The notes below the pieces were generated by a model. That model ran no database searches and had not been told where the DNA came from. It was given only the letters and a program-made list of their open reading frames with translations. A DNA stretch of 64,000 bases from positions 1 to 64,000 of the forward strand of contig NZ_JANLCK010000003.1 in the NCBI RefSeq assembly GCF_024979315.1, given 5' to 3'. Every line of letters starts with the position of its first letter. Position 1 is the first letter of the stretch. Source of the stretch: Herbiconiux oxytropis (lineage in GTDB: Bacteria; Actinomycetota; Actinomycetes; Actinomycetales; Microbacteriaceae). The position numbers were made by a program, and so were the translations under genes. This document shows, piece after piece, positions 1 to 64,000 of this stretch.

Positions 1-175
1 CACCGGTCAGTGCGGGGATCGAGGCCAGCGGCTCGGGAGTCTCGTTCGCCGACGACGACGACGACGCAGCCGGGCTCGACGTGTCAGTGGAGGAGCCCGT
101 GGAGCAGGCGGCCATGGAGAAAGAGAGGAGGCCGGCGGTCGCGATGCCGATGGTGACCTTGGTGATCTTGCGCAT
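1..175 (-). CDS. Lipoprotein N-terminus, truncated by window edge
   Basis: This is the first 58 codons of a gene that continues past the left edge. The start is the ATG at 175, preceded by an AAAGG ribosome site 9 nt upstream. The translation opens MRKITKVTIG, has a hydrophobic core, and then a lipobox ending MAAC, so it should be a diacylglycerol-anchored lipoprotein facing outward. A low-complexity Thr/Ser/Ala linker follows the cysteine (about residues 25-45) and leads to the start of a globular part ending in IPALTG. The function cannot be told from this fragment. Confidence 0.75.
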   Translation of the reverse strand, partial: MRKITKVTIGIATAGLLSFSMAACSTGSSTDTSSPAASSSSSANETPEPLASIPALTG

Positions 176-320
176 GATGTTCGACCTTTGCTGTGGTGAG
201 CGGAGTGGTTCTTGCGGGACACAGAGGGTTCGGCACCCTGTCCCGAACCGATTGGTCGTCAGCGCGATCCGGTCGAGAACCGCACAGGTCCCATCCAGGA
301 ATCGCTCGCCGCATGGCGCT

Positions 321-905
321 CTACCGAACCGGCGGAACCGTCTCGTTCCACTGCCCGAGAGCGACGATGAAGCCCGCGACGAGCCGATCGAAACTGCGAT
401 CCACGTCGGCGCTCAGGGCGAACGCGCCCGCGGCCTCGTAGACGACGAACCCGTGCAGCGTCGAGCGGAAGGCGCGGATGGCATCGATCGCGTCGTCGCC
501 CTCGAGCCGGTAGGCGGTGAGCACGTCGGTGATCACCTGGATGGCCGTGGCCGAGACGGTCTCGTCCTCGACGTCGCCGGGAGCGGGCATGAGGTTGGAG
601 GCCTCGTAGCGGGCTGGATGTCGCCCCGCCCAGTCGCGGTACGCGTGGGACATCGCGGAGATCGCATCCGCCCCGGATCGCCCCACGGCTGCTCGGGCGA
701 GCACCTCGCCGAGTTCTCGCTTGGCCTGCACGGAGATGTCGCGACGGAGGGAGGCGATGGAGTCGATGTGCTTGTAGAGCGAGGGCTGCCGCACGCCGAG
801 CCGCTCGGCCAGGCCGGCCAGGGTGAGTCGGCCGAGACCGACCTCGTCGGCCATCACGGCGGCCTCCTGGGCGACGCGGTCTCGGGTCAGGCCGGCTCTA
901 GGCAT
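321..905 (-). CDS. TetR/AcrR family transcriptional regulator
   Basis: The protein has about 194 residues. A TetR helix-turn-helix lies near the N-terminus (residues about 5-50, with LTLAGLAERLGVRQPSLYKH), followed by an all-helical C-terminal ligand domain of the WHG type. I chose the ATG at 905 (MPRAGLTRDRV); a longer reading would start inside the promoter and add residues unlike the family. It is divergent from an alpha/beta hydrolase, and two copies of a 17-bp palindrome lie in the shared intergenic region, so it most likely represses both genes. The ligand is unknown. Confidence 0.9.
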   Translation of the reverse strand: MPRAGLTRDRVAQEAAVMADEVGLGRLTLAGLAERLGVRQPSLYKHIDSIASLRRDISVQAKRELGEVLARAAVGRSGADAISAMSHAYRDWAGRHPARYEASNLMPAPGDVEDETVSATAIQVITDVLTAYRLEGDDAIDAIRAFRSTLHGFVVYEAAGAFALSADVDRSFDRLVAGFIVALGQWNETVPPVR

Positions 906-953
906 GGTGGGTCTCGCGGCGATCGTCCATGCAGCTATACAACCGTCGCTTCT

Positions 954-1022
954 GGCTAGTGTCAATAGCCAGCCCGGATGCGCACGCTCTACAACTTCAG
1001 GTTAAAGCTATTGACAATAGCC
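954..1022. promoter_or_regulatory. Divergent promoters with twin TetR operators
   Basis: Two copies of the near-palindrome GCTATTGACAATAGC, in opposite orientation, lie at 954-970 and 1006-1022. Each contains a TTGACA -35 box. On the minus strand TTGACA is followed after 17 bp by TTGTAT, serving the tetR gene. On the plus strand TTGACA is followed after 17 bp by the weaker CAGAGT, serving the hydrolase. A repressor bound to either palindrome would cover the -35 element. Confidence 0.75.
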
Positions 1023-1077
1023 GAAAGGGAATGCAGAGTAGCTTTACCCGCCGTTCCCCCTCCGTCAGAAGGACGCC

Positions 1078-1911
1078 ATGACCCAGTTCCTCACCCTCTC
1101 CGAGGGAACCATCGCCTACGACCTCGCCGGTGAAGGCCCCCTGGTCGTGCTCGCCCACGGCATGGGTGACAGTCGGCACTCCTATCGCTTCGTGGTTCCG
1201 GCCCTGGTGGCCGCAGGCTACCGGGTCGCCAACGTCGACCTCCGCGGCTGCGGCGAGTCGAGCACCGGATGGACCGGCTACAGCCGCACCGACATCGCGG
1301 GCGATCTCGTCGCGCTCGTGCAGCACCTCGGTGGCCCCGCCGTGCTCGTGGGCCAGTCCATCAGCGGCGGCGCGGCGACCATCGCCGCCGCCCTCGCGCC
1401 GGAGCTCATCGTCGGCCTCGTGGAGCTCGCCCCCTTCACCCGTGCGCAATCCGTCGACCTCGGTGGCCTCGTCCGCAACGCACGGCACCGCAAGGGCACC
1501 GTGCAGCTCGGCAGGGTCATGATGACCGGCAGTCTCAAGGGCTGGCTCGCCTATCTCGACCTCGCGATCCCCGCGAAGCCCGCCGACTGGCCGGCCGAGC
1601 GTGCTCGCATCGAGGCGACCCTGAGTCGTCCGGAGCGCATGCAGGTGCTCAAGGCGATGACCCGCACGAGTCCCGCCGACGCCGGAGCGCAGCTCGCGAA
1701 GGTGCGCTGCCCCGTGCTCGTGGTCGAGGGCGGCGCCGATCCCGACTGGGCCGACCCGGAGGCCGAGGGCGAGCGTATCCTCGCCGACCTCCCAGCGGGC
1801 CTCGGCGAGCTCGCGGTCATCCCGTCCGCCGGCCACTACCCCCATGCCGAGACCCCCACCGAGCTGGTCGCCCTCCTCCTGCCCTTCCTCGCCCGCACCC
1901 TCGCCCGCTAG
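1078..1911 (+). CDS. Alpha/beta hydrolase
   Basis: A 277-residue cytosolic serine hydrolase. It shows the oxyanion motif HGMGDSR (27-33), the nucleophile elbow GQSISG with Ser94, a probable acid at Asp221 (GGADPDW) and catalytic His253 (SAGHYPH). The length and the absence of a signal peptide fit the epoxide-hydrolase / haloperoxidase-like branch, but nothing identifies the substrate. The start has AGAAGGA 5 nt upstream. It is divergent from a TetR gene and probably controlled by it through the paired palindromes, a common arrangement for inducible detoxification or ester-cleaving enzymes. Confidence 0.88.
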   Translation: MTQFLTLSEGTIAYDLAGEGPLVVLAHGMGDSRHSYRFVVPALVAAGYRVANVDLRGCGESSTGWTGYSRTDIAGDLVALVQHLGGPAVLVGQSISGGAATIAAALAPELIVGLVELAPFTRAQSVDLGGLVRNARHRKGTVQLGRVMMTGSLKGWLAYLDLAIPAKPADWPAERARIEATLSRPERMQVLKAMTRTSPADAGAQLAKVRCPVLVVEGGADPDWADPEAEGERILADLPAGLGELAVIPSAGHYPHAETPTELVALLLPFLARTLAR

Positions 1912-1944
1912 TCCGGTGGTCCGGTCGTCGCTGGGCCCGGATGC

Positions 1945-2526
1945 TCACCAGCCCAGGAGCGCGAGAGCGCCGGTGGCGGCGAGGGCGACGAGGGTGGTCC
2001 AGACCGCGATCGCGACGACCTGCCACAGGATGACCCACCGCTTGGGCACGCCGGATCCCACGAAGAACGCGGCCGTGAGCATGGTGGGCAGGGCGAGAGG
2101 GGCGAGCAGGCTCGCGCCGGGCACGCCGAACTTCACGAGCCAGCGCCGGAGCCTCTGTCGCCCCTTCGTGCGCCGATTGCCCTTGCTCTTCGCCTCCGGC
2201 TCGGCCTCCGGCTCGGTCTCCGGCGCTTCCGCGACGAGGACGGTCGCATCCCCCTGGGCGCGCGCGGTGGCGGTCGTGGCGCGTCGGGCGAGCACGCCCT
2301 CGCGCACCCGCGATCCCAGCAGTACCACGAGCACGACGCACAGGATGTTGCCGGCCGCGCCGGCGATCGCGGCCACCACCGGATCGAGCCCCGCGAGGAT
2401 GCCGAACGCGGTCGCGCCCTCCGCCTCGATGTAGGGAACGGCGCCGGCGAGCGCGACGATGAGCGGTTGGACGATCTCGGGCACCTGGTCGATGGCGTCC
2501 TGCAGCCACCCGTAGGGGTTGTCCAT
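1945..2526 (-). CDS. Small multi-drug export protein family (membrane)
   Basis: About 193 residues with four or five hydrophobic segments in two blocks. These are separated by a charged Glu/Lys linker (about residues 100-125). The blocks AEGATAFGILAGLDP and KFGVPGASLLAPLALPT resemble the Sm_multidrug_ex family (PF06695), whose members are putative drug exporters of the inner membrane. I used the ATG at 2526 because GAGGAGG lies just upstream; the longer reading would start inside the promoter. It is divergent from a MerR regulator and shares a MerR-type operator layout with it, so it is likely the regulator's target. Confidence 0.75.
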   Translation of the reverse strand: MDNPYGWLQDAIDQVPEIVQPLIVALAGAVPYIEAEGATAFGILAGLDPVVAAIAGAAGNILCVVLVVLLGSRVREGVLARRATTATARAQGDATVLVAEAPETEPEAEPEAKSKGNRRTKGRQRLRRWLVKFGVPGASLLAPLALPTMLTAAFFVGSGVPKRWVILWQVVAIAVWTTLVALAATGALALLGW

Positions 2527-2550
2527 GTCTCTGCCTCCTCTTTCGGGAGG

Positions 2551-2649
2551 AGTCAAGACCGTGTTCCCGGCACAGGGTCAAGTCGTGACGCCGCGGGAGC
2601 GCGCCGCCGGGCCGGGGGTTGACCGTGTTCCGGGAACAGGGTCTTGAAT
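2551..2649. promoter_or_regulatory. Twin MerR-type promoters with 19-bp spacers
   Basis: Two 23-bp imperfect palindromes of the form GACC-TGTTCC-GGAACA-GGTC lie at 2557-2579 and 2621-2643. Each sits exactly between a TTGACC -35 box and a -10 box with a 19-bp spacer. On the minus strand the boxes are 2576-2581 and 2551-2556 (TTGACT); on the plus strand they are 2619-2624 and 2644-2649 (TTGAAT). Overlong 19-bp spacers carrying a dyad are the hallmark of promoters activated by MerR-family proteins. Confidence 0.85.
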
Positions 2650-2678
2650 GGGTGCTGACCCGACAAGGAGCGCTCACG

Positions 2679-3428
2679 ATGCCCTGGAGCACACGAGAGG
2701 TGGCGGAGCTCGCCGGCACGACCGTCAACACCGTGCGGCACTACCATCGCGCCGGTCTGCTCGATGAGCCCGATCGGCTCTCGAACGGCTACAAGCAGTA
2801 CACCGCCAGGCACCTCGTGCGGCTGCTGCAGATCCGGCGGCTGCGCGACATCGGTGTTCCGCTCGTGCAGATCGAGGCCGTCGGCTCCTCGCGTGGCGCG
2901 ACCCCCGCGGAGGCGCTGCTCGCGATCGACGCCGACCTCGCCGCGAGCATCGAGCGGCTGCAGCGGGCCCGGGCCGAGATCCGGGCCATCCTCGACGGAT
3001 CGACCGCGACCGACGTGCCCGCCGGCTTCGAGGACGTCGCCTCCCGCCTCACCGGTTCCGAGCGTTCCCTCATGCTCGTCTACTCCCAGCTCTACGACGA
3101 GTCGGCGATGGCCGACCTCAAGCTCATGGTCGACGCCGAGCCCGAAGACACCGACGCCGAGTTCGAGGCGCTCCCCGCCGACGCCGACCACGCCACCCGG
3201 CAGCGCATCGCGGAGGTCTTCGCGCCGCAGCTCGCCCAGCACTTCGAGGACTACCCCTGGCTGCTGCAGCCGGCCGAGCACCTCCCCAAGAGCGCCCCGG
3301 TCACCCAGCAGGCCTTCATCGAGACCTACCTCGAGCTCTACAACGAGGCCCAGCTCGACGTCCTCGCCCGAGCCGCGGCCCTGGCCGTCGACCTCCCGCC
3401 CACCCCCGCGCCCCCTCCCTCCGCCTAG
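2679..3428 (+). CDS. MerR family transcriptional regulator
   Basis: A 249-residue protein. The N-terminal winged helix-turn-helix (STREVAELAGTTVNTVRHYHRAGLL) is followed by the MerR wing and a dimerisation helix to about residue 105. The effector domain is long, acidic and without recognisable metal-binding cysteines, so it probably senses an organic ligand. The start is the ATG at 2679 with AAGGAG 8 nt upstream; an in-frame start at 2619 would lie in the -35 box and is rejected. It likely activates itself and the divergent export protein. Confidence 0.88.
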   Translation: MPWSTREVAELAGTTVNTVRHYHRAGLLDEPDRLSNGYKQYTARHLVRLLQIRRLRDIGVPLVQIEAVGSSRGATPAEALLAIDADLAASIERLQRARAEIRAILDGSTATDVPAGFEDVASRLTGSERSLMLVYSQLYDESAMADLKLMVDAEPEDTDAEFEALPADADHATRQRIAEVFAPQLAQHFEDYPWLLQPAEHLPKSAPVTQQAFIETYLELYNEAQLDVLARAAALAVDLPPTPAPPPSA

Positions 3429-3632
3429 GCGGCGCGGACAACGCCACCCCTGACCTCGGCCGAGGCGTCTTCGTCGGCACACGACGGCACGTTCGGCGAA
3501 CTCCGCTCCCATGACCGCGTAGCGTCAGCCCGCGAACATCGAACCCCACGGCCCCTCGAGCACCTTCCGTAGGATCGTCCTCAGCCGGAGTCCGCGCCGC
3601 GACGCGCCGTGATGATGCATCGCCCTGCCGGC

Positions 3633-4649
3633 CTACGCGGTCCTGCCGGTGCCGTGCACGGCGTGGGGGTCGATGGCGGCGAGCTCGTCGGGCGCGAGCG
3701 GGGCGGCGTCGAGAGCGGCGACGTTCTGCTCGAGCTGGGCCACGCTCGAGGCGCCGATGAGGGCGCTCGTGACCTGGGGGTGGCGGAGCACCCAGGTGAG
3801 CGCGAGCTGGGCGAGGGACTGGCCGCGGGCGGCGGCGATCTCGTCGAGCGCCCGGGCGCGGGAGAGGTACTCCTCGTCGATGCCCTTCTCCGAGAGGAAC
3901 TGCGAGGTCGCGGCCCGCGAGTCCGACGGCACGCTTCCGTCGAGGTAGCGGTCGGTGAGCAGGCCCTGCGCGAGCGGGGAGAAGACGATGCTGCCCGATC
4001 CGACCTCGTCGAGCACCGGGAGGAGGCCGTCTTCGATGTGGCGGTCGAACATCGAGTAGCGCGGCTGGTGGATGGTGAGCGGGATGCCGTGACCGGCCAG
4101 CAGGCGTGCGGCCTCGCGGGTCTGCTCGGGGTCGTAGTTCGAGACGCCCACGTAGAGCGCCTTGCCCGAGGTCACCGCGGTCGCGAGCGCGCCCATGGTC
4201 TCTTCCAGCGGGGTCTCGGGGTCGAAGCGGTGCGAGTAGAAGATGTCGACGTAATCGAGCCCCAGGCGCCCGAGCGACTGATCGAGCGAGGCCAGCAGGT
4301 ACTTGCGCGATCCCCATTCGCCGTAGGGGCCTGGCCACATGAGGTAGCCGGCCTTTGACGAGATGATGAGCTCGTCGCGGTAGGGCGCGAGATCCTCGGC
4401 GAGGATGCGGCCGAAGTTCGTCTCGGCCGAGCCGGCCGGCGGACCGTAGTTGTTGGCGAGGTCGATGTGCGTCACGCCGAGGTCGAAGGCGCGGCGCAGG
4501 ATGGCGCGCTGCGTGTCGAGCGGCCGCTCGTGCCCGAAGTTGTGCCAGAGACCCAGCGAGAGCGCCGGCAGCCTGAGGCCGCTGCGGCCCGAGCGGTTGT
4601 AGGTCATCGCGTCGTAGCGCGTGGGGGCGGCCTGGTAGGTCTCGGTCAT
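3633..4649 (-). CDS. Aldo/keto reductase, YghZ-like
   Basis: A 338-residue NADPH-dependent oxidoreductase of the AKR superfamily. The catalytic tetrad is visible as Asp63 and Tyr68 (HIDLANNYG), Lys99 (SSKAGY) and His140 (FYSHRFD). The opening (LRLPALSLGLWHNFG) and overall length are close to L-glyceraldehyde-3-phosphate reductase / beta-subunit-like AKRs such as E. coli YghZ. The start is the ATG at 4649 with AAGGA upstream. It is transcribed alone, converging with the merR gene; the 204-bp gap at 3429-3632 holds nothing recognisable. Confidence 0.88.
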   Translation of the reverse strand: MTETYQAAPTRYDAMTYNRSGRSGLRLPALSLGLWHNFGHERPLDTQRAILRRAFDLGVTHIDLANNYGPPAGSAETNFGRILAEDLAPYRDELIISSKAGYLMWPGPYGEWGSRKYLLASLDQSLGRLGLDYVDIFYSHRFDPETPLEETMGALATAVTSGKALYVGVSNYDPEQTREAARLLAGHGIPLTIHQPRYSMFDRHIEDGLLPVLDEVGSGSIVFSPLAQGLLTDRYLDGSVPSDSRAATSQFLSEKGIDEEYLSRARALDEIAAARGQSLAQLALTWVLRHPQVTSALIGASSVAQLEQNVAALDAAPLAPDELAAIDPHAVHGTGRTA

Positions 4650-4800
4650 CGTGCTGTCCTTCGTCAGAGTCACTCGCACATCGTGTGCGCTGCCGCGATG
4701 TCGTCGAACAGGGACCACACGAGACAGCTTCGCACATCGACTCCGCGGAGACCGCGCGATGGCGGTGCAGACAGTCGACGAGGCTGTCTACTCTGGAGGG

Positions 4801-5919
4801 ATGCGGCTAGGCGACACCTCCCGAGTTCTGGACACCGGGCCACTCACCGACGAGATCGATCGCCGCGAGCTGGCGCAGTACCGCCGCACCCTGCCGCCGC
4901 AGGTGCGGCTGACGTTCTCCACGGTGTTCGGGCCCCTTCTCGTCCTGATCGTCGCACTCGCGCTGGGCGCGGTGTTCGGCGGGGCTGTGATCGGCAGCCT
5001 GCTCGCGGCGGCCGGATCGGGCGGCGATCCGTTCGCCGTGGCAGCGGCGCTCGTGTTCATCGTCGTGCCCTGCGGACTCGTGGTCGTCGCCCTCCGCTCG
5101 CTGTTCCGCCGCAATGGCCGGCGGCAGTTCCGGCTCGCGCGTTTCGCGGCCGCCAACGGGTTGAGCTACCGCCCGGTCGCCGGCGCGCTGCTCCTACCCG
5201 GTGTCATCTTCTCGGTCGGCTCCGACCGCTCCGCGACGGACCTGCTGCAGGATGACGAGCGCGGCATCCAGGTGGGCAACATCACGTACGTCACGGGCTC
5301 CGGCAAGAACCGGCGCACGAAGCGCTGGGGGTTCGCCGGCATTCGTCTCGGCACGCCGCTGCCGCACATCGTGCTCGATGCCCGCAGCAACAACACCGCC
5401 CTCTTCGGCGCCTCGAACCTCCCGGCGCCGTTCGACAAGGAGCAGCGGCTCGGGCTCGAGGGCGACTTCGACAGCCACTTCACGCTCTACTGCCCCAAGG
5501 GCTACGAGGCCGACGCCCTCTACCTCTTCACTCCCGACGTCATGGCGAGGTTCATCGACTCCGTCGCGCAGTTCGACGTGGAGATCGTCGACGACCACCT
5601 CTTCCTCTATTCGAGTCAGGATCTCGCGACCCTCGACCCCCAGGTCTGGCAGTGGCTGCATGCCACTCTCGGCGCGCTGGCCGACAAGGTCGACCGCTGG
5701 GAGCGCTGGCGCGACTCCCGACTCGGCTCCACCGAGGTCGTGCCGGGCCGGGGCGGGGCGCCCTCCGAGATCCGCCGTCCACCGCGCGGTGTGTCCACCA
5801 CGGGCCGTCGCCTCACCCAGAAGGTCCACTGGATCTGGCTCGTCATCGGCGCCGTCTCCGTGGCGTTCACCTTCTTCTGGCTGATCGAGGGCGTCTTCTC
5901 CGCCCTCTTCACGCGCTGA
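4801..5919 (+). CDS. Hypothetical membrane protein
   Basis: About 372 residues. Two transmembrane helices near the N-terminus (about 39-68 and 77-100) and one at the C-terminus (about 344-366) flank a soluble middle part of roughly 240 residues, so topology would keep that domain on one side of the membrane. I do not recognise the family. The start is uncertain: the ATG at 4801 has a TACTCT box 6 nt upstream, as in other leaderless genes here, whereas an in-frame ATG at 4759 has GGAG 8 nt upstream. It runs alone between divergent and convergent neighbours. Confidence 0.7.
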   Translation: MRLGDTSRVLDTGPLTDEIDRRELAQYRRTLPPQVRLTFSTVFGPLLVLIVALALGAVFGGAVIGSLLAAAGSGGDPFAVAAALVFIVVPCGLVVVALRSLFRRNGRRQFRLARFAAANGLSYRPVAGALLLPGVIFSVGSDRSATDLLQDDERGIQVGNITYVTGSGKNRRTKRWGFAGIRLGTPLPHIVLDARSNNTALFGASNLPAPFDKEQRLGLEGDFDSHFTLYCPKGYEADALYLFTPDVMARFIDSVAQFDVEIVDDHLFLYSSQDLATLDPQVWQWLHATLGALADKVDRWERWRDSRLGSTEVVPGRGGAPSEIRRPPRGVSTTGRRLTQKVHWIWLVIGAVSVAFTFFWLIEGVFSALFTR

Positions 5920-5944
5920 GAACCCCGGCGACGCCGGATCCGGC

Positions 5945-6748
5945 TCAGGCGGTGAGCGTCTCGAGTCCTGCGAGCTCGAGACGCGCGACCTCCTCGAGGT
6001 GGATGTCGCTGCCCCCGGCGGGGGTGGCGGTGATGAGGAGCTCGAAGCGGTCGAGACCGCCGATCACGCCGAGGCTCGTGCGACCGAGCTTCGACGCGTC
6101 GGCCACCACCACCGCCCGGTCGGCGGCGCCGAGCATGGCCTGCTTGAGCTCGGTCTCGGGCAGATTGACGTTCGTGACGCCGGCCACGGCATCCACCCCC
6201 GTGCAGCCGATGAACGCGAGGTCGGCGCGCACGCTGCCGAGCAGGAGCGAGGCGTACGGAGCGACGAGCGAGTGCTGGAGGGGGCGCAGGGTGCCACCGG
6301 TGACCACGACGGTGAAGCGCGGGATGGCGGGCTCGAGCGCCAGGGCGATGGAGAGGCCGTTGGTGATGATCACCACGTCTTCCAAGTCGTCCCGCTCGAG
6401 GAGGGCGTCGGCGACGGCGGCGGGGGTGGTGCCCACGTCGAGCAGCACGCTCGTGCCGCTCTCGACGAGTGCGGCGGCGGCACGGCCGATGCGCTGCTTC
6501 TCCTCGGCCGAGGTGCTGCGTGCCTGTTCGAACGGGGTCTCGGCACGCGAGGCGAGACCCCGGATGACGGCGCCGCCGTGCACGCGGTCGACCACCTCGT
6601 GCCGTTCGAGCACCGCGAGGTCGGAGCGCACGGTGACCTCGGAGACGCCGAGCTCGCGGCTCAGCTCTGCCACCCGCGCGAACCCCGTGGCGCTCACGAG
6701 CTCGACGATCCGGCGGCGCCGGACGGTGAGATCGATGTCGTCCGCCAT
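5945..6748 (-). CDS. DeoR/GlpR family transcriptional regulator
   Basis: A 267-residue regulator. The DeoR-type helix-turn-helix (RRRRIVELVSATGFARVAELSRELGVSEVTVRSDL) is followed by a sugar-phosphate-isomerase-like sensor domain (VHGGAVIRG onward). It is divergent from galT-galK-galE, and a CGAAAGT inverted repeat sits in the shared promoter, so it is very probably the galactose-operon repressor with a phosphorylated sugar as effector. A TAAGAT box 6 nt before the ATG and the lack of a ribosome site suggest a leaderless transcript. Confidence 0.9.
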   Translation of the reverse strand: MADDIDLTVRRRRIVELVSATGFARVAELSRELGVSEVTVRSDLAVLERHEVVDRVHGGAVIRGLASRAETPFEQARSTSAEEKQRIGRAAAALVESGTSVLLDVGTTPAAVADALLERDDLEDVVIITNGLSIALALEPAIPRFTVVVTGGTLRPLQHSLVAPYASLLLGSVRADLAFIGCTGVDAVAGVTNVNLPETELKQAMLGAADRAVVVADASKLGRTSLGVIGGLDRFELLITATPAGGSDIHLEEVARLELAGLETLTA

Positions 6749-6754
6749 GCCCTG

Positions 6755-6813
6755 ATCTTACAGGTTCGAAAGTCGATACTCCACTTGACTTTCGTTTCCG
6801 AAAGTGACGTAAT
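6755..6813. promoter_or_regulatory. Divergent gal promoter and DeoR operator
   Basis: The perfect inverted repeat ACTTTCG-TTTC-CGAAAGT (6788-6805) sits between the TTGACT -35 (6785-6790) and the CGTAAT -10 (6808-6813) of galT, which are 17 bp apart. A further CGAAAGT half-site lies at 6767-6773 toward the regulator gene, whose own -10 (TAAGAT on the minus strand) is at 6755-6760. Binding here could switch off both directions. Confidence 0.75.
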
Positions 6814-6819
6814 CGTCTC

Positions 6820-7949
6820 GTGACGACATCGAGTGGCATCACGAAACGGGTGAGCACCCTGACCGACGGCCGGGAGCTGCTCTACTTCGACGACGCCGAC
6901 ACCCTGCTCCCGCCCGACCGCGCCGCCGACACGCGGCCGCCCGCCCCGCGCCCGCCTGTGGCGGAGATGAGGCAGGATCCCCTCACGGGGGAGTGGGTGT
7001 CGATCGCGGCGGCCCGTCAGAACAGAGTGATGCTGCCGCCCAAGCACCTCGACCCGCTGGCTCCCTCCACGCCCGCCAACCCCACGGAGGTTCCGAGTGA
7101 CTACGACGTGGCGGTGTTCGAGAACAAATCGCCCTCGTTCGGTCCCGACCTCGCTGCAGCGGGTGTCGATCCGCTGCACGAGCTCGCCGAACTGCGGCGC
7201 ATCGGCCTCGGCCGCACCGCCACCTCGGTGGGCCGGTGCGAGGTGGTGTGCTTCAGCCCCGCCACCGAGGGTTCGCTGTCGGCGCTCCCTGTGGCGCGGG
7301 TGCGCACCATCATCGAGGCGTGGGCCGATCGCACGGCTGCGCTGTCGGCGCTCCCCGGCGTGCAGCAGGTCTTCCCGTTCGAGAACCGCGGCGAGGCCAT
7401 CGGCGTCACCCTGCACCACCCCCACGGCCAGATCTACGCCTACCCCTATGTCACGCCGCGCACGCAGCGTCTCGTGGCCTCGATCGAGAGCTACGGTCCC
7501 ACGCTGTTCGTCGACATCCTCGAGTTCGAGCGGGGATCGGATCGCGTGCTGATCGAAGGCAGGCATTTCACGGCGTTCGTGCCCTTCGCGGCGCGCTGGC
7601 CGGTGGAGGTGCACCTGCTGCCGCACCGGCACGTGCCCGACTTCGCCGGCCTCACCGGCGAGGAGCGCGACGAGCTCGCGCTGGTCTACCGCCGCCTGCT
7701 GCGGGGGCTCGACCACCTCTACGACGACCCCACGCCCTACATCGCGGCGTGGCACCAGGCGCCCGTGCACGAGCACCGCGACGACATCCGCCTCATGCTG
7801 CAGATCACCTCGCCGCGCCGGGCCGCCGACAAGCTGAAGTTCCTGGCCGGCTCCGAGGCGGCCATGGGCGCCTTCATCGGCGATGTGCCGCCCGAGACCT
7901 CCGCCAGACTGCTCCGAGAGGCCCTCGCCCGGGCCGAGGAAGGCGCCGC

Positions 7950-7953
<4 letters not shown>
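6820..7953 (+). CDS. galT: Galactose-1-phosphate uridylyltransferase
   Basis: This 377-residue enzyme exchanges UMP between UDP-glucose and galactose 1-phosphate in the Leloir pathway. The HPHGQ motif at 200-204 gives the catalytic His202, and PFAARWPVEVHLLPHRH is the second conserved His-rich block. The GTG at 6820 comes 6 nt after a -10 box, with no Shine-Dalgarno, so the mRNA is probably leaderless. It is the first gene of galTKE, and its stop overlaps the galK start (ATGA). Confidence 0.95.
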
Positions 7954-10213
<2,260 letters not shown>

Positions 10214-10270
10214 CCCCCCCTCCCCCCCCGGCGCGAACACCCCCCCGCGCCGGTCAACCTGGCACCCGCG

Positions 10271-10353
10271 ACTTGACAGCACCTGCGCCCATGAGCGCCG
10301 ACTTGACTTAAGTTGTGCCAAGTCGGCGCTTTTGAGCACAACTACTGTCAAGT
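10271..10353. repeat. Nested palindromes, possible terminator or switch
   Basis: Outer arms ACTTGACAG (10271-10279) and CTGTCAAGT (10345-10353) enclose an 11-bp perfect stem, AGCGCCGACTT (10294-10304) with AAGTCGGCGCT (10320-10330), followed by TTT. A competing 8-bp pairing, AGTTGTGC (10311-10318) with GCACAACT (10336-10343), uses the loop of the first, so the two inner folds exclude each other. The inner stem plus T-run could terminate the gal mRNA; the alternative fold is unexplained. Confidence 0.6.
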
Positions 10354-10391
10354 GGACGACCTCCAGGCCCGCGCCAGCGCCCGAACGTAAG

Positions 10392-10503
10392 CGGGCCGTG
10401 GGGTGTGCATGATCCGTTCGAGTCATAGGCATCGGGCCTGGCGGGAGACCGCGAAGCGGGCGAGGGGACTATGACTCGAACGGATCATGCACACCCCACG
10501 GCC
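10392..10503. repeat. Perfect 36-bp inverted repeat around a 40-nt centre
   Basis: The left arm at 10392-10427 (begins GGGCCGTGGGGTG, ends GAGTCATAG) and the right arm at 10468-10503 are exact reverse complements over 36 bp. The 40-nt centre (10428-10467) is GC-rich and contains no gene. No terminal target duplication was identified. It could be a small non-autonomous mobile element or a very stable RNA hairpin. Confidence 0.85.
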
Positions 10504-10643
10504 CACACGAGCAACCCAACCCGAGCAACCCGCGAACCCCCCCCGCCCCCACCCCAGAAAAGTCCCGAGCCGCTCACGCCGACCTCCGCCTCACCGACCA
10601 GGCCTGGAGTCTCTGCGACACGGCGACGTGCTAGCCTCCCGGC

Positions 10644-11228
10644 ATGACGGGGTGGGGTAGGCGGGTCGTGCTGGCGATGGCCGTGGGGGCGGCGGTGGCC
10701 CTCGGCGGCTGCACGGCCTCCGAGACGACGGAGGCGGAGACGACTGCGACGCCCACGCCCACGCCGACCAGCGACATCCGCACGCCGATCGACCGCGACG
10801 GCCCGTTGCCCGATGCGGTCGACGGGCCGGGAAGCCGCGCCGATCCGCTCGCTCTCGGCGAGACCATCAGCGTCGACCGCGTCGACATCGTGATCGACGC
10901 CTACGAGCCCGACGGCGACGCGATCGTGGAAGCCGCCGTGAACGACCCGCCGCCCCCGGCCTACCACTACGAGATCGTGACGTACTCGGTCACGAACACC
11001 CACACCGAGGAGCTCTACGTCGACCTCATCTCGGTGGGCCTCGTCACCGACGACGACGAGCGCATCGACGAGCGCGTCGCCACACTCACCGATGAGATGG
11101 CCGGCAGGATCCCTCCGGGCGAGACCCTCACCGGATCCCGCGCCTTCCTGGTGCCGGCCGGCGCCGAGGTGCTGATCGCCGTCACGCCGGGCGTCCCGAT
11201 CGATTCCGCCTACTACGTCGAGCCCTGA
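10644..11228 (+). CDS. Hypothetical lipoprotein
   Basis: A 194-residue exported protein. The signal peptide ends in the lipobox LGGC (Cys23), followed by a Thr/Pro-rich linker (about 26-45). The rest is a probable beta-sandwich with the pattern YEIVTYSVTNTHTEELYVD, reminiscent of DUF4352-like lipoprotein domains; that match is by eye only. The ATG at 10644 lies 6 nt after TAGCCT, so the gene is probably leaderless and monocistronic. Confidence 0.75.
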   Translation: MTGWGRRVVLAMAVGAAVALGGCTASETTEAETTATPTPTPTSDIRTPIDRDGPLPDAVDGPGSRADPLALGETISVDRVDIVIDAYEPDGDAIVEAAVNDPPPPAYHYEIVTYSVTNTHTEELYVDLISVGLVTDDDERIDERVATLTDEMAGRIPPGETLTGSRAFLVPAGAEVLIAVTPGVPIDSAYYVEP

Positions 11229-11291
11229 CGCCCGCCCGGGCCGATCGCGGTTCAGGGGCCCGGTGCCTGGGCGGGGGCCGGCGGTTCTGCG

Positions 11292-11837
11292 CTAGTCGCG
11301 GGCGTGGCGGCCGCGGCGGGGGGCCGGGGCGGCGTCGTCGAGGTCGTCGTCGGTCGAGACCGTCGTGTCCGGATCGGCGTCGACAGAGCGCAGGGTGACG
11401 TAGGAGTGCCCGGACGGGCCTCCGTTGGTCTCGACGTGCGACTTGAAGGCGCGGAGGGCCGCCCGCACGGCGCGATCGTCGGTGCCGAGGGCCGCGGCGG
11501 CGCGTTCGGCCGCCGTGCTCGGCTCCCAGGTGATCGAGAGTGTCACCGCGGTGCGGGTCTCCGAGGTCTCGCTGAAGGTCGCCTCGCCCGTGAATCGGAC
11601 GTCGCCCGTGATGGTGCGCCACCTCACGCGCTCCTCGGGGAGCTGCTCCACGACCTCGGCGTCGAAGCTGCGGGTGAGCCTGCCGATCGAGATCGTCCAG
11701 TGGCTGTAGATGTCGGCCGAGGTGGTGACCTCGCGCACCAGCGGGATGAACTGGGGGAACGACTCCACATCGAGCCACTGCTGGTACACAGCGGCGATCG
11801 GGGCCTGGACCGTGACGGTGTGCTGCGCGTCAGTCAT
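11292..11837 (-). CDS. SRPBCC (START-like) family protein
   Basis: A 181-residue protein. Residues 1 to about 145 form a polyketide-cyclase/START-like fold: it opens with TVTVQAPIAAVYQQWLDVESFPQF, typical of the family. A charged tail follows. Such proteins bind small hydrophobic ligands; none can be named here. The ATG at 11837 overlaps the end of the upstream lipoprotein gene by 8 nt, with AAAGG as ribosome site, so it is the last gene of the kinase operon starting at 13637. Confidence 0.82.
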   Translation of the reverse strand: MTDAQHTVTVQAPIAAVYQQWLDVESFPQFIPLVREVTTSADIYSHWTISIGRLTRSFDAEVVEQLPEERVRWRTITGDVRFTGEATFSETSETRTAVTLSITWEPSTAAERAAAALGTDDRAVRAALRAFKSHVETNGGPSGHSYVTLRSVDADPDTTVSTDDDLDDAAPAPRRGRHARD

Positions 11838-12399
11838 TCTTGCCTTTGCCCTTGTTCCCATTGCCGTTCCCGTTGCCGTTCCCGTTCCCATTCCCGTTGC
11901 CGTTGTTCCCGTTTCCGCTGTCGTCGTCCCCGCCGCCGTCGTCGCCCTCGTCGGGGTCGTCGGTGACGGGCTCGGGAACGGTCGGTTCAGGAGCGATGCT
12001 GGGCTCGACGGGCGTCTCGGGCTCGACGGGCGTCTCGGACTCGACGGGTGCCACCGGCTCGACAGGCGCCGCCGGTTGCACGGCGGCCTGCAGATCGGCC
12101 CGCACCGCGTCGATCGCGGCCTGGATGGAGGCCGTGCGGTCGGCGGGGATCGCACCGGAAGCCGATCCCTCCGTGAGCTGGGCCTGCAGGGAGTCGAGAG
12201 TGCCGAGTGCCCCGGCGGGATCCCCGGCGGCCGCCTGCTCGGCAGCCGTGACGACGCTCGACTGCAGCTGTTCGCTGGTGGCGGCGGCGATCCCGCTCGA
12301 GTCGGTGGCGCATCCGCTCAGACCGAGAACGGCGGCGAGAGCTGCGCCGAGGGCGAGCGTGACGGCCGCGCCGCGCACACGGGTCGAGACGGATGTCAC
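11830..12399 (-). CDS. Lipoprotein with Gly-Asn repeat tail
   Basis: About 189 residues. The signal peptide ends at lipobox LSGC (Cys30), a helical part follows (about 35-95), then repeated Pro-Val-Glu stretches, an acidic patch and a C-terminal tail of alternating Gly and Asn ending in lysines. The tail is encoded by short tandem repeats at roughly 11845-11925 and could vary by slippage. The GTG at 12399 overlaps the kinase stop (GTGA) and has GGAGG upstream. Its pairing with a membrane Ser/Thr kinase suggests a role at the envelope, but the function is unknown. Confidence 0.8.
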   Translation of the reverse strand: MTSVSTRVRGAAVTLALGAALAAVLGLSGCATDSSGIAAATSEQLQSSVVTAAEQAAAGDPAGALGTLDSLQAQLTEGSASGAIPADRTASIQAAIDAVRADLQAAVQPAAPVEPVAPVESETPVEPETPVEPSIAPEPTVPEPVTDDPDEGDDGGGDDDSGNGNNGNGNGNGNGNGNGNGNKGKGKND

Positions 12400-13637
12400 G
12401 GGCTCACCGCCTCCAGAAGATCGTTCATGTGGGTGCCGAGCGGCTCCTCGAGCGTGGGCAGGGTCGGCACGTCGTCCGGGCTCGCGGCACCGACCGACCA
12501 CAGGAGGACGCCCACGATGACGGCCACGACGACCACCGCGAGGACGGCGACGACGAGGAGCCACCGCGGAGGTCCCGACTGCGCGGCGAGGGACGCGACC
12601 GGAACCGGCGGCTCCGGATGCGACGCGTCGAGTCTCGCGGTGGCCGCGGTCGCCTCGGTGGCCTGCGCCGAAGTCGCAGCATCCACCGAAGTCGCAGCAC
12701 CCGCCGACACCGCAGCACCCGCCGACACCGCCGCATCCGCCTCCGGCATCCGCTCGGTCGGCAGCTCGAGCTGCGCTGTCGCATCGAGCGGGCTGGGCTC
12801 GCCGAGGTGGCGGGCGGCGACGACCACCTCGAGCGCCGAAGGGCGCTCGGCCGGGTCGCGAGCGGTCATGGCGGTCAAGAGCGATCGCCACGAGTACCCG
12901 TACGATCCAGGGATCTCGGGATCCCGCGTCAGGCGGGCGAGCGCGGCTTCGTGCGTGCCGGTCTGGGGGAACGCCCGCTGCCCGGTGAGGGCCTCGACGA
13001 GCACGAGCCCGAGTGCGTAGATGTCGGATGCGGGAGCCGGTTCGGCCCCCTGCACCTGCTCGGGGCTGAGGTAGGCGGCTGTGCCGATGAGCGTGCCCGG
13101 CGTGGTGAGCCTGGTGGAGTCGATGAGGTAGGCGATGCCGAAATCCGCGAGCTTGGCGCGGTATCGCTCGCCGGGCACGTGCGACCGTCGCAGGAGGATG
13201 TTCGAGGGCTTGATGTCGCGGTGCACCACCCCGGCGCCGTGCACCACGTGCAGCGCCTCGGCGAGGTCGCGGGCCATCACGGCCGCCTCCTCGGGCGTCA
13301 AGGGGCCCTCCACGATGCGATCCCGGAGAGTCGGTCCCTCGACGTGCTCCATGACGAGATAGTTCGGCTCGGTCTCGCCGATGCGGGCGTCGAACAGCGT
13401 CACGAGGGAGGAGTGGTTGAGACTCGCGAGCAGGCGCGTCTCCGAGGTGGTACGGGCCACCTCGGCGGCGGAGTCGCGGAAGATCTTCACCGCGACCGTG
13501 CGCCCGAGCGTCTCATCGCGAGCCCGGTAGACCACGCCCATGCCGCCGGATCCGATCCGCGAATCGAGCAGGTAGCGGCCGTCGAGGAGCTCGCCGGTGC
13601 TCGGCGAGCTCTCGGGCACGACGCCGGGCAGGGTCAC
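12396..13637 (-). CDS. Membrane serine/threonine protein kinase
   Basis: A 413-residue Hanks-type kinase. It shows the glycine loop GSGGMG (29-34), Lys51, the catalytic loop HRDIKPSN (139-146) and DFG (165-167), then activation and P+1 segments. After the kinase domain (to about 270) comes an Ala-rich juxtamembrane linker containing short repeats, a transmembrane helix (about 358-380), and an external tail of only about 30 residues without PASTA repeats. It therefore differs from PknB. It heads a four-gene group with a lipoprotein and an SRPBCC protein. Confidence 0.92.
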   Translation of the reverse strand: MTLPGVVPESSPSTGELLDGRYLLDSRIGSGGMGVVYRARDETLGRTVAVKIFRDSAAEVARTTSETRLLASLNHSSLVTLFDARIGETEPNYLVMEHVEGPTLRDRIVEGPLTPEEAAVMARDLAEALHVVHGAGVVHRDIKPSNILLRRSHVPGERYRAKLADFGIAYLIDSTRLTTPGTLIGTAAYLSPEQVQGAEPAPASDIYALGLVLVEALTGQRAFPQTGTHEAALARLTRDPEIPGSYGYSWRSLLTAMTARDPAERPSALEVVVAARHLGEPSPLDATAQLELPTERMPEADAAVSAGAAVSAGAATSVDAATSAQATEATAATARLDASHPEPPVPVASLAAQSGPPRWLLVVAVLAVVVVAVIVGVLLWSVGAASPDDVPTLPTLEEPLGTHMNDLLEAVSP

Positions 13638-13642
13638 GGCTC

Positions 13643-13903
13643 TCAGACCAGCGGGTCGTTGGTGTCGCGGGTGCTGCGGGTGACCTGCTCGCCGCTGGCC
13701 GGGTCGACGGCGGTGCGGGTGGTCGCCGTCGACTGGCGGCGACGGAGCATGAGCACGAGGCTGATCAGGAACACCACGACGCCGGCGCCCATGAGGATGT
13801 AACCGATGAGGGCGAGATCGATGACCCCGCCGAGGTCGACGTTGACTGCGAACGCCAGAATGGCTCCGATCACGAAAAGCGCGATCCCGGTTCCGATACC
13901 CAT
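13643..13903 (-). CDS. DUF6458 family small membrane protein
   Basis: About 86 residues. Two transmembrane helices (about 4-22 and 32-52) are followed by a basic and then polar tail. The opening MGIGTGIALFVIGAILAFAV matches the DUF6458 pattern common in Microbacteriaceae and relatives. I chose the ATG at 13903 because AGAGG lies just upstream and family members start there; a longer reading to 13957 exists. Its function is unknown. It lies 5 nt upstream of the kinase gene on the same strand. Confidence 0.8.
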   Translation of the reverse strand: MGIGTGIALFVIGAILAFAVNVDLGGVIDLALIGYILMGAGVVVFLISLVLMLRRRQSTATTRTAVDPASGEQVTRSTRDTNDPLV

Positions 13904-14001
13904 GATGATCCTCTCCGGGGTGAACGTCTCACCGCCGTGGCCGGCGCGGTCTGACAATCGGCTGATGATCAGTTCCCGGCCGTGCCGTCTCCGCTCATGC
14001 C

Positions 14002-14031
14002 TACCATGATTGAGTCAAGAACGATTGAGTC
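14002..14031. promoter_or_regulatory. Probable ArsR operator
   Basis: ATTGAGTC occurs twice, at 14009-14016 and 14024-14031. Across them reads TCAA-N6-TTGA, the form of inverted repeat bound by ArsR/SmtB proteins. A TACCAT -10 candidate (14002-14007) lies immediately upstream, so a bound repressor would cover the start of transcription of the arsR-arsC fusion gene. Confidence 0.6.
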
Positions 14032-14051
14032 GATTCCGGACGGGAGCCGCC

Positions 14052-14714
14052 ATGAGTGAGCTGAAACGCAGAGTCGCGGTCTTCGCCGCGCTCGCCGACC
14101 CCTCCCGGCTGCAGATCATCGACCTGCTCACGCTCGGAGATCTCGCGCCGTCCGAGATCGAGCTGCTGCTCGGCCTCAGGTCGAACCTCGTGGCCCACCA
14201 CCTCCGCGTGCTGGAGGAGGCGCAGATCGTCTCCCGCACCCGGTCGGAATCGGACAAGCGGCGCAGCTACCTCTCCCTGCAGCCGGAGGTGTTCGACACC
14301 CTCACGCCCGTCCACGTCGCCGTCCCGAAGCGGGTGGTGTTCGTGTGCACCGCGAATTCCGCGCGCTCCCAGCTCGCCGAGACCATCTGGCGCGAAGCCA
14401 GCGAGATTCCGGCCGCCTCGGCGGGAACGCATCCGGGGGCGGCGGTCAATCCGGGTGCGGTCGCTGTCGCCGAGCGTCACGGGCTCCGGATCGACCGGCA
14501 CGCGCGGCCGCTCGCCGTGGAGGAGGTGCTGCTCGAGCGCGACCTCGTCGTGACCGTCTGCGACAGCGCCCACGAGCGCATGACGGGCCGCGACGACCTG
14601 CACTGGTCGATCCCGGACCCGGCCCGCTCCGGCACCCCGGAGGCCTTCGAGCGCGCCTTCGACCTCATCAGCCGGCGCATCCGGGCTCTGACATCCCGGC
14701 TCCGCTCGGTCTGA
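14052..14714 (+). CDS. ArsR-ArsC fusion (regulator plus phosphatase-fold reductase)
   Basis: A 220-residue fusion. Residues 1 to about 85 form an ArsR winged helix (LADPSRLQIIDLL; LRSNLVAHHLRVLEEAQIV). Residues about 94-220 are a low-molecular-weight phosphatase / arsenate-reductase domain with a CX5R P-loop at Cys99-Arg105 (CTANSAR) and a DP acid motif at 189-190. The chosen ATG has GGGAG upstream; a TTG at 14010 falls in the operator and is rejected. A single protein would sense and reduce arsenate, or act as a phosphatase. No arsenite pump is adjacent. Confidence 0.88.
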   Translation: MSELKRRVAVFAALADPSRLQIIDLLTLGDLAPSEIELLLGLRSNLVAHHLRVLEEAQIVSRTRSESDKRRSYLSLQPEVFDTLTPVHVAVPKRVVFVCTANSARSQLAETIWREASEIPAASAGTHPGAAVNPGAVAVAERHGLRIDRHARPLAVEEVLLERDLVVTVCDSAHERMTGRDDLHWSIPDPARSGTPEAFERAFDLISRRIRALTSRLRSV

Positions 14715-14747
14715 CTCCGGGGGAGCGTGGCGCCGGGCTGCGTCGGC

Positions 14748-15680
14748 TCAGGCGGGGTCGGGGAACCTCTCCCGCAGGAGCGCCGCGGTCTCGCCGACGA
14801 GCTCGATGCCGGCGGCGGGGGATGCGGAGGCGGGGATGAGTGTGAACTCACGCGCCCCTGCCTCCACGTACGGTGCGAGGAAGTCGGCGACATCCGCCGG
14901 TGTTCCCGACGCGGTCACCCACTGGAACTTCTCGTAGGGGAGCCGGTAGAGGTCGAACATCCGTGCGGCGATGTGCTCGCGGGCCGCATCGCGATCCGGA
15001 TCGAGCCCTACCCACGACGTGAAGCCCATGCGGGCAGGGGCCTGACGTCCGGCCTCGGCGGACGCCGCCGCGATGGCGTCGACGGTGGCCCCGAAGCGGC
15101 GGGCGGAGCAGAAGATGCCGAGCCAGCCGTCGCCGAAGCGCACGGTGCGCTGCACGGCTGCGTCGCCTTTTCCGCCGATCAGCATCGGGATGCGAGGGTC
15201 GGGGCTCGGCAGGATCTGCGCCTGATCGAGCTCGAAGAACTCTCCCGTGTGGTCGATGACGTCTCCCCGCAGGAGCCGCTGCACCAGGTCGAGCGCCTCG
15301 TCGAGCCGGCGACCCCGGGTGCGCGGGTCGACCCCGGCGTTGAAGACCTCACGACGATCCTCGCCGGCCACGCCGACGCCGAGCGTGAGCCGGCCTGGAG
15401 CGAGCTCGGCGAGAGTGGCGAGCGCCCTCGCGGTGGGCATGGGATGCCGGAGCCCCAGCAGGTACACGCCGATCTGCAGGCGCACCGAGGGGTGGGAGCC
15501 GAGCAGCACGGCCGACGAGATCAGGCCGTCGAAGCCCGATCCGCCATGGAAGCCCAGGTGATCCCCGGTCGACACGAAGTCGACGCCGCTCGTCTCGACC
15601 AGGTCGAGGAGTCGCCGCCGTTCGCCGAAATCGGAGAACACCCCGGGATCGTTGATCCCCACACCGACCGTGATTGCCAT
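14748..15680 (-). CDS. LLM-class flavin-dependent oxidoreductase
   Basis: A 310-residue member of the bacterial luciferase / F420-dependent oxidoreductase superfamily, recognisable from the TIM-barrel pattern VSTGDHLGF, LAELAPGRLTLGVGVAG and PMLIGGKGDAAV. These enzymes use FMN or F420; the cofactor cannot be assigned by eye. Its own leaderless-type promoter (TAGAAT 6 nt before the ATG) separates it from the long operon upstream, although the chemistry suggests it may act on the same kind of substrate. Confidence 0.85.
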   Translation of the reverse strand: MAITVGVGINDPGVFSDFGERRRLLDLVETSGVDFVSTGDHLGFHGGSGFDGLISSAVLLGSHPSVRLQIGVYLLGLRHPMPTARALATLAELAPGRLTLGVGVAGEDRREVFNAGVDPRTRGRRLDEALDLVQRLLRGDVIDHTGEFFELDQAQILPSPDPRIPMLIGGKGDAAVQRTVRFGDGWLGIFCSARRFGATVDAIAAASAEAGRQAPARMGFTSWVGLDPDRDAAREHIAARMFDLYRLPYEKFQWVTASGTPADVADFLAPYVEAGAREFTLIPASASPAAGIELVGETAALLRERFPDPA

Positions 15681-15728
15681 GGCTGGATTCTAGAAGACCG
15701 ACGCCGGCGTGCCACCCGGAGGCGGCCT

Positions 15729-16952
15729 TCACGCCGACTTCTCGCTGACCGCGACCGGCCCGGCGAGCACCCCCAGTTCCTCCGCGGCGATGATCCGGTA
15801 GGCCCCGTCACGCACCTGCGGGCTCCGATGACCCGCCGCCTGGCTCAGGTCGCGGTAGAGCTGGGCGAAGCGCTCGCCGTCGCGCAGAGCGCTCGAGCCG
15901 ATCGAGCGGGCGAGCTCCTGCTCCACGGCCTCCCACGACTGCAGATGCGCCTCCCGGGCCAGGGCGGCGAGACGGAAGTCGTCGGCGAACAGGAACGGCC
16001 GCGTGCCGGCTGCGTTCTCCCCCGCGAGGCGCATCCACTCCGAGGCCGTGTGCAGCACGGTCGCCCTGGCTGCTCCGATCCGCACCATGGCCGCGCCGTA
16101 CCAGCGCTGGTAGTCGGGGTCGGTGAGCCTCGGCTGGATGGGCGGCAGCGGTGTGCCACGCAGCCGCATCTGCTCGCCGAACTCGTCGAGCGCCGCGAAG
16201 GCACCGCCCACGGCCAGTCCGCCGAGCGTGAGGGTGAGCACGCTCATGGCGCGCCCCGCGTAGAGCGGGTTGCCGTGCAGCGCGAAGCCCGGGGTGCCCG
16301 ACTCCGCGGGGTAATCGTTGATCTCCACCCCCGGGAGCAGGTACGGCTCGGGGATCACGCCGCCGTCGAAGCGGATGCTGTTCGAGCCCGTGCCCCGCAG
16401 CCCGAGGGTCGCCCCCCAGTCGTCGAGCACCGTGAAGACCGCCCGCGGAGCCACGAACGTGCCTCCCCCGAGCCCCTCACCGGATTCCCCGACGAGCTTC
16501 GCCTGTCCGAGGTAGTAGGTGGAGTACGGCGATCCGGAGCAGTACGCCACGGTGCCCTCGAGCCGCCAGCCGCCTTCGACCCGCGTCGCGACGATCGATG
16601 GCGCGGCCGTGGCGGGTGCCCGGAAGTCGCCGCCGCCGAACACCTCGTCCTGCACCTCCTCCGGGAACATGGTGGCCACCTGCAGCGCGTGACTCGCCGA
16701 CAGCGTCCAGCACCATGCCGCCGCCATGTCACCACGGGCGAGCTCGGCAACCACCTCCACGAAGGTCGCGACGGAGACCTCGAGCCCGCCGTACCGCCGC
16801 GGGATGAACATGTCGTAGAAGCGCGCGTCGAGGAACGCCTGGTGCAGCTCGGGCGAGAAGTGCGTGCGCCGCTCCGTCTCGGGGGCCTCGGCCTTCAGCT
16901 GCGCGCGCAGGCTGCGGGCGGCGTCGACGAGTTCCGCTGGTGGGGGAGTCAT
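15729..16952 (-). CDS. Acyl-CoA-dehydrogenase-fold flavoprotein, copy 1
   Basis: A 407-residue protein with the N-terminal helical, middle beta and C-terminal helical layout of the acyl-CoA dehydrogenase superfamily. The absence of the usual C-terminal catalytic Glu region and the motif VLDDWG in the middle domain resemble flavin-dependent monooxygenases (HsaA/DszC-like, group D) more than true dehydrogenases. It would then need a flavin reductase, and none is seen nearby. It is the last gene of the eight-gene operon, overlapping the FAD oxidase by 4 nt. Confidence 0.82.
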   Translation of the reverse strand: MTPPPAELVDAARSLRAQLKAEAPETERRTHFSPELHQAFLDARFYDMFIPRRYGGLEVSVATFVEVVAELARGDMAAAWCWTLSASHALQVATMFPEEVQDEVFGGGDFRAPATAAPSIVATRVEGGWRLEGTVAYCSGSPYSTYYLGQAKLVGESGEGLGGGTFVAPRAVFTVLDDWGATLGLRGTGSNSIRFDGGVIPEPYLLPGVEINDYPAESGTPGFALHGNPLYAGRAMSVLTLTLGGLAVGGAFAALDEFGEQMRLRGTPLPPIQPRLTDPDYQRWYGAAMVRIGAARATVLHTASEWMRLAGENAAGTRPFLFADDFRLAALAREAHLQSWEAVEQELARSIGSSALRDGERFAQLYRDLSQAAGHRSPQVRDGAYRIIAAEELGVLAGPVAVSEKSA

Positions 16953-18511
16953 CGGTCGCGCCGCCCTGCCGGCCAGATGCCGTGCCGCCCCGGGGAGAGG
17001 ATGCCGTTGGGGTCGACGGCGTCCTTGATCCGCTCCACGAAACGGCGGTAGGCGTGGTCGCCGAAGGAGTACTGCTCCGAGGCCAGGTCCATGAAGTCGA
17101 TGTGGGCGCGGTACTCGCCGTAACCGAGCGCCGCCGTCTCCGTGATCATCGAGCGCACGACCTCGTAGGCCTGGGTCACGCTCGCCGGGTCGGTCGTGTC
17201 CATGTTGACCCCCGAGACGATGATGCAGCTGCGGTCGTTGATGGGGATGAGGCCGCCGGTGAAGTTCCGCCCGGTCCGCGTCTCCACGATGCCCTTCAGC
17301 AGGCTCACGACGGCGGTGACCTCGGCGCCGATCAGCGGCACGACGGGGCTGAAGCCGATGTGCCCGACCCCCTCGGGGATCGTGTCGAGCATCTCCAGGG
17401 TCGGGATGCCGGCCTGGATCTTGTCGGTGAAGTGCGTGATCTCATCCCACTCGTGCCGGAGGAAGGTGCGCTCGTGCTGCACCTGAGAGCCCTCGATCGC
17501 CGCCCACGCCCGGCTGATCCGATCCACCCCGTGCTGCACCACGGGGGAGTCGCCCCAGAGCGCCGTGCGCACGCCCCATCTCCCCACACCGGATTCGTCG
17601 GCGATGCGCTGCAGCTCCTCCTCGGGCATCGCGGCCTCCGCGCCGCGGAATTCCCCGAGCAGCTCGGGGAAGTGCGTCGAGAGGGTGATCGTGTTCTGGA
17701 TGACGGGCACACCCCGCACGATTCCGTCGAGCCGGAGGTCGCGCAGGATGTCGATCGCCTGACCGAGCTGCTCCTCGCGCGGCACGGTGAGGAACAGCGG
17801 CGCGTACGCCTCCGGGCGCCGCATGAGCCAGTAGCCCATGCGGGTGACGATGCCGAAGTTCGACTGGATGAACAGCGGGTCGAGCACGGGGCCGAGGCCC
17901 CGCTTGTAGACGTGCCACGACTTGCTCTCCGGCACCGCCCCCATGCCCGTGCGCAGCAGCGAACCGTCGGCGAGCACGACCTCCATGCCCGTGGGCGCCT
18001 GGAAGTCGGCGCCGAGCGGCAGGTAGGTGCCGCCCGAGTCGAGGGAGTTGCCCACCACCGATCCCCAGCCGATGTCGGGCACCGACACGAGCAGGTCCTC
18101 GTTGCCGGACTCCTTCAGTGCGGCGTGCAGATCCATCCAGCGCACCCCGGGCTCGACCACGGCGTAGGCCAGCTCCCGGTTGATCTCGAGCACCCGGTTC
18201 ATGCCCCGGAGGCTGATCAGCACCGAGCCGCGCACCCTCGGCGACGGCCCGCCGTACCCGTTGTTGCGGCCCTGCGAGTGGGTCCACAGCGGCACGCCGA
18301 GCTCGTTCGCGATGCGCACGATGCCCTGCACCTCCTCGGTGGTGGTGGGCAGCAGCACGGCGGAGGAGTCGTAGGTGCGGTCGTCGTGGTGCCAGTACGG
18401 ATCGCGGTACTGGTCGCGGCCTGCTTCATCGACCAGCACGCGCTCCGTGCCGAGCAGCTCCGTGAAGCGGGTGAGGGCCTCCTCGGGCAGGGTGAAGGCG
18501 GGTGAATCCAT
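16949..18511 (-). CDS. FAD-linked oxidase, vanillyl-alcohol/4-cresol oxidase type
   Basis: A 520-residue flavoprotein resembling eugenol oxidase, vanillyl-alcohol oxidase and the flavoprotein of 4-cresol dehydrogenase. It shows the FAD loop SQGRNNGYGG (79-88), GWGSVVGNSLD, and the C-terminal DPNGILSPGRHGIW. Family members oxidise para-substituted phenols. By eye the position that carries the FAD-linking His in eugenol oxidase is Arg427 here (NDRSC), so FAD may be bound non-covalently. Start ATG 18511 has GAGGAG upstream. It lies within the catabolic operon, 31 nt after acyl-CoA-dehydrogenase-fold copy 2. Confidence 0.85.
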   Translation of the reverse strand: MDSPAFTLPEEALTRFTELLGTERVLVDEAGRDQYRDPYWHHDDRTYDSSAVLLPTTTEEVQGIVRIANELGVPLWTHSQGRNNGYGGPSPRVRGSVLISLRGMNRVLEINRELAYAVVEPGVRWMDLHAALKESGNEDLLVSVPDIGWGSVVGNSLDSGGTYLPLGADFQAPTGMEVVLADGSLLRTGMGAVPESKSWHVYKRGLGPVLDPLFIQSNFGIVTRMGYWLMRRPEAYAPLFLTVPREEQLGQAIDILRDLRLDGIVRGVPVIQNTITLSTHFPELLGEFRGAEAAMPEEELQRIADESGVGRWGVRTALWGDSPVVQHGVDRISRAWAAIEGSQVQHERTFLRHEWDEITHFTDKIQAGIPTLEMLDTIPEGVGHIGFSPVVPLIGAEVTAVVSLLKGIVETRTGRNFTGGLIPINDRSCIIVSGVNMDTTDPASVTQAYEVVRSMITETAALGYGEYRAHIDFMDLASEQYSFGDHAYRRFVERIKDAVDPNGILSPGRHGIWPAGRRDR

Positions 18512-18542
18512 CAGTGGTCTCCTCGTGGTTTTCGGGTCAGGA

Positions 18543-19751
18543 TCACATCGTGAGCGGCCGGCCGAGCATGAAACGGGCGCTCGAGGCCAGGATCACGTCG
18601 AACTGCGACCCGATGTGGGTGCGGTACATGGCGGCGTCGCGGTAGTACTTCTCGAGCCGCGATCCGCTCGTCGAGTGCGACGCCGGGCCCGCAGTCGTGA
18701 AGGCGAGATCGATCGCGTCGCCGGCGAGGATCGCGGCCCGCACGAGCAGCAGGCGGATGCGCACGTCGTCGAGGGCGGTGTACGGGTCGCCGCCGGCAGC
18801 CCAGCGCTCCTTCCCCTCGGCCGAGAGCGCGATCGCGGTGGTGAAGAGGTGCTTGGCCGCCTCGGCATCCGAGAGGATGGTGCCGTACCAGCGCTGGTAG
18901 TCGGGCGAATCGGCTCTGGAGGAGGCGGACGGTTCGTTCACCAGCAGCCGCTCGTACTCGTCGAGGCACGCGAGCGCCGCCCCGACCTGGCTCGTCACGA
19001 GGCCCGCCATCGTGAAGGCCGCCACCCGGCCGAGGTACGTGGGGTCGCGGAGGAACCCGTAGCCGACGGACTCGGTGGTGCTGCCGTCGTCGGCCTTCCA
19101 GGCGTAGGGCACCACCCGGTGGCCGGGGATGAAGGCGCCTTCGACCTCGATCGAGTTGGAGCTCGAGGCGTGGAGGCCGATGGTGCGGTCGGCGCCCCAG
19201 TCGTCGAGCACGGTGTAGTCGGTGCGGGGAAGGATGAACATGAGGTCACGGCGGTGCCCCGAGGCGTCGGTGAAGGGCGCCACCGGCATGAAGTGGGAGC
19301 TCCACGTGCAGCCGGAGTTGTAGTCCCACCGGCCGGACAGCCGATATCCGCCCTCGACCTTCTCGACGGTCGACTTCAGGGCGAAGGCCCTAGAGGCGGC
19401 CACGAAGGGATACGTGGCGTAGATCTCGGTCTGCGCCTCCTCCGGGAAGTAGGAGGAGAACTGGTAGGCGTGGCTCGCTCCGAGCTCGAACGACCAGGCC
19501 ACGGCCGGATCGGCGCGGGCGATCTCGACGACCACATCGAAGAAGGTCTCGATCCCGAGCTGCAGCCCGCCGAAGCGCTCGGGCCGCAGGATGTCATAGA
19601 GCCGCGCCTCGGTGAACGCCTCGTGGATCTCCTCGGAGTACGAGCCGAGCTCCGCATGGGCGGGTTGCAGCTCTCGGAGGCGTGGTTGGAGCGCGCGGGC
19701 CCGCTCTACGAGCTCGCGGGCCGTCTCACGCTCGGTGGCAGTCCTGGTCAT
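18543..19751 (-). CDS. Acyl-CoA-dehydrogenase-fold flavoprotein, copy 2
   Basis: A 402-residue paralogue of the copies at 15729 and 21610. Shared blocks include ERFGGLQLGIETFF, GRWDYNSGC, TVLDDWGADRTIGLHASSSNS and YYRDAAMYRTHIG. As in the other copies, the pattern fits two-component flavin monooxygenases or related hydroxylases rather than beta-oxidation enzymes. The ATG at 19751 lies 1 nt after the stop of the alcohol dehydrogenase gene, with GAGAGG upstream; a reading back to 19832 is rejected because it overlaps that gene. Confidence 0.82.
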   Translation of the reverse strand: MTRTATERETARELVERARALQPRLRELQPAHAELGSYSEEIHEAFTEARLYDILRPERFGGLQLGIETFFDVVVEIARADPAVAWSFELGASHAYQFSSYFPEEAQTEIYATYPFVAASRAFALKSTVEKVEGGYRLSGRWDYNSGCTWSSHFMPVAPFTDASGHRRDLMFILPRTDYTVLDDWGADRTIGLHASSSNSIEVEGAFIPGHRVVPYAWKADDGSTTESVGYGFLRDPTYLGRVAAFTMAGLVTSQVGAALACLDEYERLLVNEPSASSRADSPDYQRWYGTILSDAEAAKHLFTTAIALSAEGKERWAAGGDPYTALDDVRIRLLLVRAAILAGDAIDLAFTTAGPASHSTSGSRLEKYYRDAAMYRTHIGSQFDVILASSARFMLGRPLTM

Positions 19752-19752
19752 C

Positions 19753-20874
19753 TCATTCGCCTCTCCCCGACAGGGCGGGCACGATGAGGCCGCAGACATC
19801 CGTGTGGTCGCGACTCGCCGCCAGCGCCGCATCCATGCCCTCGAGCGGATAGCGGGTGGTCACGATCGGCTCGGCCACGAGCCGCCCGCTCTCGAGCAGC
19901 GACACGAGCAGCGGGAGGTCGCGGCGCATGCGCGCGTTGCCGTTCTGCACACCGATGATGGTGCGGCCCTCGACCGACACGGCGGCCTGCGACAGGGTGA
20001 CCGTCGAACCGGCCTTCTTCACGCCCATCAGCACGACCGTGCCGGCCCGCCGGCTGTAGCCGAACGCCTCCGGCACCGCTTCGGGCGGCCCCGCCGCCTC
20101 GATCACGTGGTCTGCGCCGTGACCGCCCGTGAGTGAGAGCACCACGGCGCGGGCGGCGACGCCCGGGTCGAGCACGTGCGTGGCGCCGAGCTGGCCCGCG
20201 AGCTCGCGACGCGAGGCGATCGGGTCGATTCCGATGATCGTGGAGGCACCGGCCAGCCGTGCCGCCTGCACCGCCCAGAGCCCGACGTGCCCGAGGCCCA
20301 CGACCGCCACGGTGTCGCCAGGAGCGACCCTAGCGGCGTTCACGACGGCCCCGAACCCCGTGGTCACACCGCAGCCGAGCATGGCGATGTGCTCATCCGG
20401 CAGGTCGGAGTCGATCGGGAACACCTGAGTGGCGTGCACGTTCATCATCTCGGCGTAGCCGCCCACGAGGCCGGCCGCCTTGATGGCCGCGCCGTCGGCG
20501 CCGGTGGCGACCTGGAGGTAGCCGTCGCTCGTGGCCGAGACCCCCGGCCGGTCGAACAGCTCCGAGCACTGGTCCGGACGGCCTCGCGAGCAGAAGAAGC
20601 AGACACCGCACTCGGGCGTGCCCGGCACGACGACGCGCTGCCCCACCCGGATGCCCTCCACGCCTGCGCCGACGTCTTCGACGACGCCCATGCTCGCGTG
20701 GCCGAGGATGGCGGGCGGGACCTTGCCGAGTTCGCCGCGCCAGTTCGTGACGTCGGTGGAGCAGAACGGGCTCGCGCCGGTGCGCACGAGAACGCGCCCA
20801 GGGGCGGCGTCGAGGAAGGTCACCTCCTCGATCGAGAACGGGGCGTTGAACTCGCGGAGCACGGCGGCACGCAT
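19753..20874 (-). CDS. Zinc-dependent alcohol dehydrogenase
   Basis: A 373-residue medium-chain dehydrogenase. Catalytic zinc ligands are Cys38 (PFCSTD), His59 (ILGHASMG, with Ala where Glu is usual) and the Cys of LGCGVTTG. Four structural-zinc cysteines lie in PECGVCFFCSRGRPDQC. The NAD-binding VVGLGHVGLW follows. The size and the long loop fit the class III / aryl-alcohol dehydrogenase group. It sits mid-operon, its ATG overlapping the upstream stop (TGATG). It probably oxidises an alcohol intermediate of the pathway. Confidence 0.9.
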   Translation of the reverse strand: MRAAVLREFNAPFSIEEVTFLDAAPGRVLVRTGASPFCSTDVTNWRGELGKVPPAILGHASMGVVEDVGAGVEGIRVGQRVVVPGTPECGVCFFCSRGRPDQCSELFDRPGVSATSDGYLQVATGADGAAIKAAGLVGGYAEMMNVHATQVFPIDSDLPDEHIAMLGCGVTTGFGAVVNAARVAPGDTVAVVGLGHVGLWAVQAARLAGASTIIGIDPIASRRELAGQLGATHVLDPGVAARAVVLSLTGGHGADHVIEAAGPPEAVPEAFGYSRRAGTVVLMGVKKAGSTVTLSQAAVSVEGRTIIGVQNGNARMRRDLPLLVSLLESGRLVAEPIVTTRYPLEGMDAALAASRDHTDVCGLIVPALSGRGE

Positions 20875-21620
20875 CAGGAGGACCTCTTCTTCATCTCGTG
20901 GCGGAGCAGTGGGACCGCGACCTCGGCGCCGTGGAAGCCGATCAGGCTCGCGAGCTCGATCACCTCGAGCAGCTCGTCGGTCGTGGCGCCGAAGCCGAGG
21001 GCCCGGCGCAGGTGCATCTTCAGCCCGGAGGCGAACATGTGGGTGGCGGCGCTGTCGAACGCGATGTAGATGAACTCACGCACCTTAGGCTCGAGCGTCC
21101 CGGTGCGCCAGGGGTGCGACGAGAACTCGGTGAACGCCGCGAAGAACTCGGGGTCGAACTCGAGGACGTCGGTCCACATCTCGTCCCAGTAACCGCGGCC
21201 GGCCACGAACTCCTCGCGCAAGCGGGTCTGCAGCTCGGTCGGCTCGGCCGGCCCCGATCGGAGGCCCTCCTCGTCGAGGACCTCCCGGAGAAGGGGCACG
21301 GCTGTGAGCATGGCGTGCATACCGAGACCGGTCGTCAGCTCGATCGTCTCCATCACCTCGCCCGGAGTCGCCCCTTCGTGGAGGGCACCCGCGAGCTGCA
21401 GGCGAATGCCCGGCACATGCAGGTGGGTGGCGGCCGCGCTGAGGGCGAGCAGCACGAGCTCCTTCGTGGCCGGGTCGAGTGCCGACGACCCGTGCGGCAC
21501 CATCGAGAGGCGCGCGTAGCTCTCGAGATAGTCGGGGTCGAGCAGCAGGATGTCGTCCCACTCCCGCTGCCAGCGGCCGCGGAGTGCGGTGATCCTCTGC
21601 TTCGTCTCGTCAGAAGACAA
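20874..21620 (-). CDS. Double carboxymuconolactone-decarboxylase-like protein
   Basis: About 248 residues with two tandem AhpD/CMD-type repeats: LDPATKELVLLALSAAATHLHVPGIRLQL and LEPKVREFIYIAFDSAATHMFASG. Both repeats lack the CxxC of AhpD peroxidases and keep the His spacing seen in gamma-carboxymuconolactone decarboxylases, so a decarboxylase or lactone-handling role is more likely. The start is probably the TTG at 21620, with GGAGG 5 nt upstream, inside the end of the preceding gene (11-nt overlap). Confidence 0.8.
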   Translation of the reverse strand: MSSDETKQRITALRGRWQREWDDILLLDPDYLESYARLSMVPHGSSALDPATKELVLLALSAAATHLHVPGIRLQLAGALHEGATPGEVMETIELTTGLGMHAMLTAVPLLREVLDEEGLRSGPAEPTELQTRLREEFVAGRGYWDEMWTDVLEFDPEFFAAFTEFSSHPWRTGTLEPKVREFIYIAFDSAATHMFASGLKMHLRRALGFGATTDELLEVIELASLIGFHGAEVAVPLLRHEMKKRSS

Positions 21621-22845
21621 GGGGGCCTCCGAGGTAGTGCGCGGCGCTCGAGGCCGAGACCACGTCGAACTGGGTGGCGATGTGGGTGCGGTACATCGCG
21701 GCGTCGCGGTAGTACTTCTGCATGCGCGCTCCGCGCTTGGCCGAGGAGCTGCCCGCTGTGGCGAACGCCAGGTCGACGGCGCCGAGCGCGAGCTGCGCCG
21801 CCTGCAGCAGCACCGCGCGGATCCGTACGTCGTCGATCGTGCGGAACGGCCGGCCCTCGCTCGCCCAGAGCCGGCCGTACTCCTTGTGCTGACGCAGCGC
21901 CCCGAGGAACGTCGTCTCCGCGGCATCCGTCTTCGCCATGATCTCGCCGAACCAGCGGTGGTTCTCGGGGGCGTCGATCCGGGGCATCCGCGGCGGGTAG
22001 CTCTGCTTCTTCGTGCGCAGGAGGTGCTCGTACTCGTCCAGCGCTGCGTAGGCGTTGCCGATCTGGGTGCAGATGAGCTCGGCGTTGAAGTAGGTGAGTG
22101 TGCGCGCCAGGTAGAGCGGATCCCGGTGCAGCCGATAGCCCACCGTGCCGGGGTCGCCGGCCTCGAGGTCGCCGTCGCGGTAGTTGAACCGCGTCACGAA
22201 GCCGTCGGGCACGAACACGCGCTCGACCCGCACCGAGTTCGAGCCGGAGGCCCGCATGCCGAGCGTGCGGTCGCCGCCCCAGTCGTCGAGCACCGTGAAC
22301 TCCTCGCACGGCACGATCGCGAGAAGGGTCGCCCCGTCGACTCCGGTCTCCGGATCGCGGCCCACGCAGCCCAGGATCGCGTGCGTGGAGAAGGTGGAGC
22401 CCGAGCAGTAGTCCCAGGTGCCGTCGACCACGTAGCCGCCGTCGACCCGCTCGGCCGTGCCGGGTGGCGCGAGGCGCATGGGGGAGGTGAACGGGTCGGC
22501 GTCGTCGCCCTCGAGCAGCGTCCGCTGCGTGCTCTCCGGGAACCACGACGCGAGGTGCAGCGTGTGCCCGGCGCCGAGGATGAAGTTCCAGCCCACGCCG
22601 GCGTCTCCCCGCGAGATCTCGATACCCACCCGGAAGAAGGTCTCCAGGTCGTAGCCCAGCCCGCCGAAGGCGACGGGCTTGATGATGCGGTAGAAGTCGT
22701 TCTGCACGAACAGGCGGCGGATCGCCTCGGGGTAGCCGCCCTGCTGCTCTGCGGCCTCCTGCCCGTCGCGGAGCAGCTCCCGCATCGAGGCGGCCCGCTC
22801 GACGAGCTCGTCGGGTGTGGGTTCAGCGCGTGTCGGCTGGCTCAC
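21610..22845 (-). CDS. Acyl-CoA-dehydrogenase-fold flavoprotein, copy 3
   Basis: A 411-residue paralogue of the two other copies in this operon, closest to copy 2 (FGGLGYDLETFF; GTWDYCSGS; TVLDDWGGDRTLGMRASGSNS; KYYRDAAMYRTHIA). The GTG at 22845 overlaps the stop of the dehydroquinase-like gene (GTGA), which fixes the start; an upstream reading to 22980 is antisense-like in composition and rejected. Three diverged copies in one operon suggest successive hydroxylations or different substrates. Confidence 0.82.
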   Translation of the reverse strand: MSQPTRAEPTPDELVERAASMRELLRDGQEAAEQQGGYPEAIRRLFVQNDFYRIIKPVAFGGLGYDLETFFRVGIEISRGDAGVGWNFILGAGHTLHLASWFPESTQRTLLEGDDADPFTSPMRLAPPGTAERVDGGYVVDGTWDYCSGSTFSTHAILGCVGRDPETGVDGATLLAIVPCEEFTVLDDWGGDRTLGMRASGSNSVRVERVFVPDGFVTRFNYRDGDLEAGDPGTVGYRLHRDPLYLARTLTYFNAELICTQIGNAYAALDEYEHLLRTKKQSYPPRMPRIDAPENHRWFGEIMAKTDAAETTFLGALRQHKEYGRLWASEGRPFRTIDDVRIRAVLLQAAQLALGAVDLAFATAGSSSAKRGARMQKYYRDAAMYRTHIATQFDVVSASSAAHYLGGPLVF

Positions 22846-23384
22846 GAATGCGCCGCCTTCGCTCCGAGGAAGCCCTCGTCGTCGAGAGCGAGCGTGAGCG
22901 ACAGGATGGCCCCCACGTAGCTGTGTTCGCGGAGCCCCATCGAGACGCCGGTCGCGTAGGGCGTGAAGAGCGAGTCCCACGGCCCGACCGGCACGGCCCG
23001 GGGGTGGCCGGGGGCTGCCGTGACGTTGGCGAAGTGGATCTCGACGAACGGCTTGTAGGTCTCCACAAGCGCGTGGAGGGTCGCCATCCCGTTCACGGTG
23101 AGCCCCGCGGGATTGACGATGTAGGCATCCATCTCGTCGGCGGTCTCGTGCACGAACTCGAGGATGTCGCCCTCGTGGTTGGAGGAGAAGGTCACGATCT
23201 CGACCCCGAAGCGGGCGCCCACCTCCACGCAGAAGGCCTTGAGCTCGTCGAGCGTGCCGATCTCGCCGTAGACCGACTTGGTGCGCTTGCCCATGTTGCT
23301 CGTGTTGGGCCCCTCGATCAGCGCGATGCGGTGGCGCTTCGAGCTCGTGCGCGGGTAGACGGATGCGGATGCGGCGTCGGTCAT
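22842..23384 (-). CDS. Type II 3-dehydroquinate-dehydratase-like protein, altered active site
   Basis: A 180-residue flavodoxin-like protein related to AroQ. Conserved are GPNTSNMGKR with Arg34, VYG with Tyr39, SSNHEGD, Asn91 (VNPAGLT) and His117 (EIHFAN). The His that follows NxGGLT in true dehydroquinases is Val97, and the next substrate-binding loop is replaced by a longer Pro-rich one. It is therefore unlikely to act in the shikimate pathway and probably dehydrates or cyclises another ring compound. GGAGG precedes the ATG, and it overlaps both neighbours by 4 nt. Confidence 0.82.
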   Translation of the reverse strand: MTDAASASVYPRTSSKRHRIALIEGPNTSNMGKRTKSVYGEIGTLDELKAFCVEVGARFGVEIVTFSSNHEGDILEFVHETADEMDAYIVNPAGLTVNGMATLHALVETYKPFVEIHFANVTAAPGHPRAVPVGPWDSLFTPYATGVSMGLREHSYVGAILSLTLALDDEGFLGAKAAHS

Positions 23385-24421
23385 GGGTTCCTCCTGGGTT
23401 GCCGGGTGTCGGATTCGGGGGCGTGGGCCGTGGCCGGCGCGCCGATCAGCTCCTCGAGGGCGGCGAGCACGACATCGTCGACCTCGATCCAGCCGCGCGC
23501 CCGCCGCTCTGCCCGCACGGCGGCGGAGCGCTCGAAGGGCACCCGCACCGGTTGCGCGGGATCGAGCGGCCTGGTGCTCCTGATGAGCTCCGCGTACTCG
23601 CTCACCGACCGCCGGTAGGTCTCGGGATCGACGAACAGGTCGGGGCGGACGGCCAGCACGAAGAAGCCGAAGTCGCGCAGTTCGCCCGGCAGCACCGGAG
23701 AACCCGCGAGAGCTCCGAGCAGTTGCACGGCGATGCCGAGCCCCGAGCCGCGGTGGCCGCCCCAATTGACGAACGCCCCCTGAAGGGCCTCGAGCGGGTC
23801 GAGCGTCGGCGACCCGGAGGCGTCGTACGCCGAGCCCGCCGGCAGCTCGGTCCCGGTGCGGTGGGCGAGCACAGCCTGGGCGTGGATGATCTCCGAGATG
23901 CCGATGTCCCAGATCACGGGAACACCCTCGCCCGGGAATCCGAAGCAGATCGGGTTCGTGCCGAACCGGGCCTCGGTTCCACCGGTGGGCGCGACCCAGG
24001 GAGAGGCGTTCGAGGCGATCATCGCCACCATCCCCGCCGCCGTGATGCGCTCGGCGTAGTAGGAGAGCATCCCCGTGTACCAGGTGCGGTTCGCCCCGAC
24101 CGCGCCGATGCCGGTGCCTCGGGCCTTGTCGATCGCCGTGTCGGTCGCGGCGAGCGCCGTGAGGTAGCCGATGGTGTCGCCGCCGTCGAACTGCGCGGAG
24201 ACGGGTGACTCCCGCGTCACCCGCGGAGCTTCGGCTGGTCCATCAGCCGCGGCGAGCCGATCGCCGATGCTGAGGATGCGCGCGAGACCGCTGTATTCGA
24301 GACCGCGCAGCTCGCAGTCGAGCAGGTGGTCGGTGATGGTGCGGCTCGACCCGGAGTCGTAACCGAGCGCCTCGAGGGCGGCGACCGAGAGGGACTCGGC
24401 GTCCGTCAGGGTGATCCTCAT
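23381..24421 (-). CDS. Ldh-family (malate/L-lactate dehydrogenase 2) oxidoreductase
   Basis: A 346-residue NAD(P)-dependent oxidoreductase of the Ldh_2 family (YlbC/ComC/YiaK-like), which reduces 2-oxo acids or ketolactones. Motifs are GANRTWYTGMLSYYAERIT, GTNPICFGFP and the glycine-rich GGHRGSGLGIAVQLL. The ATG at 24421 has GAGGAG upstream; the longer reading runs through the promoter and is rejected. It is the first gene of the eight-gene catabolic operon, and a 22-bp palindrome lies 41 bp upstream. Confidence 0.88.
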   Translation of the reverse strand: MRITLTDAESLSVAALEALGYDSGSSRTITDHLLDCELRGLEYSGLARILSIGDRLAAADGPAEAPRVTRESPVSAQFDGGDTIGYLTALAATDTAIDKARGTGIGAVGANRTWYTGMLSYYAERITAAGMVAMIASNASPWVAPTGGTEARFGTNPICFGFPGEGVPVIWDIGISEIIHAQAVLAHRTGTELPAGSAYDASGSPTLDPLEALQGAFVNWGGHRGSGLGIAVQLLGALAGSPVLPGELRDFGFFVLAVRPDLFVDPETYRRSVSEYAELIRSTRPLDPAQPVRVPFERSAAVRAERRARGWIEVDDVVLAALEELIGAPATAHAPESDTRQPRRNP

Positions 24422-24461
24422 CGTCGCTCCTCGGCTCGCATCGTTGCGCTGTCCTCGGCAC

Positions 24462-24483
24462 ATTACATGAAATTTCACGTAAT
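24462..24483. promoter_or_regulatory. 22-bp palindromic operator
   Basis: ATTACATGAAATTTCACGTAAT is palindromic except for one symmetric mismatch pair. It lies between the divergent starts at 24421 (catabolic operon) and 24522 (metallo-beta-lactamase-fold gene). Its size and AT-rich centre suit a MarR- or GntR-type dimer. The nearest candidate regulator is the MarR gene ending at 25346; that link is inferred only from proximity. Confidence 0.7.
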
Positions 24484-24521
24484 TGGGATAGCATCGATCC
24501 CACGACGTCGAAGGAGATCCC

Positions 24522-25316
24522 GTGAGCAGAGCCCTGTCCCTCATCCAGGTGAAGTACGCCGAGCGCACCGCGATCAAGAGCCGGGTCTTCCACGAGTACG
24601 CGCAGCACGGCCTCCCCGACGGCGAGCTCGCGATGGACTACAACTACTGGATCGTCCGCGACGGCGAGACCGTCATCCTGCTCGACACCGGCTACGACGT
24701 CTCCGAGGCGGAGTGGCTGGGCGAGCGCGAGGTCACCGCGGTGCCCGAGACGCTCGACGTGCTCGGGATCGACCCGTCGCGGGTCTCACTCGTGGTGCTG
24801 AGCCACTACCACTTCGACCACATCGGCTGGCTGCGGCTCTTCCCGCACGCGCAGGTGGTGGCAGGCCGGGCCGAGGACGAGTTCTGGTTCGGCAAGCTCC
24901 GCACCGAGGAGGGCCTCGACGGCGAGTTCGTCGACCCCCGGCATCTGATCGAGGTGCAGAGAGCCCGTGATGAGGGCCGGCTCACGCTCATCGACGCGCC
25001 CACCGAGATCCATCCCGGCATCGTCGTGCACCCGGTCTCCGGCCACTGCCCGGGCCAGCTGCTCGCACTCGTCGACACGGCATCCGGGCCCAGGATCGTG
25101 GCGTCGGACGTCGCCCACTTCTACGAGCAGATCGAGCACGGCTGGACCTTCTTCGTGCACAGCGACCTCGACGACATGCGGCGATCGTTCGAGACCCTGA
25201 GGGATCTGGGTGCGCAGCACGGAGCCGAGATCATCCCGGGCCACGACGCCCGCGTGCGCGACCGGTACCCGGCGCTGCCCGGTGCGGCGGGGCGGTTCGC
25301 CAATCTGCTCGGGTGA
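24522..25316 (+). CDS. Metallo-beta-lactamase-fold hydrolase, lactonase-like
   Basis: A 264-residue hydrolase. The metal site is complete: HYHFDH (His95, His97, Asp99, His100), His175 (SGHCPGQ), Asp196 and His241 (PGHDA). The layout resembles N-acyl-homoserine-lactone lactonases (AiiA/AttM-like), and such enzymes also open other lactones. The GTG start has AAGGAG 6 nt upstream. It is divergent from the catabolic operon across a palindromic operator, so a role in opening a lactone intermediate of that pathway is the simplest reading. Confidence 0.87.
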   Translation: MSRALSLIQVKYAERTAIKSRVFHEYAQHGLPDGELAMDYNYWIVRDGETVILLDTGYDVSEAEWLGEREVTAVPETLDVLGIDPSRVSLVVLSHYHFDHIGWLRLFPHAQVVAGRAEDEFWFGKLRTEEGLDGEFVDPRHLIEVQRARDEGRLTLIDAPTEIHPGIVVHPVSGHCPGQLLALVDTASGPRIVASDVAHFYEQIEHGWTFFVHSDLDDMRRSFETLRDLGAQHGAEIIPGHDARVRDRYPALPGAAGRFANLLG

Positions 25317-25345
25317 CGGCGTGCCGGCGGCCGATCAGCGACCCA

Positions 25346-25837
25346 TCAGGGCAGCCAGGGATGCGGGTCGTCCGGCCGCCAGCTCCGCAGCAGCGTCAGC
25401 ATGATCTCGCGGAGCTGATCCTGCTGCTCCCGGTCGAGCACGCGGAACACGAGATCCTGCACGGCGTCGCGGTTCGCAGGGCCCGCGACCGCGACCAGCT
25501 CGGATCCGGCCTCGGCGAGCACGGCGATGGTGGCCCGGCCGTCGTGCGGGGAGCGGGCGAGCGTCAGCAGCTCGGCCTTCTGCAGTCGGCGCACGGTGTG
25601 CGACATGCGGGAGAGCGAGGTGTGCGTCCTCCGCGCGAGGGCAGACAGCTCCTGCGACCCGTCGTCCGACTCGGCGAGCATGATCAGGATGCTGAGCTCG
25701 ATGTAGGTGATGCCGAAGGTGCGCTTCAGGAACTCGTCCATGCGAGGCGTGAGCCCCTGCGCCACCGACAGCAACGCGAACCAGGTCTGGCGCTCCGCCA
25801 GCTCGTTGCGCTCGCCGGGATTCGGATCGCCGCTCAC
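25346..25837 (-). CDS. MarR family transcriptional regulator
   Basis: A 163-residue protein with a central winged helix (QELSALARRTHTSLSRMSHTVRRLQKAELLTL, then DGRATIAVL as the wing) flanked by dimerisation helices. The GTG at 25837 follows a TAACCT box by 7 nt and lacks a Shine-Dalgarno, so it is likely leaderless. It converges on the lactonase-like gene. It is a candidate regulator of the 24462-24483 palindrome. Confidence 0.88.
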   Translation of the reverse strand: MSGDPNPGERNELAERQTWFALLSVAQGLTPRMDEFLKRTFGITYIELSILIMLAESDDGSQELSALARRTHTSLSRMSHTVRRLQKAELLTLARSPHDGRATIAVLAEAGSELVAVAGPANRDAVQDLVFRVLDREQQDQLREIMLTLLRSWRPDDPHPWLP

Positions 25838-25882
25838 AGGAGCCAGGTTACTCCCCGCGAGGGGCAGGCCCGCCGGGGCGCA

Positions 25883-26974
25883 TCAGCGCTCGTCGCGCTC
25901 GCGCTCACGTCCCGCCGGTTGGTCGTCGCCGTGCTGCTCACGGATCCGGCGGCCCTCCTCGATGTCCTGCTGCTCCTTGGCCGCGGCCTTGTCGCTCTTC
26001 TTCGTGTCGCGAGGCGGCAGCTGGATGTCCTCCTCGGCGGCGATGCCGGCCTGCAGCTGACGGCCGCGCTCGAGCTCGGCGTCGAACTCGGCGCCGAACA
26101 GCAGCGCGTTGTTCACGATCCAGAGCCAGAGCAGGAAGATCACCACGCCCGCGAGCGAGCCGTAGTTCTTGTCGTAGTTGGCGAAGTTCGCCACGTAGAG
26201 GCCGAACGCGACGGTGGCGATCGCCAGGACGATGAGGGCGACGAACGCTCCCATGCTCATCCAGCGGAACTTGGGCTGCTTGGCGTTCGGGGTGGCGTAG
26301 TACAGGATCGCGAGGATCAGCACGAGCACCAGGGCGAGCACCGGCCACTTCGCGATCGACCACACCACCGTGGCCGTCTCGCCGATGCCGAGGGCAGAAC
26401 CCACGGCATCCGCGACGGGGCCGGAGACGACGAGGATGATCGCGGCGATCACGATCAGCACGAGCGAGATGACGGTCACGAGCAGCTGCACCGGCTTGAG
26501 CTTCCAGAACGGCCGGCCCTCGTCGATCTCGTAGATGCGGTTCATGGCGCGGCTGAACGCCGTCACGTAGCCCGAGGCCGACCAGATCGCCACGACGAGG
26601 CCGCTGACGAGGGCGAAGCCCGCGGCGGGGGAGGAGGCGAACTGCTCGATCGGGCCCCGGATGATGTCGGCGGTCCCGCCGGGGGCGACGTCGTCGACGA
26701 TGCCGAGGATCGCGTCGGAGGCGGCCTGCCCCTGGCCGAGGACTCCGAGCAGGGAGAAGATCGCGATGAGCGCGGGGAACAGCGCGAGCACGGCGTAGTA
26801 GGTGAGGCTCGCCGCGATGTCGGTGCACTGATCGGCGGAGAACTCGCGGGCGGTCTTCTTCAGCACGTAGCCCCAGGAGCGCTTCTTCAGATCGGTGGGG
26901 CCGTCGGGCTTCCGGGCGTCGTCGGGGTCGGGCGCGTTCTTGTTCGCCCGCTCGGTGGCTGATTCGGTACTCAT
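25883..26974 (-). CDS. YihY/BrkB family membrane protein
   Basis: About 363 residues with six or seven transmembrane helices and the family motifs DIAASLTYYAVLALFPALIA and GVVIFLLWLWIVNNALLFGAEFDAELER. Family members were once called ribonuclease BN, but are integral membrane proteins of uncertain function. N- and C-terminal tails are highly charged. Three ATGs stand in a row; the one at 26974 has the best spacing from AGAGG. It closes an envelope-protein group that begins at 28814. Confidence 0.9.
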   Translation of the reverse strand: MSTESATERANKNAPDPDDARKPDGPTDLKKRSWGYVLKKTAREFSADQCTDIAASLTYYAVLALFPALIAIFSLLGVLGQGQAASDAILGIVDDVAPGGTADIIRGPIEQFASSPAAGFALVSGLVVAIWSASGYVTAFSRAMNRIYEIDEGRPFWKLKPVQLLVTVISLVLIVIAAIILVVSGPVADAVGSALGIGETATVVWSIAKWPVLALVLVLILAILYYATPNAKQPKFRWMSMGAFVALIVLAIATVAFGLYVANFANYDKNYGSLAGVVIFLLWLWIVNNALLFGAEFDAELERGRQLQAGIAAEEDIQLPPRDTKKSDKAAAKEQQDIEEGRRIREQHGDDQPAGRERERDER

Positions 26975-27076
26975 CATCATCCTCTGGTCGAAGCTGCTGC
27001 GGGGCGGGGCAGGGAAGCGCAACGGCGGTGGCCGGCGTCAGCCGTGGCCACCGCCGTCGGCGGGGGTGATCGGTGA

Positions 27077-27652
27077 TCAGCTGTTCTGAACGGTGTCCCT
27101 CGACTGCTGCGCCTGGTCCTTGACCTCGTCGGCGGCCGACGTCGCCTCGGACCTCACGTTGTCGACAGCGCCGGTCGCAGCATCCTTCACGGCGGCGGCG
27201 GCATCCTGGGCGGGCTCCTTGAGGTTCTGCCCGACCTCCTTGGCCGCATCGGTCACCTGCTCGACGAGAGGCTGCGCCTTCTCCTTCAGGTCGGAGGCGA
27301 CGTCCTTCTCCTTCGTCGACGCCGGGATCAGCGAGGCGGCGAGGAGGCCGACGCCGAACGCGATCAGGCCCACGGCGAGCGGGTTGCCCTCCGCCTTGGC
27401 CTGCACCTTGTCCTTGGCGTCCGACACGGCCCCGGAGGCGTCGCCGCTGTGGCTCGACACCGACGACTTCACGTCGTCGGCGACACCGAACACGCGGTCC
27501 TTCACCGATCCCACAGCGCCCTTGACCTTGTCGGTCTGGCGGCCGACGATCTTCGACGGGGTGACCTTGTCGGCCAGGGCGTCGACGTCGCCGCCGAGCT
27601 CGGCGCGCGTCTGCTCGATGCGGGCGCGGATCTCTTCGGGTGAATCAGTCAT
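27077..27652 (-). CDS. DUF3618 domain protein
   Basis: A 191-residue protein. The N-terminal DUF3618 motif SPEEIRARIEQTRAELGGDVDALADKV is followed by a Lys/Asp/Ala-rich amphipathic stretch, one transmembrane helix (about 93-110) and a long helical tail of LEA-like composition. The function is unknown; such proteins usually occur with holin-like and YihY genes, as here. Its ATG overlaps the stop of the holin-like gene by 4 nt. Confidence 0.9.
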   Translation of the reverse strand: MTDSPEEIRARIEQTRAELGGDVDALADKVTPSKIVGRQTDKVKGAVGSVKDRVFGVADDVKSSVSSHSGDASGAVSDAKDKVQAKAEGNPLAVGLIAFGVGLLAASLIPASTKEKDVASDLKEKAQPLVEQVTDAAKEVGQNLKEPAQDAAAAVKDAATGAVDNVRSEATSAADEVKDQAQQSRDTVQNS

Positions 27653-28065
27653 CGGTTCTCCTCATTTCGCTTCAGTGTCTCGGGGATCTTCTTCAAGGAA
27701 TCGACGGTCTTCGGTGCCCCGTTGACCTCCTTGAGCTGCTTCTTGCCGACCAGGAACAGGATCAGGGCGATGATGGCCCAGACAGCCATCACCACGAGGC
27801 CCGACCAGCCGTTGCCGATCAGGGTGCCGAGCGCCCACCAGCAGGCGATCGACAGGAAAAGCACCGCCATGAGCGCCGCGTATCCTGCCCCGCCGAGCAT
27901 TCCCGCGCCCTTGCCGGCGCGGGTCGCGGACTCCTTCAGCTCGGCCTTCGCGAGTTCGAGCTCCTGCCGCATCAGGGTGGAGAGGTCCTTCGTGACCTCT
28001 CCGAGCAGATCGCCCAACGATGTCGTTGCGGCTTTCTGCTCCGAGGGGGTGTAGTCGTCGGTCAT
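27649..28065 (-). CDS. Phage-holin-family (DUF1469-type) membrane protein
   Basis: A 138-residue protein with an N-terminal amphipathic helix (LGDLLGEVTKDLSTLMRQELELAKAEL) and two transmembrane helices (about 57-78 and 87-107), the pattern of the actinobacterial putative superfamily III holins. Despite the name, nothing else here is phage-like; these proteins are chromosomal envelope components. It is coupled on both sides by ATGA overlaps. Confidence 0.88.
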   Translation of the reverse strand: MTDDYTPSEQKAATTSLGDLLGEVTKDLSTLMRQELELAKAELKESATRAGKGAGMLGGAGYAALMAVLFLSIACWWALGTLIGNGWSGLVVMAVWAIIALILFLVGKKQLKEVNGAPKTVDSLKKIPETLKRNEENR

Positions 28066-28814
28066 CGCGGGTACTCATCTCCGGGAAGCGTGTAGCCGTC
28101 GTCGCCGAGGGTCGCTGCCCGCTGGTTGTAGACCGGCGTGTCCTCTACGAGGCCCGGGGTGGTCGCCGGCGTGTCGACGACCGGGGGCACCGCAGCCGTG
28201 ACGGGGGCCGGAGTGGCCGCGGGCACGGGGGTGGCGGGCGCCGGGGTGGCGGGCGCCGAGGCCTCTGCCGCCTTCTCGTCGGCAGCGTTGCCCGCGAGGG
28301 CGCGGGTGAGGCGGCCGGCGACGACGCCGGCGATGGCGGCGGCCGCGATGAACGTGCCTGGCTTGCGGCGAGCGTAGGACTTGACCTCGTTCAGCAGCGA
28401 GCCCGGGTCGCGGGCGTCCAGCCACGACGCGGCGCTGCCGGCGCGATCGGCGACCTGGCGCACCAGGTCGGACGCGAGACCCTGCTGCTCCGAGCTGCCG
28501 GCCATCGAGCCGAGCTCGTCACCGAGCGAGCGGAGGCCCGAGGCGACACGCTGCTGCTGTGCGCCCGCCTGCTCCTTCAGCTCCGACTGAGTCTGCGTGA
28601 ACAGGTCCTTGGCCTGCGACGTGGCCTCGTGGGCGACGTTCTTCGCTTCGTCCTTCGCGGTGCCCGCGACGTTGCCGGCCTGCTCGGCAGCGGTGTCCTT
28701 GAGATTCGCCGCCTCCTGCTTGGCCGTGCCGACCTTTCCCTGCTGGTCGTCGTCCGACGCGGTCGCAGGGGGTGCGAAACCGCTCGGCGGTACGGGTGCG
28801 TAGCTGTCCGTCAT
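28062..28814 (-). CDS. Ala-rich helical membrane-associated protein
   Basis: About 250 residues. An N-terminal disordered segment is followed by LEA-like helical repeats rich in Ala, Lys, Glu and Gln (about 25-110), a hydrophobic helix (about 155-172, TFIAAAAIAGVVAGRL) and an Ala/Pro/Thr-rich tail. I do not recognise a domain beyond similarity in style to DUF3618-operon proteins. AAAGGG precedes the ATG at 28814. It is the first gene of the group with the holin-like, DUF3618 and YihY genes, which suggests a shared role at the membrane, perhaps under stress. Confidence 0.75.
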   Translation of the reverse strand: MTDSYAPVPPSGFAPPATASDDDQQGKVGTAKQEAANLKDTAAEQAGNVAGTAKDEAKNVAHEATSQAKDLFTQTQSELKEQAGAQQQRVASGLRSLGDELGSMAGSSEQQGLASDLVRQVADRAGSAASWLDARDPGSLLNEVKSYARRKPGTFIAAAAIAGVVAGRLTRALAGNAADEKAAEASAPATPAPATPVPAATPAPVTAAVPPVVDTPATTPGLVEDTPVYNQRAATLGDDGYTLPGDEYPR

Positions 28815-29132
28815 GGTCATCCCTTTCCATCTCCGGCCGTTCGGCCGGGGTTCTTCCATCAATGCGCGGCTCGGGGGCGGGCGCAGCCCGCTTGCCCCGA
28901 ACCCCGATCCGTGCCTCCGGCGGGAGGTTCCGCGCCGGGCGGCCAGGGGCCACCACGCCCAGCCTCCGCCGGATCGCAGTTTCTTCCAGGGCCTTGTCTT
29001 CCGAACCGAACGGACGCACAATGCGGGCCCGCGGCGGAACTCGCTCCTACACGATCGCGGCGGCGCTGTCGAGCAGGGGCCGGGCAGTCGCGATCGTCGT
29101 ACCGTGGTGCTCAACCGACGGAAGGAACCACC
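28815..29132. other. 318-bp divergent intergenic region
   Basis: No gene is seen. A 7-bp hairpin, CCGGCCG-TT-CGGCCGG, lies at 28833-28848 in what would be the leader of the 28814 gene. The rest is GC-rich and should hold promoters for both flanking genes; I could not identify clear boxes. Confidence 0.5.
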
Positions 29133-29390
29133 ATGGACCTCGGAACTCTGGGCGGCTACCGCCTGCCTGCGGCGATCCGCACCGCCTACGGCGTCACGAC
29201 CGCGCAGGAGCTCGCCGACAGCATCGGCGTCACGAAGCAGCCGACTCCCGCCCTCGCGGCCGACGCCGACGCCGCCTACCAGGCACTCCGCCGCGGCGAC
29301 TCCCAGCCCGCCCGGCGCCTCCTCATCGACGACCTCGGCGTCACCGAGTCCGCCGCCGACGAGGCCCTCGCCAAGCTCCCCCCGCTCTAG
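29133..29390 (+). CDS. Small hypothetical protein
   Basis: An 85-residue soluble protein (opens MDLGTLGGYRLPAAIRTAYG, ends AKLPPL) made mostly of predicted short helices rich in Ala, Asp and Leu. GAAGGA lies 6 nt before the ATG, which supports translation. No family is recognised. It is divergent from the envelope cluster and followed 14 bp later by a convergent lipoprotein gene. Confidence 0.65.
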   Translation: MDLGTLGGYRLPAAIRTAYGVTTAQELADSIGVTKQPTPALAADADAAYQALRRGDSQPARRLLIDDLGVTESAADEALAKLPPL

Positions 29391-29404
29391 GCGGCTCCAG
29401 CGCG

Positions 29405-29968
29405 TCAGCCGTCGAAGACCTCGGCGCTCGCGAAGACGGCGTCGTCGGCGAGTTCGTCTACGAGCGGCGGCGGGCACTCGGCGAAGCGGGTCTTCTCCGC
29501 CGTCGGGGTCTGCCCCGCAGCGAAGCGGACCACGTAGGAATAGCAGGTGTAGACCTCGCTCGGCCCCGAGTACGGCCGCCCCTCGTCGGTGGGGCCCTGC
29601 GAGCGCGGGCCGGAGGCGATGAAGACCGAGAACCGGGCGGTCGAGGCCGTCGTGGCGACGTCGTAGAGGATCGCCCCGCCGTCGCCCAGCCCGAGCGACG
29701 TGACGGACTTGCCGGAGCCGTCCCAGCGCGGCGCGTCGAGTCCGCCCAGATACACGGCCGGGTCGTCCTCCGGCGGCGGGTAGAGATCGGGGGCGATCCG
29801 GTGCCGCTCCTTGATCGTGGGATCCTGGGGGCCGTACAGGGCGCTGGAGAGCGGATCCTCGAACGACGCGATCCGGCGCCAGAGCTCGCCGTCGATCCCG
29901 CTGTCATGGCCGTGGTACTCCGTCGGGGTGCACCCGGTCAGCAGTCCGGCGGCGATCACGGCCGGCAC
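29405..29968 (-). CDS. Hypothetical lipoprotein
   Basis: About 187 residues. A short signal peptide ends in the lipobox LLTGC, followed by a His/Asp-containing linker and a globular domain with two Cys (TCYSY and AECPPP) that could form a disulfide. No family is recognised. The start is uncertain: I prefer the GTG at 29968, since an ATG at 30013 would lie within the neighbouring padR start and add a polar stretch before the signal peptide. It is divergent from padR. Confidence 0.65.
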   Translation of the reverse strand: MPAVIAAGLLTGCTPTEYHGHDSGIDGELWRRIASFEDPLSSALYGPQDPTIKERHRIAPDLYPPPEDDPAVYLGGLDAPRWDGSGKSVTSLGLGDGGAILYDVATTASTARFSVFIASGPRSQGPTDEGRPYSGPSEVYTCYSYVVRFAAGQTPTAEKTRFAECPPPLVDELADDAVFASAEVFDG

Positions 29969-29980
29969 GAGTGCGGCTAT

Positions 29981-29997
29981 CTCTATATAGGTAGAGT
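29981..29997. promoter_or_regulatory. PadR promoter and probable operator
   Basis: CTCTA-TATAGG-TAGAG (29981-29996) is an inverted repeat overlapping the TAGAGT -10 box (29992-29997). That box lies 6 nt before the padR ATG at 30004, the leaderless spacing seen elsewhere here. PadR proteins often repress themselves through such sites. Confidence 0.6.
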
Positions 29998-30003
29998 TGT
30001 CGC

Positions 30004-30357
30004 ATGAAGCCATTGGCCCGCGTGACTCCTGCCACCGTCGACGTGCTCCGCGTGCTGCTCGAGGAGGACGGCATCTGGGGGATGCTCGTCATCAAGCTCA
30101 CCGCCCGACCCGCCGGAAGTGTCTACCCCATCCTCGAGCGGCTCGAGCGTGCCGGGTGGGTTGCCTCGACCTGGGAGCCCGACACCGAGCGGAGCGGACC
30201 GCGCCGGCGGCTCTACGAGCTCACCCACGACGGCGCCTCGGCGGCGCAGGCGGCCGTGGCGCGCTTCGACGAGGCCCGGCGGGCGGAGGGCGCGCCGCGC
30301 GCGGCGGCCCGAACGACCGGGCTGGCCTCCGGACGCCCCGCCGGGGCCGGCGCGTGA
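30004..30357 (+). CDS. PadR family transcriptional regulator
   Basis: A 117-residue winged-helix regulator with the PadR signature RPAGSVYPILERLERAGWVAS and the wing RRLYELTHDGA, followed by an Arg/Ala-rich tail. It is coupled by GTGA overlap to a polytopic membrane protein, the standard pairing in which a PadR protein controls a membrane or transport protein. Confidence 0.88.
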   Translation: MKPLARVTPATVDVLRVLLEEDGIWGMLVIKLTARPAGSVYPILERLERAGWVASTWEPDTERSGPRRRLYELTHDGASAAQAAVARFDEARRAEGAPRAAARTTGLASGRPAGAGA

Positions 30358-31514
30358 GCGGCGCACGGGGCGCGGGCATCGACGCGGTGCTGCGCGGACT
30401 CGCCCGACTGCTGCCTCCGCTCGCCCGCGAGCGCTACCTCGAGGAGTGGCGGGCGGATGTCGCGGGTGCGGCAGAGGTCGGCCTCTCGCGCGGCGGCATC
30501 GTGCGGGGCGCCGCGGCGCTGAGCCTCACGATCGACCGGGATGCGCCGGCGCACTCCGGCGAGCCCCGCGGCATGCGGCCGCGACGGCTCACCCGGCGCG
30601 GCTTCGCCCTCTTCGCCGCGGCCTCCGTCATCCTGGTCGGGGCCTACCTCACCGGCGGAGGCATCGTGCCCGAGGGTGCCGCCGCCACGGCGGGGGTCGT
30701 CGCCGCACTCGAGGCGGCGGGCAGGCTGGCCGTGGTGCTCGCACTCGCCCTGGTCGCGGTCGGGGCGCTCTATCTGGCCCGGGCGGCGCGCGCCGTCGAG
30801 ACCCGCACCGCTCGCGCCACCCTCGTGGCGGCCATCGTGGGGCTCGCGGCCATCCTCGTGGGAGCACTCGTGCCGAGTGCGCCCGGCTGGCTGCTCGCGG
30901 CGGGCGCGGCGGCGCTCGTGCTCGGACTCGTGGGCGGCATCGCCGTGCTCGGTGGATCCCGCGCGATCCTGCTCGAGCCCCGCACGGCGCCGAGGCGGCA
31001 CCGTGTGGTGGCGGCCGGTATCGGAGTGGCAGCCGTGGTGATGCTCGTGGTGATCGGTGCGATCGACCTGCTCGTGTGGAATCCGCTCGCCAAGGTGCCC
31101 GGCCTCGACCTGTCCACGATCTACTCCCGGATGGAGGCCGAGGACGGCTTCTTCTTCGCCTCCAACGCCGTGCTGGTGGCGGTGTGGGCGGCCGTCTGGG
31201 TGATCGCCGCGGGGATCGCGTTCGCGGTGGCGGCACTCAGGCCCACATCCTGGTTCACCCCGCGCCGGATCGCGATCGTCATGCTCGGCATCGTCGGCGG
31301 GGCGGTCTTCTTCCGCTTCTTCGCGGGCTTCGGCTTCGGCATGTCGATCGCCGACACCTTCGCCACGAGCGGCGGCGACGCCTCGATCGTCTCGGCGGTG
31401 CTCCCGTACGTCGGCCAACTCGCCCTCGCGGCGGCGGCCGTGGCCGTGGGCTGGGCGCCGCGCGTCGCATCCGCTCGCTCGGCGTCGCCCCTCGGGAGCG
31501 TCACCACGCCGTGA
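30354..31514 (+). CDS. Polytopic membrane protein coupled to PadR
   Basis: About 386 residues. The N-terminal 65 residues (ARERYLEEWRADVAGAAEVGLSRGG) resemble the cytoplasmic prefix often found in membrane proteins next to PadR regulators. About eight to nine hydrophobic helices follow. No transporter motif is recognised. The GTG at 30354 overlaps the padR stop, which fixes the start. Confidence 0.75.
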   Translation: MSGARGAGIDAVLRGLARLLPPLARERYLEEWRADVAGAAEVGLSRGGIVRGAAALSLTIDRDAPAHSGEPRGMRPRRLTRRGFALFAAASVILVGAYLTGGGIVPEGAAATAGVVAALEAAGRLAVVLALALVAVGALYLARAARAVETRTARATLVAAIVGLAAILVGALVPSAPGWLLAAGAAALVLGLVGGIAVLGGSRAILLEPRTAPRRHRVVAAGIGVAAVVMLVVIGAIDLLVWNPLAKVPGLDLSTIYSRMEAEDGFFFASNAVLVAVWAAVWVIAAGIAFAVAALRPTSWFTPRRIAIVMLGIVGGAVFFRFFAGFGFGMSIADTFATSGGDASIVSAVLPYVGQLALAAAAVAVGWAPRVASARSASPLGSVTTP

Positions 31515-31527
31515 CACCGTGATGCCG

Positions 31528-32205
31528 TCACGCGGGCACGACGAGGTGCACGCGCGCCCCGCGGCCGCGGGCGAAGCCGAGCCGCTCGTAGCCGGCCGCC
31601 AGCTCCGGTGTGCCGGCCACCGCCACGACGACGTCGCCCGCCGGCACACGCGCCACGAGGCTGCGGGCCAGCAGCAGTGCCGACAGTCTCGTGCCGGGGC
31701 GTTGGGCGAGGGCCACGGCCGACCAGCGGTGGCCCCCGGGTGTCTCGCGCCCGACCGTGGTCGTGAGTGCGGACGGAGAGGCCGAGAGCAGCAGCAGCCC
31801 GCCGATGCCGACGAGCCCGAAGAGCACGAGCAGGATCGCTAAGGCCACGAGGAGCCCGACGGGCCCGGCCGCGGATGCGATGAGCACCAGCACGCCGATC
31901 CCGATCACCGAGCCCGTCAGCACGAGCCCCACCGCGAGCGCGGCGTCGAGGGCGGCGCGATGGCGTCCGAACAAGACCATGCCGTCACCGTCCGCCGCCT
32001 CCCACAGCACTCCACGGAGCGCATACGGGGCGAGTGACACCACGGCCGCGGGCGTCGCCAGCACGGCGGCCGGCCGGCTGTCGGTGAACGCCTCCGCCAT
32101 CAACCATCCGAGCGCCCACACCCTGCGCGCGGAAGCCGGGCGAGACCCCTCGCGCGACCCTGCGACCGCGGAGGAACGTCTTCTGTCGGCTGCACCCGTC
32201 ATCAT
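31528..32205 (-). CDS. Membrane protein with GNAT-like C-terminus
   Basis: About 225 residues. A basic N-terminus is followed by at least two strong transmembrane helices (about 90-150). The C-terminal 65 residues (SALLLARSLVARV, then AGTPELAAGYERLGFARGRG) look like the second half of a GNAT acetyltransferase, but the acetyl-CoA loop half is missing. It could be a degenerate fusion or chance resemblance. Either of two adjacent ATGs (32205, 32202) may be used. Confidence 0.6.
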   Translation of the reverse strand: MMTGAADRRRSSAVAGSREGSRPASARRVWALGWLMAEAFTDSRPAAVLATPAAVVSLAPYALRGVLWEAADGDGMVLFGRHRAALDAALAVGLVLTGSVIGIGVLVLIASAAGPVGLLVALAILLVLFGLVGIGGLLLLSASPSALTTTVGRETPGGHRWSAVALAQRPGTRLSALLLARSLVARVPAGDVVVAVAGTPELAAGYERLGFARGRGARVHLVVPA

Positions 32206-32252
32206 CCAAGCCTGACCGCGCCTCGTGCGCCCACGCCCGCGCTCGCAGCCGA

Positions 32253-33650
32253 TTAAGAGGTGCGTGGAGCCTCGGCATCCCCGTCCGTCGGTGGAGCCGG
32301 AGGGAGGGTCCAGAGCGACTCGAGGGGAACCGCGCGGCCGAGGAGGTTCTCGGCCGCTCGGTGGCCCGAGAGCAGGGCGGCGGTGACGGTGGCGGGGTCG
32401 TCGGTCCAGGTGGCCTCGCCCGCGAGGTGCAGGGCGCCACCGCCGATGGGCTCCGCGAGGGCGTCGTGGTCGGCGGTCGTGGAGCCGAGGGTCATGTAGG
32501 CGTACGAGCCGCGAGCCCAGGGGTCGGCGTGCCAAGCCGTCAGGTGCACGCTCGTGGGCTCCTCGACGCGCTCGCCGTAGAGCCGCCGCAGCTGGTCGAG
32601 CACGGAGCCGACCACGCGATCCTCGCTCCAGTCGCGGATGGCCCGGGCGGCGGGTCCTGCGGCGAACGTGAGCAGCGTCGGAACGCCGTGGAGCGGCGTG
32701 AGGTCGTAGAAGGAGTGCCACCAGACCCCCTCGGGCCCCTGCTGGCGGATGGCGTAGACGTCCTCGTCCCAGAACTTCGCGGAGAAGCGCAGGAACACCT
32801 TCTCGAAGTCGTTCATCGTGAGGCGGTCGAGCGCCTCCTGCACGGGCCCGGGCAGCGACGGTGTGATGCGGAGGTCGCCAGAGCGCAGTACCCCCACCGG
32901 CACCGTCACGACAGCGGCATTCGCCCGCAGCTCCTCGCCGGATGCCGTGACCGCGACCCCCTCCGAGCCCCACTCGACCGCGTCGACCGCGCGTCCGAGC
33001 CGGATGTCGAGCCCCTCCGCCAGGTGCTCGGCCAGCCGGTCGTAGCCGTCGGGGAAGACGACCTCGTGCCCGTCGATCGAGTCGTCGTCGAGCCCGTGCG
33101 CGGCGAGATCCTCGATCCAGGCGCCGTACTGCTCCTCGGCCCGGTGCTCGAGGTACTCGCGCACGCGCTGGGTGCGCTCGTCGTCCCAGCCCTGCGCGGC
33201 CAGGGCCTCGTCGGTCACGTCGCGGTAGGAGGCATCCGGAGCCGAGGCGGGGAGGATGCCCGAGAGCGCCTCGTCGACCGCGTGGATGTCGGCCACGTAA
33301 CGCACGGCCTCCTCGTCGGTGAGGCGCACGCCGTCGGGGGAGTAGTGGGCGATGGGGCGCGAATCGGGCTGGTAGCCGCCCACCGTGAACTCCACCGTCG
33401 GTAGTCCGAAGGCGTCGGCAGCGGCAGCCACAGGGCTGCCGTTGACGCCGTGGATCCAGGATGCGCCGAGGTCGGTCACGAGACCGCCGCTCCGATCGGT
33501 CCAGACCCGCCCGCCCACGCGCTCCCGCGCCTCGAGCACCACCACGCGCAGCCCCTGCTGCTGCAGCAGCCGGCCGGCGGTGAGCCCGGAGACGCCGGCA
33601 CCCACCACGATCACGTCCACCTCGCGCAGTCCATCGACGCTGTCCGTCAT
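32253..33650 (-). CDS. FAD-dependent amine oxidase
   Basis: A 465-residue flavin amine oxidase (monoamine/polyamine oxidase type). It shows the dinucleotide motif [19 protein letters not shown] followed by [15 protein letters not shown], the LGASWIHG substrate block, and the C-terminal FAD motif [26 protein letters not shown]. It lacks a signal peptide. TAGCGT lies 6 nt before the ATG, so it is probably leaderless. The substrate is an amine that cannot be specified. Confidence 0.9.
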
Positions 33651-33716
33651 GAGCCCACGCTAGTGGCTCGGGATAGTCTTTTCAGGAGCACCCGCGATCT
33701 AAGGAGCATCGACTTC

Positions 33717-34295
33717 ATGGCAGGACTGAGCCTCTCCAAGGGCCACAACCTCTCCCTCACCAAGACGAGCCCCGGACTCACCGTCGCCACCGTCGGTCTC
33801 GGCTGGGATCCACGGACGACCGCCGGCGAGCAGTTCGACCTCGACGCCTCGGCCATCCTCGTGGCCGAGAACGGCAAGATCCGCTCCGAGGCCGACTTCA
33901 TCTTCTACAACCAGATGCAGACGCCCGACGGCTCTGTCGTGCACCAGGGCGACAACCGCACGGGTGTGGGCGACGGCGACGACGAGCGCATCCTGATCGA
34001 CCTCCGCCTCGTGGAGCCCGACGTGCAGCGCATCGTCATCGCCGTATCGATCCACGACGCGGATGCCCGCCGCCAGAACTTCGGTCAGGTGCGGGATGCC
34101 TACTGCCGCGTTCTCGACCAGGACGAGCAGGAGATCGTGCGCTACGACCTCACCGAAGACGCCTCCCGCGAGACCGCGATGCTCTTCGCCGAGATCTACC
34201 GCAATGGTGCGGAATGGAAGTTCCGGGCCGTGGGCCAGGGCTACGCCAACGGCTTGGCGGGCATCGCCACCGACTTCGGGGTGCCGATCAGTTGA
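33717..34295 (+). CDS. TerD family protein
   Basis: A 192-residue TerD/CABP-type protein. It shows VGLGWDPR, the calcium-binding acidic motif [30 protein letters not shown], and the end [11 protein letters not shown]-like block ([23 protein letters not shown]). Family members bind calcium and belong to tellurite/stress response systems linked to membranes. AAGGAG lies 10 nt before the ATG. It is translationally coupled (TTGA) to a membrane HExxH protein, and no other ter genes are nearby. Confidence 0.93.
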
Positions 34296-35461
34296 GAGCT
34301 CGCCGCGTCGTCGCCGTGGTGGCCGTCGCGGCGGCAACGGTCGGCATCCTCGCCGGTGGCTTCTTCGGCTGGGGCGTGCTCGCCGAGCAGCGGGCAGACG
34401 CCGCGTACGAGGTGCTCGACGCGCGGGTGGAGTCTCTCGACGATGCGCGAGGGGCGCTCGAGGCGCGCACGCGGAGCGCTCAGGGAGAAGCGGATCGGGT
34501 GCGCACCGTGGTGGCGTCCGGCGCGTTCGCAGCGGACACCGACCCCGCCGCGGCGCCGCTTCGTGAGGCCCTGGTCTCGCTCGATCTGGCGCTGACGGCC
34601 GCCGGAACCCACCAGGCCGACGAGCCCGCAGCAGACGAGCCCGCCGAAGACGGCGGGGCGAGAGCCGTCGAGGAGCCGCCGGTGGTCATCCCGTGGCAGG
34701 TGATGGACGAGGCGGCCGAGGTGGAGGCGCAGGCGTACCGCGCCAACGTGGCGGCGAACGAGCTGCTCACCGCGGCCGAGACCACCGCCGGCGCCGAGGA
34801 GGCTCTCGGCGAGGCGGAGGTCACCTACTTCGCCGCGGTGGCGGCGCGGGGCCGCGCCGAGATCGAGACGAACGCGCTGGCCAGCCGCAAGAGCCAGGTC
34901 GACCTCGGGTACCTGTTGGCCCAGGCGGAGGATCCGGCGCAGTCGGCCGCCTGGCACGGCGGCTTCCTCGACTCCGTTCAGGCCGGTGTGCAGACCCTGC
35001 GCGACTCGCAGGGCCTCGAGGAGGCCGAGCTCGCCGATCCGGCGCTCGAGACCCGGCGTGAGATCGAGGCCTACGCGCGATCCCTCAGCGCGGGGGTCGA
35101 GCTCGACTTCGTCTGGGCACCCGAGGTGAGCGGGCTCGGGGAGGGCTGGCTGTCGGGCACCGCCGAGACCTACAGCAGCGATGGCGGCTGGTCGATCATC
35201 AGCCTGAACTACTCGGTCGAGCAGGCGTGGGCCGAGGGCGACGAGAACGCCCGGGCCATCGTGGCGCACGAGGTGGGTCACACGCAGTTCATCCGCGAGT
35301 CGTGCGAGCCGCTGTTCACGGGCCCGGTCTTCTCCTCCGACCACGAGATGTGGGCGACGGCGTGGTCGATCGGTCTCGGCTACGACCTGCCGGGATCCGG
35401 GATCGAGGCGTACGGCCGGCCGAGCGACGAGCAGATCGCCACCGCGGCGGGGTGTCGCTGA
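34292..35461 (+). CDS. Membrane-anchored protein with HExxH metallopeptidase-like motif
   Basis: About 389 residues. A single N-terminal transmembrane helix or uncleaved signal (about 5-28) is followed by a long Ala/Glu-rich helical region (about 35-250) that is probably coiled coil, and a C-terminal domain with HEVGH at 326-330 and DHEMWATAW (Glu352), consistent with a zinc HExxH...E site. I do not recognise a named peptidase family. The TTG at 34292 overlaps the TerD stop (TTGA), so the two proteins are likely made together. Confidence 0.75.
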
Positions 35462-35476
35462 AGGGGGCAGGCGTAC

Positions 35477-35815
35477 TCAGCCGGCCGGTTCCTCGTGGCC
35501 GAGAGACTGCTCCTGCAGGAACTGGCAGAGGGAGGCGGCCAGCGCGAGCTCGGCGGCGTAGCCCTGGAGCTGCGCAGGGGAGAGCTCGAAGGCCCCGGCA
35601 CGGGCACCGAACGAGATCACCCACGCATCGTCGCCGATCTCCGCCGGCTGCATGTAGATCTCGGCCGACACGTTCTTCAGCGGCACGATCACGAGCCCGG
35701 TGTCGGCCCCGCCGTCGCCGTCCTGCACGAGCACGTCGATGAGCGCCCCTCCCTCGCGGGTGGTGCGGAACTCCTCCAGCCAGCTCTCTAACGTCGCTCT
35801 GCTGCGGAAGGGCAC
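35477..35815 (-). CDS. Small conserved protein, paralogue of 55784 gene
   Basis: A 112-residue soluble protein (PFRSRATLESWLEEF; DTGLVIVPLKNVSAEIYMQPA; ELALAASLCQFLQEQS). It aligns end to end by eye with the protein at 55784-56134, so they are paralogues of one unnamed family. GAGGAG precedes the GTG at 35815. The 214 bp between it and csbD (35816-36029) carry no gene. Confidence 0.75.
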   Translation of the reverse strand: MPFRSRATLESWLEEFRTTREGGALIDVLVQDGDGGADTGLVIVPLKNVSAEIYMQPAEIGDDAWVISFGARAGAFELSPAQLQGYAAELALAASLCQFLQEQSLGHEEPAG

Positions 35816-36029
35816 GGCTGGCTCCTCGGGTCTCGCGAATGGGGCCGCTCGTCCCCGGGTCAATTGATCACTGTACCCGGAGCCGCCGACAGCGGCACGG
35901 AGAGGCCTGCCAGGCTCACGCCCGATCCCCGGGTTCCCGTGACCTTGGTGGGAAGAGGTTGCGAGGATTCCGCACCGGAGTTGAGTGGGATGTGTCGCAG
36001 GACGCGACCGAGAACGGAAGAGGTTGATT

Positions 36030-36203
36030 ATGGGTGCAGACGACAAGATCAAGAACGCAGCCGAAGACCTGGGCGGCAAGGCCAAGGAGGCCTTCGGCAA
36101 GGCCACCGGAGACGACTCCAAGGTGGCCGAGGGCCAGGCCGATCAGTCCAAGGCCGACGTGAAGAAGGCCGGCGAGAACGTCAAGGACGCGTTCAAGCAC
36201 TGA
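36030..36203 (+). CDS. CsbD family stress protein
   Basis: A 57-residue hydrophilic protein with the CsbD pattern (MGADDKIKNAAEDLGGKAKEAFGKATGD...KVAEGQADQSKADVKKA). Family members are general-stress proteins, sigma-B controlled in Bacillus, with no known activity. AGAGG lies 7 nt before the ATG. It is followed 7 bp later by a strong hairpin terminator, so it is monocistronic. Confidence 0.92.
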   Translation: MGADDKIKNAAEDLGGKAKEAFGKATGDDSKVAEGQADQSKADVKKAGENVKDAFKH

Positions 36204-36210
36204 TCCACTC

Positions 36211-36255
36211 ACGCAAGAGGCCCGTTCCGCTCATCGCGGGGCGGGCCTCTTGCGT
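36211..36255 (+). terminator. Hairpin terminator after csbD
   Basis: ACGCAAGAGGCCCG (36211-36224) pairs perfectly with CGGGCCTCTTGCGT (36242-36255) over 14 bp, with a 17-nt loop. No T-tract follows, as is common in high-GC actinobacteria. Confidence 0.8.
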
Positions 36256-36302
36256 CCGTGGCGACCGTCTGCATCCGCGTCTGCGGAGATAGCATGGTTT
36301 GC

Positions 36303-36707
36303 ATGCCGCAGATTCGGATCAAAGATGCCGCCGTGTTCCTGGGAGTGAGCGACGACACGGTGCGCAGGTGGATCGATCTCGGGGTGCTCGAGAGCTCCAA
36401 GGAGGGAGCCGGCCCCGCCGTCGTCGACGCGCTCGCCGTGGCGCGCCTGGCCCGTGAGCACGCCGTGCTGCCGGCCAACCCCTCCGAGATCGGGCGGTCG
36501 GCGCGCAACCGCCTCGTCGGCGTCGTCACCGACATCGTCGCCGACACGGTCATGGCGCAGGTCGAGCTGCAGTGCGGACCGCACCGGATCGTGTCGCTCA
36601 TGAGCAGCGAGGCCGTGCGCGAGCTGGGTCTCGAGCCCGGATCGGTCGCCATCGCCGTCGTGAAGGCCACGAACGTCATCGTCGAGACGCCCTCCGGGAG
36701 GGCTTGA
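36303..36707 (+). CDS. Mop/TOBE-domain molybdate-responsive regulator
   Basis: A 134-residue protein. The N-terminal excisionase/MerR-like helix-turn-helix (RIKDAAVFLGVSDDTVRRWIDLG) is joined to a molybdate-binding Mop/TOBE domain (about 63-130: SARNRLVGVVTDIVADTVMAQVEL ... SVAIAVVKATNVIVE). It is thus a compact ModE-like sensor and very likely controls modABC, which starts 3 nt after its stop. TAGCAT lies 7 nt before the ATG, so it is probably leaderless and heads the operon. Confidence 0.9.
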   Translation: MPQIRIKDAAVFLGVSDDTVRRWIDLGVLESSKEGAGPAVVDALAVARLAREHAVLPANPSEIGRSARNRLVGVVTDIVADTVMAQVELQCGPHRIVSLMSSEAVRELGLEPGSVAIAVVKATNVIVETPSGRA

Positions 36708-36710
36708 CGC

Positions 36711-37535
36711 ATGCTCCGCTCCACTCGCCGCCGTGCGCTTCCGGCCGTCGCCGTGCTGGGCGGTGCCGCAGCGATCGCACTCTCGGGCTGCGCTTCGGGC
36801 GGTGCCGCGGACGGTGCGGCCCAGCCCCCCGAATCGTCGTCCGCATCCGCGCTCGAGGGTTCGATCACCGTCTTCGCGGCGGCTTCGCTGAAGGGCACCT
36901 TCACCGAGCTCGCCGACGAGTTCGAGGCCGAGCATCCCGGCCTGACCGTCGAGCTCACCTTCGCGGGCTCCTCCGACCTGGTCACCCAGATCGCCGAGGG
37001 CGCGCCCGCCGATGTCTTCGCCTCCGCCGACGAGAACAACATGGCCAAGCTCGTCGACGAAGCCCTGATCGGCCCCGACGCCCCCGTGGAATTCGCCACC
37101 AACGTGCTGCAGATCGCCGTGCCCCCCGCCAACCCGCAGGGCATCGAGACCCTCGCCGACCTCGCCCGGGCCGGCGTCGCCGTCGTCGTCTGCGCCCCCC
37201 AGGTGCCCTGCGGAGCCGCCGCCGCAGCCGTCGAGACCGCAGCGGGCGTCGACATCGCCCCCGTGAGCGAGGAGTCGTCGGTCACCGACGTGCTCGGCAA
37301 GGTCACGAGCGGTGAAGCGGATGCCGGGCTCGTCTACCTGACCGACGTCATCGCCGCGGGCGACGCCGTGCGGGGCATCGCGTTCCCCGAGTCGGCCGAG
37401 GCCGTCAACGTCTACCCCATCGCCCCGGTCACCGACGGCCAGAACCCCGAGGCGGCCCTGGCGTTCATCGACTTCGTGACCGGAGCGGAAGGCCGGGCCG
37501 TGCTCGAGGCGGCCGGTTTCGGCGCCGCACCGTGA
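36711..37535 (+). CDS. modA: Molybdate ABC transporter substrate-binding lipoprotein
   Basis: A 274-residue type-II periplasmic-binding-protein fold. Lipobox LSGC gives Cys27, followed by an acidic/Ser linker and the ModA opening [21 protein letters not shown] and [24 protein letters not shown], whose serines bind the oxyanion. It captures molybdate (or tungstate) outside the membrane and hands it to ModB. It follows the Mop regulator by 3 nt. Confidence 0.95.
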
Positions 37536-37545
37536 ACGTCCGGCG

Positions 37546-38385
37546 ATGACGCGGCCCATCGCATCCGGTCGCCGGCGTGATCGCGCCTACGCCGGTGTGC
37601 CCGGCTGGGTGATGGGGGTCGCCGCGGTGGGAGCCGCGTTCGTGCTGCTGCCGCTCGTGGCCATGGTCACGCGTGTGAACTGGGCCGAGTTCGTGCCCCT
37701 GGTCACCTCCGAGTCGTCGCTCGACGCCCTGGGCCTCAGCCTCCGCACCTCGCTCACGGCCACCGCCCTCTGCGTGCTGCTCGGGGTGCCCATGGCGGTC
37801 GTGCTGGCGCGCACCGAGTTCTGGGGGCAGCGCATCCTGCGCTCGCTCGTGCTGCTGCCGCTCGTGCTTCCGCCTGTGGTGGGCGGCATCGCGCTGCTCT
37901 ACACCTTCGGCCGGCGGGGGCTCCTCGGGCAGGGCTTCGAAGCCCTCGGCGTCACGATCGCGTTCTCGACCACCGCCGTGGTGCTCGCGCAGACCTTCGT
38001 GGCGCTGCCGTTCCTCGTGCTCAGCCTCGAGGGGGCTCTCCGCACGGTCGGCACGCGCTACGAGGCGGTGGGGGCCACCCTCGGCGCCCGGCCCACCACG
38101 GTGCTCCGCCGCATCACGCTGCCGCTCGTCGTGCCGGCGCTCCTCTCCGGTGCCGTGCTGTCGTTCGCCCGCGCCCTCGGCGAGTTCGGCGCCACCCTCG
38201 CCTTCGCGGGTTCGCTGCAGGGCGTGACCCGCACCCTGCCGCTCGAGATCTACCTGCAGCGCGAGACCGATCCGGATGCGGCCGTGGCGCTCTCTCTCGT
38301 GCTCGTGGTGGTGGCCGTCGTGGTCGTCGCGGCGGCGCACCAGGCGGGCCGGTCCGGCGGCGCTCGTCTCCGGGGCTCCTCGTGA
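37546..38385 (+). CDS. modB: Molybdate ABC transporter permease
   Basis: A 279-residue permease with about six transmembrane helices and the EAA loop [25 protein letters not shown] that contacts the ATPase. Also visible are [23 protein letters not shown] and [17 protein letters not shown], all typical of ModB. It lies between modA and modC, overlapping modC by 4 nt (GTGA). Confidence 0.95.
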
Positions 38386-39482
38386 ACCTGGAATTCTCGG
38401 CGCAGGTCGCGGCGCGTGGGTTCGACGTGTCGCTCTCGATCGCGCAGGGAGAGACCGTCGCCGTGCTCGGCCCGAACGGGGCCGGCAAGTCGACGTTCCT
38501 CACGGTGCTCGCGGGACTGCTGCGGCCGGACTCCGGCCGGGCGGTTCTCGGCGACCGCGTGCTCTTCGAGCTCGGCGCCGGAGGGCGGGGGAGGTGGCTG
38601 CCGCCGCACGAGCGCGGGGTGTCGATGCTCGCGCAGGATGCGCTGCTCTTCCCGCACCTCAGCGCGCTCGAGAACGTGGCGTTCGGTCCGCAGAGCCGCG
38701 GGGTGTCGCGCGCCGAGGCCCGGAGTCGAGCGACCGCGTGGCTCGAGCGGGTGGGAGTGTCTGAGCTGGCGACGCGCGGACCCGCGCAGCTCTCGGGCGG
38801 TCAGGCGCAGCGGGTGGCGGTGGCGCGGGCGCTCGCCTCAGACCCCGAGCTGCTGCTGCTCGACGAGCCGCTCGCGGCACTCGACGTCTCGGCCGCGCCT
38901 GCCGTGCGCCGGATGCTCCGCGACGTGCTCGCGGATCGCACCGCGCTCATCGTCACCCACGACATCCTCGACGCCTTCACCCTCGCCGACCGCGTCGTCG
39001 TGCTCGAAGCGGGCCGCGTCGTCGACCTCGGCCCCACCCGCGACGTCCTCGACCGCCCCCGCACACCCTTCGCGGCGGGCCTCGCCGCCCTCAACCTCCT
39101 CACCGGCACCGTCGCGGCCCCCGGTGTCGTCCGCGCCGACAGCCCTGTGGCTCCTGGCGAGGCCGCCCTTCTCCTCCGCGCCCGTTTCGTCGACGACCTC
39201 ACCGCCGGCGACCGTGCCGCGGTGTGCATCCGGCCCTCGGCCGTGACCGTCTCTGTCACGCCCACCACCGACGCCGCACCCACCGGCCCCGGCGACCCGG
39301 AGCGGACGGTGCTCCCCGTCACCATCACCGACCTCGAGCCGCGCGGCGACCTCGTGCGCGTGCGGGCGGGCGACGTGGCGGCCGACGCCCCGCCCGGCCG
39401 CGTCGCCGACCTCGACCTCGCTCCCGGCGTGCGCGTCTGGTTCGGTGTCACCGCGGCCGATGCCGTCGCGTACCGCCTCTGA
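38382..39482 (+). CDS. modC: Molybdate ABC transporter ATPase
   Basis: A 366-residue ATPase with Walker [10 protein letters not shown] (30-38), signature LSGGQ (137-141) and Walker [13 protein letters not shown] near 156-167. The C-terminal 110 residues form the Mop/TOBE regulatory domain. It drives molybdate uptake with ModB. It is the end of the four-gene molybdate operon. Confidence 0.94.
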
Positions 39483-39540
39483 TCCGTCGGCCCACCCGCT
39501 CGCCACCACGCCGGCACGCGACGATCGCGCGTGGTCCGGT

Positions 39541-40224
39541 TCAGGCCACGATCGGGATCTCGCGCGACTCGTCCCAGGGCTCCGTCCACCCGAGTCGCGT
39601 GAAGAGGCCGTCGAGCAGCATCGCGGTGAAACCCCACACCAGGTGCTCGCCGGTGGAATGCGGCACGAGGAACGCGGGCCCACGCCACTCCTGCCCGCCA
39701 CGCCGCAGCACGGTCACGCCGCGCTGCGCCGGATCGAGCAGATCGGCCACCGGAGCCCGGAACACCGCCGCTGACTCCGCCACATCCACCACCCGCACGG
39801 CCGACGGCTGCCGCCACCACCCGATCACGGGTGTTACGAGGTGGCGCGAGTACTCCAGCGGCAAGGGTGCGAGCGTGCCGAGCACCTCCACTCCGGTGGG
39901 GTCGAGCCCCGTCTCCTCCTCGGCCTCGCGCAGGGCGGCGGCGACCGGATCGTGGTCGCCTGGATCGACCCGCCCGCCCGGGAAAGCGATCTGCCCCGGG
40001 TGTGAGCGCAGCGTCGCCGCCCGCGCCAGCAGCAGCACGTCGAGGTCGCGCGACACGGCGGCCGTGCGGGCCTCATGATCGCTCGGGAGCCCGTCGAGCA
40101 CCCCGAACAGCACGAGCACGGCGGCCTCCCGTGCTCCCGGAACCTCGGGCAGCTGCACGACCGGTGCCGCCCCGGCCGCCGCCACCGCCGCGAGCTCGGC
40201 CCGGGCGGATGAACCCTCGCTCAC
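39541..40224 (-). CDS. NUDIX hydrolase, probable CoA pyrophosphatase
   Basis: A 227-residue NUDIX enzyme. The motif FPGGRVDPGDHDPVAAALREAEEETGL with the upstream SHPGQIAFPGG is the CoA-diphosphatase (NudL/UPF0035) pattern. It would hydrolyse CoA or related dinucleotides. The GTG at 40224 overlaps the stop of the upstream glucosidase gene by 4 nt, making it the third gene of a small operon from 43347. Confidence 0.9.
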   Translation of the reverse strand: MSEGSSARAELAAVAAAGAAPVVQLPEVPGAREAAVLVLFGVLDGLPSDHEARTAAVSRDLDVLLLARAATLRSHPGQIAFPGGRVDPGDHDPVAAALREAEEETGLDPTGVEVLGTLAPLPLEYSRHLVTPVIGWWRQPSAVRVVDVAESAAVFRAPVADLLDPAQRGVTVLRRGGQEWRGPAFLVPHSTGEHLVWGFTAMLLDGLFTRLGWTEPWDESREIPIVA

Positions 40225-41987
40225 CGGTTCACGCCGAGCACCACGGCCCGCCACGGCATGAGCTCGGCACCGAGATCGAACCCGGCGCCGGGATCCGCGG
40301 CCCCGGCGCCCGCAGATACGTCGCGCCCCGCCGCGTTGTCGAGCAGCACCGACGCCCCCTCCCAACGCACCAGCGTCGCCGGCGCGAAGAGCGGCGTGCG
40401 CGCCTCTGACGACAGGTTGCACACCACGAGCAACCGCTCCCGGTCGAGCACCCGCTCGAACGCGAACACCGCGTCGTCCTCCGCGTCGACCCGTTCGAAC
40501 GACCCGTCCGCCACCACGGGCAGCGCGTGCCGCATCCGGATGAGCGCCCGGTAGTGCTCCAGCACGGATGCCGGGTCGCCCTCCTGAGCCGCGGCGTTCA
40601 GCCACGACGAGTTCGGGTTCACCGCGATCCACGGCTCACCGGAGGTGAACCCGGCCGTCTCCGATCCGTCCCACTGCACGGGGGTCCGCGCGTTGTCGCG
40701 GCTCACCGACGCGATGCCGAGCAGCGCCTCGGCGGGGCTCGATCCGGCGGCCACGGCCTCGTCGTACCAGTTGAGCGTCTCGACGTCGCGGTGGTCGGCG
40801 ATGGCGGCGAACGGCGCGTTCGTCATGCCGAGCTCCTCGCCCTGGTAGACGTAGGGGGTGCCCCGCTGCAGGTGGAGCATGGTGGCGAGGGCGGTCGCCG
40901 AGTCGCGCCAGTGCGCGGGGGAGTCGTCGCCGAAGCGCGACACCGAGCGGGCCTGGTCGTGGTTCTCGAGGTAGAGGCTGTTCCAGCCGGTGTCGGCGAG
41001 GGCCTCCTGCCAGTGCGTGAGGTTGGCGGCGAGCTCCCCTGGCCGGAGCGTCCGCGGGTGGAACTTCGACACCGGCCCGTGGTCGAGGCCCACGTGCTCG
41101 AACTGGAAGACCATGTCGACCTCGCGCCGCGCCGGGTCGGTGAAGAGCACCGCCTCGTCGGTGGTGACCCCGGGCGTCTCGGCCACGGCCAGCAGTCCTG
41201 GCCGCCCCGCGAACACCTCCCGGTGCATCTCCTGCAGGAACTCGTGCAGCCGAGGCCCAGCGCCGTAATGCGGGTAGCCGTCGCCGAGCGTCCTCCCCGC
41301 GGGCACGGCGCCGTCGGGCAGCGTGATGTCCTTCGAGATGAGGTTGATCACGTCCATCCGGAACCCGTCGACCCCGCGGTCGAGCCACCATCGCATCATC
41401 GCGTGCACGGCCTGCCGCACCTCGGGGTTCTCCCAGTTGAGGTCGGGCTGCTTGCGGTCGAAGAGGTGCAGGTAGTACTCGCCCGTCGCCTCGTCGAGCT
41501 CCCAGGTGGGACCTGAGAAGAACGACTCCCAGTTCGTGGGCTCCGCACCGGGGGCTCCTGGCTCGTGGCCCTCGCGGGCGGGCCGCCACCAGTACCAGTC
41601 GCGCTTGGGGCTGTCGACACCCCGGCGCGACTCCACGAACCACGGATGCTCGTCGGACGTGTGGTTGACCACGAGGTCCATCACGAGCTTGAGACCCCGT
41701 GCGTGCACCGCGGCCAGCAGCTCGTCGAAGTCGTCGAGGGTGCCGAACACGGGGTCGATGTCCTGGTAGTCGCTGATGTCGTAGCCGTTGTCGGCCTGCG
41801 GCGAGCGGTACACGGGCGAGAGCCAGATCACGTCGACGCCGAGGCTCTGGAGGTGGTCGAGCCGCTGCAGGATGCCGGCGAGGTCGCCGATGCCGTCGCC
41901 GTTCGAGTCCTGGAAGCTGCGGGGGTAGATCTGGTAGACGACGGCGCTCTTCCACCAGGTGTGATCCTGCGCGCCTGGCTCGGTCAT
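40221..41987 (-). CDS. GH13 alpha-glucosidase / oligo-1,6-glucosidase
   Basis: A 588-residue alpha-amylase-family hydrolase. Conserved regions are DLVVNHTSDEHPWF, the nucleophile block GFRMDVIN, the acid/base block AVAETPG and ENHDQARSVSRFG. The opening WWKSAVVYQIYPRSFQDSNGDGIGDL is typical of GH13 oligo-1,6-glucosidases, sucrose isomerases and trehalose-6-phosphate hydrolases. It has no signal peptide and so acts on imported oligosaccharides. It follows the other GH13 gene by 19 bp. Confidence 0.92.
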   Translation of the reverse strand: MTEPGAQDHTWWKSAVVYQIYPRSFQDSNGDGIGDLAGILQRLDHLQSLGVDVIWLSPVYRSPQADNGYDISDYQDIDPVFGTLDDFDELLAAVHARGLKLVMDLVVNHTSDEHPWFVESRRGVDSPKRDWYWWRPAREGHEPGAPGAEPTNWESFFSGPTWELDEATGEYYLHLFDRKQPDLNWENPEVRQAVHAMMRWWLDRGVDGFRMDVINLISKDITLPDGAVPAGRTLGDGYPHYGAGPRLHEFLQEMHREVFAGRPGLLAVAETPGVTTDEAVLFTDPARREVDMVFQFEHVGLDHGPVSKFHPRTLRPGELAANLTHWQEALADTGWNSLYLENHDQARSVSRFGDDSPAHWRDSATALATMLHLQRGTPYVYQGEELGMTNAPFAAIADHRDVETLNWYDEAVAAGSSPAEALLGIASVSRDNARTPVQWDGSETAGFTSGEPWIAVNPNSSWLNAAAQEGDPASVLEHYRALIRMRHALPVVADGSFERVDAEDDAVFAFERVLDRERLLVVCNLSSEARTPLFAPATLVRWEGASVLLDNAAGRDVSAGAGAADPGAGFDLGAELMPWRAVVLGVNR

Positions 41988-42006
41988 CCCTGCCTCGCCC
42001 CCGGGC

Positions 42007-43347
42007 TCAGCCAAAGGAGACCACCGCCCACTCCCGTTCCGGCACCACGAGGGCGTCCCCGTCACGCGACCCCGAGCCCGCGGCCACGACGGCGTCGCCG
42101 GGCACCCGCACCCGCTGCGGCTCGTCCGAGAGGTTCAATGCGGTCAGGATGCCGCCCTCTCCGGCCCCTCCGACCGAGCGGAACACGAGCGCCTCGTTCG
42201 CCACCTCCACCGCCTCGGTGTGCGCCCGGTGCAACCACGGATGCCGCCGTCGCAGCTCGATCAGCTGCCGGTGCTCGTGCAGGATGCGAGCGCCGGCCTC
42301 TGGGAGCTCTCCCTCGCCCGGGGGGCTCTCGGGGAACACGGGCCGCACGGCGTCGTCCCCGCCGATCCGCTCCTCTTTCACCCCGTGCCAGCCGAACTCG
42401 TCGCCGGCGTAGACCGACGGCACTCCCGCCACGGTGAACAGCACGGCGAGGGCGTGGCCCACGAACCCGTCGCCCACCGCCGACGCGATCCGTGTCACGT
42501 CGTGATTGCCCACGAACGTCGACGGCACGAACGAGCCCAGCAGTGCGTCGTGCCGTTCGAGACCGTGGGCGAGCTCGAACAGGTTGCGGTCGGCGATGCC
42601 GTGCCAGATCGCCTGCCAGAGCTCGTACTGCGTGAGGGAGTCGACGGTCGACTCCTTCACCAGCTCGGCGCCGGCGCCGTGGATGACCTCGCCCGAGAAC
42701 CACGCCTCCGGGTACTGCTCGCGCACCTTCGGCAGCACCCGTGCCCAGAAGGCGGGCGGCACCGCATAGGCGGCGTCGAGCCGCCAGCCGTCGATCCCGC
42801 GACCGAGCCAGTGCAGCATCACCTCGGCCACGAACTCGGCTACGGCGGGGGAGTCGTGGTCGAGGGCGACGAGGGCGTCGTGCCCCTCGAAGACCTCGGC
42901 CTGCACGGGCTGCCCCGGCTGCCACCCGTTCCAGTCGATGCGGAACAGCTCCGCGTGCGGCGACTCCGGCCCGTGCTCCTCGACGTGCCGGAACAGTGGA
43001 TGCGCGCGCCCCACGTGGTTGAAGACCCCGTCGAGCAGCACCCGGATGCCGCGCTCCCGGCAGGCGGCGACGAGCCGGTCGACGTCGCCGAGGTCTCCGA
43101 GCCGTGGATCGATCCTGAAGTGGTCGACGGTGTCGTACCCGTGGGTCGACGCGGCGAACACGGGACCGAGCGCGAGCCCGTTGAGCCCCAGCCCGATCAC
43201 GTGCTCCAGCCACCCCTCGATCCGCCCCAGCCGGTGCTGCACCTGCGCGCCACCGCCCTCCGGCCGCACCTCGGCACCCACGAACCCCAGCGGATACACC
43301 TGCCACCACATCACATGCCCGGTCCAGCCGGCCGCCTCCGCACTCAT
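42007..43347 (-). CDS. GH13 alpha-amylase-family glycosidase
   Basis: A 446-residue GH13 enzyme with DGVFNHVGR, the nucleophile block GWRLDAAYAV, acid/base block WFSGEVIHG and FVGNHDVTR. It is shorter than its neighbour and more like maltodextrin-type or neopullulanase-like intracellular amylases. The ATG at 43347 lies 7 nt after TAGGCT on the minus strand, so it is probably leaderless and begins the operon with the glucosidase and NUDIX genes. Confidence 0.9.
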   Translation of the reverse strand: MSAEAAGWTGHVMWWQVYPLGFVGAEVRPEGGGAQVQHRLGRIEGWLEHVIGLGLNGLALGPVFAASTHGYDTVDHFRIDPRLGDLGDVDRLVAACRERGIRVLLDGVFNHVGRAHPLFRHVEEHGPESPHAELFRIDWNGWQPGQPVQAEVFEGHDALVALDHDSPAVAEFVAEVMLHWLGRGIDGWRLDAAYAVPPAFWARVLPKVREQYPEAWFSGEVIHGAGAELVKESTVDSLTQYELWQAIWHGIADRNLFELAHGLERHDALLGSFVPSTFVGNHDVTRIASAVGDGFVGHALAVLFTVAGVPSVYAGDEFGWHGVKEERIGGDDAVRPVFPESPPGEGELPEAGARILHEHRQLIELRRRHPWLHRAHTEAVEVANEALVFRSVGGAGEGGILTALNLSDEPQRVRVPGDAVVAAGSGSRDGDALVVPEREWAVVSFG

Positions 43348-43403
43348 GCCCGCGAGCCTACGCGGATGGTCATCCGAGAGTCGGGTACGAATTGGTGCAG
43401 GGG

Positions 43404-43425
43404 TTGTATACAAGCGACGTAGGAT
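43404..43425 (+). promoter_or_regulatory. mqo promoter with TTGTATACAA palindrome
   Basis: The perfect palindrome TTGTATACAA (43404-43413) lies just upstream of the TAGGAT -10 box (43420-43425), which is 7 nt before the mqo GTG. Sites of this form are typical of GntR/FadR-subfamily regulators, suggesting transcriptional control of mqo by an unlinked regulator. Confidence 0.55.
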
Positions 43426-43432
43426 GGATGGC

Positions 43433-44911
43433 GTGAGCACAAAGAATGTCGACGTCGTCCTGATCGGCGGTGGCATCATGAGTGCCACCCTGGGCACCAT
43501 GCTCAAGCAGCTGCAGCCCGACTGGTCGATCGTGATCTTCGAGAAGCTCAGCGAGGTGGGCCTCGAGAGCTCGAACCCGTGGAACAACGCGGGCACGGGG
43601 CACGCGGCCCTCGCCGAACTCAACTACATGCCCGAGGCGCCGGACGGCACCCTCGAGAGCTCGCGCGCCGTGAACATCAACGAGCAGTTCCAGGTGAGCC
43701 GCCAGTTCTGGTCGTCGCTCGTGAAGGACGGCGTGCTGCCGGACCCCACCTCCTTCATCAACCCCACCCCGCACATGACCTTCGTGCGCGGCGAGGCCAA
43801 CGTCGAGTACCTCCGCCGCCGCTGGGAGCTCCTCCGCAACGAGCCGCTGTTCGAGGGCATCCAGTTCTCCGACGACCCGAAGCAGATCTACACGTGGGCC
43901 CCCCTGCTGCTGAAGGACCGCCTGAAGGACGAGAAGATCGCCGCCACCTGGATCGACTCCGGCACCGACGTCGACTTCGGCTCCCTCACCACGCAGCTCT
44001 TCGACTACCTCAAATCCGAAGGCGCGTCGCTGCGGCTGAACACCGAGGTCAAGAAGATCAAGAAGCAGAAAGACGGCACCTGGAAGGTCATGGGCCGTGA
44101 GCTCGTGGGCACCACCCCCTTCACCGTCAACGCCCGCTTCGTGTTCGTGGGTGCCGGCGGTCACGCGCTCCCGCTGCTGCAGAAGTCCGGCATCCCCGAG
44201 ATCAAGGGCTTCGGCGGCTTTCCCATCAGCGGCCAGTTCTTCCGCACCGACAACCCGGCCGTCGTCGCCCAGCACCGTGCGAAGGTCTACGGCAAGGCGG
44301 CCGTGGGCGCCCCTCCGATGTCGGTGCCGCACCTCGACACCCGCGTGGTCGACGGCCAGTCGTCGCTGCTGTTCGGCCCCTACGCCGGTTTCAGCCCGAA
44401 GTTCCTCAAGAAGGGCTCGTGGCTCGACCTGCCGCTGTCGGTGCGCCCGCACAACATCGGCCCCATGCTCGCGGTCGCCCGCGACAACGGCGACCTCATG
44501 AAGTACCTCATCGGCGAGCTCCTGGCCTCCCGCAAGAAGAAGCTCGCGGCGCTCCGCGAGTTCATGCCCACGGCGGTCGACGAGGACTGGTACCTCATCA
44601 CGGCCGGCCAGCGCGTGCAGGTCATGAAGAAGGATGCCAAGAAGGGTGGGGTGCTGCAGTTCGGCACCGAGGTCATCACCTCCGCCGACGGCACCATCTC
44701 CGGACTGCTCGGGGCCTCACCCGGCGCTTCCACGGCCGTGCCGATCATGATCGACCTCGTCGCGCGCTGCTTCCCGGACGAATACCCCGTGTGGGAGAAG
44801 AAGCTCGCGCGCATGATCCCGTCGTTCGGCACCAAGCTCAACGAGAAGAAGGCCGCGGCCGAGAAGTCGCTCAAGCAGACCGCGGCGGCACTCGAGCTCA
44901 CCCGCGACTGA
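43433..44911 (+). CDS. mqo: Malate:quinone oxidoreductase
   Basis: A 492-residue FAD enzyme that oxidises malate to oxaloacetate and reduces membrane quinone, the TCA-cycle route favoured by many actinobacteria. It shows the FAD motif VVLIGGGIMSATLGTMLKQL, then NPWNNAGTGHAALAELNY, and the C-terminal GLLGASPGASTAVPIM. The GTG at 43433 is chosen because TAGGAT precedes it by 7 nt; an ATG three codons earlier overlaps that box. It is transcribed alone. Confidence 0.96.
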   Translation: MSTKNVDVVLIGGGIMSATLGTMLKQLQPDWSIVIFEKLSEVGLESSNPWNNAGTGHAALAELNYMPEAPDGTLESSRAVNINEQFQVSRQFWSSLVKDGVLPDPTSFINPTPHMTFVRGEANVEYLRRRWELLRNEPLFEGIQFSDDPKQIYTWAPLLLKDRLKDEKIAATWIDSGTDVDFGSLTTQLFDYLKSEGASLRLNTEVKKIKKQKDGTWKVMGRELVGTTPFTVNARFVFVGAGGHALPLLQKSGIPEIKGFGGFPISGQFFRTDNPAVVAQHRAKVYGKAAVGAPPMSVPHLDTRVVDGQSSLLFGPYAGFSPKFLKKGSWLDLPLSVRPHNIGPMLAVARDNGDLMKYLIGELLASRKKKLAALREFMPTAVDEDWYLITAGQRVQVMKKDAKKGGVLQFGTEVITSADGTISGLLGASPGASTAVPIMIDLVARCFPDEYPVWEKKLARMIPSFGTKLNEKKAAAEKSLKQTAAALELTRD

Positions 44912-44965
44912 CAGGGACGCCAGCTCCTGGTGGCGGTGTCGCGCCCGCGGGAGTTCGCTGGAAGC

Positions 44966-45670
44966 ATGACTGACCGAGCTCCCGATCCCGTGACCGTGCT
45001 CTTCGACATCGACGGCACGCTCGTCGACTCCAACTACCTGCACGTCGATGCGTTCGACCGTGCGTTCGCCGCGGCGGGGCATCCGGTCGACGCCTGGCGC
45101 ATCCACCGCTCGATCGGCATGGACTCGGCGGCACTCCTCGACGCCCTGCTCGGCCCGGTCCTCGAGGATCTCTCCGACGACGAGGCCGAGGAGCTCGGCG
45201 AGGCCGTGAAAGACGGGCACAGCCAGAACTACCTGGCGATGGCCGACCGGCTGCGCCCCTTCGCCGGCGCCGTCGACCTCCTGCGCGCCCTCGCGGCCCG
45301 CGGCCACGCAGTCGTGCTCGCGACCTCGTCTCCGGAGGACGAGCTCGAGGTGCTGCTGAAGGTGCTCGACGTCGACGACGCCCTCGCCGCCACCACCTCG
45401 TCTGCCGACGTCGAGACGGCCAAGCCCGAGCCCGACATCCTGCATGCCGCCCTGGGCAAGGTCGGGGCGGATGTCGATGCGGCCATCATGATCGGCGACT
45501 CGGTCTGGGACGTGCAGGCGTCCGAGCGCGCCGGGGTGCCCTGCATCGGCGTGCTGAGCGGCGGATCCGGGCGCGACGAGCTGCTCGAGGCGGGAGCGGT
45601 GGCGGTCTACGACGACGTCGCCGACCTGCTCGAGCACCTCGATTCGAGCCCGCTGGCGCGCACGGCGTGA
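44966..45670 (+). CDS. HAD-family hydrolase (phosphatase-like)
   Basis: A 234-residue haloacid-dehalogenase-type enzyme. Motif I is DIDGTLVDS (nucleophile and acid Asp), motif II LATSS, motif III Lys in TAKPEPD, motif IV IGDSVWDVQASERAG. An alpha-helical cap (about 30-90) resembles phosphoglycolate-phosphatase / beta-phosphoglucomutase relatives. The substrate is unknown. The start has only a weak ribosome site. Confidence 0.9.
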   Translation: MTDRAPDPVTVLFDIDGTLVDSNYLHVDAFDRAFAAAGHPVDAWRIHRSIGMDSAALLDALLGPVLEDLSDDEAEELGEAVKDGHSQNYLAMADRLRPFAGAVDLLRALAARGHAVVLATSSPEDELEVLLKVLDVDDALAATTSSADVETAKPEPDILHAALGKVGADVDAAIMIGDSVWDVQASERAGVPCIGVLSGGSGRDELLEAGAVAVYDDVADLLEHLDSSPLARTA

Positions 45671-45727
45671 ATCACGGATGACGGCGACCCCCTTGCCGTC
45701 GTCGCCGAGCGGCCTAGCGTGGTCGGC

Positions 45728-45964
45728 ATGACCGACAGAGAGATCCACTGGAACGACGAAGCCCACGCGAAGATCCTCGACGACGCCGATCGGGTGCTCG
45801 AGGAGGCCGTGCACCAGGTGGCCGCCTCGCACGCCGACGCAAGCTCGGACGAGGCCTACGCCGAACTGAACAGCCTGCTCAAGGACCGGTTCATCGACTA
45901 CGAGCCCGGCCCGGATGTGCGCAAGTACGCCGACGCGATCGTCGCGGGCGAGTTCGCGGCCTGA
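45728..45964 (+). CDS. Small hypothetical protein
   Basis: A 78-residue acidic, helical protein (MTDREIHWNDEAHAKILDDA; ends AGEFAA) without recognisable domain. TAGCGT lies 7 nt before the ATG with no Shine-Dalgarno, the leaderless pattern. An in-frame GTG at 45719 overlaps that box and is rejected. It is followed after 14 nt by the arginase-like gene and may be co-transcribed. Confidence 0.7.
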   Translation: MTDREIHWNDEAHAKILDDADRVLEEAVHQVAASHADASSDEAYAELNSLLKDRFIDYEPGPDVRKYADAIVAGEFAA

Positions 45965-45978
45965 CCGGGCCCGACGCG

Positions 45979-46875
45979 ATGACCGTCACCGTCCTCGGCG
46001 TGCCGAGCAGCACCGGGGCCTACTGCGTAGGGGTCGAGCGTGCACCCGCCGCGCTCCGCGAGGCGGGCCTGATCGACGAGCTCGAGCGGGCGGGCGGTGA
46101 GGTCGTCGACGCCGGCGACCTGCCCCTCCGGCGCTGGACGCCGGACCACCAGAACCCGTTCGCCCAGAACGTGACCGAGGAGGCCCGTTCGCTCGAGGAA
46201 CTGGCCGATGCCGCCGCACGGCTTCTCGGTCGAGGCGCAGCCAGCCGGCTGCTCGTGCTCGGCGGCGCCTGCACCATCGCGGTGGGCCTCGGCTCCGCGC
46301 TCCGCCTGGCGGGACTCACCCCGCGCATCGTGTACATCGACCGGCATCTCGACCTCAACACGCCCGAGAGCACGCGAGAGGGATCCCTCAGCTGGATGGG
46401 GATGGGCCACGCGCTGGGCCTCGACGGCGCGGCCGCAGGGCTGGTCCCGGGAGGCGGACCGCTGCTCCGCCCCGCCGATCTCGTGTATCTCGGAGTCGAC
46501 ACCGACGCGGTCACCTCGTGGGAGCGGGCGGAGGCCGAGCGGCTCGGGGTGGTCATCGTCCCCCAGGGTGACCTGGTGGCCGATGCCCGGGGCGCTGCGC
46601 GATCGGCGCGGGGTGCGCTCGACGAGGGGCCGTTCGTGGTGCATCTCGATGTCGACGTGCTCGACTTCCTTGATGCGCCGATTGCCGAGAACGTGAACGG
46701 CCGCAACAGCGGTCCGACCCTCGAGCAGCTCGAGCCCGCCCTCGCCGAGCTCTGCCGGCATCCGTCGTGCCTGGGGCTCACGATCGGGCAGCTCGACCCG
46801 AATCACGCGGCCGCCGACCCCACGGCGCTGCCGAGACTCGTCGGGGTGCTCGGCCGGGTGCTCGGGGGACTGTAG
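45979..46875 (+). CDS. Arginase/agmatinase-fold protein with altered metal site
   Basis: A 298-residue member of the ureohydrolase fold. The metal motifs DRHLD (IVYIDRHLDLNTPEST) and HLDVDVLD are kept, but the first motif, GGDH in classical enzymes, reads GGACT, so the usual His ligand and its neighbour Asp are both replaced. A single-metal or non-arginase activity is possible. The context (small acidic ORFs, HAD) does not reveal the substrate. Confidence 0.85.
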   Translation: MTVTVLGVPSSTGAYCVGVERAPAALREAGLIDELERAGGEVVDAGDLPLRRWTPDHQNPFAQNVTEEARSLEELADAAARLLGRGAASRLLVLGGACTIAVGLGSALRLAGLTPRIVYIDRHLDLNTPESTREGSLSWMGMGHALGLDGAAAGLVPGGGPLLRPADLVYLGVDTDAVTSWERAEAERLGVVIVPQGDLVADARGAARSARGALDEGPFVVHLDVDVLDFLDAPIAENVNGRNSGPTLEQLEPALAELCRHPSCLGLTIGQLDPNHAAADPTALPRLVGVLGRVLGGL

Positions 46876-46924
46876 TGGCATCGATCTCGAGCCGTGCGGC
46901 GCGACCAGGCGTAGCGTCTACGGC

Positions 46925-47050
46925 ATGACTATCGACAACGAACACGGTCGCCCCGACGCCGAAGAGATTCCAGACGGGTCGAGTTCCGACGGCAGCGAAT
47001 CCACCGAAGGCGAAGACACGGCCTCGGGCGGAGGAGCCGACGATGAGTGA
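46925..47050 (+). CDS. Small acidic protein A (41 aa)
   Basis: A 41-residue, strongly acidic, probably disordered peptide (MTIDNEHGRPDAEE; ends GGGADDE). The ATG lies 7 nt after TAGCGT (46912-46917), the leaderless arrangement used by confirmed genes in this window. Its end overlaps the next small ORF by 8 nt, and GGAGGAG inside its 3' part serves that ORF. No family is recognised. Confidence 0.6.
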   Translation: MTIDNEHGRPDAEEIPDGSSSDGSESTEGEDTASGGGADDE

Positions 47051-47168
47051 CCCGCGCCCCGACAACACCCCCACGCCAGACGAGGTCGACCCCGTCGAGG
47101 GCACCGAGCCCGACGGCACGCCCGTGGAGAACCCCTCGGGTCTCACCCGCGTGCTCACCCCCGCCTGA
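47043..47168 (+). CDS. Small acidic protein B (41 aa)
   Basis: A second 41-residue acidic peptide, rich in Pro, Asp and Thr (MSDPRPDNTPTPDEVDPVEG; ends VLTPA). GGAGGAG lies 6 nt before the ATG, within the upstream small ORF, and the 8-nt overlap suggests translational coupling. No domain is recognised. Confidence 0.6.
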   Translation: MSDPRPDNTPTPDEVDPVEGTEPDGTPVENPSGLTRVLTPA

Positions 47169-47229
47169 CCCGCACTCACCCGGCCGCGGATCGCGGCCCC
47201 TACGGTCCGGCCTCGGCCGGCGCCGCTGT

Positions 47230-48510
47230 TCAGATGGCGGCGTCGGCCGTGGCGGGGTCGGTCGTGGCGTCGCTCGGGGGCAGCGGGTCGGCCGGGTTGG
47301 CTTCGGCGTAGTCGGCAGCTGACGCGCGGCTGTTCACGTCGATCCTCCGGTAGAGCTTCTTCGCGTGCGACTTCACGGTGTTCACGGAGATGTACTCAGC
47401 CGCGGCGATCTGCTCGAACCGGTAGCCCTGGGAGATGTACCAGAGGATCTCGCGCTCACGCTTCGTGAGCGTCGTTCGCCGCGTCGCCGGGTCGTAGTCG
47501 TCGGAGAGGTGCGGCACGAGGTCGTCGTGCCCGGCCGCGCGGGTCTGGATGATCTCATACGGGAACCGGGGCAGCAGATAGTAGAGCCGCTCGGAGCGGA
47601 TGGTCTCGATGGCCGCATCCGTCAGCGCTGCGGCCGCATCCTCATCCGGAGTCGTCAGCGCGAGCAGGAGCTGCATGCCAGCAGTGGTGCGGAGCGAGAC
47701 GGGTTCACGTTCGAGGTTGTCCTCGGCCACGGCCCGGGCCGTGTCGAGGTCGTCGTCCTCCACAGCCCGCAGCGCGCAGACGAGATCGGCGTCCTCCGTG
47801 ACGGCCGATCCGCGGCTGTCCTTGCGGGTGCTGCGGCTCCCGATCCGGTCGAGCAGCAGGGTCGCCGAGTCGATGAGCTGCCAGTTCGCGCCGCCGGACC
47901 ACTGCTTGGGGTAGTGCGCGAGGCAGGTGGCGCGGAGCCTCGCCATGCCCGAGGTCTCGTGCCCCTGCATCACGGCGAGGCGCGCATCGACGAAAGCGAG
48001 GGTCGCCCAGCGCTCGGTGGTCGAGAGGGGTTCGGCGGCGGCGAGCTCGAGCTCGGCCCGCGCGAAGTCGAGCTCGTCGAGCGCGAGCGAGGCACGCGCC
48101 ACGGAGGCGAGGGGAGCCGCGGGCCCGCTGGGTGACGGGTCGACGCGCTCGAGCCACATGGTGGCGTAGCGCCGGTCGCCGTTCAGGGCGTGCACCACGG
48201 CCACGGCGGCGGCGGCCTGCTGGGCGTCGTCGCTGAGCTCGAAGCGCTCGGCCTGGTCCCAGGTGCGCTCCCAGCCGCGCAGGGCGAGCTCCTCGTCGCC
48301 GTGCAGGGTGGAGGTGAGGGCCCAATCCGCTCGCAGGGCCACGAGGCCGGGCCCGAGTTCGAGCACGGCGTCGTCCTCGAGATCATCGAGCAGCCGGTGG
48401 CACTCGAGCACCGATTCGGCTGCTGCGGCGAGGTCACCCGCCTGCCTCCTCACGGTGCCCTGATAGGTGAGGTCCTGCAGCGTCGGCAATAGCGCACCGA
48501 AAGACTCCAC
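47230..48510 (-). CDS. LuxR-type regulator with helical-repeat domain
   Basis: About 426 residues. The N-terminal 340 residues are helical, Ala/Leu/Glu-rich repeats of TPR-like character. The C-terminal LuxR/GerE helix-turn-helix is at about 345-400 (LTKREREILWYISQGYRFEQIAAAEYISVNTVKSHAKKLYRRIDVNSR). It lacks the ATPase of MalT/LAL regulators. The GTG at 48510 has AAGGGG 5 nt upstream. It is divergent from the Ser-Asp repeat surface protein and is the obvious candidate to control it. Confidence 0.85.
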   Translation of the reverse strand: MESFGALLPTLQDLTYQGTVRRQAGDLAAAAESVLECHRLLDDLEDDAVLELGPGLVALRADWALTSTLHGDEELALRGWERTWDQAERFELSDDAQQAAAAVAVVHALNGDRRYATMWLERVDPSPSGPAAPLASVARASLALDELDFARAELELAAAEPLSTTERWATLAFVDARLAVMQGHETSGMARLRATCLAHYPKQWSGGANWQLIDSATLLLDRIGSRSTRKDSRGSAVTEDADLVCALRAVEDDDLDTARAVAEDNLEREPVSLRTTAGMQLLLALTTPDEDAAAALTDAAIETIRSERLYYLLPRFPYEIIQTRAAGHDDLVPHLSDDYDPATRRTTLTKREREILWYISQGYRFEQIAAAEYISVNTVKSHAKKLYRRIDVNSRASAADYAEANPADPLPPSDATTDPATADAAI

Positions 48511-48859
48511 AGCAACCCCTTTTCTACCCAAAGCTCATTATTAGGTGGAAACTACTCACCCGCTAGATGTACCCGTTCAATCACCCATTCGTTATGATGC
48601 CGAAATCGGTTTGCCCGGGCACGGTCGATAGGAGTCCCTGACGCCGGTTTCCACCCGACCCCGGCCCGCAAGCGGGGACCAGAACCGATGTCCGGCCTTG
48701 GCGGGCCGTCGCGGGCCCACCCTGGTCTGCGGAGAGCTCCACCACCCGCTGTCGCTGCATCTTGAGCCCAACGAAGGGCCCTTGCCTTGGCATGCCTGCG
48801 CCTGCGCGCGGGCATCCCGCGGGCTTCGGGAACCGACCGAAGATGAAGGGTACGACCAG
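48511..48859. other. 349-bp divergent leader region
   Basis: No gene is seen. The left 100 bp is relatively AT-rich and contains TATGAT (48593-48598) as a plausible -10 for the surface-protein gene, and TAATAAT on the minus strand near 48537-48543 for the LuxR gene. If the former is right, the surface-protein mRNA has a leader of about 250 nt containing several GC-rich inverted repeats. Confidence 0.5.
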
Positions 48860-50881
48860 ATGACCAGACGAACCGAACGAGGCACGCCGCCCCGGCTGAA
48901 TGTGCTGCGATGGGGGGCGATCGTGGGTGCCTGCACCCTGGCGATCGCTGCCGGCCCCACCGCGGCCTACGCCACCGAGGCTCCTGCCCCGACCACCCAG
49001 CCCACGCTCGCCGACGAGGCCACCCCCGCTCCCGAGGCCGGCACCGCCGCCTCGGAGGGGAGCCCGGAGCCCGAGGCCGCGCCTGCAGCTGCAGCGCCAG
49101 AAGCCGCAGCGCCCGAGGCTGCTGCGCCTGAGGCCGCTGCGCCTGAGGCTGCTGCGCCTGAGGCCGCTGCGCCCGAAGCTGCTGCGCCAGAAGCGAGCAC
49201 CGCTCCGGCACCTGAGGCCGAGAGCCCCGCCACCGAGCAGACCGCAGCGCCCGAGGTCGCCCCGGCCGCCCCTGCGCAGCAGGCCCCGGCAGCCCCGGCC
49301 AACCGCGTCGCGCCCCTGACCGGCGGCCACACCGATTCGGTGGACTCGCACGACTCCACGGATTCGAAGGATGCCACGGACTCGCACGACTCCACCGATT
49401 CCAAGGACTCGACTGACTCCGTAGACTCCGTCGACTCGAAGGACTCGACCGATTCGAAGGACTCGCACGACTCCACGGATTCCAAGGACTCGCATGACTC
49501 GACCGATTCCAAGGACTCGCACGACTCGACCGACTCCACGGATTCCAAGGACTCGACGGATTCGAAGGACTCGCACGACTCCACGGATTCCAAGGACTCG
49601 CACGACTCGACCGACTCGAAGGACTCCACGGATTCCAAGGACTCGCACGACTCGACCGACTCGAAGGACTCGCACGACTCCACGGACTCGCACGACTCCA
49701 CGGATTCGAAGGACTCCACGGATTCCAAGGACTCGCATGACTCGACCGATTCCAAGGACTCGACCGATTCCAAGGACTCGACCGATTCCAAGGACTCGAC
49801 TGACTCCGTAGACTCCGTCGACTCGAAGGACTCGACCGATTCCAAGGACTCGCACGACTCGACCGACTCGAAGGACTCCACGGATTCCAAGGACTCGCAC
49901 GACTCGACCGATTCGAAGGACTCCACGGATTCCAAGGACTCGACGGATTCGAAGGACTCGCACGACTCCACGGATTCGAAGGACTCCACGGATTCCAAGG
50001 ACTCGCATGACTCGACCGATTCCAAGGACTCGACTGACTCCGTAGACTCCAAGGACTCGACCGATTCCAAGGACTCGCACGACTCGACCGACTCGAAGGA
50101 CTCCACGGATTCCAAGGACTCGCACGACTCGACCGACTCGAAGGACTCCACGGATTCCAAGGACTCGACTGATTCGAAGGACTCGCACGACTCCACGGAT
50201 TCGAAGGACTCCACGGATTCCAAGGACTCGACTGACTCCGTAGACTCCGTCGACTCGAAGGACTCGACCGATTCCAAGGACTCGCACGACTCGACCGATT
50301 CGAAGGATTCCACCGACTCGAAGGACTCGACTGACTCGAAGGACTCCACCGACTCGAAGGACTCCACCGACTCAAAGGACTCGACCGATTCCAAGGACTC
50401 GACCGACTCCGTAGACTCCGTCGACTCGAAGGACTCCACGGATTCCAAGGACTCGACCGATTCCAAGGACTCGACTGACTCGAAGGACTCCACCGATTCC
50501 ACGGACTCCACGGATTCCAAGGACTCGACTGACTCGACCGATTCCAAGGACTCGACCGATTCGAAGGACTCGACTGACTCCGTAGACTCGACCGATTCCA
50601 AGGACTCGACCGACGCCACCGACGCGAAGGACACCTCCAACGTGGACGCCACCGACGCGTCGGACGCGACGGACGCGTCCGACGCCACGGACTCCACCGA
50701 CTCGACGGACTCGCATGAGTCCGACGTCGCGGTGTCCGGATCGAGCTCGTACGACTCCGGCGTGCTCGCCTCGACCGGTGTCGAGGCCGGGGGAGCCGTC
50801 GGCTTCGGCGCCCTCGCCCTGCTGTTGCTCGGACTCGGCGTGATCGCACGCACGACCCTGCGACGACGCTCGACCAGCTAG
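48860..50881 (+). CDS. Ser-Asp repeat, wall-anchored surface protein
   Basis: About 673 residues. A signal peptide (RLNVLRWGAIVGACTLAIAAGPTAAYA) is followed by an acidic Ala/Pro segment with eight or so APEAA repeats (about 72-113), then about 460 residues of DSTDSKDS/DSHDS/DSVDS repeats (about 158-619), and a C-terminal sorting tail: LASTG, a hydrophobic helix and RRRSTS. LAxTG is the motif used by class E sortases of high-GC Gram-positives. The layout recalls staphylococcal Sdr proteins but without a folded ligand-binding A domain. It probably forms a charged, possibly calcium-binding or glycosylated, fibre on the wall. Confidence 0.88.
   Translation: MTRRTERGTPPRLNVLRWGAIVGACTLAIAAGPTAAYATEAPAPTTQPTLADEATPAPEAGTAASEGSPEPEAAPAAAAPEAAAPEAAAPEAAAPEAAAPEAAAPEAAAPEASTAPAPEAESPATEQTAAPEVAPAAPAQQAPAAPANRVAPLTGGHTDSVDSHDSTDSKDATDSHDSTDSKDSTDSVDSVDSKDSTDSKDSHDSTDSKDSHDSTDSKDSHDSTDSTDSKDSTDSKDSHDSTDSKDSHDSTDSKDSTDSKDSHDSTDSKDSHDSTDSHDSTDSKDSTDSKDSHDSTDSKDSTDSKDSTDSKDSTDSVDSVDSKDSTDSKDSHDSTDSKDSTDSKDSHDSTDSKDSTDSKDSTDSKDSHDSTDSKDSTDSKDSHDSTDSKDSTDSVDSKDSTDSKDSHDSTDSKDSTDSKDSHDSTDSKDSTDSKDSTDSKDSHDSTDSKDSTDSKDSTDSVDSVDSKDSTDSKDSHDSTDSKDSTDSKDSTDSKDSTDSKDSTDSKDSTDSKDSTDSVDSVDSKDSTDSKDSTDSKDSTDSKDSTDSTDSTDSKDSTDSTDSKDSTDSKDSTDSVDSTDSKDSTDATDAKDTSNVDATDASDATDASDATDSTDSTDSHESDVAVSGSSSYDSGVLASTGVEAGGAVGFGALALLLLGLGVIARTTLRRRSTS
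49075..49200 (+). repeat. 15-bp tandem repeats encoding APEAA
   Basis: Units of the form GCGCCTGAGGCTGCT repeat head to tail with synonymous changes, encoding Ala-Pro-Glu-Ala-Ala. They lie between the signal peptide and the Ser-Asp region of the surface protein. Confidence 0.85.
49331..50716 (+). repeat. Ser-Asp-coding tandem repeat array
   Basis: About 1.4 kb of 9- and 18-bp units such as GACTCGAAGGACTCCACG and GATTCCAAGGACTCGACC. They encode DS triplets with T, K, H or V between. Two synonymous spellings (gattcc/aag and gactcg/aag) alternate, which limits exact repeats but leaves much scope for slippage and recombination. A block reading GACTCCGTAGACTCCGTCGACTCG recurs several times as a larger-scale repeat. 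Confidence 0.95.
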
Positions 50882-50885
50882 CACC

Positions 50886-50955
50886 GTGAGGTGGAGGTGC
50901 CAGGCGGCGCCTCCACCTCACCTCGGGGTGGGGGTGCCCCACGCGCCTCCACCCC
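50886..50955 (+). terminator. Tandem hairpin terminator after surface protein
   Basis: GTGAGGTGGAGG (50886-50897) pairs with CCTCCACCTCAC (50910-50921), and the stem extends to 16 bp with one G-T pair and an AGGC tetraloop. A second stem, GGGGTGG (50925-50931) with CCACCCC (50949-50955), follows at once. These should isolate the surface-protein mRNA from the next genes. Confidence 0.8.
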
Positions 50956-51070
50956 ACCTCCGAGCAGGTCAGCACGGTCACCGAACCGCACCCCTACCTG
51001 GACCCCGCGATCCACCCACGATCGCCCCCGCACCTCCCACCTGACGCCGCCCGGCCGAGGAGACATCCGC

Positions 51071-52114
51071 ATGACGCGCCACACGCCAAAGAGCAAGGCC
51101 TCTCGCAGAGCCAAGGCCAACGCCGCCGCGAGCAAGGCCGCCGCCGCCCGCAAGGCCGCTGCCGCTCGCCCAGCCGCCGCCGCCCGCGAAGCCGCCGCCC
51201 CCCGCGAAACCGCAGTCGCCGCCACCACACCCGCCGCCACGGCCATCGCCGTCAAGGCGCCCGCCCCCCGCGACGAGACGCCCCGCGACGAGACGCCCCG
51301 CGACGAGACGCTCCGCGTCACCCACGCCCCCCGAACCAAGCCCAAGAAGAAGCCCCTGCTCGCCGCCGCCACGGCCCTCACCCTCGCCATCGCCGCCGGC
51401 TACGTCTTCGTGAGCACCACCTTCACGTTCCCCCCGGCCTCCGCGAACGCCGCCTCCGAGGTCGTCGACGACGCCTTCGCCCCTTATTTCTCCCAGCGCT
51501 GGGACGTCTTCGCCCCGAACATGCTGAAGGTCAACAGCGCCCTCCAGATCCAGGTGCAGTGGCGCGAAGACGACGGTCTCGTGCACAGCGACTGGGTCGA
51601 CGTCACCGGCGCCGAGCTCGAGGCGGTCGACGGCAACCCCATGCCCTCCCGCATCGCGAAGAGTTCGGCGAATGCCGCCGTGGCCTACATCACCCGCTTC
51701 GACGAGCTCACGGATGCCCAGAAGAGCCGCGTGCAGGACACCTTCATCGAGCGCACCGACGACGGCGACTTCCAGCCCATTCCCGACGCCGACCTCATCG
51801 CCGAGCTCGAGGCCCTGGGCGAAGACGACACCGAAGGCACCGAGACGGCCCCGAGCCCCGTCCCCCTCCTCCGCTACGACTACATGCTCATCCGTTTCGC
51901 CACCGCCTACGGCGAGGCCTACTTCGACCGCGAGGTCGAGCGCGTGCGCTGGCGCGTGCAGTTCGATCGGCCGAACGACTTCGAGCACCGCAATGACACC
52001 GAGCGCCAGTCCCCGCTCAACGAGCTCGAGTTCGGCTGGCGCCAGCCCGCCTCGCAGCCGAGCGACGAGGCCGTGGCGATCTTCGATGACGTGATCGAGA
52101 GGTACGACCGATGA
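51071..52114 (+). CDS. DUF5819 family membrane protein
   Basis: A 347-residue protein. A Lys/Ala/Arg-rich N-terminus containing three PRDET repeats (about 65-82) precedes one transmembrane helix (about 96-116) and an external domain with YFSQRWDVFAPN (about 140-150) followed by beta-rich sequence. The Q-W-x-x-F-A-P motif is that of DUF5819 and recalls SdpA of the Bacillus sdpABC operon. GAGGAG precedes the ATG. Its stop overlaps the HTTM gene (ATGA), so the two work together. Confidence 0.8.
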   Translation: MTRHTPKSKASRRAKANAAASKAAAARKAAAARPAAAAREAAAPRETAVAATTPAATAIAVKAPAPRDETPRDETPRDETLRVTHAPRTKPKKKPLLAAATALTLAIAAGYVFVSTTFTFPPASANAASEVVDDAFAPYFSQRWDVFAPNMLKVNSALQIQVQWREDDGLVHSDWVDVTGAELEAVDGNPMPSRIAKSSANAAVAYITRFDELTDAQKSRVQDTFIERTDDGDFQPIPDADLIAELEALGEDDTEGTETAPSPVPLLRYDYMLIRFATAYGEAYFDREVERVRWRVQFDRPNDFEHRNDTERQSPLNELEFGWRQPASQPSDEAVAIFDDVIERYDR

Positions 52115-53202
52115 ACGCGCTGAAAGCCCTCCGCAGCACCCCGCCCACGCAGCTCCCGGCGAAGGCCTGGGGCGGCCTCACGGGCTGGCTCACGAGCCGC
52201 AAGCACGCCACGATCGGCTTCTCGTTCCTGCGCATCATCTTCGGCATCGCGATGCTCATCGTGCTCATTCCGAGCTTCGCCGACCGCCACTACCTGTGGG
52301 GCGCCGGATCGTGGTGGATCGAGCCCGAGGCGCGTCGCCGAGGCTGGTCCGAGATCCTCCGCGGTGTCTTCTCCAAGCAGGATCCCGTGCTCTTCGACGT
52401 CGCGTACCTCGTCCTGCTCCTGCTCGTGGTGCTGTTCATCGTGGGCCTGAAGACCCGCTGGGTCACCCCGTTCCTGCTGCTCTTCTGGGTCGGACTCTCC
52501 ACCAACAGCACGCTGCTCACCAACGGCGGCGACACGCTCATGCGCATCGTGCTCTTCTTCGCGATCTTCGCGAGCCTCAGCGAGCACCTCTCCGTCGACT
52601 CCCTGCTGCGCAAGCGCGCGGTGGCCCGCGGTCGCCTCCCGCGTTCGCTCCGACCGCGCTTCATCCCGGAGTGGTTCGGCACCTGGCTGCACAACACGGC
52701 CCTCATCCTGTGCTGCTACCAGATCCTGCTCGTCTACCTCGTCTCGTCCATCCTCAAGCTCCAGGGTGAGGAGTGGATCGACGGCACCGCGCTCTACTAC
52801 GCACTCGTGCTCAACGAGTTCCAGGTGCTGCCGACCCTCAGTGAGTTCACCTACCAGTGGGCGTGGGTGGTCAACATCGGAACCTGGATGGCGCTGACCG
52901 TGCAGCTTCTCTTCCCGCTCGCCCTGCTCTGGAAGCCGAGCCGCTACCTGTTCGTGGCCCTCATCACGTTCACGCACCTCGGCATCGCGGTGCTGCTGGG
53001 TCTCTGGCCGTTCTCGCTGGCGATGATCGCGGTCGACCTGCTGCTCATCCGCGATGGCTCGTGGCTGCGGCTCGGCGCCTTCATCCGCGAGCGGGCGGCG
53101 CGGTTCGTTCCGGATGCGCCGGCTGCGGCAGCACGCCGAGGCCCGGTCCTGGCCTCCACGGCCCGAGACGCCCGCGACCGCGCACCCGTCCTCGTCGACT
53201 GA
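52111..53202 (+). CDS. HTTM-domain membrane protein (SdpB / gamma-carboxylase-like)
   Basis: A 363-residue membrane protein with about eight helices (RIIFGIAMLIVLIPSFADRHYLWG; WVVNIGTWMALTVQLLFPLALLW; THLGIAVLLGLWPFSLAMIAVDLLL). This is the horizontally transferred transmembrane domain shared by vitamin-K-dependent gamma-carboxylase and SdpB. Whether it carboxylates anything is unknown. It is coupled to the DUF5819 gene. Its last 122 bp overlap the end of the convergent permease gene on the other strand. Confidence 0.85.
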   Translation: MNALKALRSTPPTQLPAKAWGGLTGWLTSRKHATIGFSFLRIIFGIAMLIVLIPSFADRHYLWGAGSWWIEPEARRRGWSEILRGVFSKQDPVLFDVAYLVLLLLVVLFIVGLKTRWVTPFLLLFWVGLSTNSTLLTNGGDTLMRIVLFFAIFASLSEHLSVDSLLRKRAVARGRLPRSLRPRFIPEWFGTWLHNTALILCCYQILLVYLVSSILKLQGEEWIDGTALYYALVLNEFQVLPTLSEFTYQWAWVVNIGTWMALTVQLLFPLALLWKPSRYLFVALITFTHLGIAVLLGLWPFSLAMIAVDLLLIRDGSWLRLGAFIRERAARFVPDAPAAAARRGPVLASTARDARDRAPVLVD

Positions 53203-54010
53203 CCAGCTGCACGGCGTACGCCACCGCGAACGCCGCCGCCTGCGCCAGCACCACCATGCCGCCGGAGGCGGTGTCGAGGTAGTAGCTCGCGTAGATGCCC
53301 ACCACCGAGCACCCGGCGGCGATGACGGGCGCGATCACGAGCATCCGCCCGATCCGATCGGTGAGGAGGTAGGCGGTGGCGCCCGGGATGACGAGCATCG
53401 CCACCACGAGGATGACCCCCACCACCTGGAGCGCCACCACCGCGGTGAGCGCGAGCACGCCGAGCAGCAGCGCGCCGAGCAGGCGCGGTGAGAGGCCGAT
53501 GGCGTGGGCGTGCGTGGGGTCGAAGGCGTAGAGGGTGAGATCGCGCCGCTTCAGGATGAGGACGGTCAGGGCGATCGCACCGAGCACGACGATCTGCAGC
53601 AGGTCGATCGCCGAGACCCCCAGCACGTTGCCGAAGACGATGTGGTTGAGGTCGGTCTGGCTGGGGGTGACAGAGATGAGCACGAGCCCGAGGGCGAACA
53701 GCGTGGTGAAGACGATGCCGATGGCGGCGTCCTCCTTGACGCGGCTCGTGTCACGCACCACGCCGATGAGCCCCACGGCGAGGAAGCCGAACACGAGCGC
53801 GCCGACCGCGAACGGGGCGCCCACCACGTAGGCGAGCACGACCCCCGGGAGCACGGCGTGCGCCACGGCGTCGCCCATGAGCGACCAGCCCACGAGCACC
53901 AGCCAGCACGACAGCACGGCGCACACAACGGCGGCGAGCACGGTGGTGGCGAGGGCCCGCAGCATGAATTCGTAGCCGAGCGGTTCGAGCAGCAGATCGA
54001 GGATGTTCAT
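53081..54010 (-). CDS. Metal ABC transporter permease (ABC-3 / ZnuB-MntB type)
   Basis: A 309-residue permease with eight or so transmembrane helices and the ABC-3 motifs LVGWSLMGDAVAHAVLPGVVLAY and LQVVGVILVVAMLVIPGATAYLLTDR. It forms the channel for a Mn2+ (or Zn2+/Fe2+) importer. The C-terminal 40 residues are Arg/Pro/Gly-rich and are encoded opposite the end of the HTTM gene, so they are probably a run-on tail. The ATG at 54010 overlaps the ATPase stop by 4 nt. Confidence 0.9.
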   Translation of the reverse strand: MNILDLLLEPLGYEFMLRALATTVLAAVVCAVLSCWLVLVGWSLMGDAVAHAVLPGVVLAYVVGAPFAVGALVFGFLAVGLIGVVRDTSRVKEDAAIGIVFTTLFALGLVLISVTPSQTDLNHIVFGNVLGVSAIDLLQIVVLGAIALTVLILKRRDLTLYAFDPTHAHAIGLSPRLLGALLLGVLALTAVVALQVVGVILVVAMLVIPGATAYLLTDRIGRMLVIAPVIAAGCSVVGIYASYYLDTASGGMVVLAQAAAFAVAYAVQLVSRRGRVRGRGRLGPWRPGPGLGVLPQPAHPERTAPPARG

Positions 54011-54756
54011 GCCACCGACTCCTCGCCGAGCCCGAACGCGCGGGCCAGGTTCTCGGGCCGCAGCACCTCGGTGGTGGCAGCGTGCAGCAGCACCCGCCGG
54101 CGCAGGAGCACGGATTCGGTGGCGAGGCCGGGCAGCGCCTGCAGGTCGTGCGTGGAGACCAGCACCGTGCATCCGCTCTCCGCCCGCTCGGTGAGAAGGC
54201 GCACGATGGTGGCCTCTGAGGGCTTGTCGACCCCCGCGAAGGGCTCGTCGAGCAGCAGCACCCTGGCGCCCTGGGCGAGACCGCGTGCCACGAAGGCGCG
54301 CTTGCGCTGCCCGCCGGAGAGCCGCCCGATCTGGCGGTCGGCGAGCTCGGTGAGCTCGACCCGGTCGAGAGCCTCGTAGACAGCGGCCCGATCGCCGCGC
54401 CGCGCCCGCCTGGTGAACCCGAGCCGACCGTAGCGGCCCATCATCACGACCTCGCGCACGCTCAGCGGGAACGCCCAGTCCACGTCCTCGCTCTGCGGCA
54501 CGTAGGCGAGGTCGCCGCGGCGCCGGGCCTCCCGGATGCCGCCGCCGAGGATGCGCACCTCGCCGGTCTGCGGGCGCACGAGGCCCACGAGGGTCTTGAA
54601 GAGGGTGGACTTGCCCGATCCGTTCATGCCGATCAGGCCGCAGACACCGCCCGCCGGCACGCGGAGGGTGACGTCGTCGAGGGCGAGCACGTCGCCGTAG
54701 CGCACGGTGAGGCCCGATGCATCGATCGCCGGTTCGACGGCCGCATCGGTGTTCAT
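54007..54756 (-). CDS. Metal ABC transporter ATPase
   Basis: A 249-residue ATPase with Walker A GMNGSGKST (43-51), signature LSGGQRKRAFVARGLAQ, Walker B VLLLDEPFAGVD and the switch His in STHD. AYVPQSEDVDWAFPLSVREVVMMGRYG is typical of ABC ATPases for Mn/Zn/Fe uptake. It lies between the binding-protein and permease genes with 4-nt overlaps on both sides. Confidence 0.93.
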   Translation of the reverse strand: MNTDAAVEPAIDASGLTVRYGDVLALDDVTLRVPAGGVCGLIGMNGSGKSTLFKTLVGLVRPQTGEVRILGGGIREARRRGDLAYVPQSEDVDWAFPLSVREVVMMGRYGRLGFTRRARRGDRAAVYEALDRVELTELADRQIGRLSGGQRKRAFVARGLAQGARVLLLDEPFAGVDKPSEATIVRLLTERAESGCTVLVSTHDLQALPGLATESVLLRRRVLLHAATTEVLRPENLARAFGLGEESVA

Positions 54757-55676
54757 CGGCCGACCCCGGTCAGCCCGGCCACGATCGTCTCGGCGTCGTG
54801 GCGGATGAGGTCGAGGTAGGTGGGCACGGGGCCGTCGACCTCCGAGAGCGAGTCGACGTAGAGGGTGCCGCCGAAGCGGGCCCCGGTGGCTTCGACCACC
54901 TGGCGCATGGCGCTGTCGGAGACGGTGGACTCGCAGAAGACCGCCGGCACCTCGTTCTGCTCGACGAACGCGATCGTGCCGGCGATCTGCCGCGGTGTGG
55001 CCTGCTGTTCGGCGTTGACGGCCCAGAGGTACCGCTCGGTGAGGCCGGCGTCACGGGCGAGATAGGAGAAGGCGCCCTCGCAGGTCACGAGCGCCCGGTG
55101 CTCGTCCGGCAGGGTTCCGAGAGACTGCACGAGGTCGTCGTGCACCTCCTGCAGCTCGGCCTTGTAGGCCTCGCCCGAGGCCTCGAAGGCCGCCGTGTCG
55201 ACGGGGGAGAGCTCGGAGAACGCCTCGACCATCGTGTCGACGTAGCCCTGGACGTTGAGGGGGGACATCCAGGCGTGCGGGTTCGGCATCCCCTCGTAGG
55301 CGTCCTCGGCGATGGGGATCTCGTCGACCCCGGCGGAGACCACGACGTGCGGCACGTTCACGGATTCGACGAACCGGCCGAACCACGCCTCGAGGTTGAG
55401 ACCGTTGTCGAGGATGAGGTCGGCCTCCGCGGCGGTGCGGATGTCGCCGGGGGTGGGCTCGTAGCCATGGATCTCGGCACCGGGCTTCGTGATCGATTCC
55501 ACGCGGAGGCGGTCGCCCGCGACGTTCCGCGCGATGTCCGCGAGCACGGTGAACGTCGTGAGCACGACCGGGCGGTCGTCGTCGGATTCGGCAGGAGCGG
55601 TGCAGGCGGAGAACAGGAGGGAGGTCGTGGCGGCGGCTGCGACCGCGGCGACGAGACGAGGCGCACTTTTAGGCAT
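54753..55676 (-). CDS. Metal-binding lipoprotein of ABC importer (MntC/ZnuA-like)
   Basis: A 307-residue cluster A-I binding protein. Lipobox FSAC gives Cys25. Likely metal ligands are the His of IHGYEPTPGD, the His of NPHAWMSP, the Glu of CESTVSD and the Asp of YVDSLS. A His/His/Glu/Asp set and the absence of a His-rich loop favour manganese over zinc. The ATG at 55676 lies inside a DtxR/MntR-like palindrome, 7 nt after TAGCTT. It is the first gene of a three-gene importer operon. Confidence 0.92.
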   Translation of the reverse strand: MPKSAPRLVAAVAAAATTSLLFSACTAPAESDDDRPVVLTTFTVLADIARNVAGDRLRVESITKPGAEIHGYEPTPGDIRTAAEADLILDNGLNLEAWFGRFVESVNVPHVVVSAGVDEIPIAEDAYEGMPNPHAWMSPLNVQGYVDTMVEAFSELSPVDTAAFEASGEAYKAELQEVHDDLVQSLGTLPDEHRALVTCEGAFSYLARDAGLTERYLWAVNAEQQATPRQIAGTIAFVEQNEVPAVFCESTVSDSAMRQVVEATGARFGGTLYVDSLSEVDGPVPTYLDLIRHDAETIVAGLTGVGR

Positions 55677-55712
55677 ACCTAAAAAGCTATCAAATATTTC
55701 GGCATCCCTAAA
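55668..55712. promoter_or_regulatory. DtxR/MntR-like double operator
   Basis: TTTAGG-CATA-CCTAAA (55668-55683) is a palindrome that includes the importer start codon. A second copy with one changed arm, TTTCGG-CATC-CCTAAA (55697-55712), lies 29 bp upstream. Between and within them is the minus-strand -10 TAGCTT (55684-55689). A metal-loaded repressor here would block the promoter and the start codon, giving metal-dependent shut-off. Confidence 0.8.
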
Positions 55713-55783
55713 AGATGGCTGTGTCAACCCTGACAGGAGATTCGCCGGTCGCACCTATGATCGAGCCAAGGGGAAGGATGATC

Positions 55784-56134
55784 ATGCCGTATCGCACGAT
55801 GGAGCTGCTGCAGCTCTGGATGGACGAGTTCATCGCCACCGACCCCGACGCGGGCTGCCGCCTCGACGTGCTGCGCCACGACGGCGACACCGGTGAGGAC
55901 ACGGGTCTCGTGATCGTGCGCCTCCAGTACGCGTCCACCGACGTCTACCTCCAGGCTGCCGGCCCGGGCGACACCGCCTGGGAGGTGCACTTCGGTCCGC
56001 GTCCGAACGACTTCGCGCTCCGGGCCGAGGGCGTCAAGCTCCTGTCGGAGGAGCTGTCGGTGGCCGCCCGCCTCTGCGTGTTCCTCGAGGACAAGTCGAT
56101 CGCCCATCTTCGGGCGCTCGAGAGCGCCGTCTAA
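55784..56134 (+). CDS. Small conserved protein, paralogue of 35477 gene
   Basis: A 116-residue soluble protein (PYRTMELLQLWMDEF; DTGLVIVRLQYASTDVYLQAA; LSVAARLCVFLEDKS) clearly related along its whole length to the protein at 35477-35815. GGAAGG lies 6 nt before the ATG. Its stop overlaps the stop of the convergent vanZ-like gene by 4 bp. The function is unknown; being divergent from the metal importer it might share its regulation. Confidence 0.75.
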   Translation: MPYRTMELLQLWMDEFIATDPDAGCRLDVLRHDGDTGEDTGLVIVRLQYASTDVYLQAAGPGDTAWEVHFGPRPNDFALRAEGVKLLSEELSVAARLCVFLEDKSIAHLRALESAV

Positions 56135-56532
56135 CGCGCCCGGCGCAAGAAGAACACGCCCGCGGCGATGGCTCCGAACAGAGCCCCGAGGGTGTTCGCG
56201 ATGACGTCGTCGACGGTCGCGAACCGATCGGGCAGGAACACGAGCTGGAACGCCTCGATGCCGGCCGAGAGCCCGAACCCGATCAGGATGGCGAGCCCCC
56301 ACAGCCGCCGGCCGAGCACGACGCCGATCAGCAGCCCGAGCGGCACGAACATGCCCACGTTGGCCAGGAACTCCACCTGCCGATAGCCGAGGAACATCAG
56401 CACGTTGCGGTCGTGCAGCGCCTCGAGCACCCGCATGATGGCCCGGTTCGCGCCGCGGTCCACGGGCGTCGGCCACGCGACGATCACGAGCACCGCCATC
56501 GAGTAGACCGCCAGGAGTGCGGCGGCGGCCAC
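56131..56532 (-). CDS. VanZ family membrane protein
   Basis: About 133 residues with four transmembrane helices and the VanZ pattern VEFLANVGMFVPLGLLIGVVL ... AGIEAFQLVFLPDRFATVDDVIANTLGALFGAI. VanZ-type proteins are small membrane proteins, one of which confers low-level teicoplanin resistance; most are uncharacterised. The start is uncertain: the GTG at 56532 is used, but the frame is open further upstream to a CTG at 56580. Confidence 0.85.
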   Translation of the reverse strand: MAAAALLAVYSMAVLVIVAWPTPVDRGANRAIMRVLEALHDRNVLMFLGYRQVEFLANVGMFVPLGLLIGVVLGRRLWGLAILIGFGLSAGIEAFQLVFLPDRFATVDDVIANTLGALFGAIAAGVFFLRRAR

Positions 56533-56576
56533 GCGCCACCGCGTGTCAGGGGCGGATGCTGTGCTCGGCAGGGCGT

Positions 56577-57545
56577 TCAGGTCGTCTCCGTCTCGGCCGG
56601 GTTGACCTCGATTCTAGGCTCGCGCAGCGGTGTGCCCGCGCGCTCCTCGAGCAGGCGCGCCACGAGCAGTTCACCGTCGGCGGGGCCGAACCGTTCGAGT
56701 GCCTGCCGGTGCAGCTCGGCCACCTGCTCCGACAACTCGAACGGCACGCCGGTCTCGGCGGCGAGCGAACTGAGCGTGTCGAGCTCCTCGACCACCCGGT
56801 CGAGCCCGAAGGCGGGCATCCAGTCGCCCCGCAACACGGCCGGGTAGTCGCGGCTGAGCATCGTGCTGGCGCCGGGCCCGTCGGCCAGCATCCGGTGCAG
56901 TCGCGCGGGTTCGAGACCGAGCGAGGCGCCGAGCAGCATCGCCTCGGTCACGGCCGCCACCTGCCCGAACCACAGCAGATTCGCGAGCAGCTTCACCGTG
57001 CAGGCGTCTCCGATGCGGTCGCCGGCCACCGTGATTCGGCCGACACCCCCGACACCGCCGCCGACGCCGCCGCAGAGCGCCTCGAGCAGTGGGTGCGCTC
57101 GATCGATGGCCGCCGGATCTCCGGAGACGGTGAATCCGAGGGTCGCCGTCTCGGCCGCGGCGGGTCCGCCCGTCATGGGAGCCGATACGAGAGCGATCCC
57201 CGCCGATCGCGCCCGTCCCTCCGTCGCCGCGAGCACCCGCGGGTCGTTGCTCGTGAGGTCGACCCACAGTGCGCCGGCGGGCAGGGCCCCGATGACGTCG
57301 TCGGCGCTCGCCTCGAACTCACCCGGGCCGGGCAGCACCGTCACGAGCGCATCCGCACCCTCGGAGGCCTCCGGCACGCCGTCTGCGAGCTCGAGCCGCG
57401 CCGAGTCGCCTGTGTCGTCCACGGCGCGAACCAGTGCGCGGCGGCGCTCCCCGCGCGGATCGAAGGCCACGACGGTCGACCGCTCCGCCAGCGCCCTCGC
57501 TATGGGCAGTCCCATCCGGCCGAGCCCCAGAACACCGATCCTCAT
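56577..57545 (-). CDS. NAD(P)-dependent beta-hydroxyacid dehydrogenase
   Basis: A 322-residue enzyme of the 3-hydroxyisobutyrate dehydrogenase family. It shows the Rossmann motif GVLGLGRMGLPIARAL, the substrate block SAPMTGGPAAAETATLGFTVSG and the catalytic Lys region ACTVKLLANLLWFG. A run of Gly-Gly-Val repeats (near residue 160) lies between the domains. TAGCGT 7 nt before the ATG at 57545 supports a leaderless start. The substrate is unknown. Confidence 0.88.
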   Translation of the reverse strand: MRIGVLGLGRMGLPIARALAERSTVVAFDPRGERRRALVRAVDDTGDSARLELADGVPEASEGADALVTVLPGPGEFEASADDVIGALPAGALWVDLTSNDPRVLAATEGRARSAGIALVSAPMTGGPAAAETATLGFTVSGDPAAIDRAHPLLEALCGGVGGGVGGVGRITVAGDRIGDACTVKLLANLLWFGQVAAVTEAMLLGASLGLEPARLHRMLADGPGASTMLSRDYPAVLRGDWMPAFGLDRVVEELDTLSSLAAETGVPFELSEQVAELHRQALERFGPADGELLVARLLEERAGTPLREPRIEVNPAETETT

Positions 57546-57640
57546 GGGCACCACGCTAGACGGATCCCGGCGGGGTGCGCTCCCGAGGCGGCCGCCTCAC
57601 CGCGGCTGTGCCATCATCGAAACAGGATCGTGGGGGTGCG

Positions 57641-58879
57641 ATGGCGGGGGCGACAGTGCAGGCGGACACCAGATCGAGCGCTGCCCTGGCCCTCTCGAGC
57701 ACGACGCTCGCCTTCGGCAGCACGGCCCTCCTGATCGCCGCGCTGCTCGTGGTGATCCGCAACGTCAACTCGCCCGCCCACAACGTGTGGCCGGCGCTGC
57801 TCCTGCTCGTGCCGCTCGGCGCCCTCATGATCGTGAGCCACCACTGGCGCCGCCGCTGGATCATGCTCCTGCACCTTCTCGTGGGCCCCGCCTGCATCGG
57901 GCTGTACTCCCTCGTCATCCTCGAGAACGCGCCGGAGCAGATCGTCGAGTCCCCGTTCATCCTGGCGTTGCCCCAGATGGCGTTCGTCTCCACCGTGGCC
58001 CCGAACGTTCTGGGGGTGCGCTCGATCGTCCACATCGCCCTCGCCTACGTGTTCGGGCAGGTGGCGGTGCTGCTGGCGGCGGTCACGGTGGGGCGTTTCC
58101 CCGCGTTCGACTTCCAGACGGCGGCGGCGACACTCGTCATCCTCGTGGTGGCCGTGTCGAACCTCGTGCTCCGCCGGCGTGCCATCCGCGACCGGCGGGC
58201 GGTCGAGCGTGCGCGGCGCGAAGCGGAGGCCATCGCCTACCAGCGCGAGCTCGAGGCACAGGTCGTGGCGCTGTTCCACGACACGGTGCTGAGTGAGCTG
58301 ACCGTGCTCGCCGGCCGGCCGCCCGGCCCGCTCGAGCCGTCGCAGCTGGCGTCGATCGAGCGCGATCTCACCCTGATCGTCGAAGGCACCTGGTGGCCGG
58401 GGGACAGGGCCGGCTCGGAGGGCGGTGGGAGCACCGACGGGCAGCTGCCGGCCGCCGTCGCCGAGACCGTGCGGGCCGCCCGCGCCCAGGGGATCGAGGT
58501 GGAGGTGCTCGGCGACCTCGGCTCGCTCCAGCGTCTGAGCTCCGCCACCACGACCGCCCTCGCCCTCGCGCTCGGTCAGGGGCTCGTCAACGTCGAGCGG
58601 CACTCGGGGGTGCGTCGTGCCGAGATCGTCGTCGACAGCGCCGCGGAGGCCGTGGTCGTCATGCTCGCCGACCCCGGGGCGGGGTTCGATCCGGCGGGCG
58701 TGCCCGGCGACCGTCTGGGCGTCTCCCGGTCGATCCTCGGCCGCATCCGCGATGCCGGAGGGCAGGCCCAGCTCTTCACGGCGCCGGGCGACGGCACGGC
58801 GTACATCCTCACCCTCCCCGTCACGCCTCCGACCGCCTCGCCGGCGATCGACCGCGCCGTCGCCGGAGGCTCGCGATGA
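57641..58879 (+). CDS. Sensor histidine kinase (NarL/DesK-type)
   Basis: A 412-residue membrane kinase. About five or six transmembrane helices (about 20-185) are followed by a dimerisation helix with phospho-acceptor His213 (VVALFHDTVLSEL) and an ATP-binding domain with N-box GQGLVNVERHSG and G-box DPGAGFDP. The GxG lid is RLGVSRSI. The signal it senses is unknown. It is coupled by ATGA overlap to a kinase-like membrane protein, and no response regulator gene is adjacent. Confidence 0.85.
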   Translation: MAGATVQADTRSSAALALSSTTLAFGSTALLIAALLVVIRNVNSPAHNVWPALLLLVPLGALMIVSHHWRRRWIMLLHLLVGPACIGLYSLVILENAPEQIVESPFILALPQMAFVSTVAPNVLGVRSIVHIALAYVFGQVAVLLAAVTVGRFPAFDFQTAAATLVILVVAVSNLVLRRRAIRDRRAVERARREAEAIAYQRELEAQVVALFHDTVLSELTVLAGRPPGPLEPSQLASIERDLTLIVEGTWWPGDRAGSEGGGSTDGQLPAAVAETVRAARAQGIEVEVLGDLGSLQRLSSATTTALALALGQGLVNVERHSGVRRAEIVVDSAAEAVVVMLADPGAGFDPAGVPGDRLGVSRSILGRIRDAGGQAQLFTAPGDGTAYILTLPVTPPTASPAIDRAVAGGSR

Positions 58880-60090
58880 GGGCGGCCCTCGCGATGCGGG
58901 GGTTCCTGCACTGGCGCGGCACGGCCCAGCGCTTCGATCCGATCACCGCCGGCAGCCTCTACCCGCTCATCCGTGCAGCTCTCGCGGGACTGCTCGTCTA
59001 CGCCCTCATCCGCACTGCCGGCGCAAGCGATCTGATCCACGACCCGCTCTTCGCCGCCGCCGCCCTCCTGTTCGTCGCCGTCTCCGCCCTCGTCGTGCTC
59101 ATCGGCACCGATCCGGTGCGCAGCCCCATCGGCTTCCGCGGCTTCGTGGTCGCGGTGGCGGCCATCGTGCTGGCCTCCGTCTCGTCGAGCCTCAGCAGCT
59201 GGGGCGCCTCCAACGTCATCTGGGACGACTGGGGCCCGCTCGCGGTGGGCCTCATCCTGCTCTGCTGCGCGGAGTTCCGTCCGGGCCGCGACCTCGCAGC
59301 GGCGACGGTGGGTGCCGCGGCCGTGGTGGGCGCGACGAGTGCGCTCGAGACGAACTCCATGCCGCTGCTGGCGTCGCCGCTGACCTCGGCACTCATCTCC
59401 GCCACGCCCGTGCTGCTGTTCGGCATCGCGTCGTCGGTCTTCTCGTACCGCATGAGCCTGTCGCTGTCCCGCTCCATCGAGGAGGTGGCCCGAGAGCAGG
59501 GCCGGCTCTCACGCCGGGTGCGGGTGCGGCTTCGCGAGCTGATCCGCGATCTCGGGCGCGATGCGCTCTCGGTCGAGCTCGTGCCGTTCCTCGAGGGCGT
59601 GAAGGAGCGCGGTGAGGTGACCGAGGCCGATGTGCGCGAAGCTCGGCGCATCTCGGCGGTGCTGCGATCCGTGCTCATCACCGACATGGCGCTGCCCTGG
59701 CTCGACCGGCTGCAGCGCACGCATCCGTCGGTGCTCGTCGTGCACGACCCCGAGCGGCTGTCCGAGAGGCTTCCGCAGGAGCAGAAGGTGGCGCTCAGGG
59801 CACTCCTGACCGCGCTGGTGTCCGCGGCCGAGCGCGACCCCGATGACGTGGGCTCCGAGCCCGAGGCTGCCGTGCAGGTGCGCCTGACCCGGGCGGGGCG
59901 GCACCACAGCATCCTCGTGCGCGCCTCGTTCGCGGAGGGTGAGGCGAGGCTCCGCCACCGCTTCGGCACCTTCATCACGGTGATGAACGCGGTGTTCCAG
60001 CGCTCGAGTGTCACCTACAGCGCCGGTGAGCTCCGGATGCTGTACGCCTTCGACGGCCCGGACCCGGCCGTCAGGGACGCCCTGCCCTAG
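58876..60090 (+). CDS. Kinase-like membrane protein lacking catalytic motifs
   Basis: A 404-residue protein with a layout like its upstream neighbour: about six transmembrane helices (about 30-200), a coiled-coil-like Arg/Glu-rich helix (RSIEEVAREQGRLSRRVRVRLRELI) and a C-terminal soluble domain. I see neither a phospho-acceptor His in the helix nor N/G boxes, so it is probably a degenerate kinase or a sensor partner that modulates the upstream kinase. The coupling by ATGA overlap supports a joint complex. Confidence 0.7.
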   Translation: MRAALAMRGFLHWRGTAQRFDPITAGSLYPLIRAALAGLLVYALIRTAGASDLIHDPLFAAAALLFVAVSALVVLIGTDPVRSPIGFRGFVVAVAAIVLASVSSSLSSWGASNVIWDDWGPLAVGLILLCCAEFRPGRDLAAATVGAAAVVGATSALETNSMPLLASPLTSALISATPVLLFGIASSVFSYRMSLSLSRSIEEVAREQGRLSRRVRVRLRELIRDLGRDALSVELVPFLEGVKERGEVTEADVREARRISAVLRSVLITDMALPWLDRLQRTHPSVLVVHDPERLSERLPQEQKVALRALLTALVSAAERDPDDVGSEPEAAVQVRLTRAGRHHSILVRASFAEGEARLRHRFGTFITVMNAVFQRSSVTYSAGELRMLYAFDGPDPAVRDALP

Positions 60091-60115
60091 AGCAGACCGC
60101 GCCGCTCGCGACGGC

Positions 60116-60985
60116 TCAGTCGTCGGCGCCGAGCGCCCGGCTGCGGGGCTGCACGAGGGGGATCTCGTCGATGCCGCCCGAGAGCCTGGCGATGGCGGCC
60201 TCGGCGTCGTACGCCGGGTCGGGCACGAGGAAGGCGTTGATGATGGCGTGGTACGAGATGGCCGCGAGCGAGACCTCGGCGGGCCGGCCCTCGTTGTCGA
60301 CCTCGTAGCGGGCCTCCACGAGGTCGGGGATGGTGGTGCGGGCGATGCCGAGACCCTCGATGATGGCTGCGGCGGCCACCACGAGCGGGCGCCAGTCGTC
60401 GTGCAGATCGGGGCGGAGGCGGTAGCCGACCGCGGGCACGATGTTGCGGTAGAACACCTCCATCTGATCGAGGAACGCCAGCTCGGAGTTGCGGAGCGCC
60501 TCGATGATGCGCTCCCGCACGCGCGGGTCGGGGTAGGAGAGGGCGGTGCTGGAGAGCGCCACGTAGGTGCGCCACTGCACGGAGGAGGTGACCGATTCGA
60601 AGTTCTGCTCGGCGGCGAGCCCGGTGACGTCGACGAGGATGCGGCGGCGGCCTTCGGGGGTGCGCAGCTCATCGGCCCGGAAGCCGAGGTACTCCCACGT
60701 GGCCACGAGGGACTCCTCGTCGGCGCGGCCGGGCGAGACCTGGTTGGCGACCTCGCTCAGGAGCTCCTCGAAGAACGCCTCCTTCGACTCCCAGATGCGG
60801 TAGACCGAGCTCCTCGGAACCCCCGCCTCCTTGATGAGGTCGTCCATCAGCATGTGCTCGAATCCCACCGTGAGGCCGTTGGCCTGCACCAGATCGAGGG
60901 CCGTGTCGAGCAGCTTGGTGCGCACTTCGTCTTTCGGCACGCGCGTTCGTCCCGCTCCGGACTTCGTCCAGCTGTTCTCCGACAT
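60116..60985 (-). CDS. TetR/AcrR family transcriptional regulator
   Basis: A 289-residue regulator, long for the family. The N-terminal helix-turn-helix (TKLLDTALDLVQANGLTVGFEHMLMDDLIKEAGVPRSSVYRIWESKEAFFEELL) is followed by a large helical ligand domain. GAGAGGGG lies 6 nt before the ATG. It is divergent from the LuxI-like/E1-like gene pair, and an inverted repeat CTTGGGA-N7-TCCCAAG lies 22 bp from its start, so it most likely represses that locus. LuxI-like products are acyl ligands, which would fit a TetR effector. Confidence 0.88.
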   Translation of the reverse strand: MSENSWTKSGAGRTRVPKDEVRTKLLDTALDLVQANGLTVGFEHMLMDDLIKEAGVPRSSVYRIWESKEAFFEELLSEVANQVSPGRADEESLVATWEYLGFRADELRTPEGRRRILVDVTGLAAEQNFESVTSSVQWRTYVALSSTALSYPDPRVRERIIEALRNSELAFLDQMEVFYRNIVPAVGYRLRPDLHDDWRPLVVAAAAIIEGLGIARTTIPDLVEARYEVDNEGRPAEVSLAAISYHAIINAFLVPDPAYDAEAAIARLSGGIDEIPLVQPRSRALGADD

Positions 60986-61006
60986 TGTTGCCCCTCTCGA
61001 ATACAT

Positions 61007-61027
61007 CTTGGGACATGTCGTCCCAAG
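61007..61027. promoter_or_regulatory. TetR operator candidate
   Basis: CTTGGGA-CATGTCG-TCCCAAG is a perfect 7-bp inverted repeat with a 7-nt spacer. It lies between the divergent tetR start (60985) and the leader ORF (61129). A TATGCT -10 candidate for the rightward promoter lies at 61051-61056. Confidence 0.7.
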
Positions 61028-61128
61028 TTGCAAACGGGTTCGGGCGCTTCTATGCTCGGTCCATCGGCAGCGTGCCCCCAGTGACCACGCCGGACCGCCC
61101 ACCACCCCCTGAAAACGGAGGATTCGAA

Positions 61129-61191
61129 GTGCTCCGGATGACGACTGCCTCAGGGTTCGCGAGGGGGAAGCTCTCCGGTGTCGCGGATTGA
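61129..61191 (+). CDS. 20-residue leader peptide ORF
   Basis: GTG at 61129 is preceded by GGAGG (61117-61121) with ideal 7-nt spacing, a better ribosome site than most genes here have. The product would be MLRMTTASGFARGKLSGVAD. Its stop (61189-61191) lies 11 nt inside the start of the LuxI-like gene, so translation is probably coupled. It may be a regulatory leader or a small peptide substrate of the following enzymes; neither is proven. Confidence 0.5.
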   Translation: MLRMTTASGFARGKLSGVAD

Positions 61192-62041
61192 TCGATCGGT
61201 CAGCAACGCCGCGGTGATCCCGGTCGTCGCTGGGTCGCCCGCCTTCGTCTCCGAGCCTGAGGCCCGCCTCGCCACCGGCATCATCGCCGTCGACGGCGTC
61301 CCCCGCCCCGGTTTCGAAGACGCCTACCGGCAGCACTTCGAGCTGCGCCGGCGCGTCTACGTCGACCAGACCGGCCAGCTCGACCCCGCCGACCTTTCCG
61401 ACGACGGCACCGATCGGGACGACGACGACGCCCGCTCCGTCACCTTCGCGGTGCTCGAGAACGCCCCCGAGGGAGTGCGTATCGTCGGGGTCGCCCGCAC
61501 GATCATCAAGGGGGCCGACGGGGTCGACCGTCCCCTTCCGGTGGAGGAGTTCTGCCCCGAGCTGTTCGCCGAGCATCCGCTGGCACTCGGCAGCGTCGAG
61601 GTCTCGCGCGTGATCGCCCGGCACGAGCGGGTCGCCATGCAGGAGCTGGTGCAGTGGCACCTGTTCGCGCTCATGTCGGCCTACTTCTCCTCGCACGAGG
61701 TGGGGCGCACGTTCGCGGTGATCGAGCCGTGGCTCGAGCGCCACCTCGCAGGCATGCTGTCGATCTCCCGCATCGGCGAGCCCCGCTACATCGAGCACTA
61801 CCTCGACTACAACCTGCCGGTGGAGTTCGACCTGCCGGGCGCCGAGGAGCGCATCACCGAGCGGAACGCCACCATCCTGGGACAGCTCGCGGCCGCCGAC
61901 GGGGCGCTGGAGTACTTCGGACGCATCTCGCGGGCTCAGCGGGAGGCTGCGATCGCTGCAGCTGCCGAGGCCTCCGCCACCCCCGCCGACGGCACCGCTC
62001 GGCCGAACCTCCTGGCCGAACCTCTCTCCGACGCGGTCTGA
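61178..62041 (+). CDS. LuxI/FeeM-like acyltransferase-fold protein
   Basis: A 287-residue protein. Its core resembles N-acyl-homoserine-lactone synthases and N-acyl-amino-acid synthases of the GNAT fold: HFELRRRVYVDQTGQLDP (54-70), an acidic segment, RIVGVARTI (101-109), and GSVEVSRVIARHER (138-151) in the place of the LuxI E-x-S-R motif (Glu141, Arg144). A disordered Ala-rich tail follows. It would transfer an acyl group to an amine. GGGGGAAG precedes the GTG. It is followed after 41 nt by the E1-like gene. Confidence 0.78.
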   Translation: MSRIDRSVSNAAVIPVVAGSPAFVSEPEARLATGIIAVDGVPRPGFEDAYRQHFELRRRVYVDQTGQLDPADLSDDGTDRDDDDARSVTFAVLENAPEGVRIVGVARTIIKGADGVDRPLPVEEFCPELFAEHPLALGSVEVSRVIARHERVAMQELVQWHLFALMSAYFSSHEVGRTFAVIEPWLERHLAGMLSISRIGEPRYIEHYLDYNLPVEFDLPGAEERITERNATILGQLAAADGALEYFGRISRAQREAAIAAAAEASATPADGTARPNLLAEPLSDAV

Positions 62042-62082
62042 GCGCGCCGAGCCGTGCGCATCCCGTCAGCCGAGTGCAGAGC

Positions 62083-63036
62083 ATGAAGTCGCTCGACGCC
62101 CTCGAGTTCTCTCGCAACTACGGGTTCTGGAGCGAGGCCGAGCAGCAGGCCCTTCTCTCGTCGCGGGTGGCCATAGCGGGGGTCGGTGGCGTCGGCTTCC
62201 AGGTGGGCTCGAAGCTCGCGCGCATGGGGGTCTCGAACTTCTCGATCGCCGACCCGGAGGAGTTCGAGCCGCAGAACGCCAATCGCGTGCCCGGTGCGAG
62301 CAGCCGCACCTATGGCCGCTCCAAGGCCGAGGTCTTCCGCGAGGAGGTGAAGGCGATCAATCCGGATGCCACGGTGCACGTCTACCGAGACGGCGTCACG
62401 GTCGAGAACGCGGACGAGTTCCTCGCCGGCGCCACCCTCGTCTTCGACGAGTCCGAGACGACGCATCCCGAGATCGGCACCACGATCGCGCGGGGCGCGA
62501 GGGCCCTCGGCATCCCGAACCTGCTCGTGGTGAACGTGGGCTTCGCGGCGACGGTGACCGCCTTCCATCCGGGCAGCCGGTTCACCTTCGAGCGCTTCAT
62601 GGGCCTGCCCGAGGGAGCGCCGCTCGACGAGATCGCGGCCTCGACGGTCGACTTCTCGCGCTTCCTCCCTTACGTGCCGCCCTACAGCGACCTGAGGGGG
62701 CTCGTGGCGATGACCACGGAGGGCCCGGACGGCACGCGACCCTCGCTGCCCTCGATCGCGCCCGGCGTCGACCTCGCGAGCGCGCTCGGCACCACCCAGG
62801 CCTTCCTCCACCTCACCGCCGCCGCGGGCGTCGCCAACCGCCGCCGCCGGCCGATCTGGGCGCCGCGCCTGGCCTACCTCGATGCCTACACCCTCCGCGC
62901 TCGCGTGCTCCGAGCCTCCCGCGCCACCCACTGGCGCCATGTGCTCGCCGCAGCCCTCCGCGACCGCACCCACCGCAACCCCCGCGCGGCCTACACCCAC
63001 GCCGACATCGCCCGCCGCACCCCGCCCGCCCCCTGA
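62083..63036 (+). CDS. ThiF/E1-like adenylyltransferase without cysteine
   Basis: A 317-residue E1-fold enzyme. The ATP site is intact: GVGGVG (33-38), Asp57, Asn65/Asn67-Arg68 (PQNANR), Lys81 and Asp122. There is not one cysteine in the protein, so neither the thioester chemistry of E1/ThiF nor the usual CxxC zinc clusters are possible. Only adenylation remains, as in MccB of microcin C7 synthesis or TcdA-type dehydratases. The C-terminal 60 residues are Arg-rich. The ATG at 62083 has only a weak ribosome site. It is likely co-transcribed with the LuxI-like gene. Confidence 0.85.
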   Translation: MKSLDALEFSRNYGFWSEAEQQALLSSRVAIAGVGGVGFQVGSKLARMGVSNFSIADPEEFEPQNANRVPGASSRTYGRSKAEVFREEVKAINPDATVHVYRDGVTVENADEFLAGATLVFDESETTHPEIGTTIARGARALGIPNLLVVNVGFAATVTAFHPGSRFTFERFMGLPEGAPLDEIAASTVDFSRFLPYVPPYSDLRGLVAMTTEGPDGTRPSLPSIAPGVDLASALGTTQAFLHLTAAAGVANRRRRPIWAPRLAYLDAYTLRARVLRASRATHWRHVLAAALRDRTHRNPRAAYTHADIARRTPPAP

Positions 63037-63334
63037 ACCGAGTTGCGGCCGTGGCCGCTCGTGCTGCGCGGGGGGAGCGCTGCTCCTACCCTCGGTCGGT
63101 CATCGAGCTGAGGCGCAGCCTGCGTTGCTGGCCCATCGACAGCTCACCGATGCGCTTGCTCGATGCCGCGGCTCGGAACGTTCGACGAGCGCGGTGGGCC
63201 TCACTCAGCCGTCAGAGGAACAACAGATGCACCCCTCGATCGTCGTGTGCCACCTCGGCCGTTCGCAATCGGTCCGCCGACGATCAACCCCTGGTTGGCA
63301 TCGGCGGTGACCTTCGCGTCCCTAGCGTCGAAGC
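63037..63334. other. 298-bp intergenic region
   Basis: No convincing gene is seen; an open frame across it has no ribosome site and a composition unlike its neighbours. Near the right end TAGCGT (63323-63328) is the -10 of the ABC transporter gene. Confidence 0.55.
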
Positions 63335-64000
63335 ATGAGTATCGACCCGGGTTCTTCTGCTGCCCCCGACGGGCGACACCGCCTCGTCGCCGAGGAGAAG
63401 GCTCGGTTGTCGGTCAGAGGTGTTCTCGTCCGGTACGGCGAGGCCGTCGCGTTGGACGGCGTCGATCTGGCTGTCCACGACGGCGAGTCGGTGGCGATCA
63501 TGGGGCCCTCGGGATCGGGAAAGAGCACGCTGCTCCACGCGATGGCAGGCATCATCAGCCCCGACGAGGGAACGGTGACGCTGCGCACCCGCGATGGCGT
63601 CCGAGAGCTCGGCGGATTGTCGGACGCCGCGCGATCGGCACTGCGTCTCCGGGCGTACGGGTTCGTCTTCCAGCAGGGCATGCTCATCCCGGAGCTCACG
63701 GCGGCGGAGAACGTGGCGATGCCTCTGCTCCTGACCGGCACGGGGAAGAGCGCAGCGGTGAGGCATGCAACACGCCTCCTGGAGGAACTGGGCCTGGCGG
63801 GGCTCGAGGGCCGCAGGATCGGCCAGCTCTCGGGGGGTCAGGCGCAGCGTGTGGCGATCGCTCGAGCCCGCGCGACGGATGCTCAGATCGTCTTCGCCGA
63901 CGAGCCGACAGGCGCGCTGGACTCGAGGACGGCATCGGAGGTCTTGGACGTCCTGCTCGCAGAGACCACGGCGCAGGGACGGGCCCTGGTGGTGGTGACG
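63335..64000 (+). CDS. ABC transporter ATPase (MacB/LolD type), truncated by window edge
   Basis: The first 222 codons of an ATPase that continues past the right edge. It shows Walker A GPSGSGKST (57-65), FVFQQGMLIPELTAAENVAMPLLL as Q-loop region, signature [14 protein letters not shown] and Walker B VFADEPTGALD. This pattern is that of MacB/LolD/FtsE-like exporters, usually paired with an FtsX-like permease that should lie downstream. TAGCGT 6 nt before the ATG suggests a leaderless mRNA. Whether it exports the product of the neighbouring E1-like locus is an open question. Confidence 0.92.
   Translation, partial: MSIDPGSSAAPDGRHRLVAEEKARLSVRGVLVRYGEAVALDGVDLAVHDGESVAIMGPSGSGKSTLLHAMAGIISPDEGTVTLRTRDGVRELGGLSDAARSALRLRAYGFVFQQGMLIPELTAAENVAMPLLLTGTGKSAAVRHATRLLEELGLAGLEGRRIGQLSGGQAQRVAIARARATDAQIVFADEPTGALDSRTASEVLDVLLAETTAQGRALVVVT

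Follow-up and report, generated by a model that had tools for sequence, protein, structure and literature searches.

The closest described relatives of the oxidase considered here are two solved 4-phenol oxidases, the 4-allylsyringol oxidase of S. cavernae (9gov) and the eugenol oxidase of R. jostii RHA1 (5fxd), together with BpfA, a VAO-family enzyme of Microbacterium sp. F2 for which two tyrosines, an arginine, the FAD-linking histidine and an aspartate are listed as crucial in the 4-phenol-oxidising subfamily (PMC12507022). A VAO-type protein encoded in the 64,000-nucleotide stretch of Herbiconiux oxytropis DNA analysed here (the window) belonged to the same family as 9gov and 5fxd over its whole length and fell by full-length similarity with the 4-phenol oxidase branch, with 9gov as its top solved match (1.8e-110, residues 11-518) and 5fxd also matched (2.6e-104, residues 11-515), while it is likened to BpfA by description only. 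Its motif residues Y86, D146, H384, Y467 and R468 were all identical in 9gov, and we take them to correspond by motif to the BpfA residues. The protein keeps the catalytic motifs of 4-phenol oxidases and is a predicted oxidase of para-substituted phenols. Its gene neighbours those of three group-D monooxygenases, an AroQ-like protein and a double-domain CMD, and the regions and papers examined contained no operon of this kind around the described enzymes. A 59% relative on a Rhodococcus erythropolis plasmid had as annotated neighbours a Rieske protein, a P450, an aminomethyltransferase, a dioxygenase and a maleylacetate reductase.

The VAO-type gene lies in a row of eight minus-strand genes running from an ATG at 24421 to a stop ending at 15729, from Ldh_2 to ACAD3 in the 5' to 3' order of Table 1, with gene starts predicted from frame and context. 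All eight families named in the original prediction were found on the one strand by Pfam and NCBIfam scans, but its description of nearly all junctions as overlapping by 1-11 nt was too strong, since overlaps occurred at five of the seven: 4 nt at Ldh_2/AroQ-like, AroQ-like/ACAD1 and VAO/ACAD3, 11 nt at ACAD1/CMD (given a CMD start at TTG 21620) and 1 nt at CMD/ADH, with gaps of 1 nt at ADH/ACAD2 and 31 nt at ACAD2/VAO. The eight genes are presumably read as one transcript.

Table 1. Predicted genes and candidate regulatory features of the cluster, by position in the window.
Feature	Position	Strand	Evidence
MarR-family regulator, beside cluster (candidate regulator only)	25346..25837	-	PF12802 3.3e-11
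Metallo-beta-lactamase-fold hydrolase (MBL), lactonase type, divergent	24522..25316	+	PF00753 1.3e-16
Near-perfect 22-bp palindrome, candidate operator	24462..24483		10/11 pairs, between divergent starts
Ldh_2-family NAD(P) oxidoreductase, first gene of operon	23381..24421	-	PF02615 3.1e-78 (longer frame scanned)
AroQ-like protein (type II dehydroquinase family), 180 aa	22842..23384	-	PF01220 1.5e-26 (longer frame scanned)
ACAD1, predicted group-D flavin monooxygenase, HsaA/HpaH type, GTG start	21610..22845	-	PF08028 4.5e-16
Double-domain carboxymuconolactone-decarboxylase-family protein (CMD), TTG start	20874..21620	-	two PF02627 stretches
Zn-dependent alcohol dehydrogenase (Zn-ADH)	19753..20874	-	PF00107 + PF08240
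ACAD2, predicted group-D flavin monooxygenase	18543..19751	-	PF08028 1.6e-9
VAO/eugenol-oxidase-type 4-phenol oxidase (predicted)	16949..18511	-	PF01565 7.2e-22
ACAD3, predicted group-D flavin monooxygenase	15729..16952	-	PF02771 1.8e-7 + PF08028 1.4e-6
Luciferase-like (LLM) protein	14748..15680	-	PF00296 2.1e-43

Two neighbours fell outside the limits originally drawn, a luciferase-like gene and the divergent MBL gene. The former starts 48 nt downstream of the operon on the same strand, behind a weak promoter-like match at 15715-15687 (0.4 expected by chance in the stretch), and its place in the operon transcript is uncertain. The MBL gene, which may belong to the set, starts 100 bp from the Ldh_2 start; its best named model was 4-pyridoxolactonase (61.1 bits against a cut-off of 325), and it reached neither that equivalog cut-off nor the one for N-acyl homoserine lactonase (NCBIfam). 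Palindromes as good as the candidate operator between these starts are expected about 2.9 times per 64 kb, and one was found. No further site with three or fewer mismatches occurred in the genome, so that a regulon shared with the C1 and C3 loci described below is not indicated.

The three flavoproteins ACAD1-3 belong to the acyl-CoA-dehydrogenase family, carry the Acyl-CoA_dh_2 domain and are nearest to HsaA and HpaH, for ACAD3 by Pfam and NCBIfam only. Matches to the HsaA model (1.8e-38, 6.2e-43 and 1.1e-31 for ACAD1, ACAD2 and ACAD3) were all below its cut-off, and by NCBIfam the three are neither HsaA proper (110-147 bits against 450) nor HpaH proper (88-110 bits against 650). Aligned to solved 2rfq, 3afe and 2jbr, ACAD1 carried histidine, serine and histidine (H94, S148, H388) at positions 120, 171 and 396 of C2 HpaH, which we take to be the catalytic His/Ser/His; alignment with ACAD1 placed the same residues at H94, S146 and H379 in ACAD2, whose solved relatives were 2rfq and 2jbr, and at H88, S139 and H375 in ACAD3. 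Family and His/Ser/His positions are common to HsaA, C2 HpaH and the three operon flavoproteins, which are group-D (HsaA/HpaH-like) monooxygenases as judged from these residues, although the equivalog cut-offs were not reached and the operon lacks a reductase gene. Since the position of Ser146 in C2 HpaH is occupied by methionine in ACAD1, the substrate is probably held differently in that enzyme. Neither a partner flavin reductase nor a transporter or dioxygenase was found among the ten proteins of 14748-25316 (Pfam and NCBIfam), while the genome holds 10 flavin reductase matches (PF01613), one of which, at C31:124771, is separated from a VAO paralogue by about 0.7 kb.

The double CMD was closest among solved structures to 2q0t (7.7e-72) and below the equivalog cut-off for 4-carboxymuconolactone decarboxylase, PcaC (23.6 against 155.7 bits, NCBIfam). 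For the Zn-ADH, the best solved match was benzyl alcohol dehydrogenase (1f8f, 5.1e-47) and the best named model, NDMA-dependent ADH, scored below its cut-off (245.1 against 440 bits), as did the model nearest to Ldh_2, L-sulfolactate dehydrogenase (151.9 against 500 bits); a solved relative of Ldh_2 was 2x06.

We sampled 395 further genomes of the order and found no match to ACAD1 or the VAO-type protein at strict cut-offs in any of them; the operon is rare among these relatives and seems to be an acquired accessory element. Neither the compared regions nor the literature examined yielded an identical cluster already assigned to a pathway. On plasmids pACRY02 of Acidiphilium and pHS1 of Sodalis, a double CMD (45-54%) lies 2-6 kb from a lactonase-type MBL gene (33-36%), as in our cluster, but these sets also contain a single CMD, NAD(P)-dependent oxidoreductases and cupins, and no VAO or ACAD match was found in them. 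The Agrobacterium vitis clusters on pRvVAR0630a and pAt share with the operon the order ACAD then double CMD (ACAD1 about 31%, CMD pieces 27-38%) and the order Zn-ADH then ACAD (37% and 34-37%), but pAt differs by VOC, alpha/beta-hydrolase and FAH genes and pRvVAR0630a by a dienelactone hydrolase, and the stretches compared gave no AroQ-like, Ldh_2 or VAO match. The operon joins known kinds of enzyme, a 4-phenol oxidase and group-D monooxygenases, in a combination that the compared records did not contain.

Related genes recur elsewhere in the genome. The 92-125 kb region of contig C31 holds two VAO paralogues (67-68%), an MBL gene (35%) at a distance of about 3 kb from one of them, a double CMD (46%), ADH paralogues (51 and 53%) and paralogues of ACAD2 (56%) and ACAD3 (47%). 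Three intradiol dioxygenase matches (PF00775) were found, of which two are full-length and lie at loci with genes of downstream type. On C3, one full-length intradiol dioxygenase gene comes after that of a FAD_binding_3 hydroxylase, whose other neighbour is a divergently oriented ACAD1 paralogue (52%); on C1 the other adjoins an Fe-ADH, with PcaI/PcaJ-type CoA-transferases within 10 kb. Because the intradiol proteins scored below the NCBIfam catechol and chlorocatechol cut-offs, a hydroxyquinol type is suggested by their neighbours only, and we would link both loci to the operon by function only.

Based on these data, we favor, at a probability of roughly 0.55, an accessory operon that breaks down at least one para-substituted phenol, with ring cleavage in trans; it looks as though side-chain phenols such as those in lignin fragments are oxidised. 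The sequences support the layout, the families, the catalytic motifs, the accessory character, the C31 genes and the dioxygenases and flavin reductases encoded in the genome, and from them we infer a substrate, an order of steps and a coupling to distant dioxygenases. The VAO-type oxidase would abstract a hydride at the side-chain carbon attached to the ring, and water would add to the quinone methide so formed to yield a benzylic alcohol or ketone, and the Zn-ADH would oxidise the benzylic alcohol. The three group-D monooxygenases, with reduced flavin from a reductase encoded elsewhere, would introduce oxygen either on the ring or at a position adjacent to the ketone, bringing the compound closer to a catechol- or hydroxyquinol-type substrate whose ring would be opened by an intradiol dioxygenase from another locus of the genome. 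The MBL lactonase, the double CMD, the AroQ-like lyase and Ldh_2 may then handle the resulting lactone and oxo-acid pieces; the reactions of these four and of the LLM protein are proposed on the same footing, and against the pathway stand five enzymes that cannot be placed at a definite step, the lack of a flavin reductase, transporter or dioxygenase match in 14748-25316, and the methionine at the Ser146 position in ACAD1. Of the stepwise oxidation and opening of a phenolic or alicyclic ring first envisaged, the catabolism of a phenolic compound is well supported by the 4-phenol oxidase motifs, the HsaA/HpaH-type residues and the benzyl alcohol dehydrogenase match, while nothing specific pointed to an alicyclic ring.

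The claim that no ring-cleavage dioxygenase is present held for the operon, but an unusual route cannot be deduced from it for the cell, and the two full-length intradiol dioxygenases weaken a dioxygenase-free route. Such a route would make the operon self-complete: oxygen insertion beside a ketone or quinone of the ring, by one of the group-D enzymes or the luciferase-like monooxygenase, would give a lactone for the MBL hydrolase to open, and the CMD, AroQ-like and Ldh_2 proteins would degrade the open chain. It draws on a CMD-type decarboxylase, a dehydratase-family protein and a divergent lactonase-type gene in an operon without a dioxygenase, and on the Acidiphilium and Sodalis CMD-MBL stretches, in whose incomplete gene table no dioxygenase is annotated. 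We consider it unlikely, given that each of the three flavoproteins is similar to aromatic hydroxylases, that the genome has intradiol dioxygenases and that one intradiol gene lies two genes from an ACAD1 paralogue; it is likewise doubtful that flavin-dependent oxygen insertion and lactone hydrolysis replace the dioxygenase with the AroQ-family protein as a new open-chain lyase.

Tailoring in secondary metabolism, or detoxification, instead of growth on a phenol would fit the biosynthetic roles also described for group-D monooxygenases (PMC6165268), the presence of XiaF among the solved relatives and the ACAD3 relatives (40-45%) carried by Streptomyces plasmids. Synthase, ligase and transporter families were absent from the ten scanned proteins (Pfam), however, and several plasmids carry Ldh_2 and CMD relatives in the company of catabolic-type genes, making this reading rather unlikely. 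A diphenylmethane or bisphenol-F-like substrate, converted by the VAO-type oxidase to a benzophenone and by a monooxygenase, through Baeyer-Villiger oxidation, to an ester giving 4-hydroxybenzoate and hydroquinone, has a precedent in BpfA, which yields 4,4'-dihydroxybenzophenone from bisphenol F in a proposed pathway that includes a Baeyer-Villiger step (PMC12507022). This appears improbable, as the operon gave no esterase-family match (Pfam), BpfA is compared by description and not by sequence, and the main text of PMC12507022 does not contain the term "gene cluster" and so offers no operon for comparison.

The AroQ-like protein shares family and catalytic core with type II 3-dehydroquinate dehydratase (AroQ), all of Asn12, Arg19, Tyr24, Asn75, Glu99 and His101 being present, but it scored below the AroQ equivalog cut-off (86.0 against 169.85 bits, NCBIfam) and fell in a separate clade (support 0.996). 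We take these and the substrate-binding positions to be the type II dehydroquinase sites in M. tuberculosis numbering. His81 and Ser103 are replaced by valine and alanine, and the stretch following these positions is also altered; of the 23 sequences used for comparison, 22 had serine or threonine at the Ser103 site and 13 had histidine at the His81 site, as opposed to none of the nine clade members at either. Within the clade, Arg19 and Tyr24 were lost in two of nine, one of which also lacked Asn12, and Tyr24 was replaced by phenylalanine in another one of nine. Quinate or shikimate utilisation with this protein as 3-dehydroquinate dehydratase is very improbable despite the conserved core, in view of the unmatched cut-off and changed binding positions and because such a route has no need of a VAO-type oxidase or three aromatic hydroxylases. 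The clade, for which we know of no reaction, sits among catabolic-type genes in several lineages, relatives on plasmids included, and the protein looks like a re-purposed enzyme of shikimate-pathway type. For the preferred reading of a phenol-catabolic operon with ring cleavage in trans, the identity of the substrate would supply a function for the AroQ-like clade and would give a new entry to the catabolism of lignin-type phenols.

The most likely role for the operon, to which we assign a probability of roughly 0.55, is the oxidation of a para-substituted phenol, in which the side chain would be attacked first and the ring afterwards. The original observation of eight overlapping genes in one operon was borne out with two amendments: five of the seven junctions overlap (by 4, 4, 11, 1, and 4 nt), the other two being gaps of 1 and 31 nt, and two neighbours are added, encoding a luciferase-like and an MBL-fold lactonase-type protein. 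With this layout the genes look like a single transcription unit. A terminator scan returned one candidate against 2.1 expected, no more than background. The palindrome between the divergent starts is by itself unremarkable in quality, since about 2.9 such palindromes are expected per 64 kb and one was found, and it is its position that suggests a candidate operator. No second copy was found genome-wide at three or fewer mismatches (reversed control, 0), and the best match in a looser search of eight loci of the same genome had 8 mismatches, so no regulon is indicated. Nearby, a gene at 14010-14714 of the window fuses an ArsR-type helix-turn-helix to a low-molecular-weight phosphatase domain; in three same-genus genomes it is retained close to a gene that by eye resembles a kinase gene.

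Features of the operon and its surroundings (ACAD, acyl-CoA-dehydrogenase-fold flavoprotein; CMD, carboxymuconolactone-decarboxylase family)
Feature	Coordinates	Strand	Remarks
Eight-gene operon	24421-15729	minus	Order: Ldh_2, AroQ-like, ACAD1, double CMD, Zn-ADH, ACAD2, VAO-type oxidase, ACAD3
Luciferase-like gene	15680-14748		Starts 48 nt downstream of the operon; preceded by a weak promoter-like match
MBL-fold lactonase-type gene	24522-25316		Divergent from the operon
Near-perfect 22-bp palindrome	24462-24483		Between the divergent starts (Ldh_2 side and MBL side)
MarR-type gene	25346-25837		Candidate regulator only

Among solved structures the VAO-type oxidase matched 4-allylsyringol oxidase (9gov) best, with eugenol oxidase (5fxd) next, and the protein carries Tyr86, Asp146, His384, Tyr467, and Arg468 in motifs common to 9gov, which by motif we take to be the residues described for the 4-phenol-oxidising subfamily. 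Such residues are called crucial for that subfamily in PMC12507022. All three ACAD proteins had the HsaA and HpaH models as their best matches, and ACAD1 and ACAD2 also matched the solved HsaA and HpaH structures. The His, Ser, and His at the catalytic positions 120, 171, and 396 of C2 HpaH are kept in ACAD1 by direct alignment to 2jbr and in ACAD2 and ACAD3 via alignment to ACAD1. The position of C2 HpaH Ser146 is Met in ACAD1. Because none of the three reached the HsaA or HpaH cut-offs, we regard them as group-D monooxygenases without an assigned substrate. Benzyl alcohol dehydrogenase (1f8f) was the best solved match of the Zn-ADH, which would fit a benzylic alcohol as its substrate but is no proof of it. 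The double CMD protein resembles 2q0t and falls below the PcaC cut-off, and the Ldh_2 and MBL proteins were below the cut-offs of the named models compared.

The oddest member of the operon is the AroQ-like protein, placed by Pfam among the type II dehydroquinases and with its catalytic core intact. From 34 sequences gathered for a tree, two one-residue frames were dropped; among the remaining 32 the protein and eight relatives formed a separate clade (support 0.996) apart from 23 comparison sequences, which are translated matches presumed to be AroQ. Five of the relatives are encoded on plasmids of Shinella, Mesorhizobium, and Pseudonocardia, a sixth belongs to Azospirillum agricola, and the other two come from one sampled genome. 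At the Ser103 position (M. tuberculosis numbering) Ser or Thr occurs in 22/23 comparison sequences versus 0/9 in the clade, and at the His81 position His occurs in 13 versus none, a weaker contrast because ten comparison sequences also lack it. The core is incomplete across the clade, with Arg19 and Tyr24 missing from two members. On the plasmids the clade genes lie near xanthine-dehydrogenase-type genes in two of three cases and near a gene annotated as FAD-binding in all three, and the Shinella gene lies near a CMD gene. Judged from sequence, the substrate has likely changed from that of AroQ. Use of quinate or shikimate was rejected, as the protein is below the AroQ cut-off and its substrate-binding positions are changed. 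Tandem AroQ-like genes occur on the Shinella and Mesorhizobium plasmids (L040:4065-4550 and L042:14458-14943), and since the aligned first copy has no Arg19/Tyr24 stretch, it may be a non-catalytic partner.

In the same genome, a stretch of about 33 kb on contig C31 contains scattered relatives of the operon genes: paralogues of the VAO-type oxidase (two, 67-68%), the ADH (51 and 53%), ACAD2 (56%), and ACAD3 (47%), as well as a double CMD (46%) and an MBL gene (35%). The stretch also encodes a single CMD, a flavin reductase, and two NAD-binding-2 oxidoreductases; no match to the AroQ-like or Ldh_2 proteins was found in the C31 stretches compared. Agrobacterium vitis plasmids carry ACAD-double CMD and Zn-ADH-ACAD pairs in the order of the operon at low identity, and in Acidiphilium and Sodalis a double CMD lies near an MBL gene, as in the window. 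From these paralogues and recurring pairs, the operon looks assembled from modules in use elsewhere. Adjoining one VAO paralogue is a FAD_binding_4 protein (L049:11666-13048) scoring 317 bits against BagG/FevA2 (bagremycin/ferroverdin oxygenase), below the cut-off of 850. A 401-aa frame (L049:19636 to L050:841; C31:124636-125841) carries both a flavin-reductase and an FCD domain, and is either an uncommon fusion or a pair of genes taken for a single one.

Among the matches listed for a search of 299 genomes in the family, the AroQ-like protein had none above 41% identity besides itself, and a single-protein query of the genome collection, covering close relatives only, gave one locus, with a relative at 59%. 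ACAD1 (E ≤ 1e-60) and the VAO-type protein (E ≤ 1e-110) were each found in 1/396 sampled genomes of the order, and ACAD1 (E ≤ 1e-75) in 1/396 of the phylum, in every case the window's own; the counts include that genome, the sets are overlapping samples, scoring covered just the top few candidates from each genome, and such strict cut-offs miss distant relatives. The plasmid collection was queried with six of the eight proteins. Records matched numbered 302 for the AroQ-like protein, 337 for ACAD1, 33 for CMD, 284 for ACAD3, 233 for VAO, and 733 for Ldh_2; for all six, even the best-matching place in each record stayed under 60% identity. For Ldh_2, two of the three plasmids ranked highest (L053 and L055; relatives at 54 and 51%) are from lichen-associated bacteria, perhaps by chance. 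At E ≤ 1e-6, no more than two of the ten families encoded by the operon and its two neighbours occurred together in any of 13 foreign regions (L039-L043, L053-L060); L064-L066 were read as annotation only, which L064 lacks. No second copy of the whole operon was found in the genome searches with the AroQ-like, ACAD1, and VAO proteins or the six-protein plasmid searches. Titles and abstract openings among the literature matches listed (for example the best 20 of 6,657 and the best 10 of 5,218, which say little beyond themselves) described no such eight-gene cluster.

A search of six same-genus genomes gave five regions on the kinase side and one on the right flank for comparison. Three of the five (L090-L092) contain the complete left flank (12396-14714), where other genes come next and no operon gene above 40% identity follows, and the right flank was matched in one of six genomes, at a different place, so there is no clean empty insertion site. 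Rarity in the sampled genomes and same-genus flanks without the operon indicate that it is accessory and probably acquired; base composition gives no sign of this, the GC content being in line with the surroundings. The GC content of about 71% and the nature of the relatives point to an actinobacterial host.

How the ring would be opened bears on the earlier interpretation, which proposed an unusual route lacking a classical dioxygenase. Part of it stands, for the operon encodes no ring-cleavage dioxygenase. Elsewhere, however, the genome has three PF00775 matches, and cleavage in trans by such enzymes, should the operon's products reach them, is the simpler reading. On contig C3 an intradiol dioxygenase is followed by a FAD_binding_3 ring hydroxylase and then a divergent 52% ACAD1 paralogue; on C1 a second has an Fe-ADH gene and a luciferase-like gene as neighbours, and within 10 kb are CoA-transferases of PcaI and PcaJ type, which pass their own cut-offs. 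Because neither dioxygenase reaches the catechol or chlorocatechol cut-offs, it is gene company that suggests a putative hydroxyquinol-maleylacetate-oxoadipate route. The third match (33.6 bits) is partial and falls within a 342-aa frame (L080:8734-9762) whose start by eye resembles a twin-arginine signal. The pinoresinol route (PMC12607616), which was set aside, uses the enzymes PinZ and PinU, of which PinU is a relative of lignostilbene dioxygenases; in a family scan none of the ten proteins matched the carotenoid/lignostilbene-oxygenase family. PMC13101518, PMC12909556, and PMC11148156 supply general background only. Set beside cleavage in trans, ring opening by flavin-dependent oxygen insertion, the unusual route of the earlier interpretation, appears improbable, but it would be of real interest if true.
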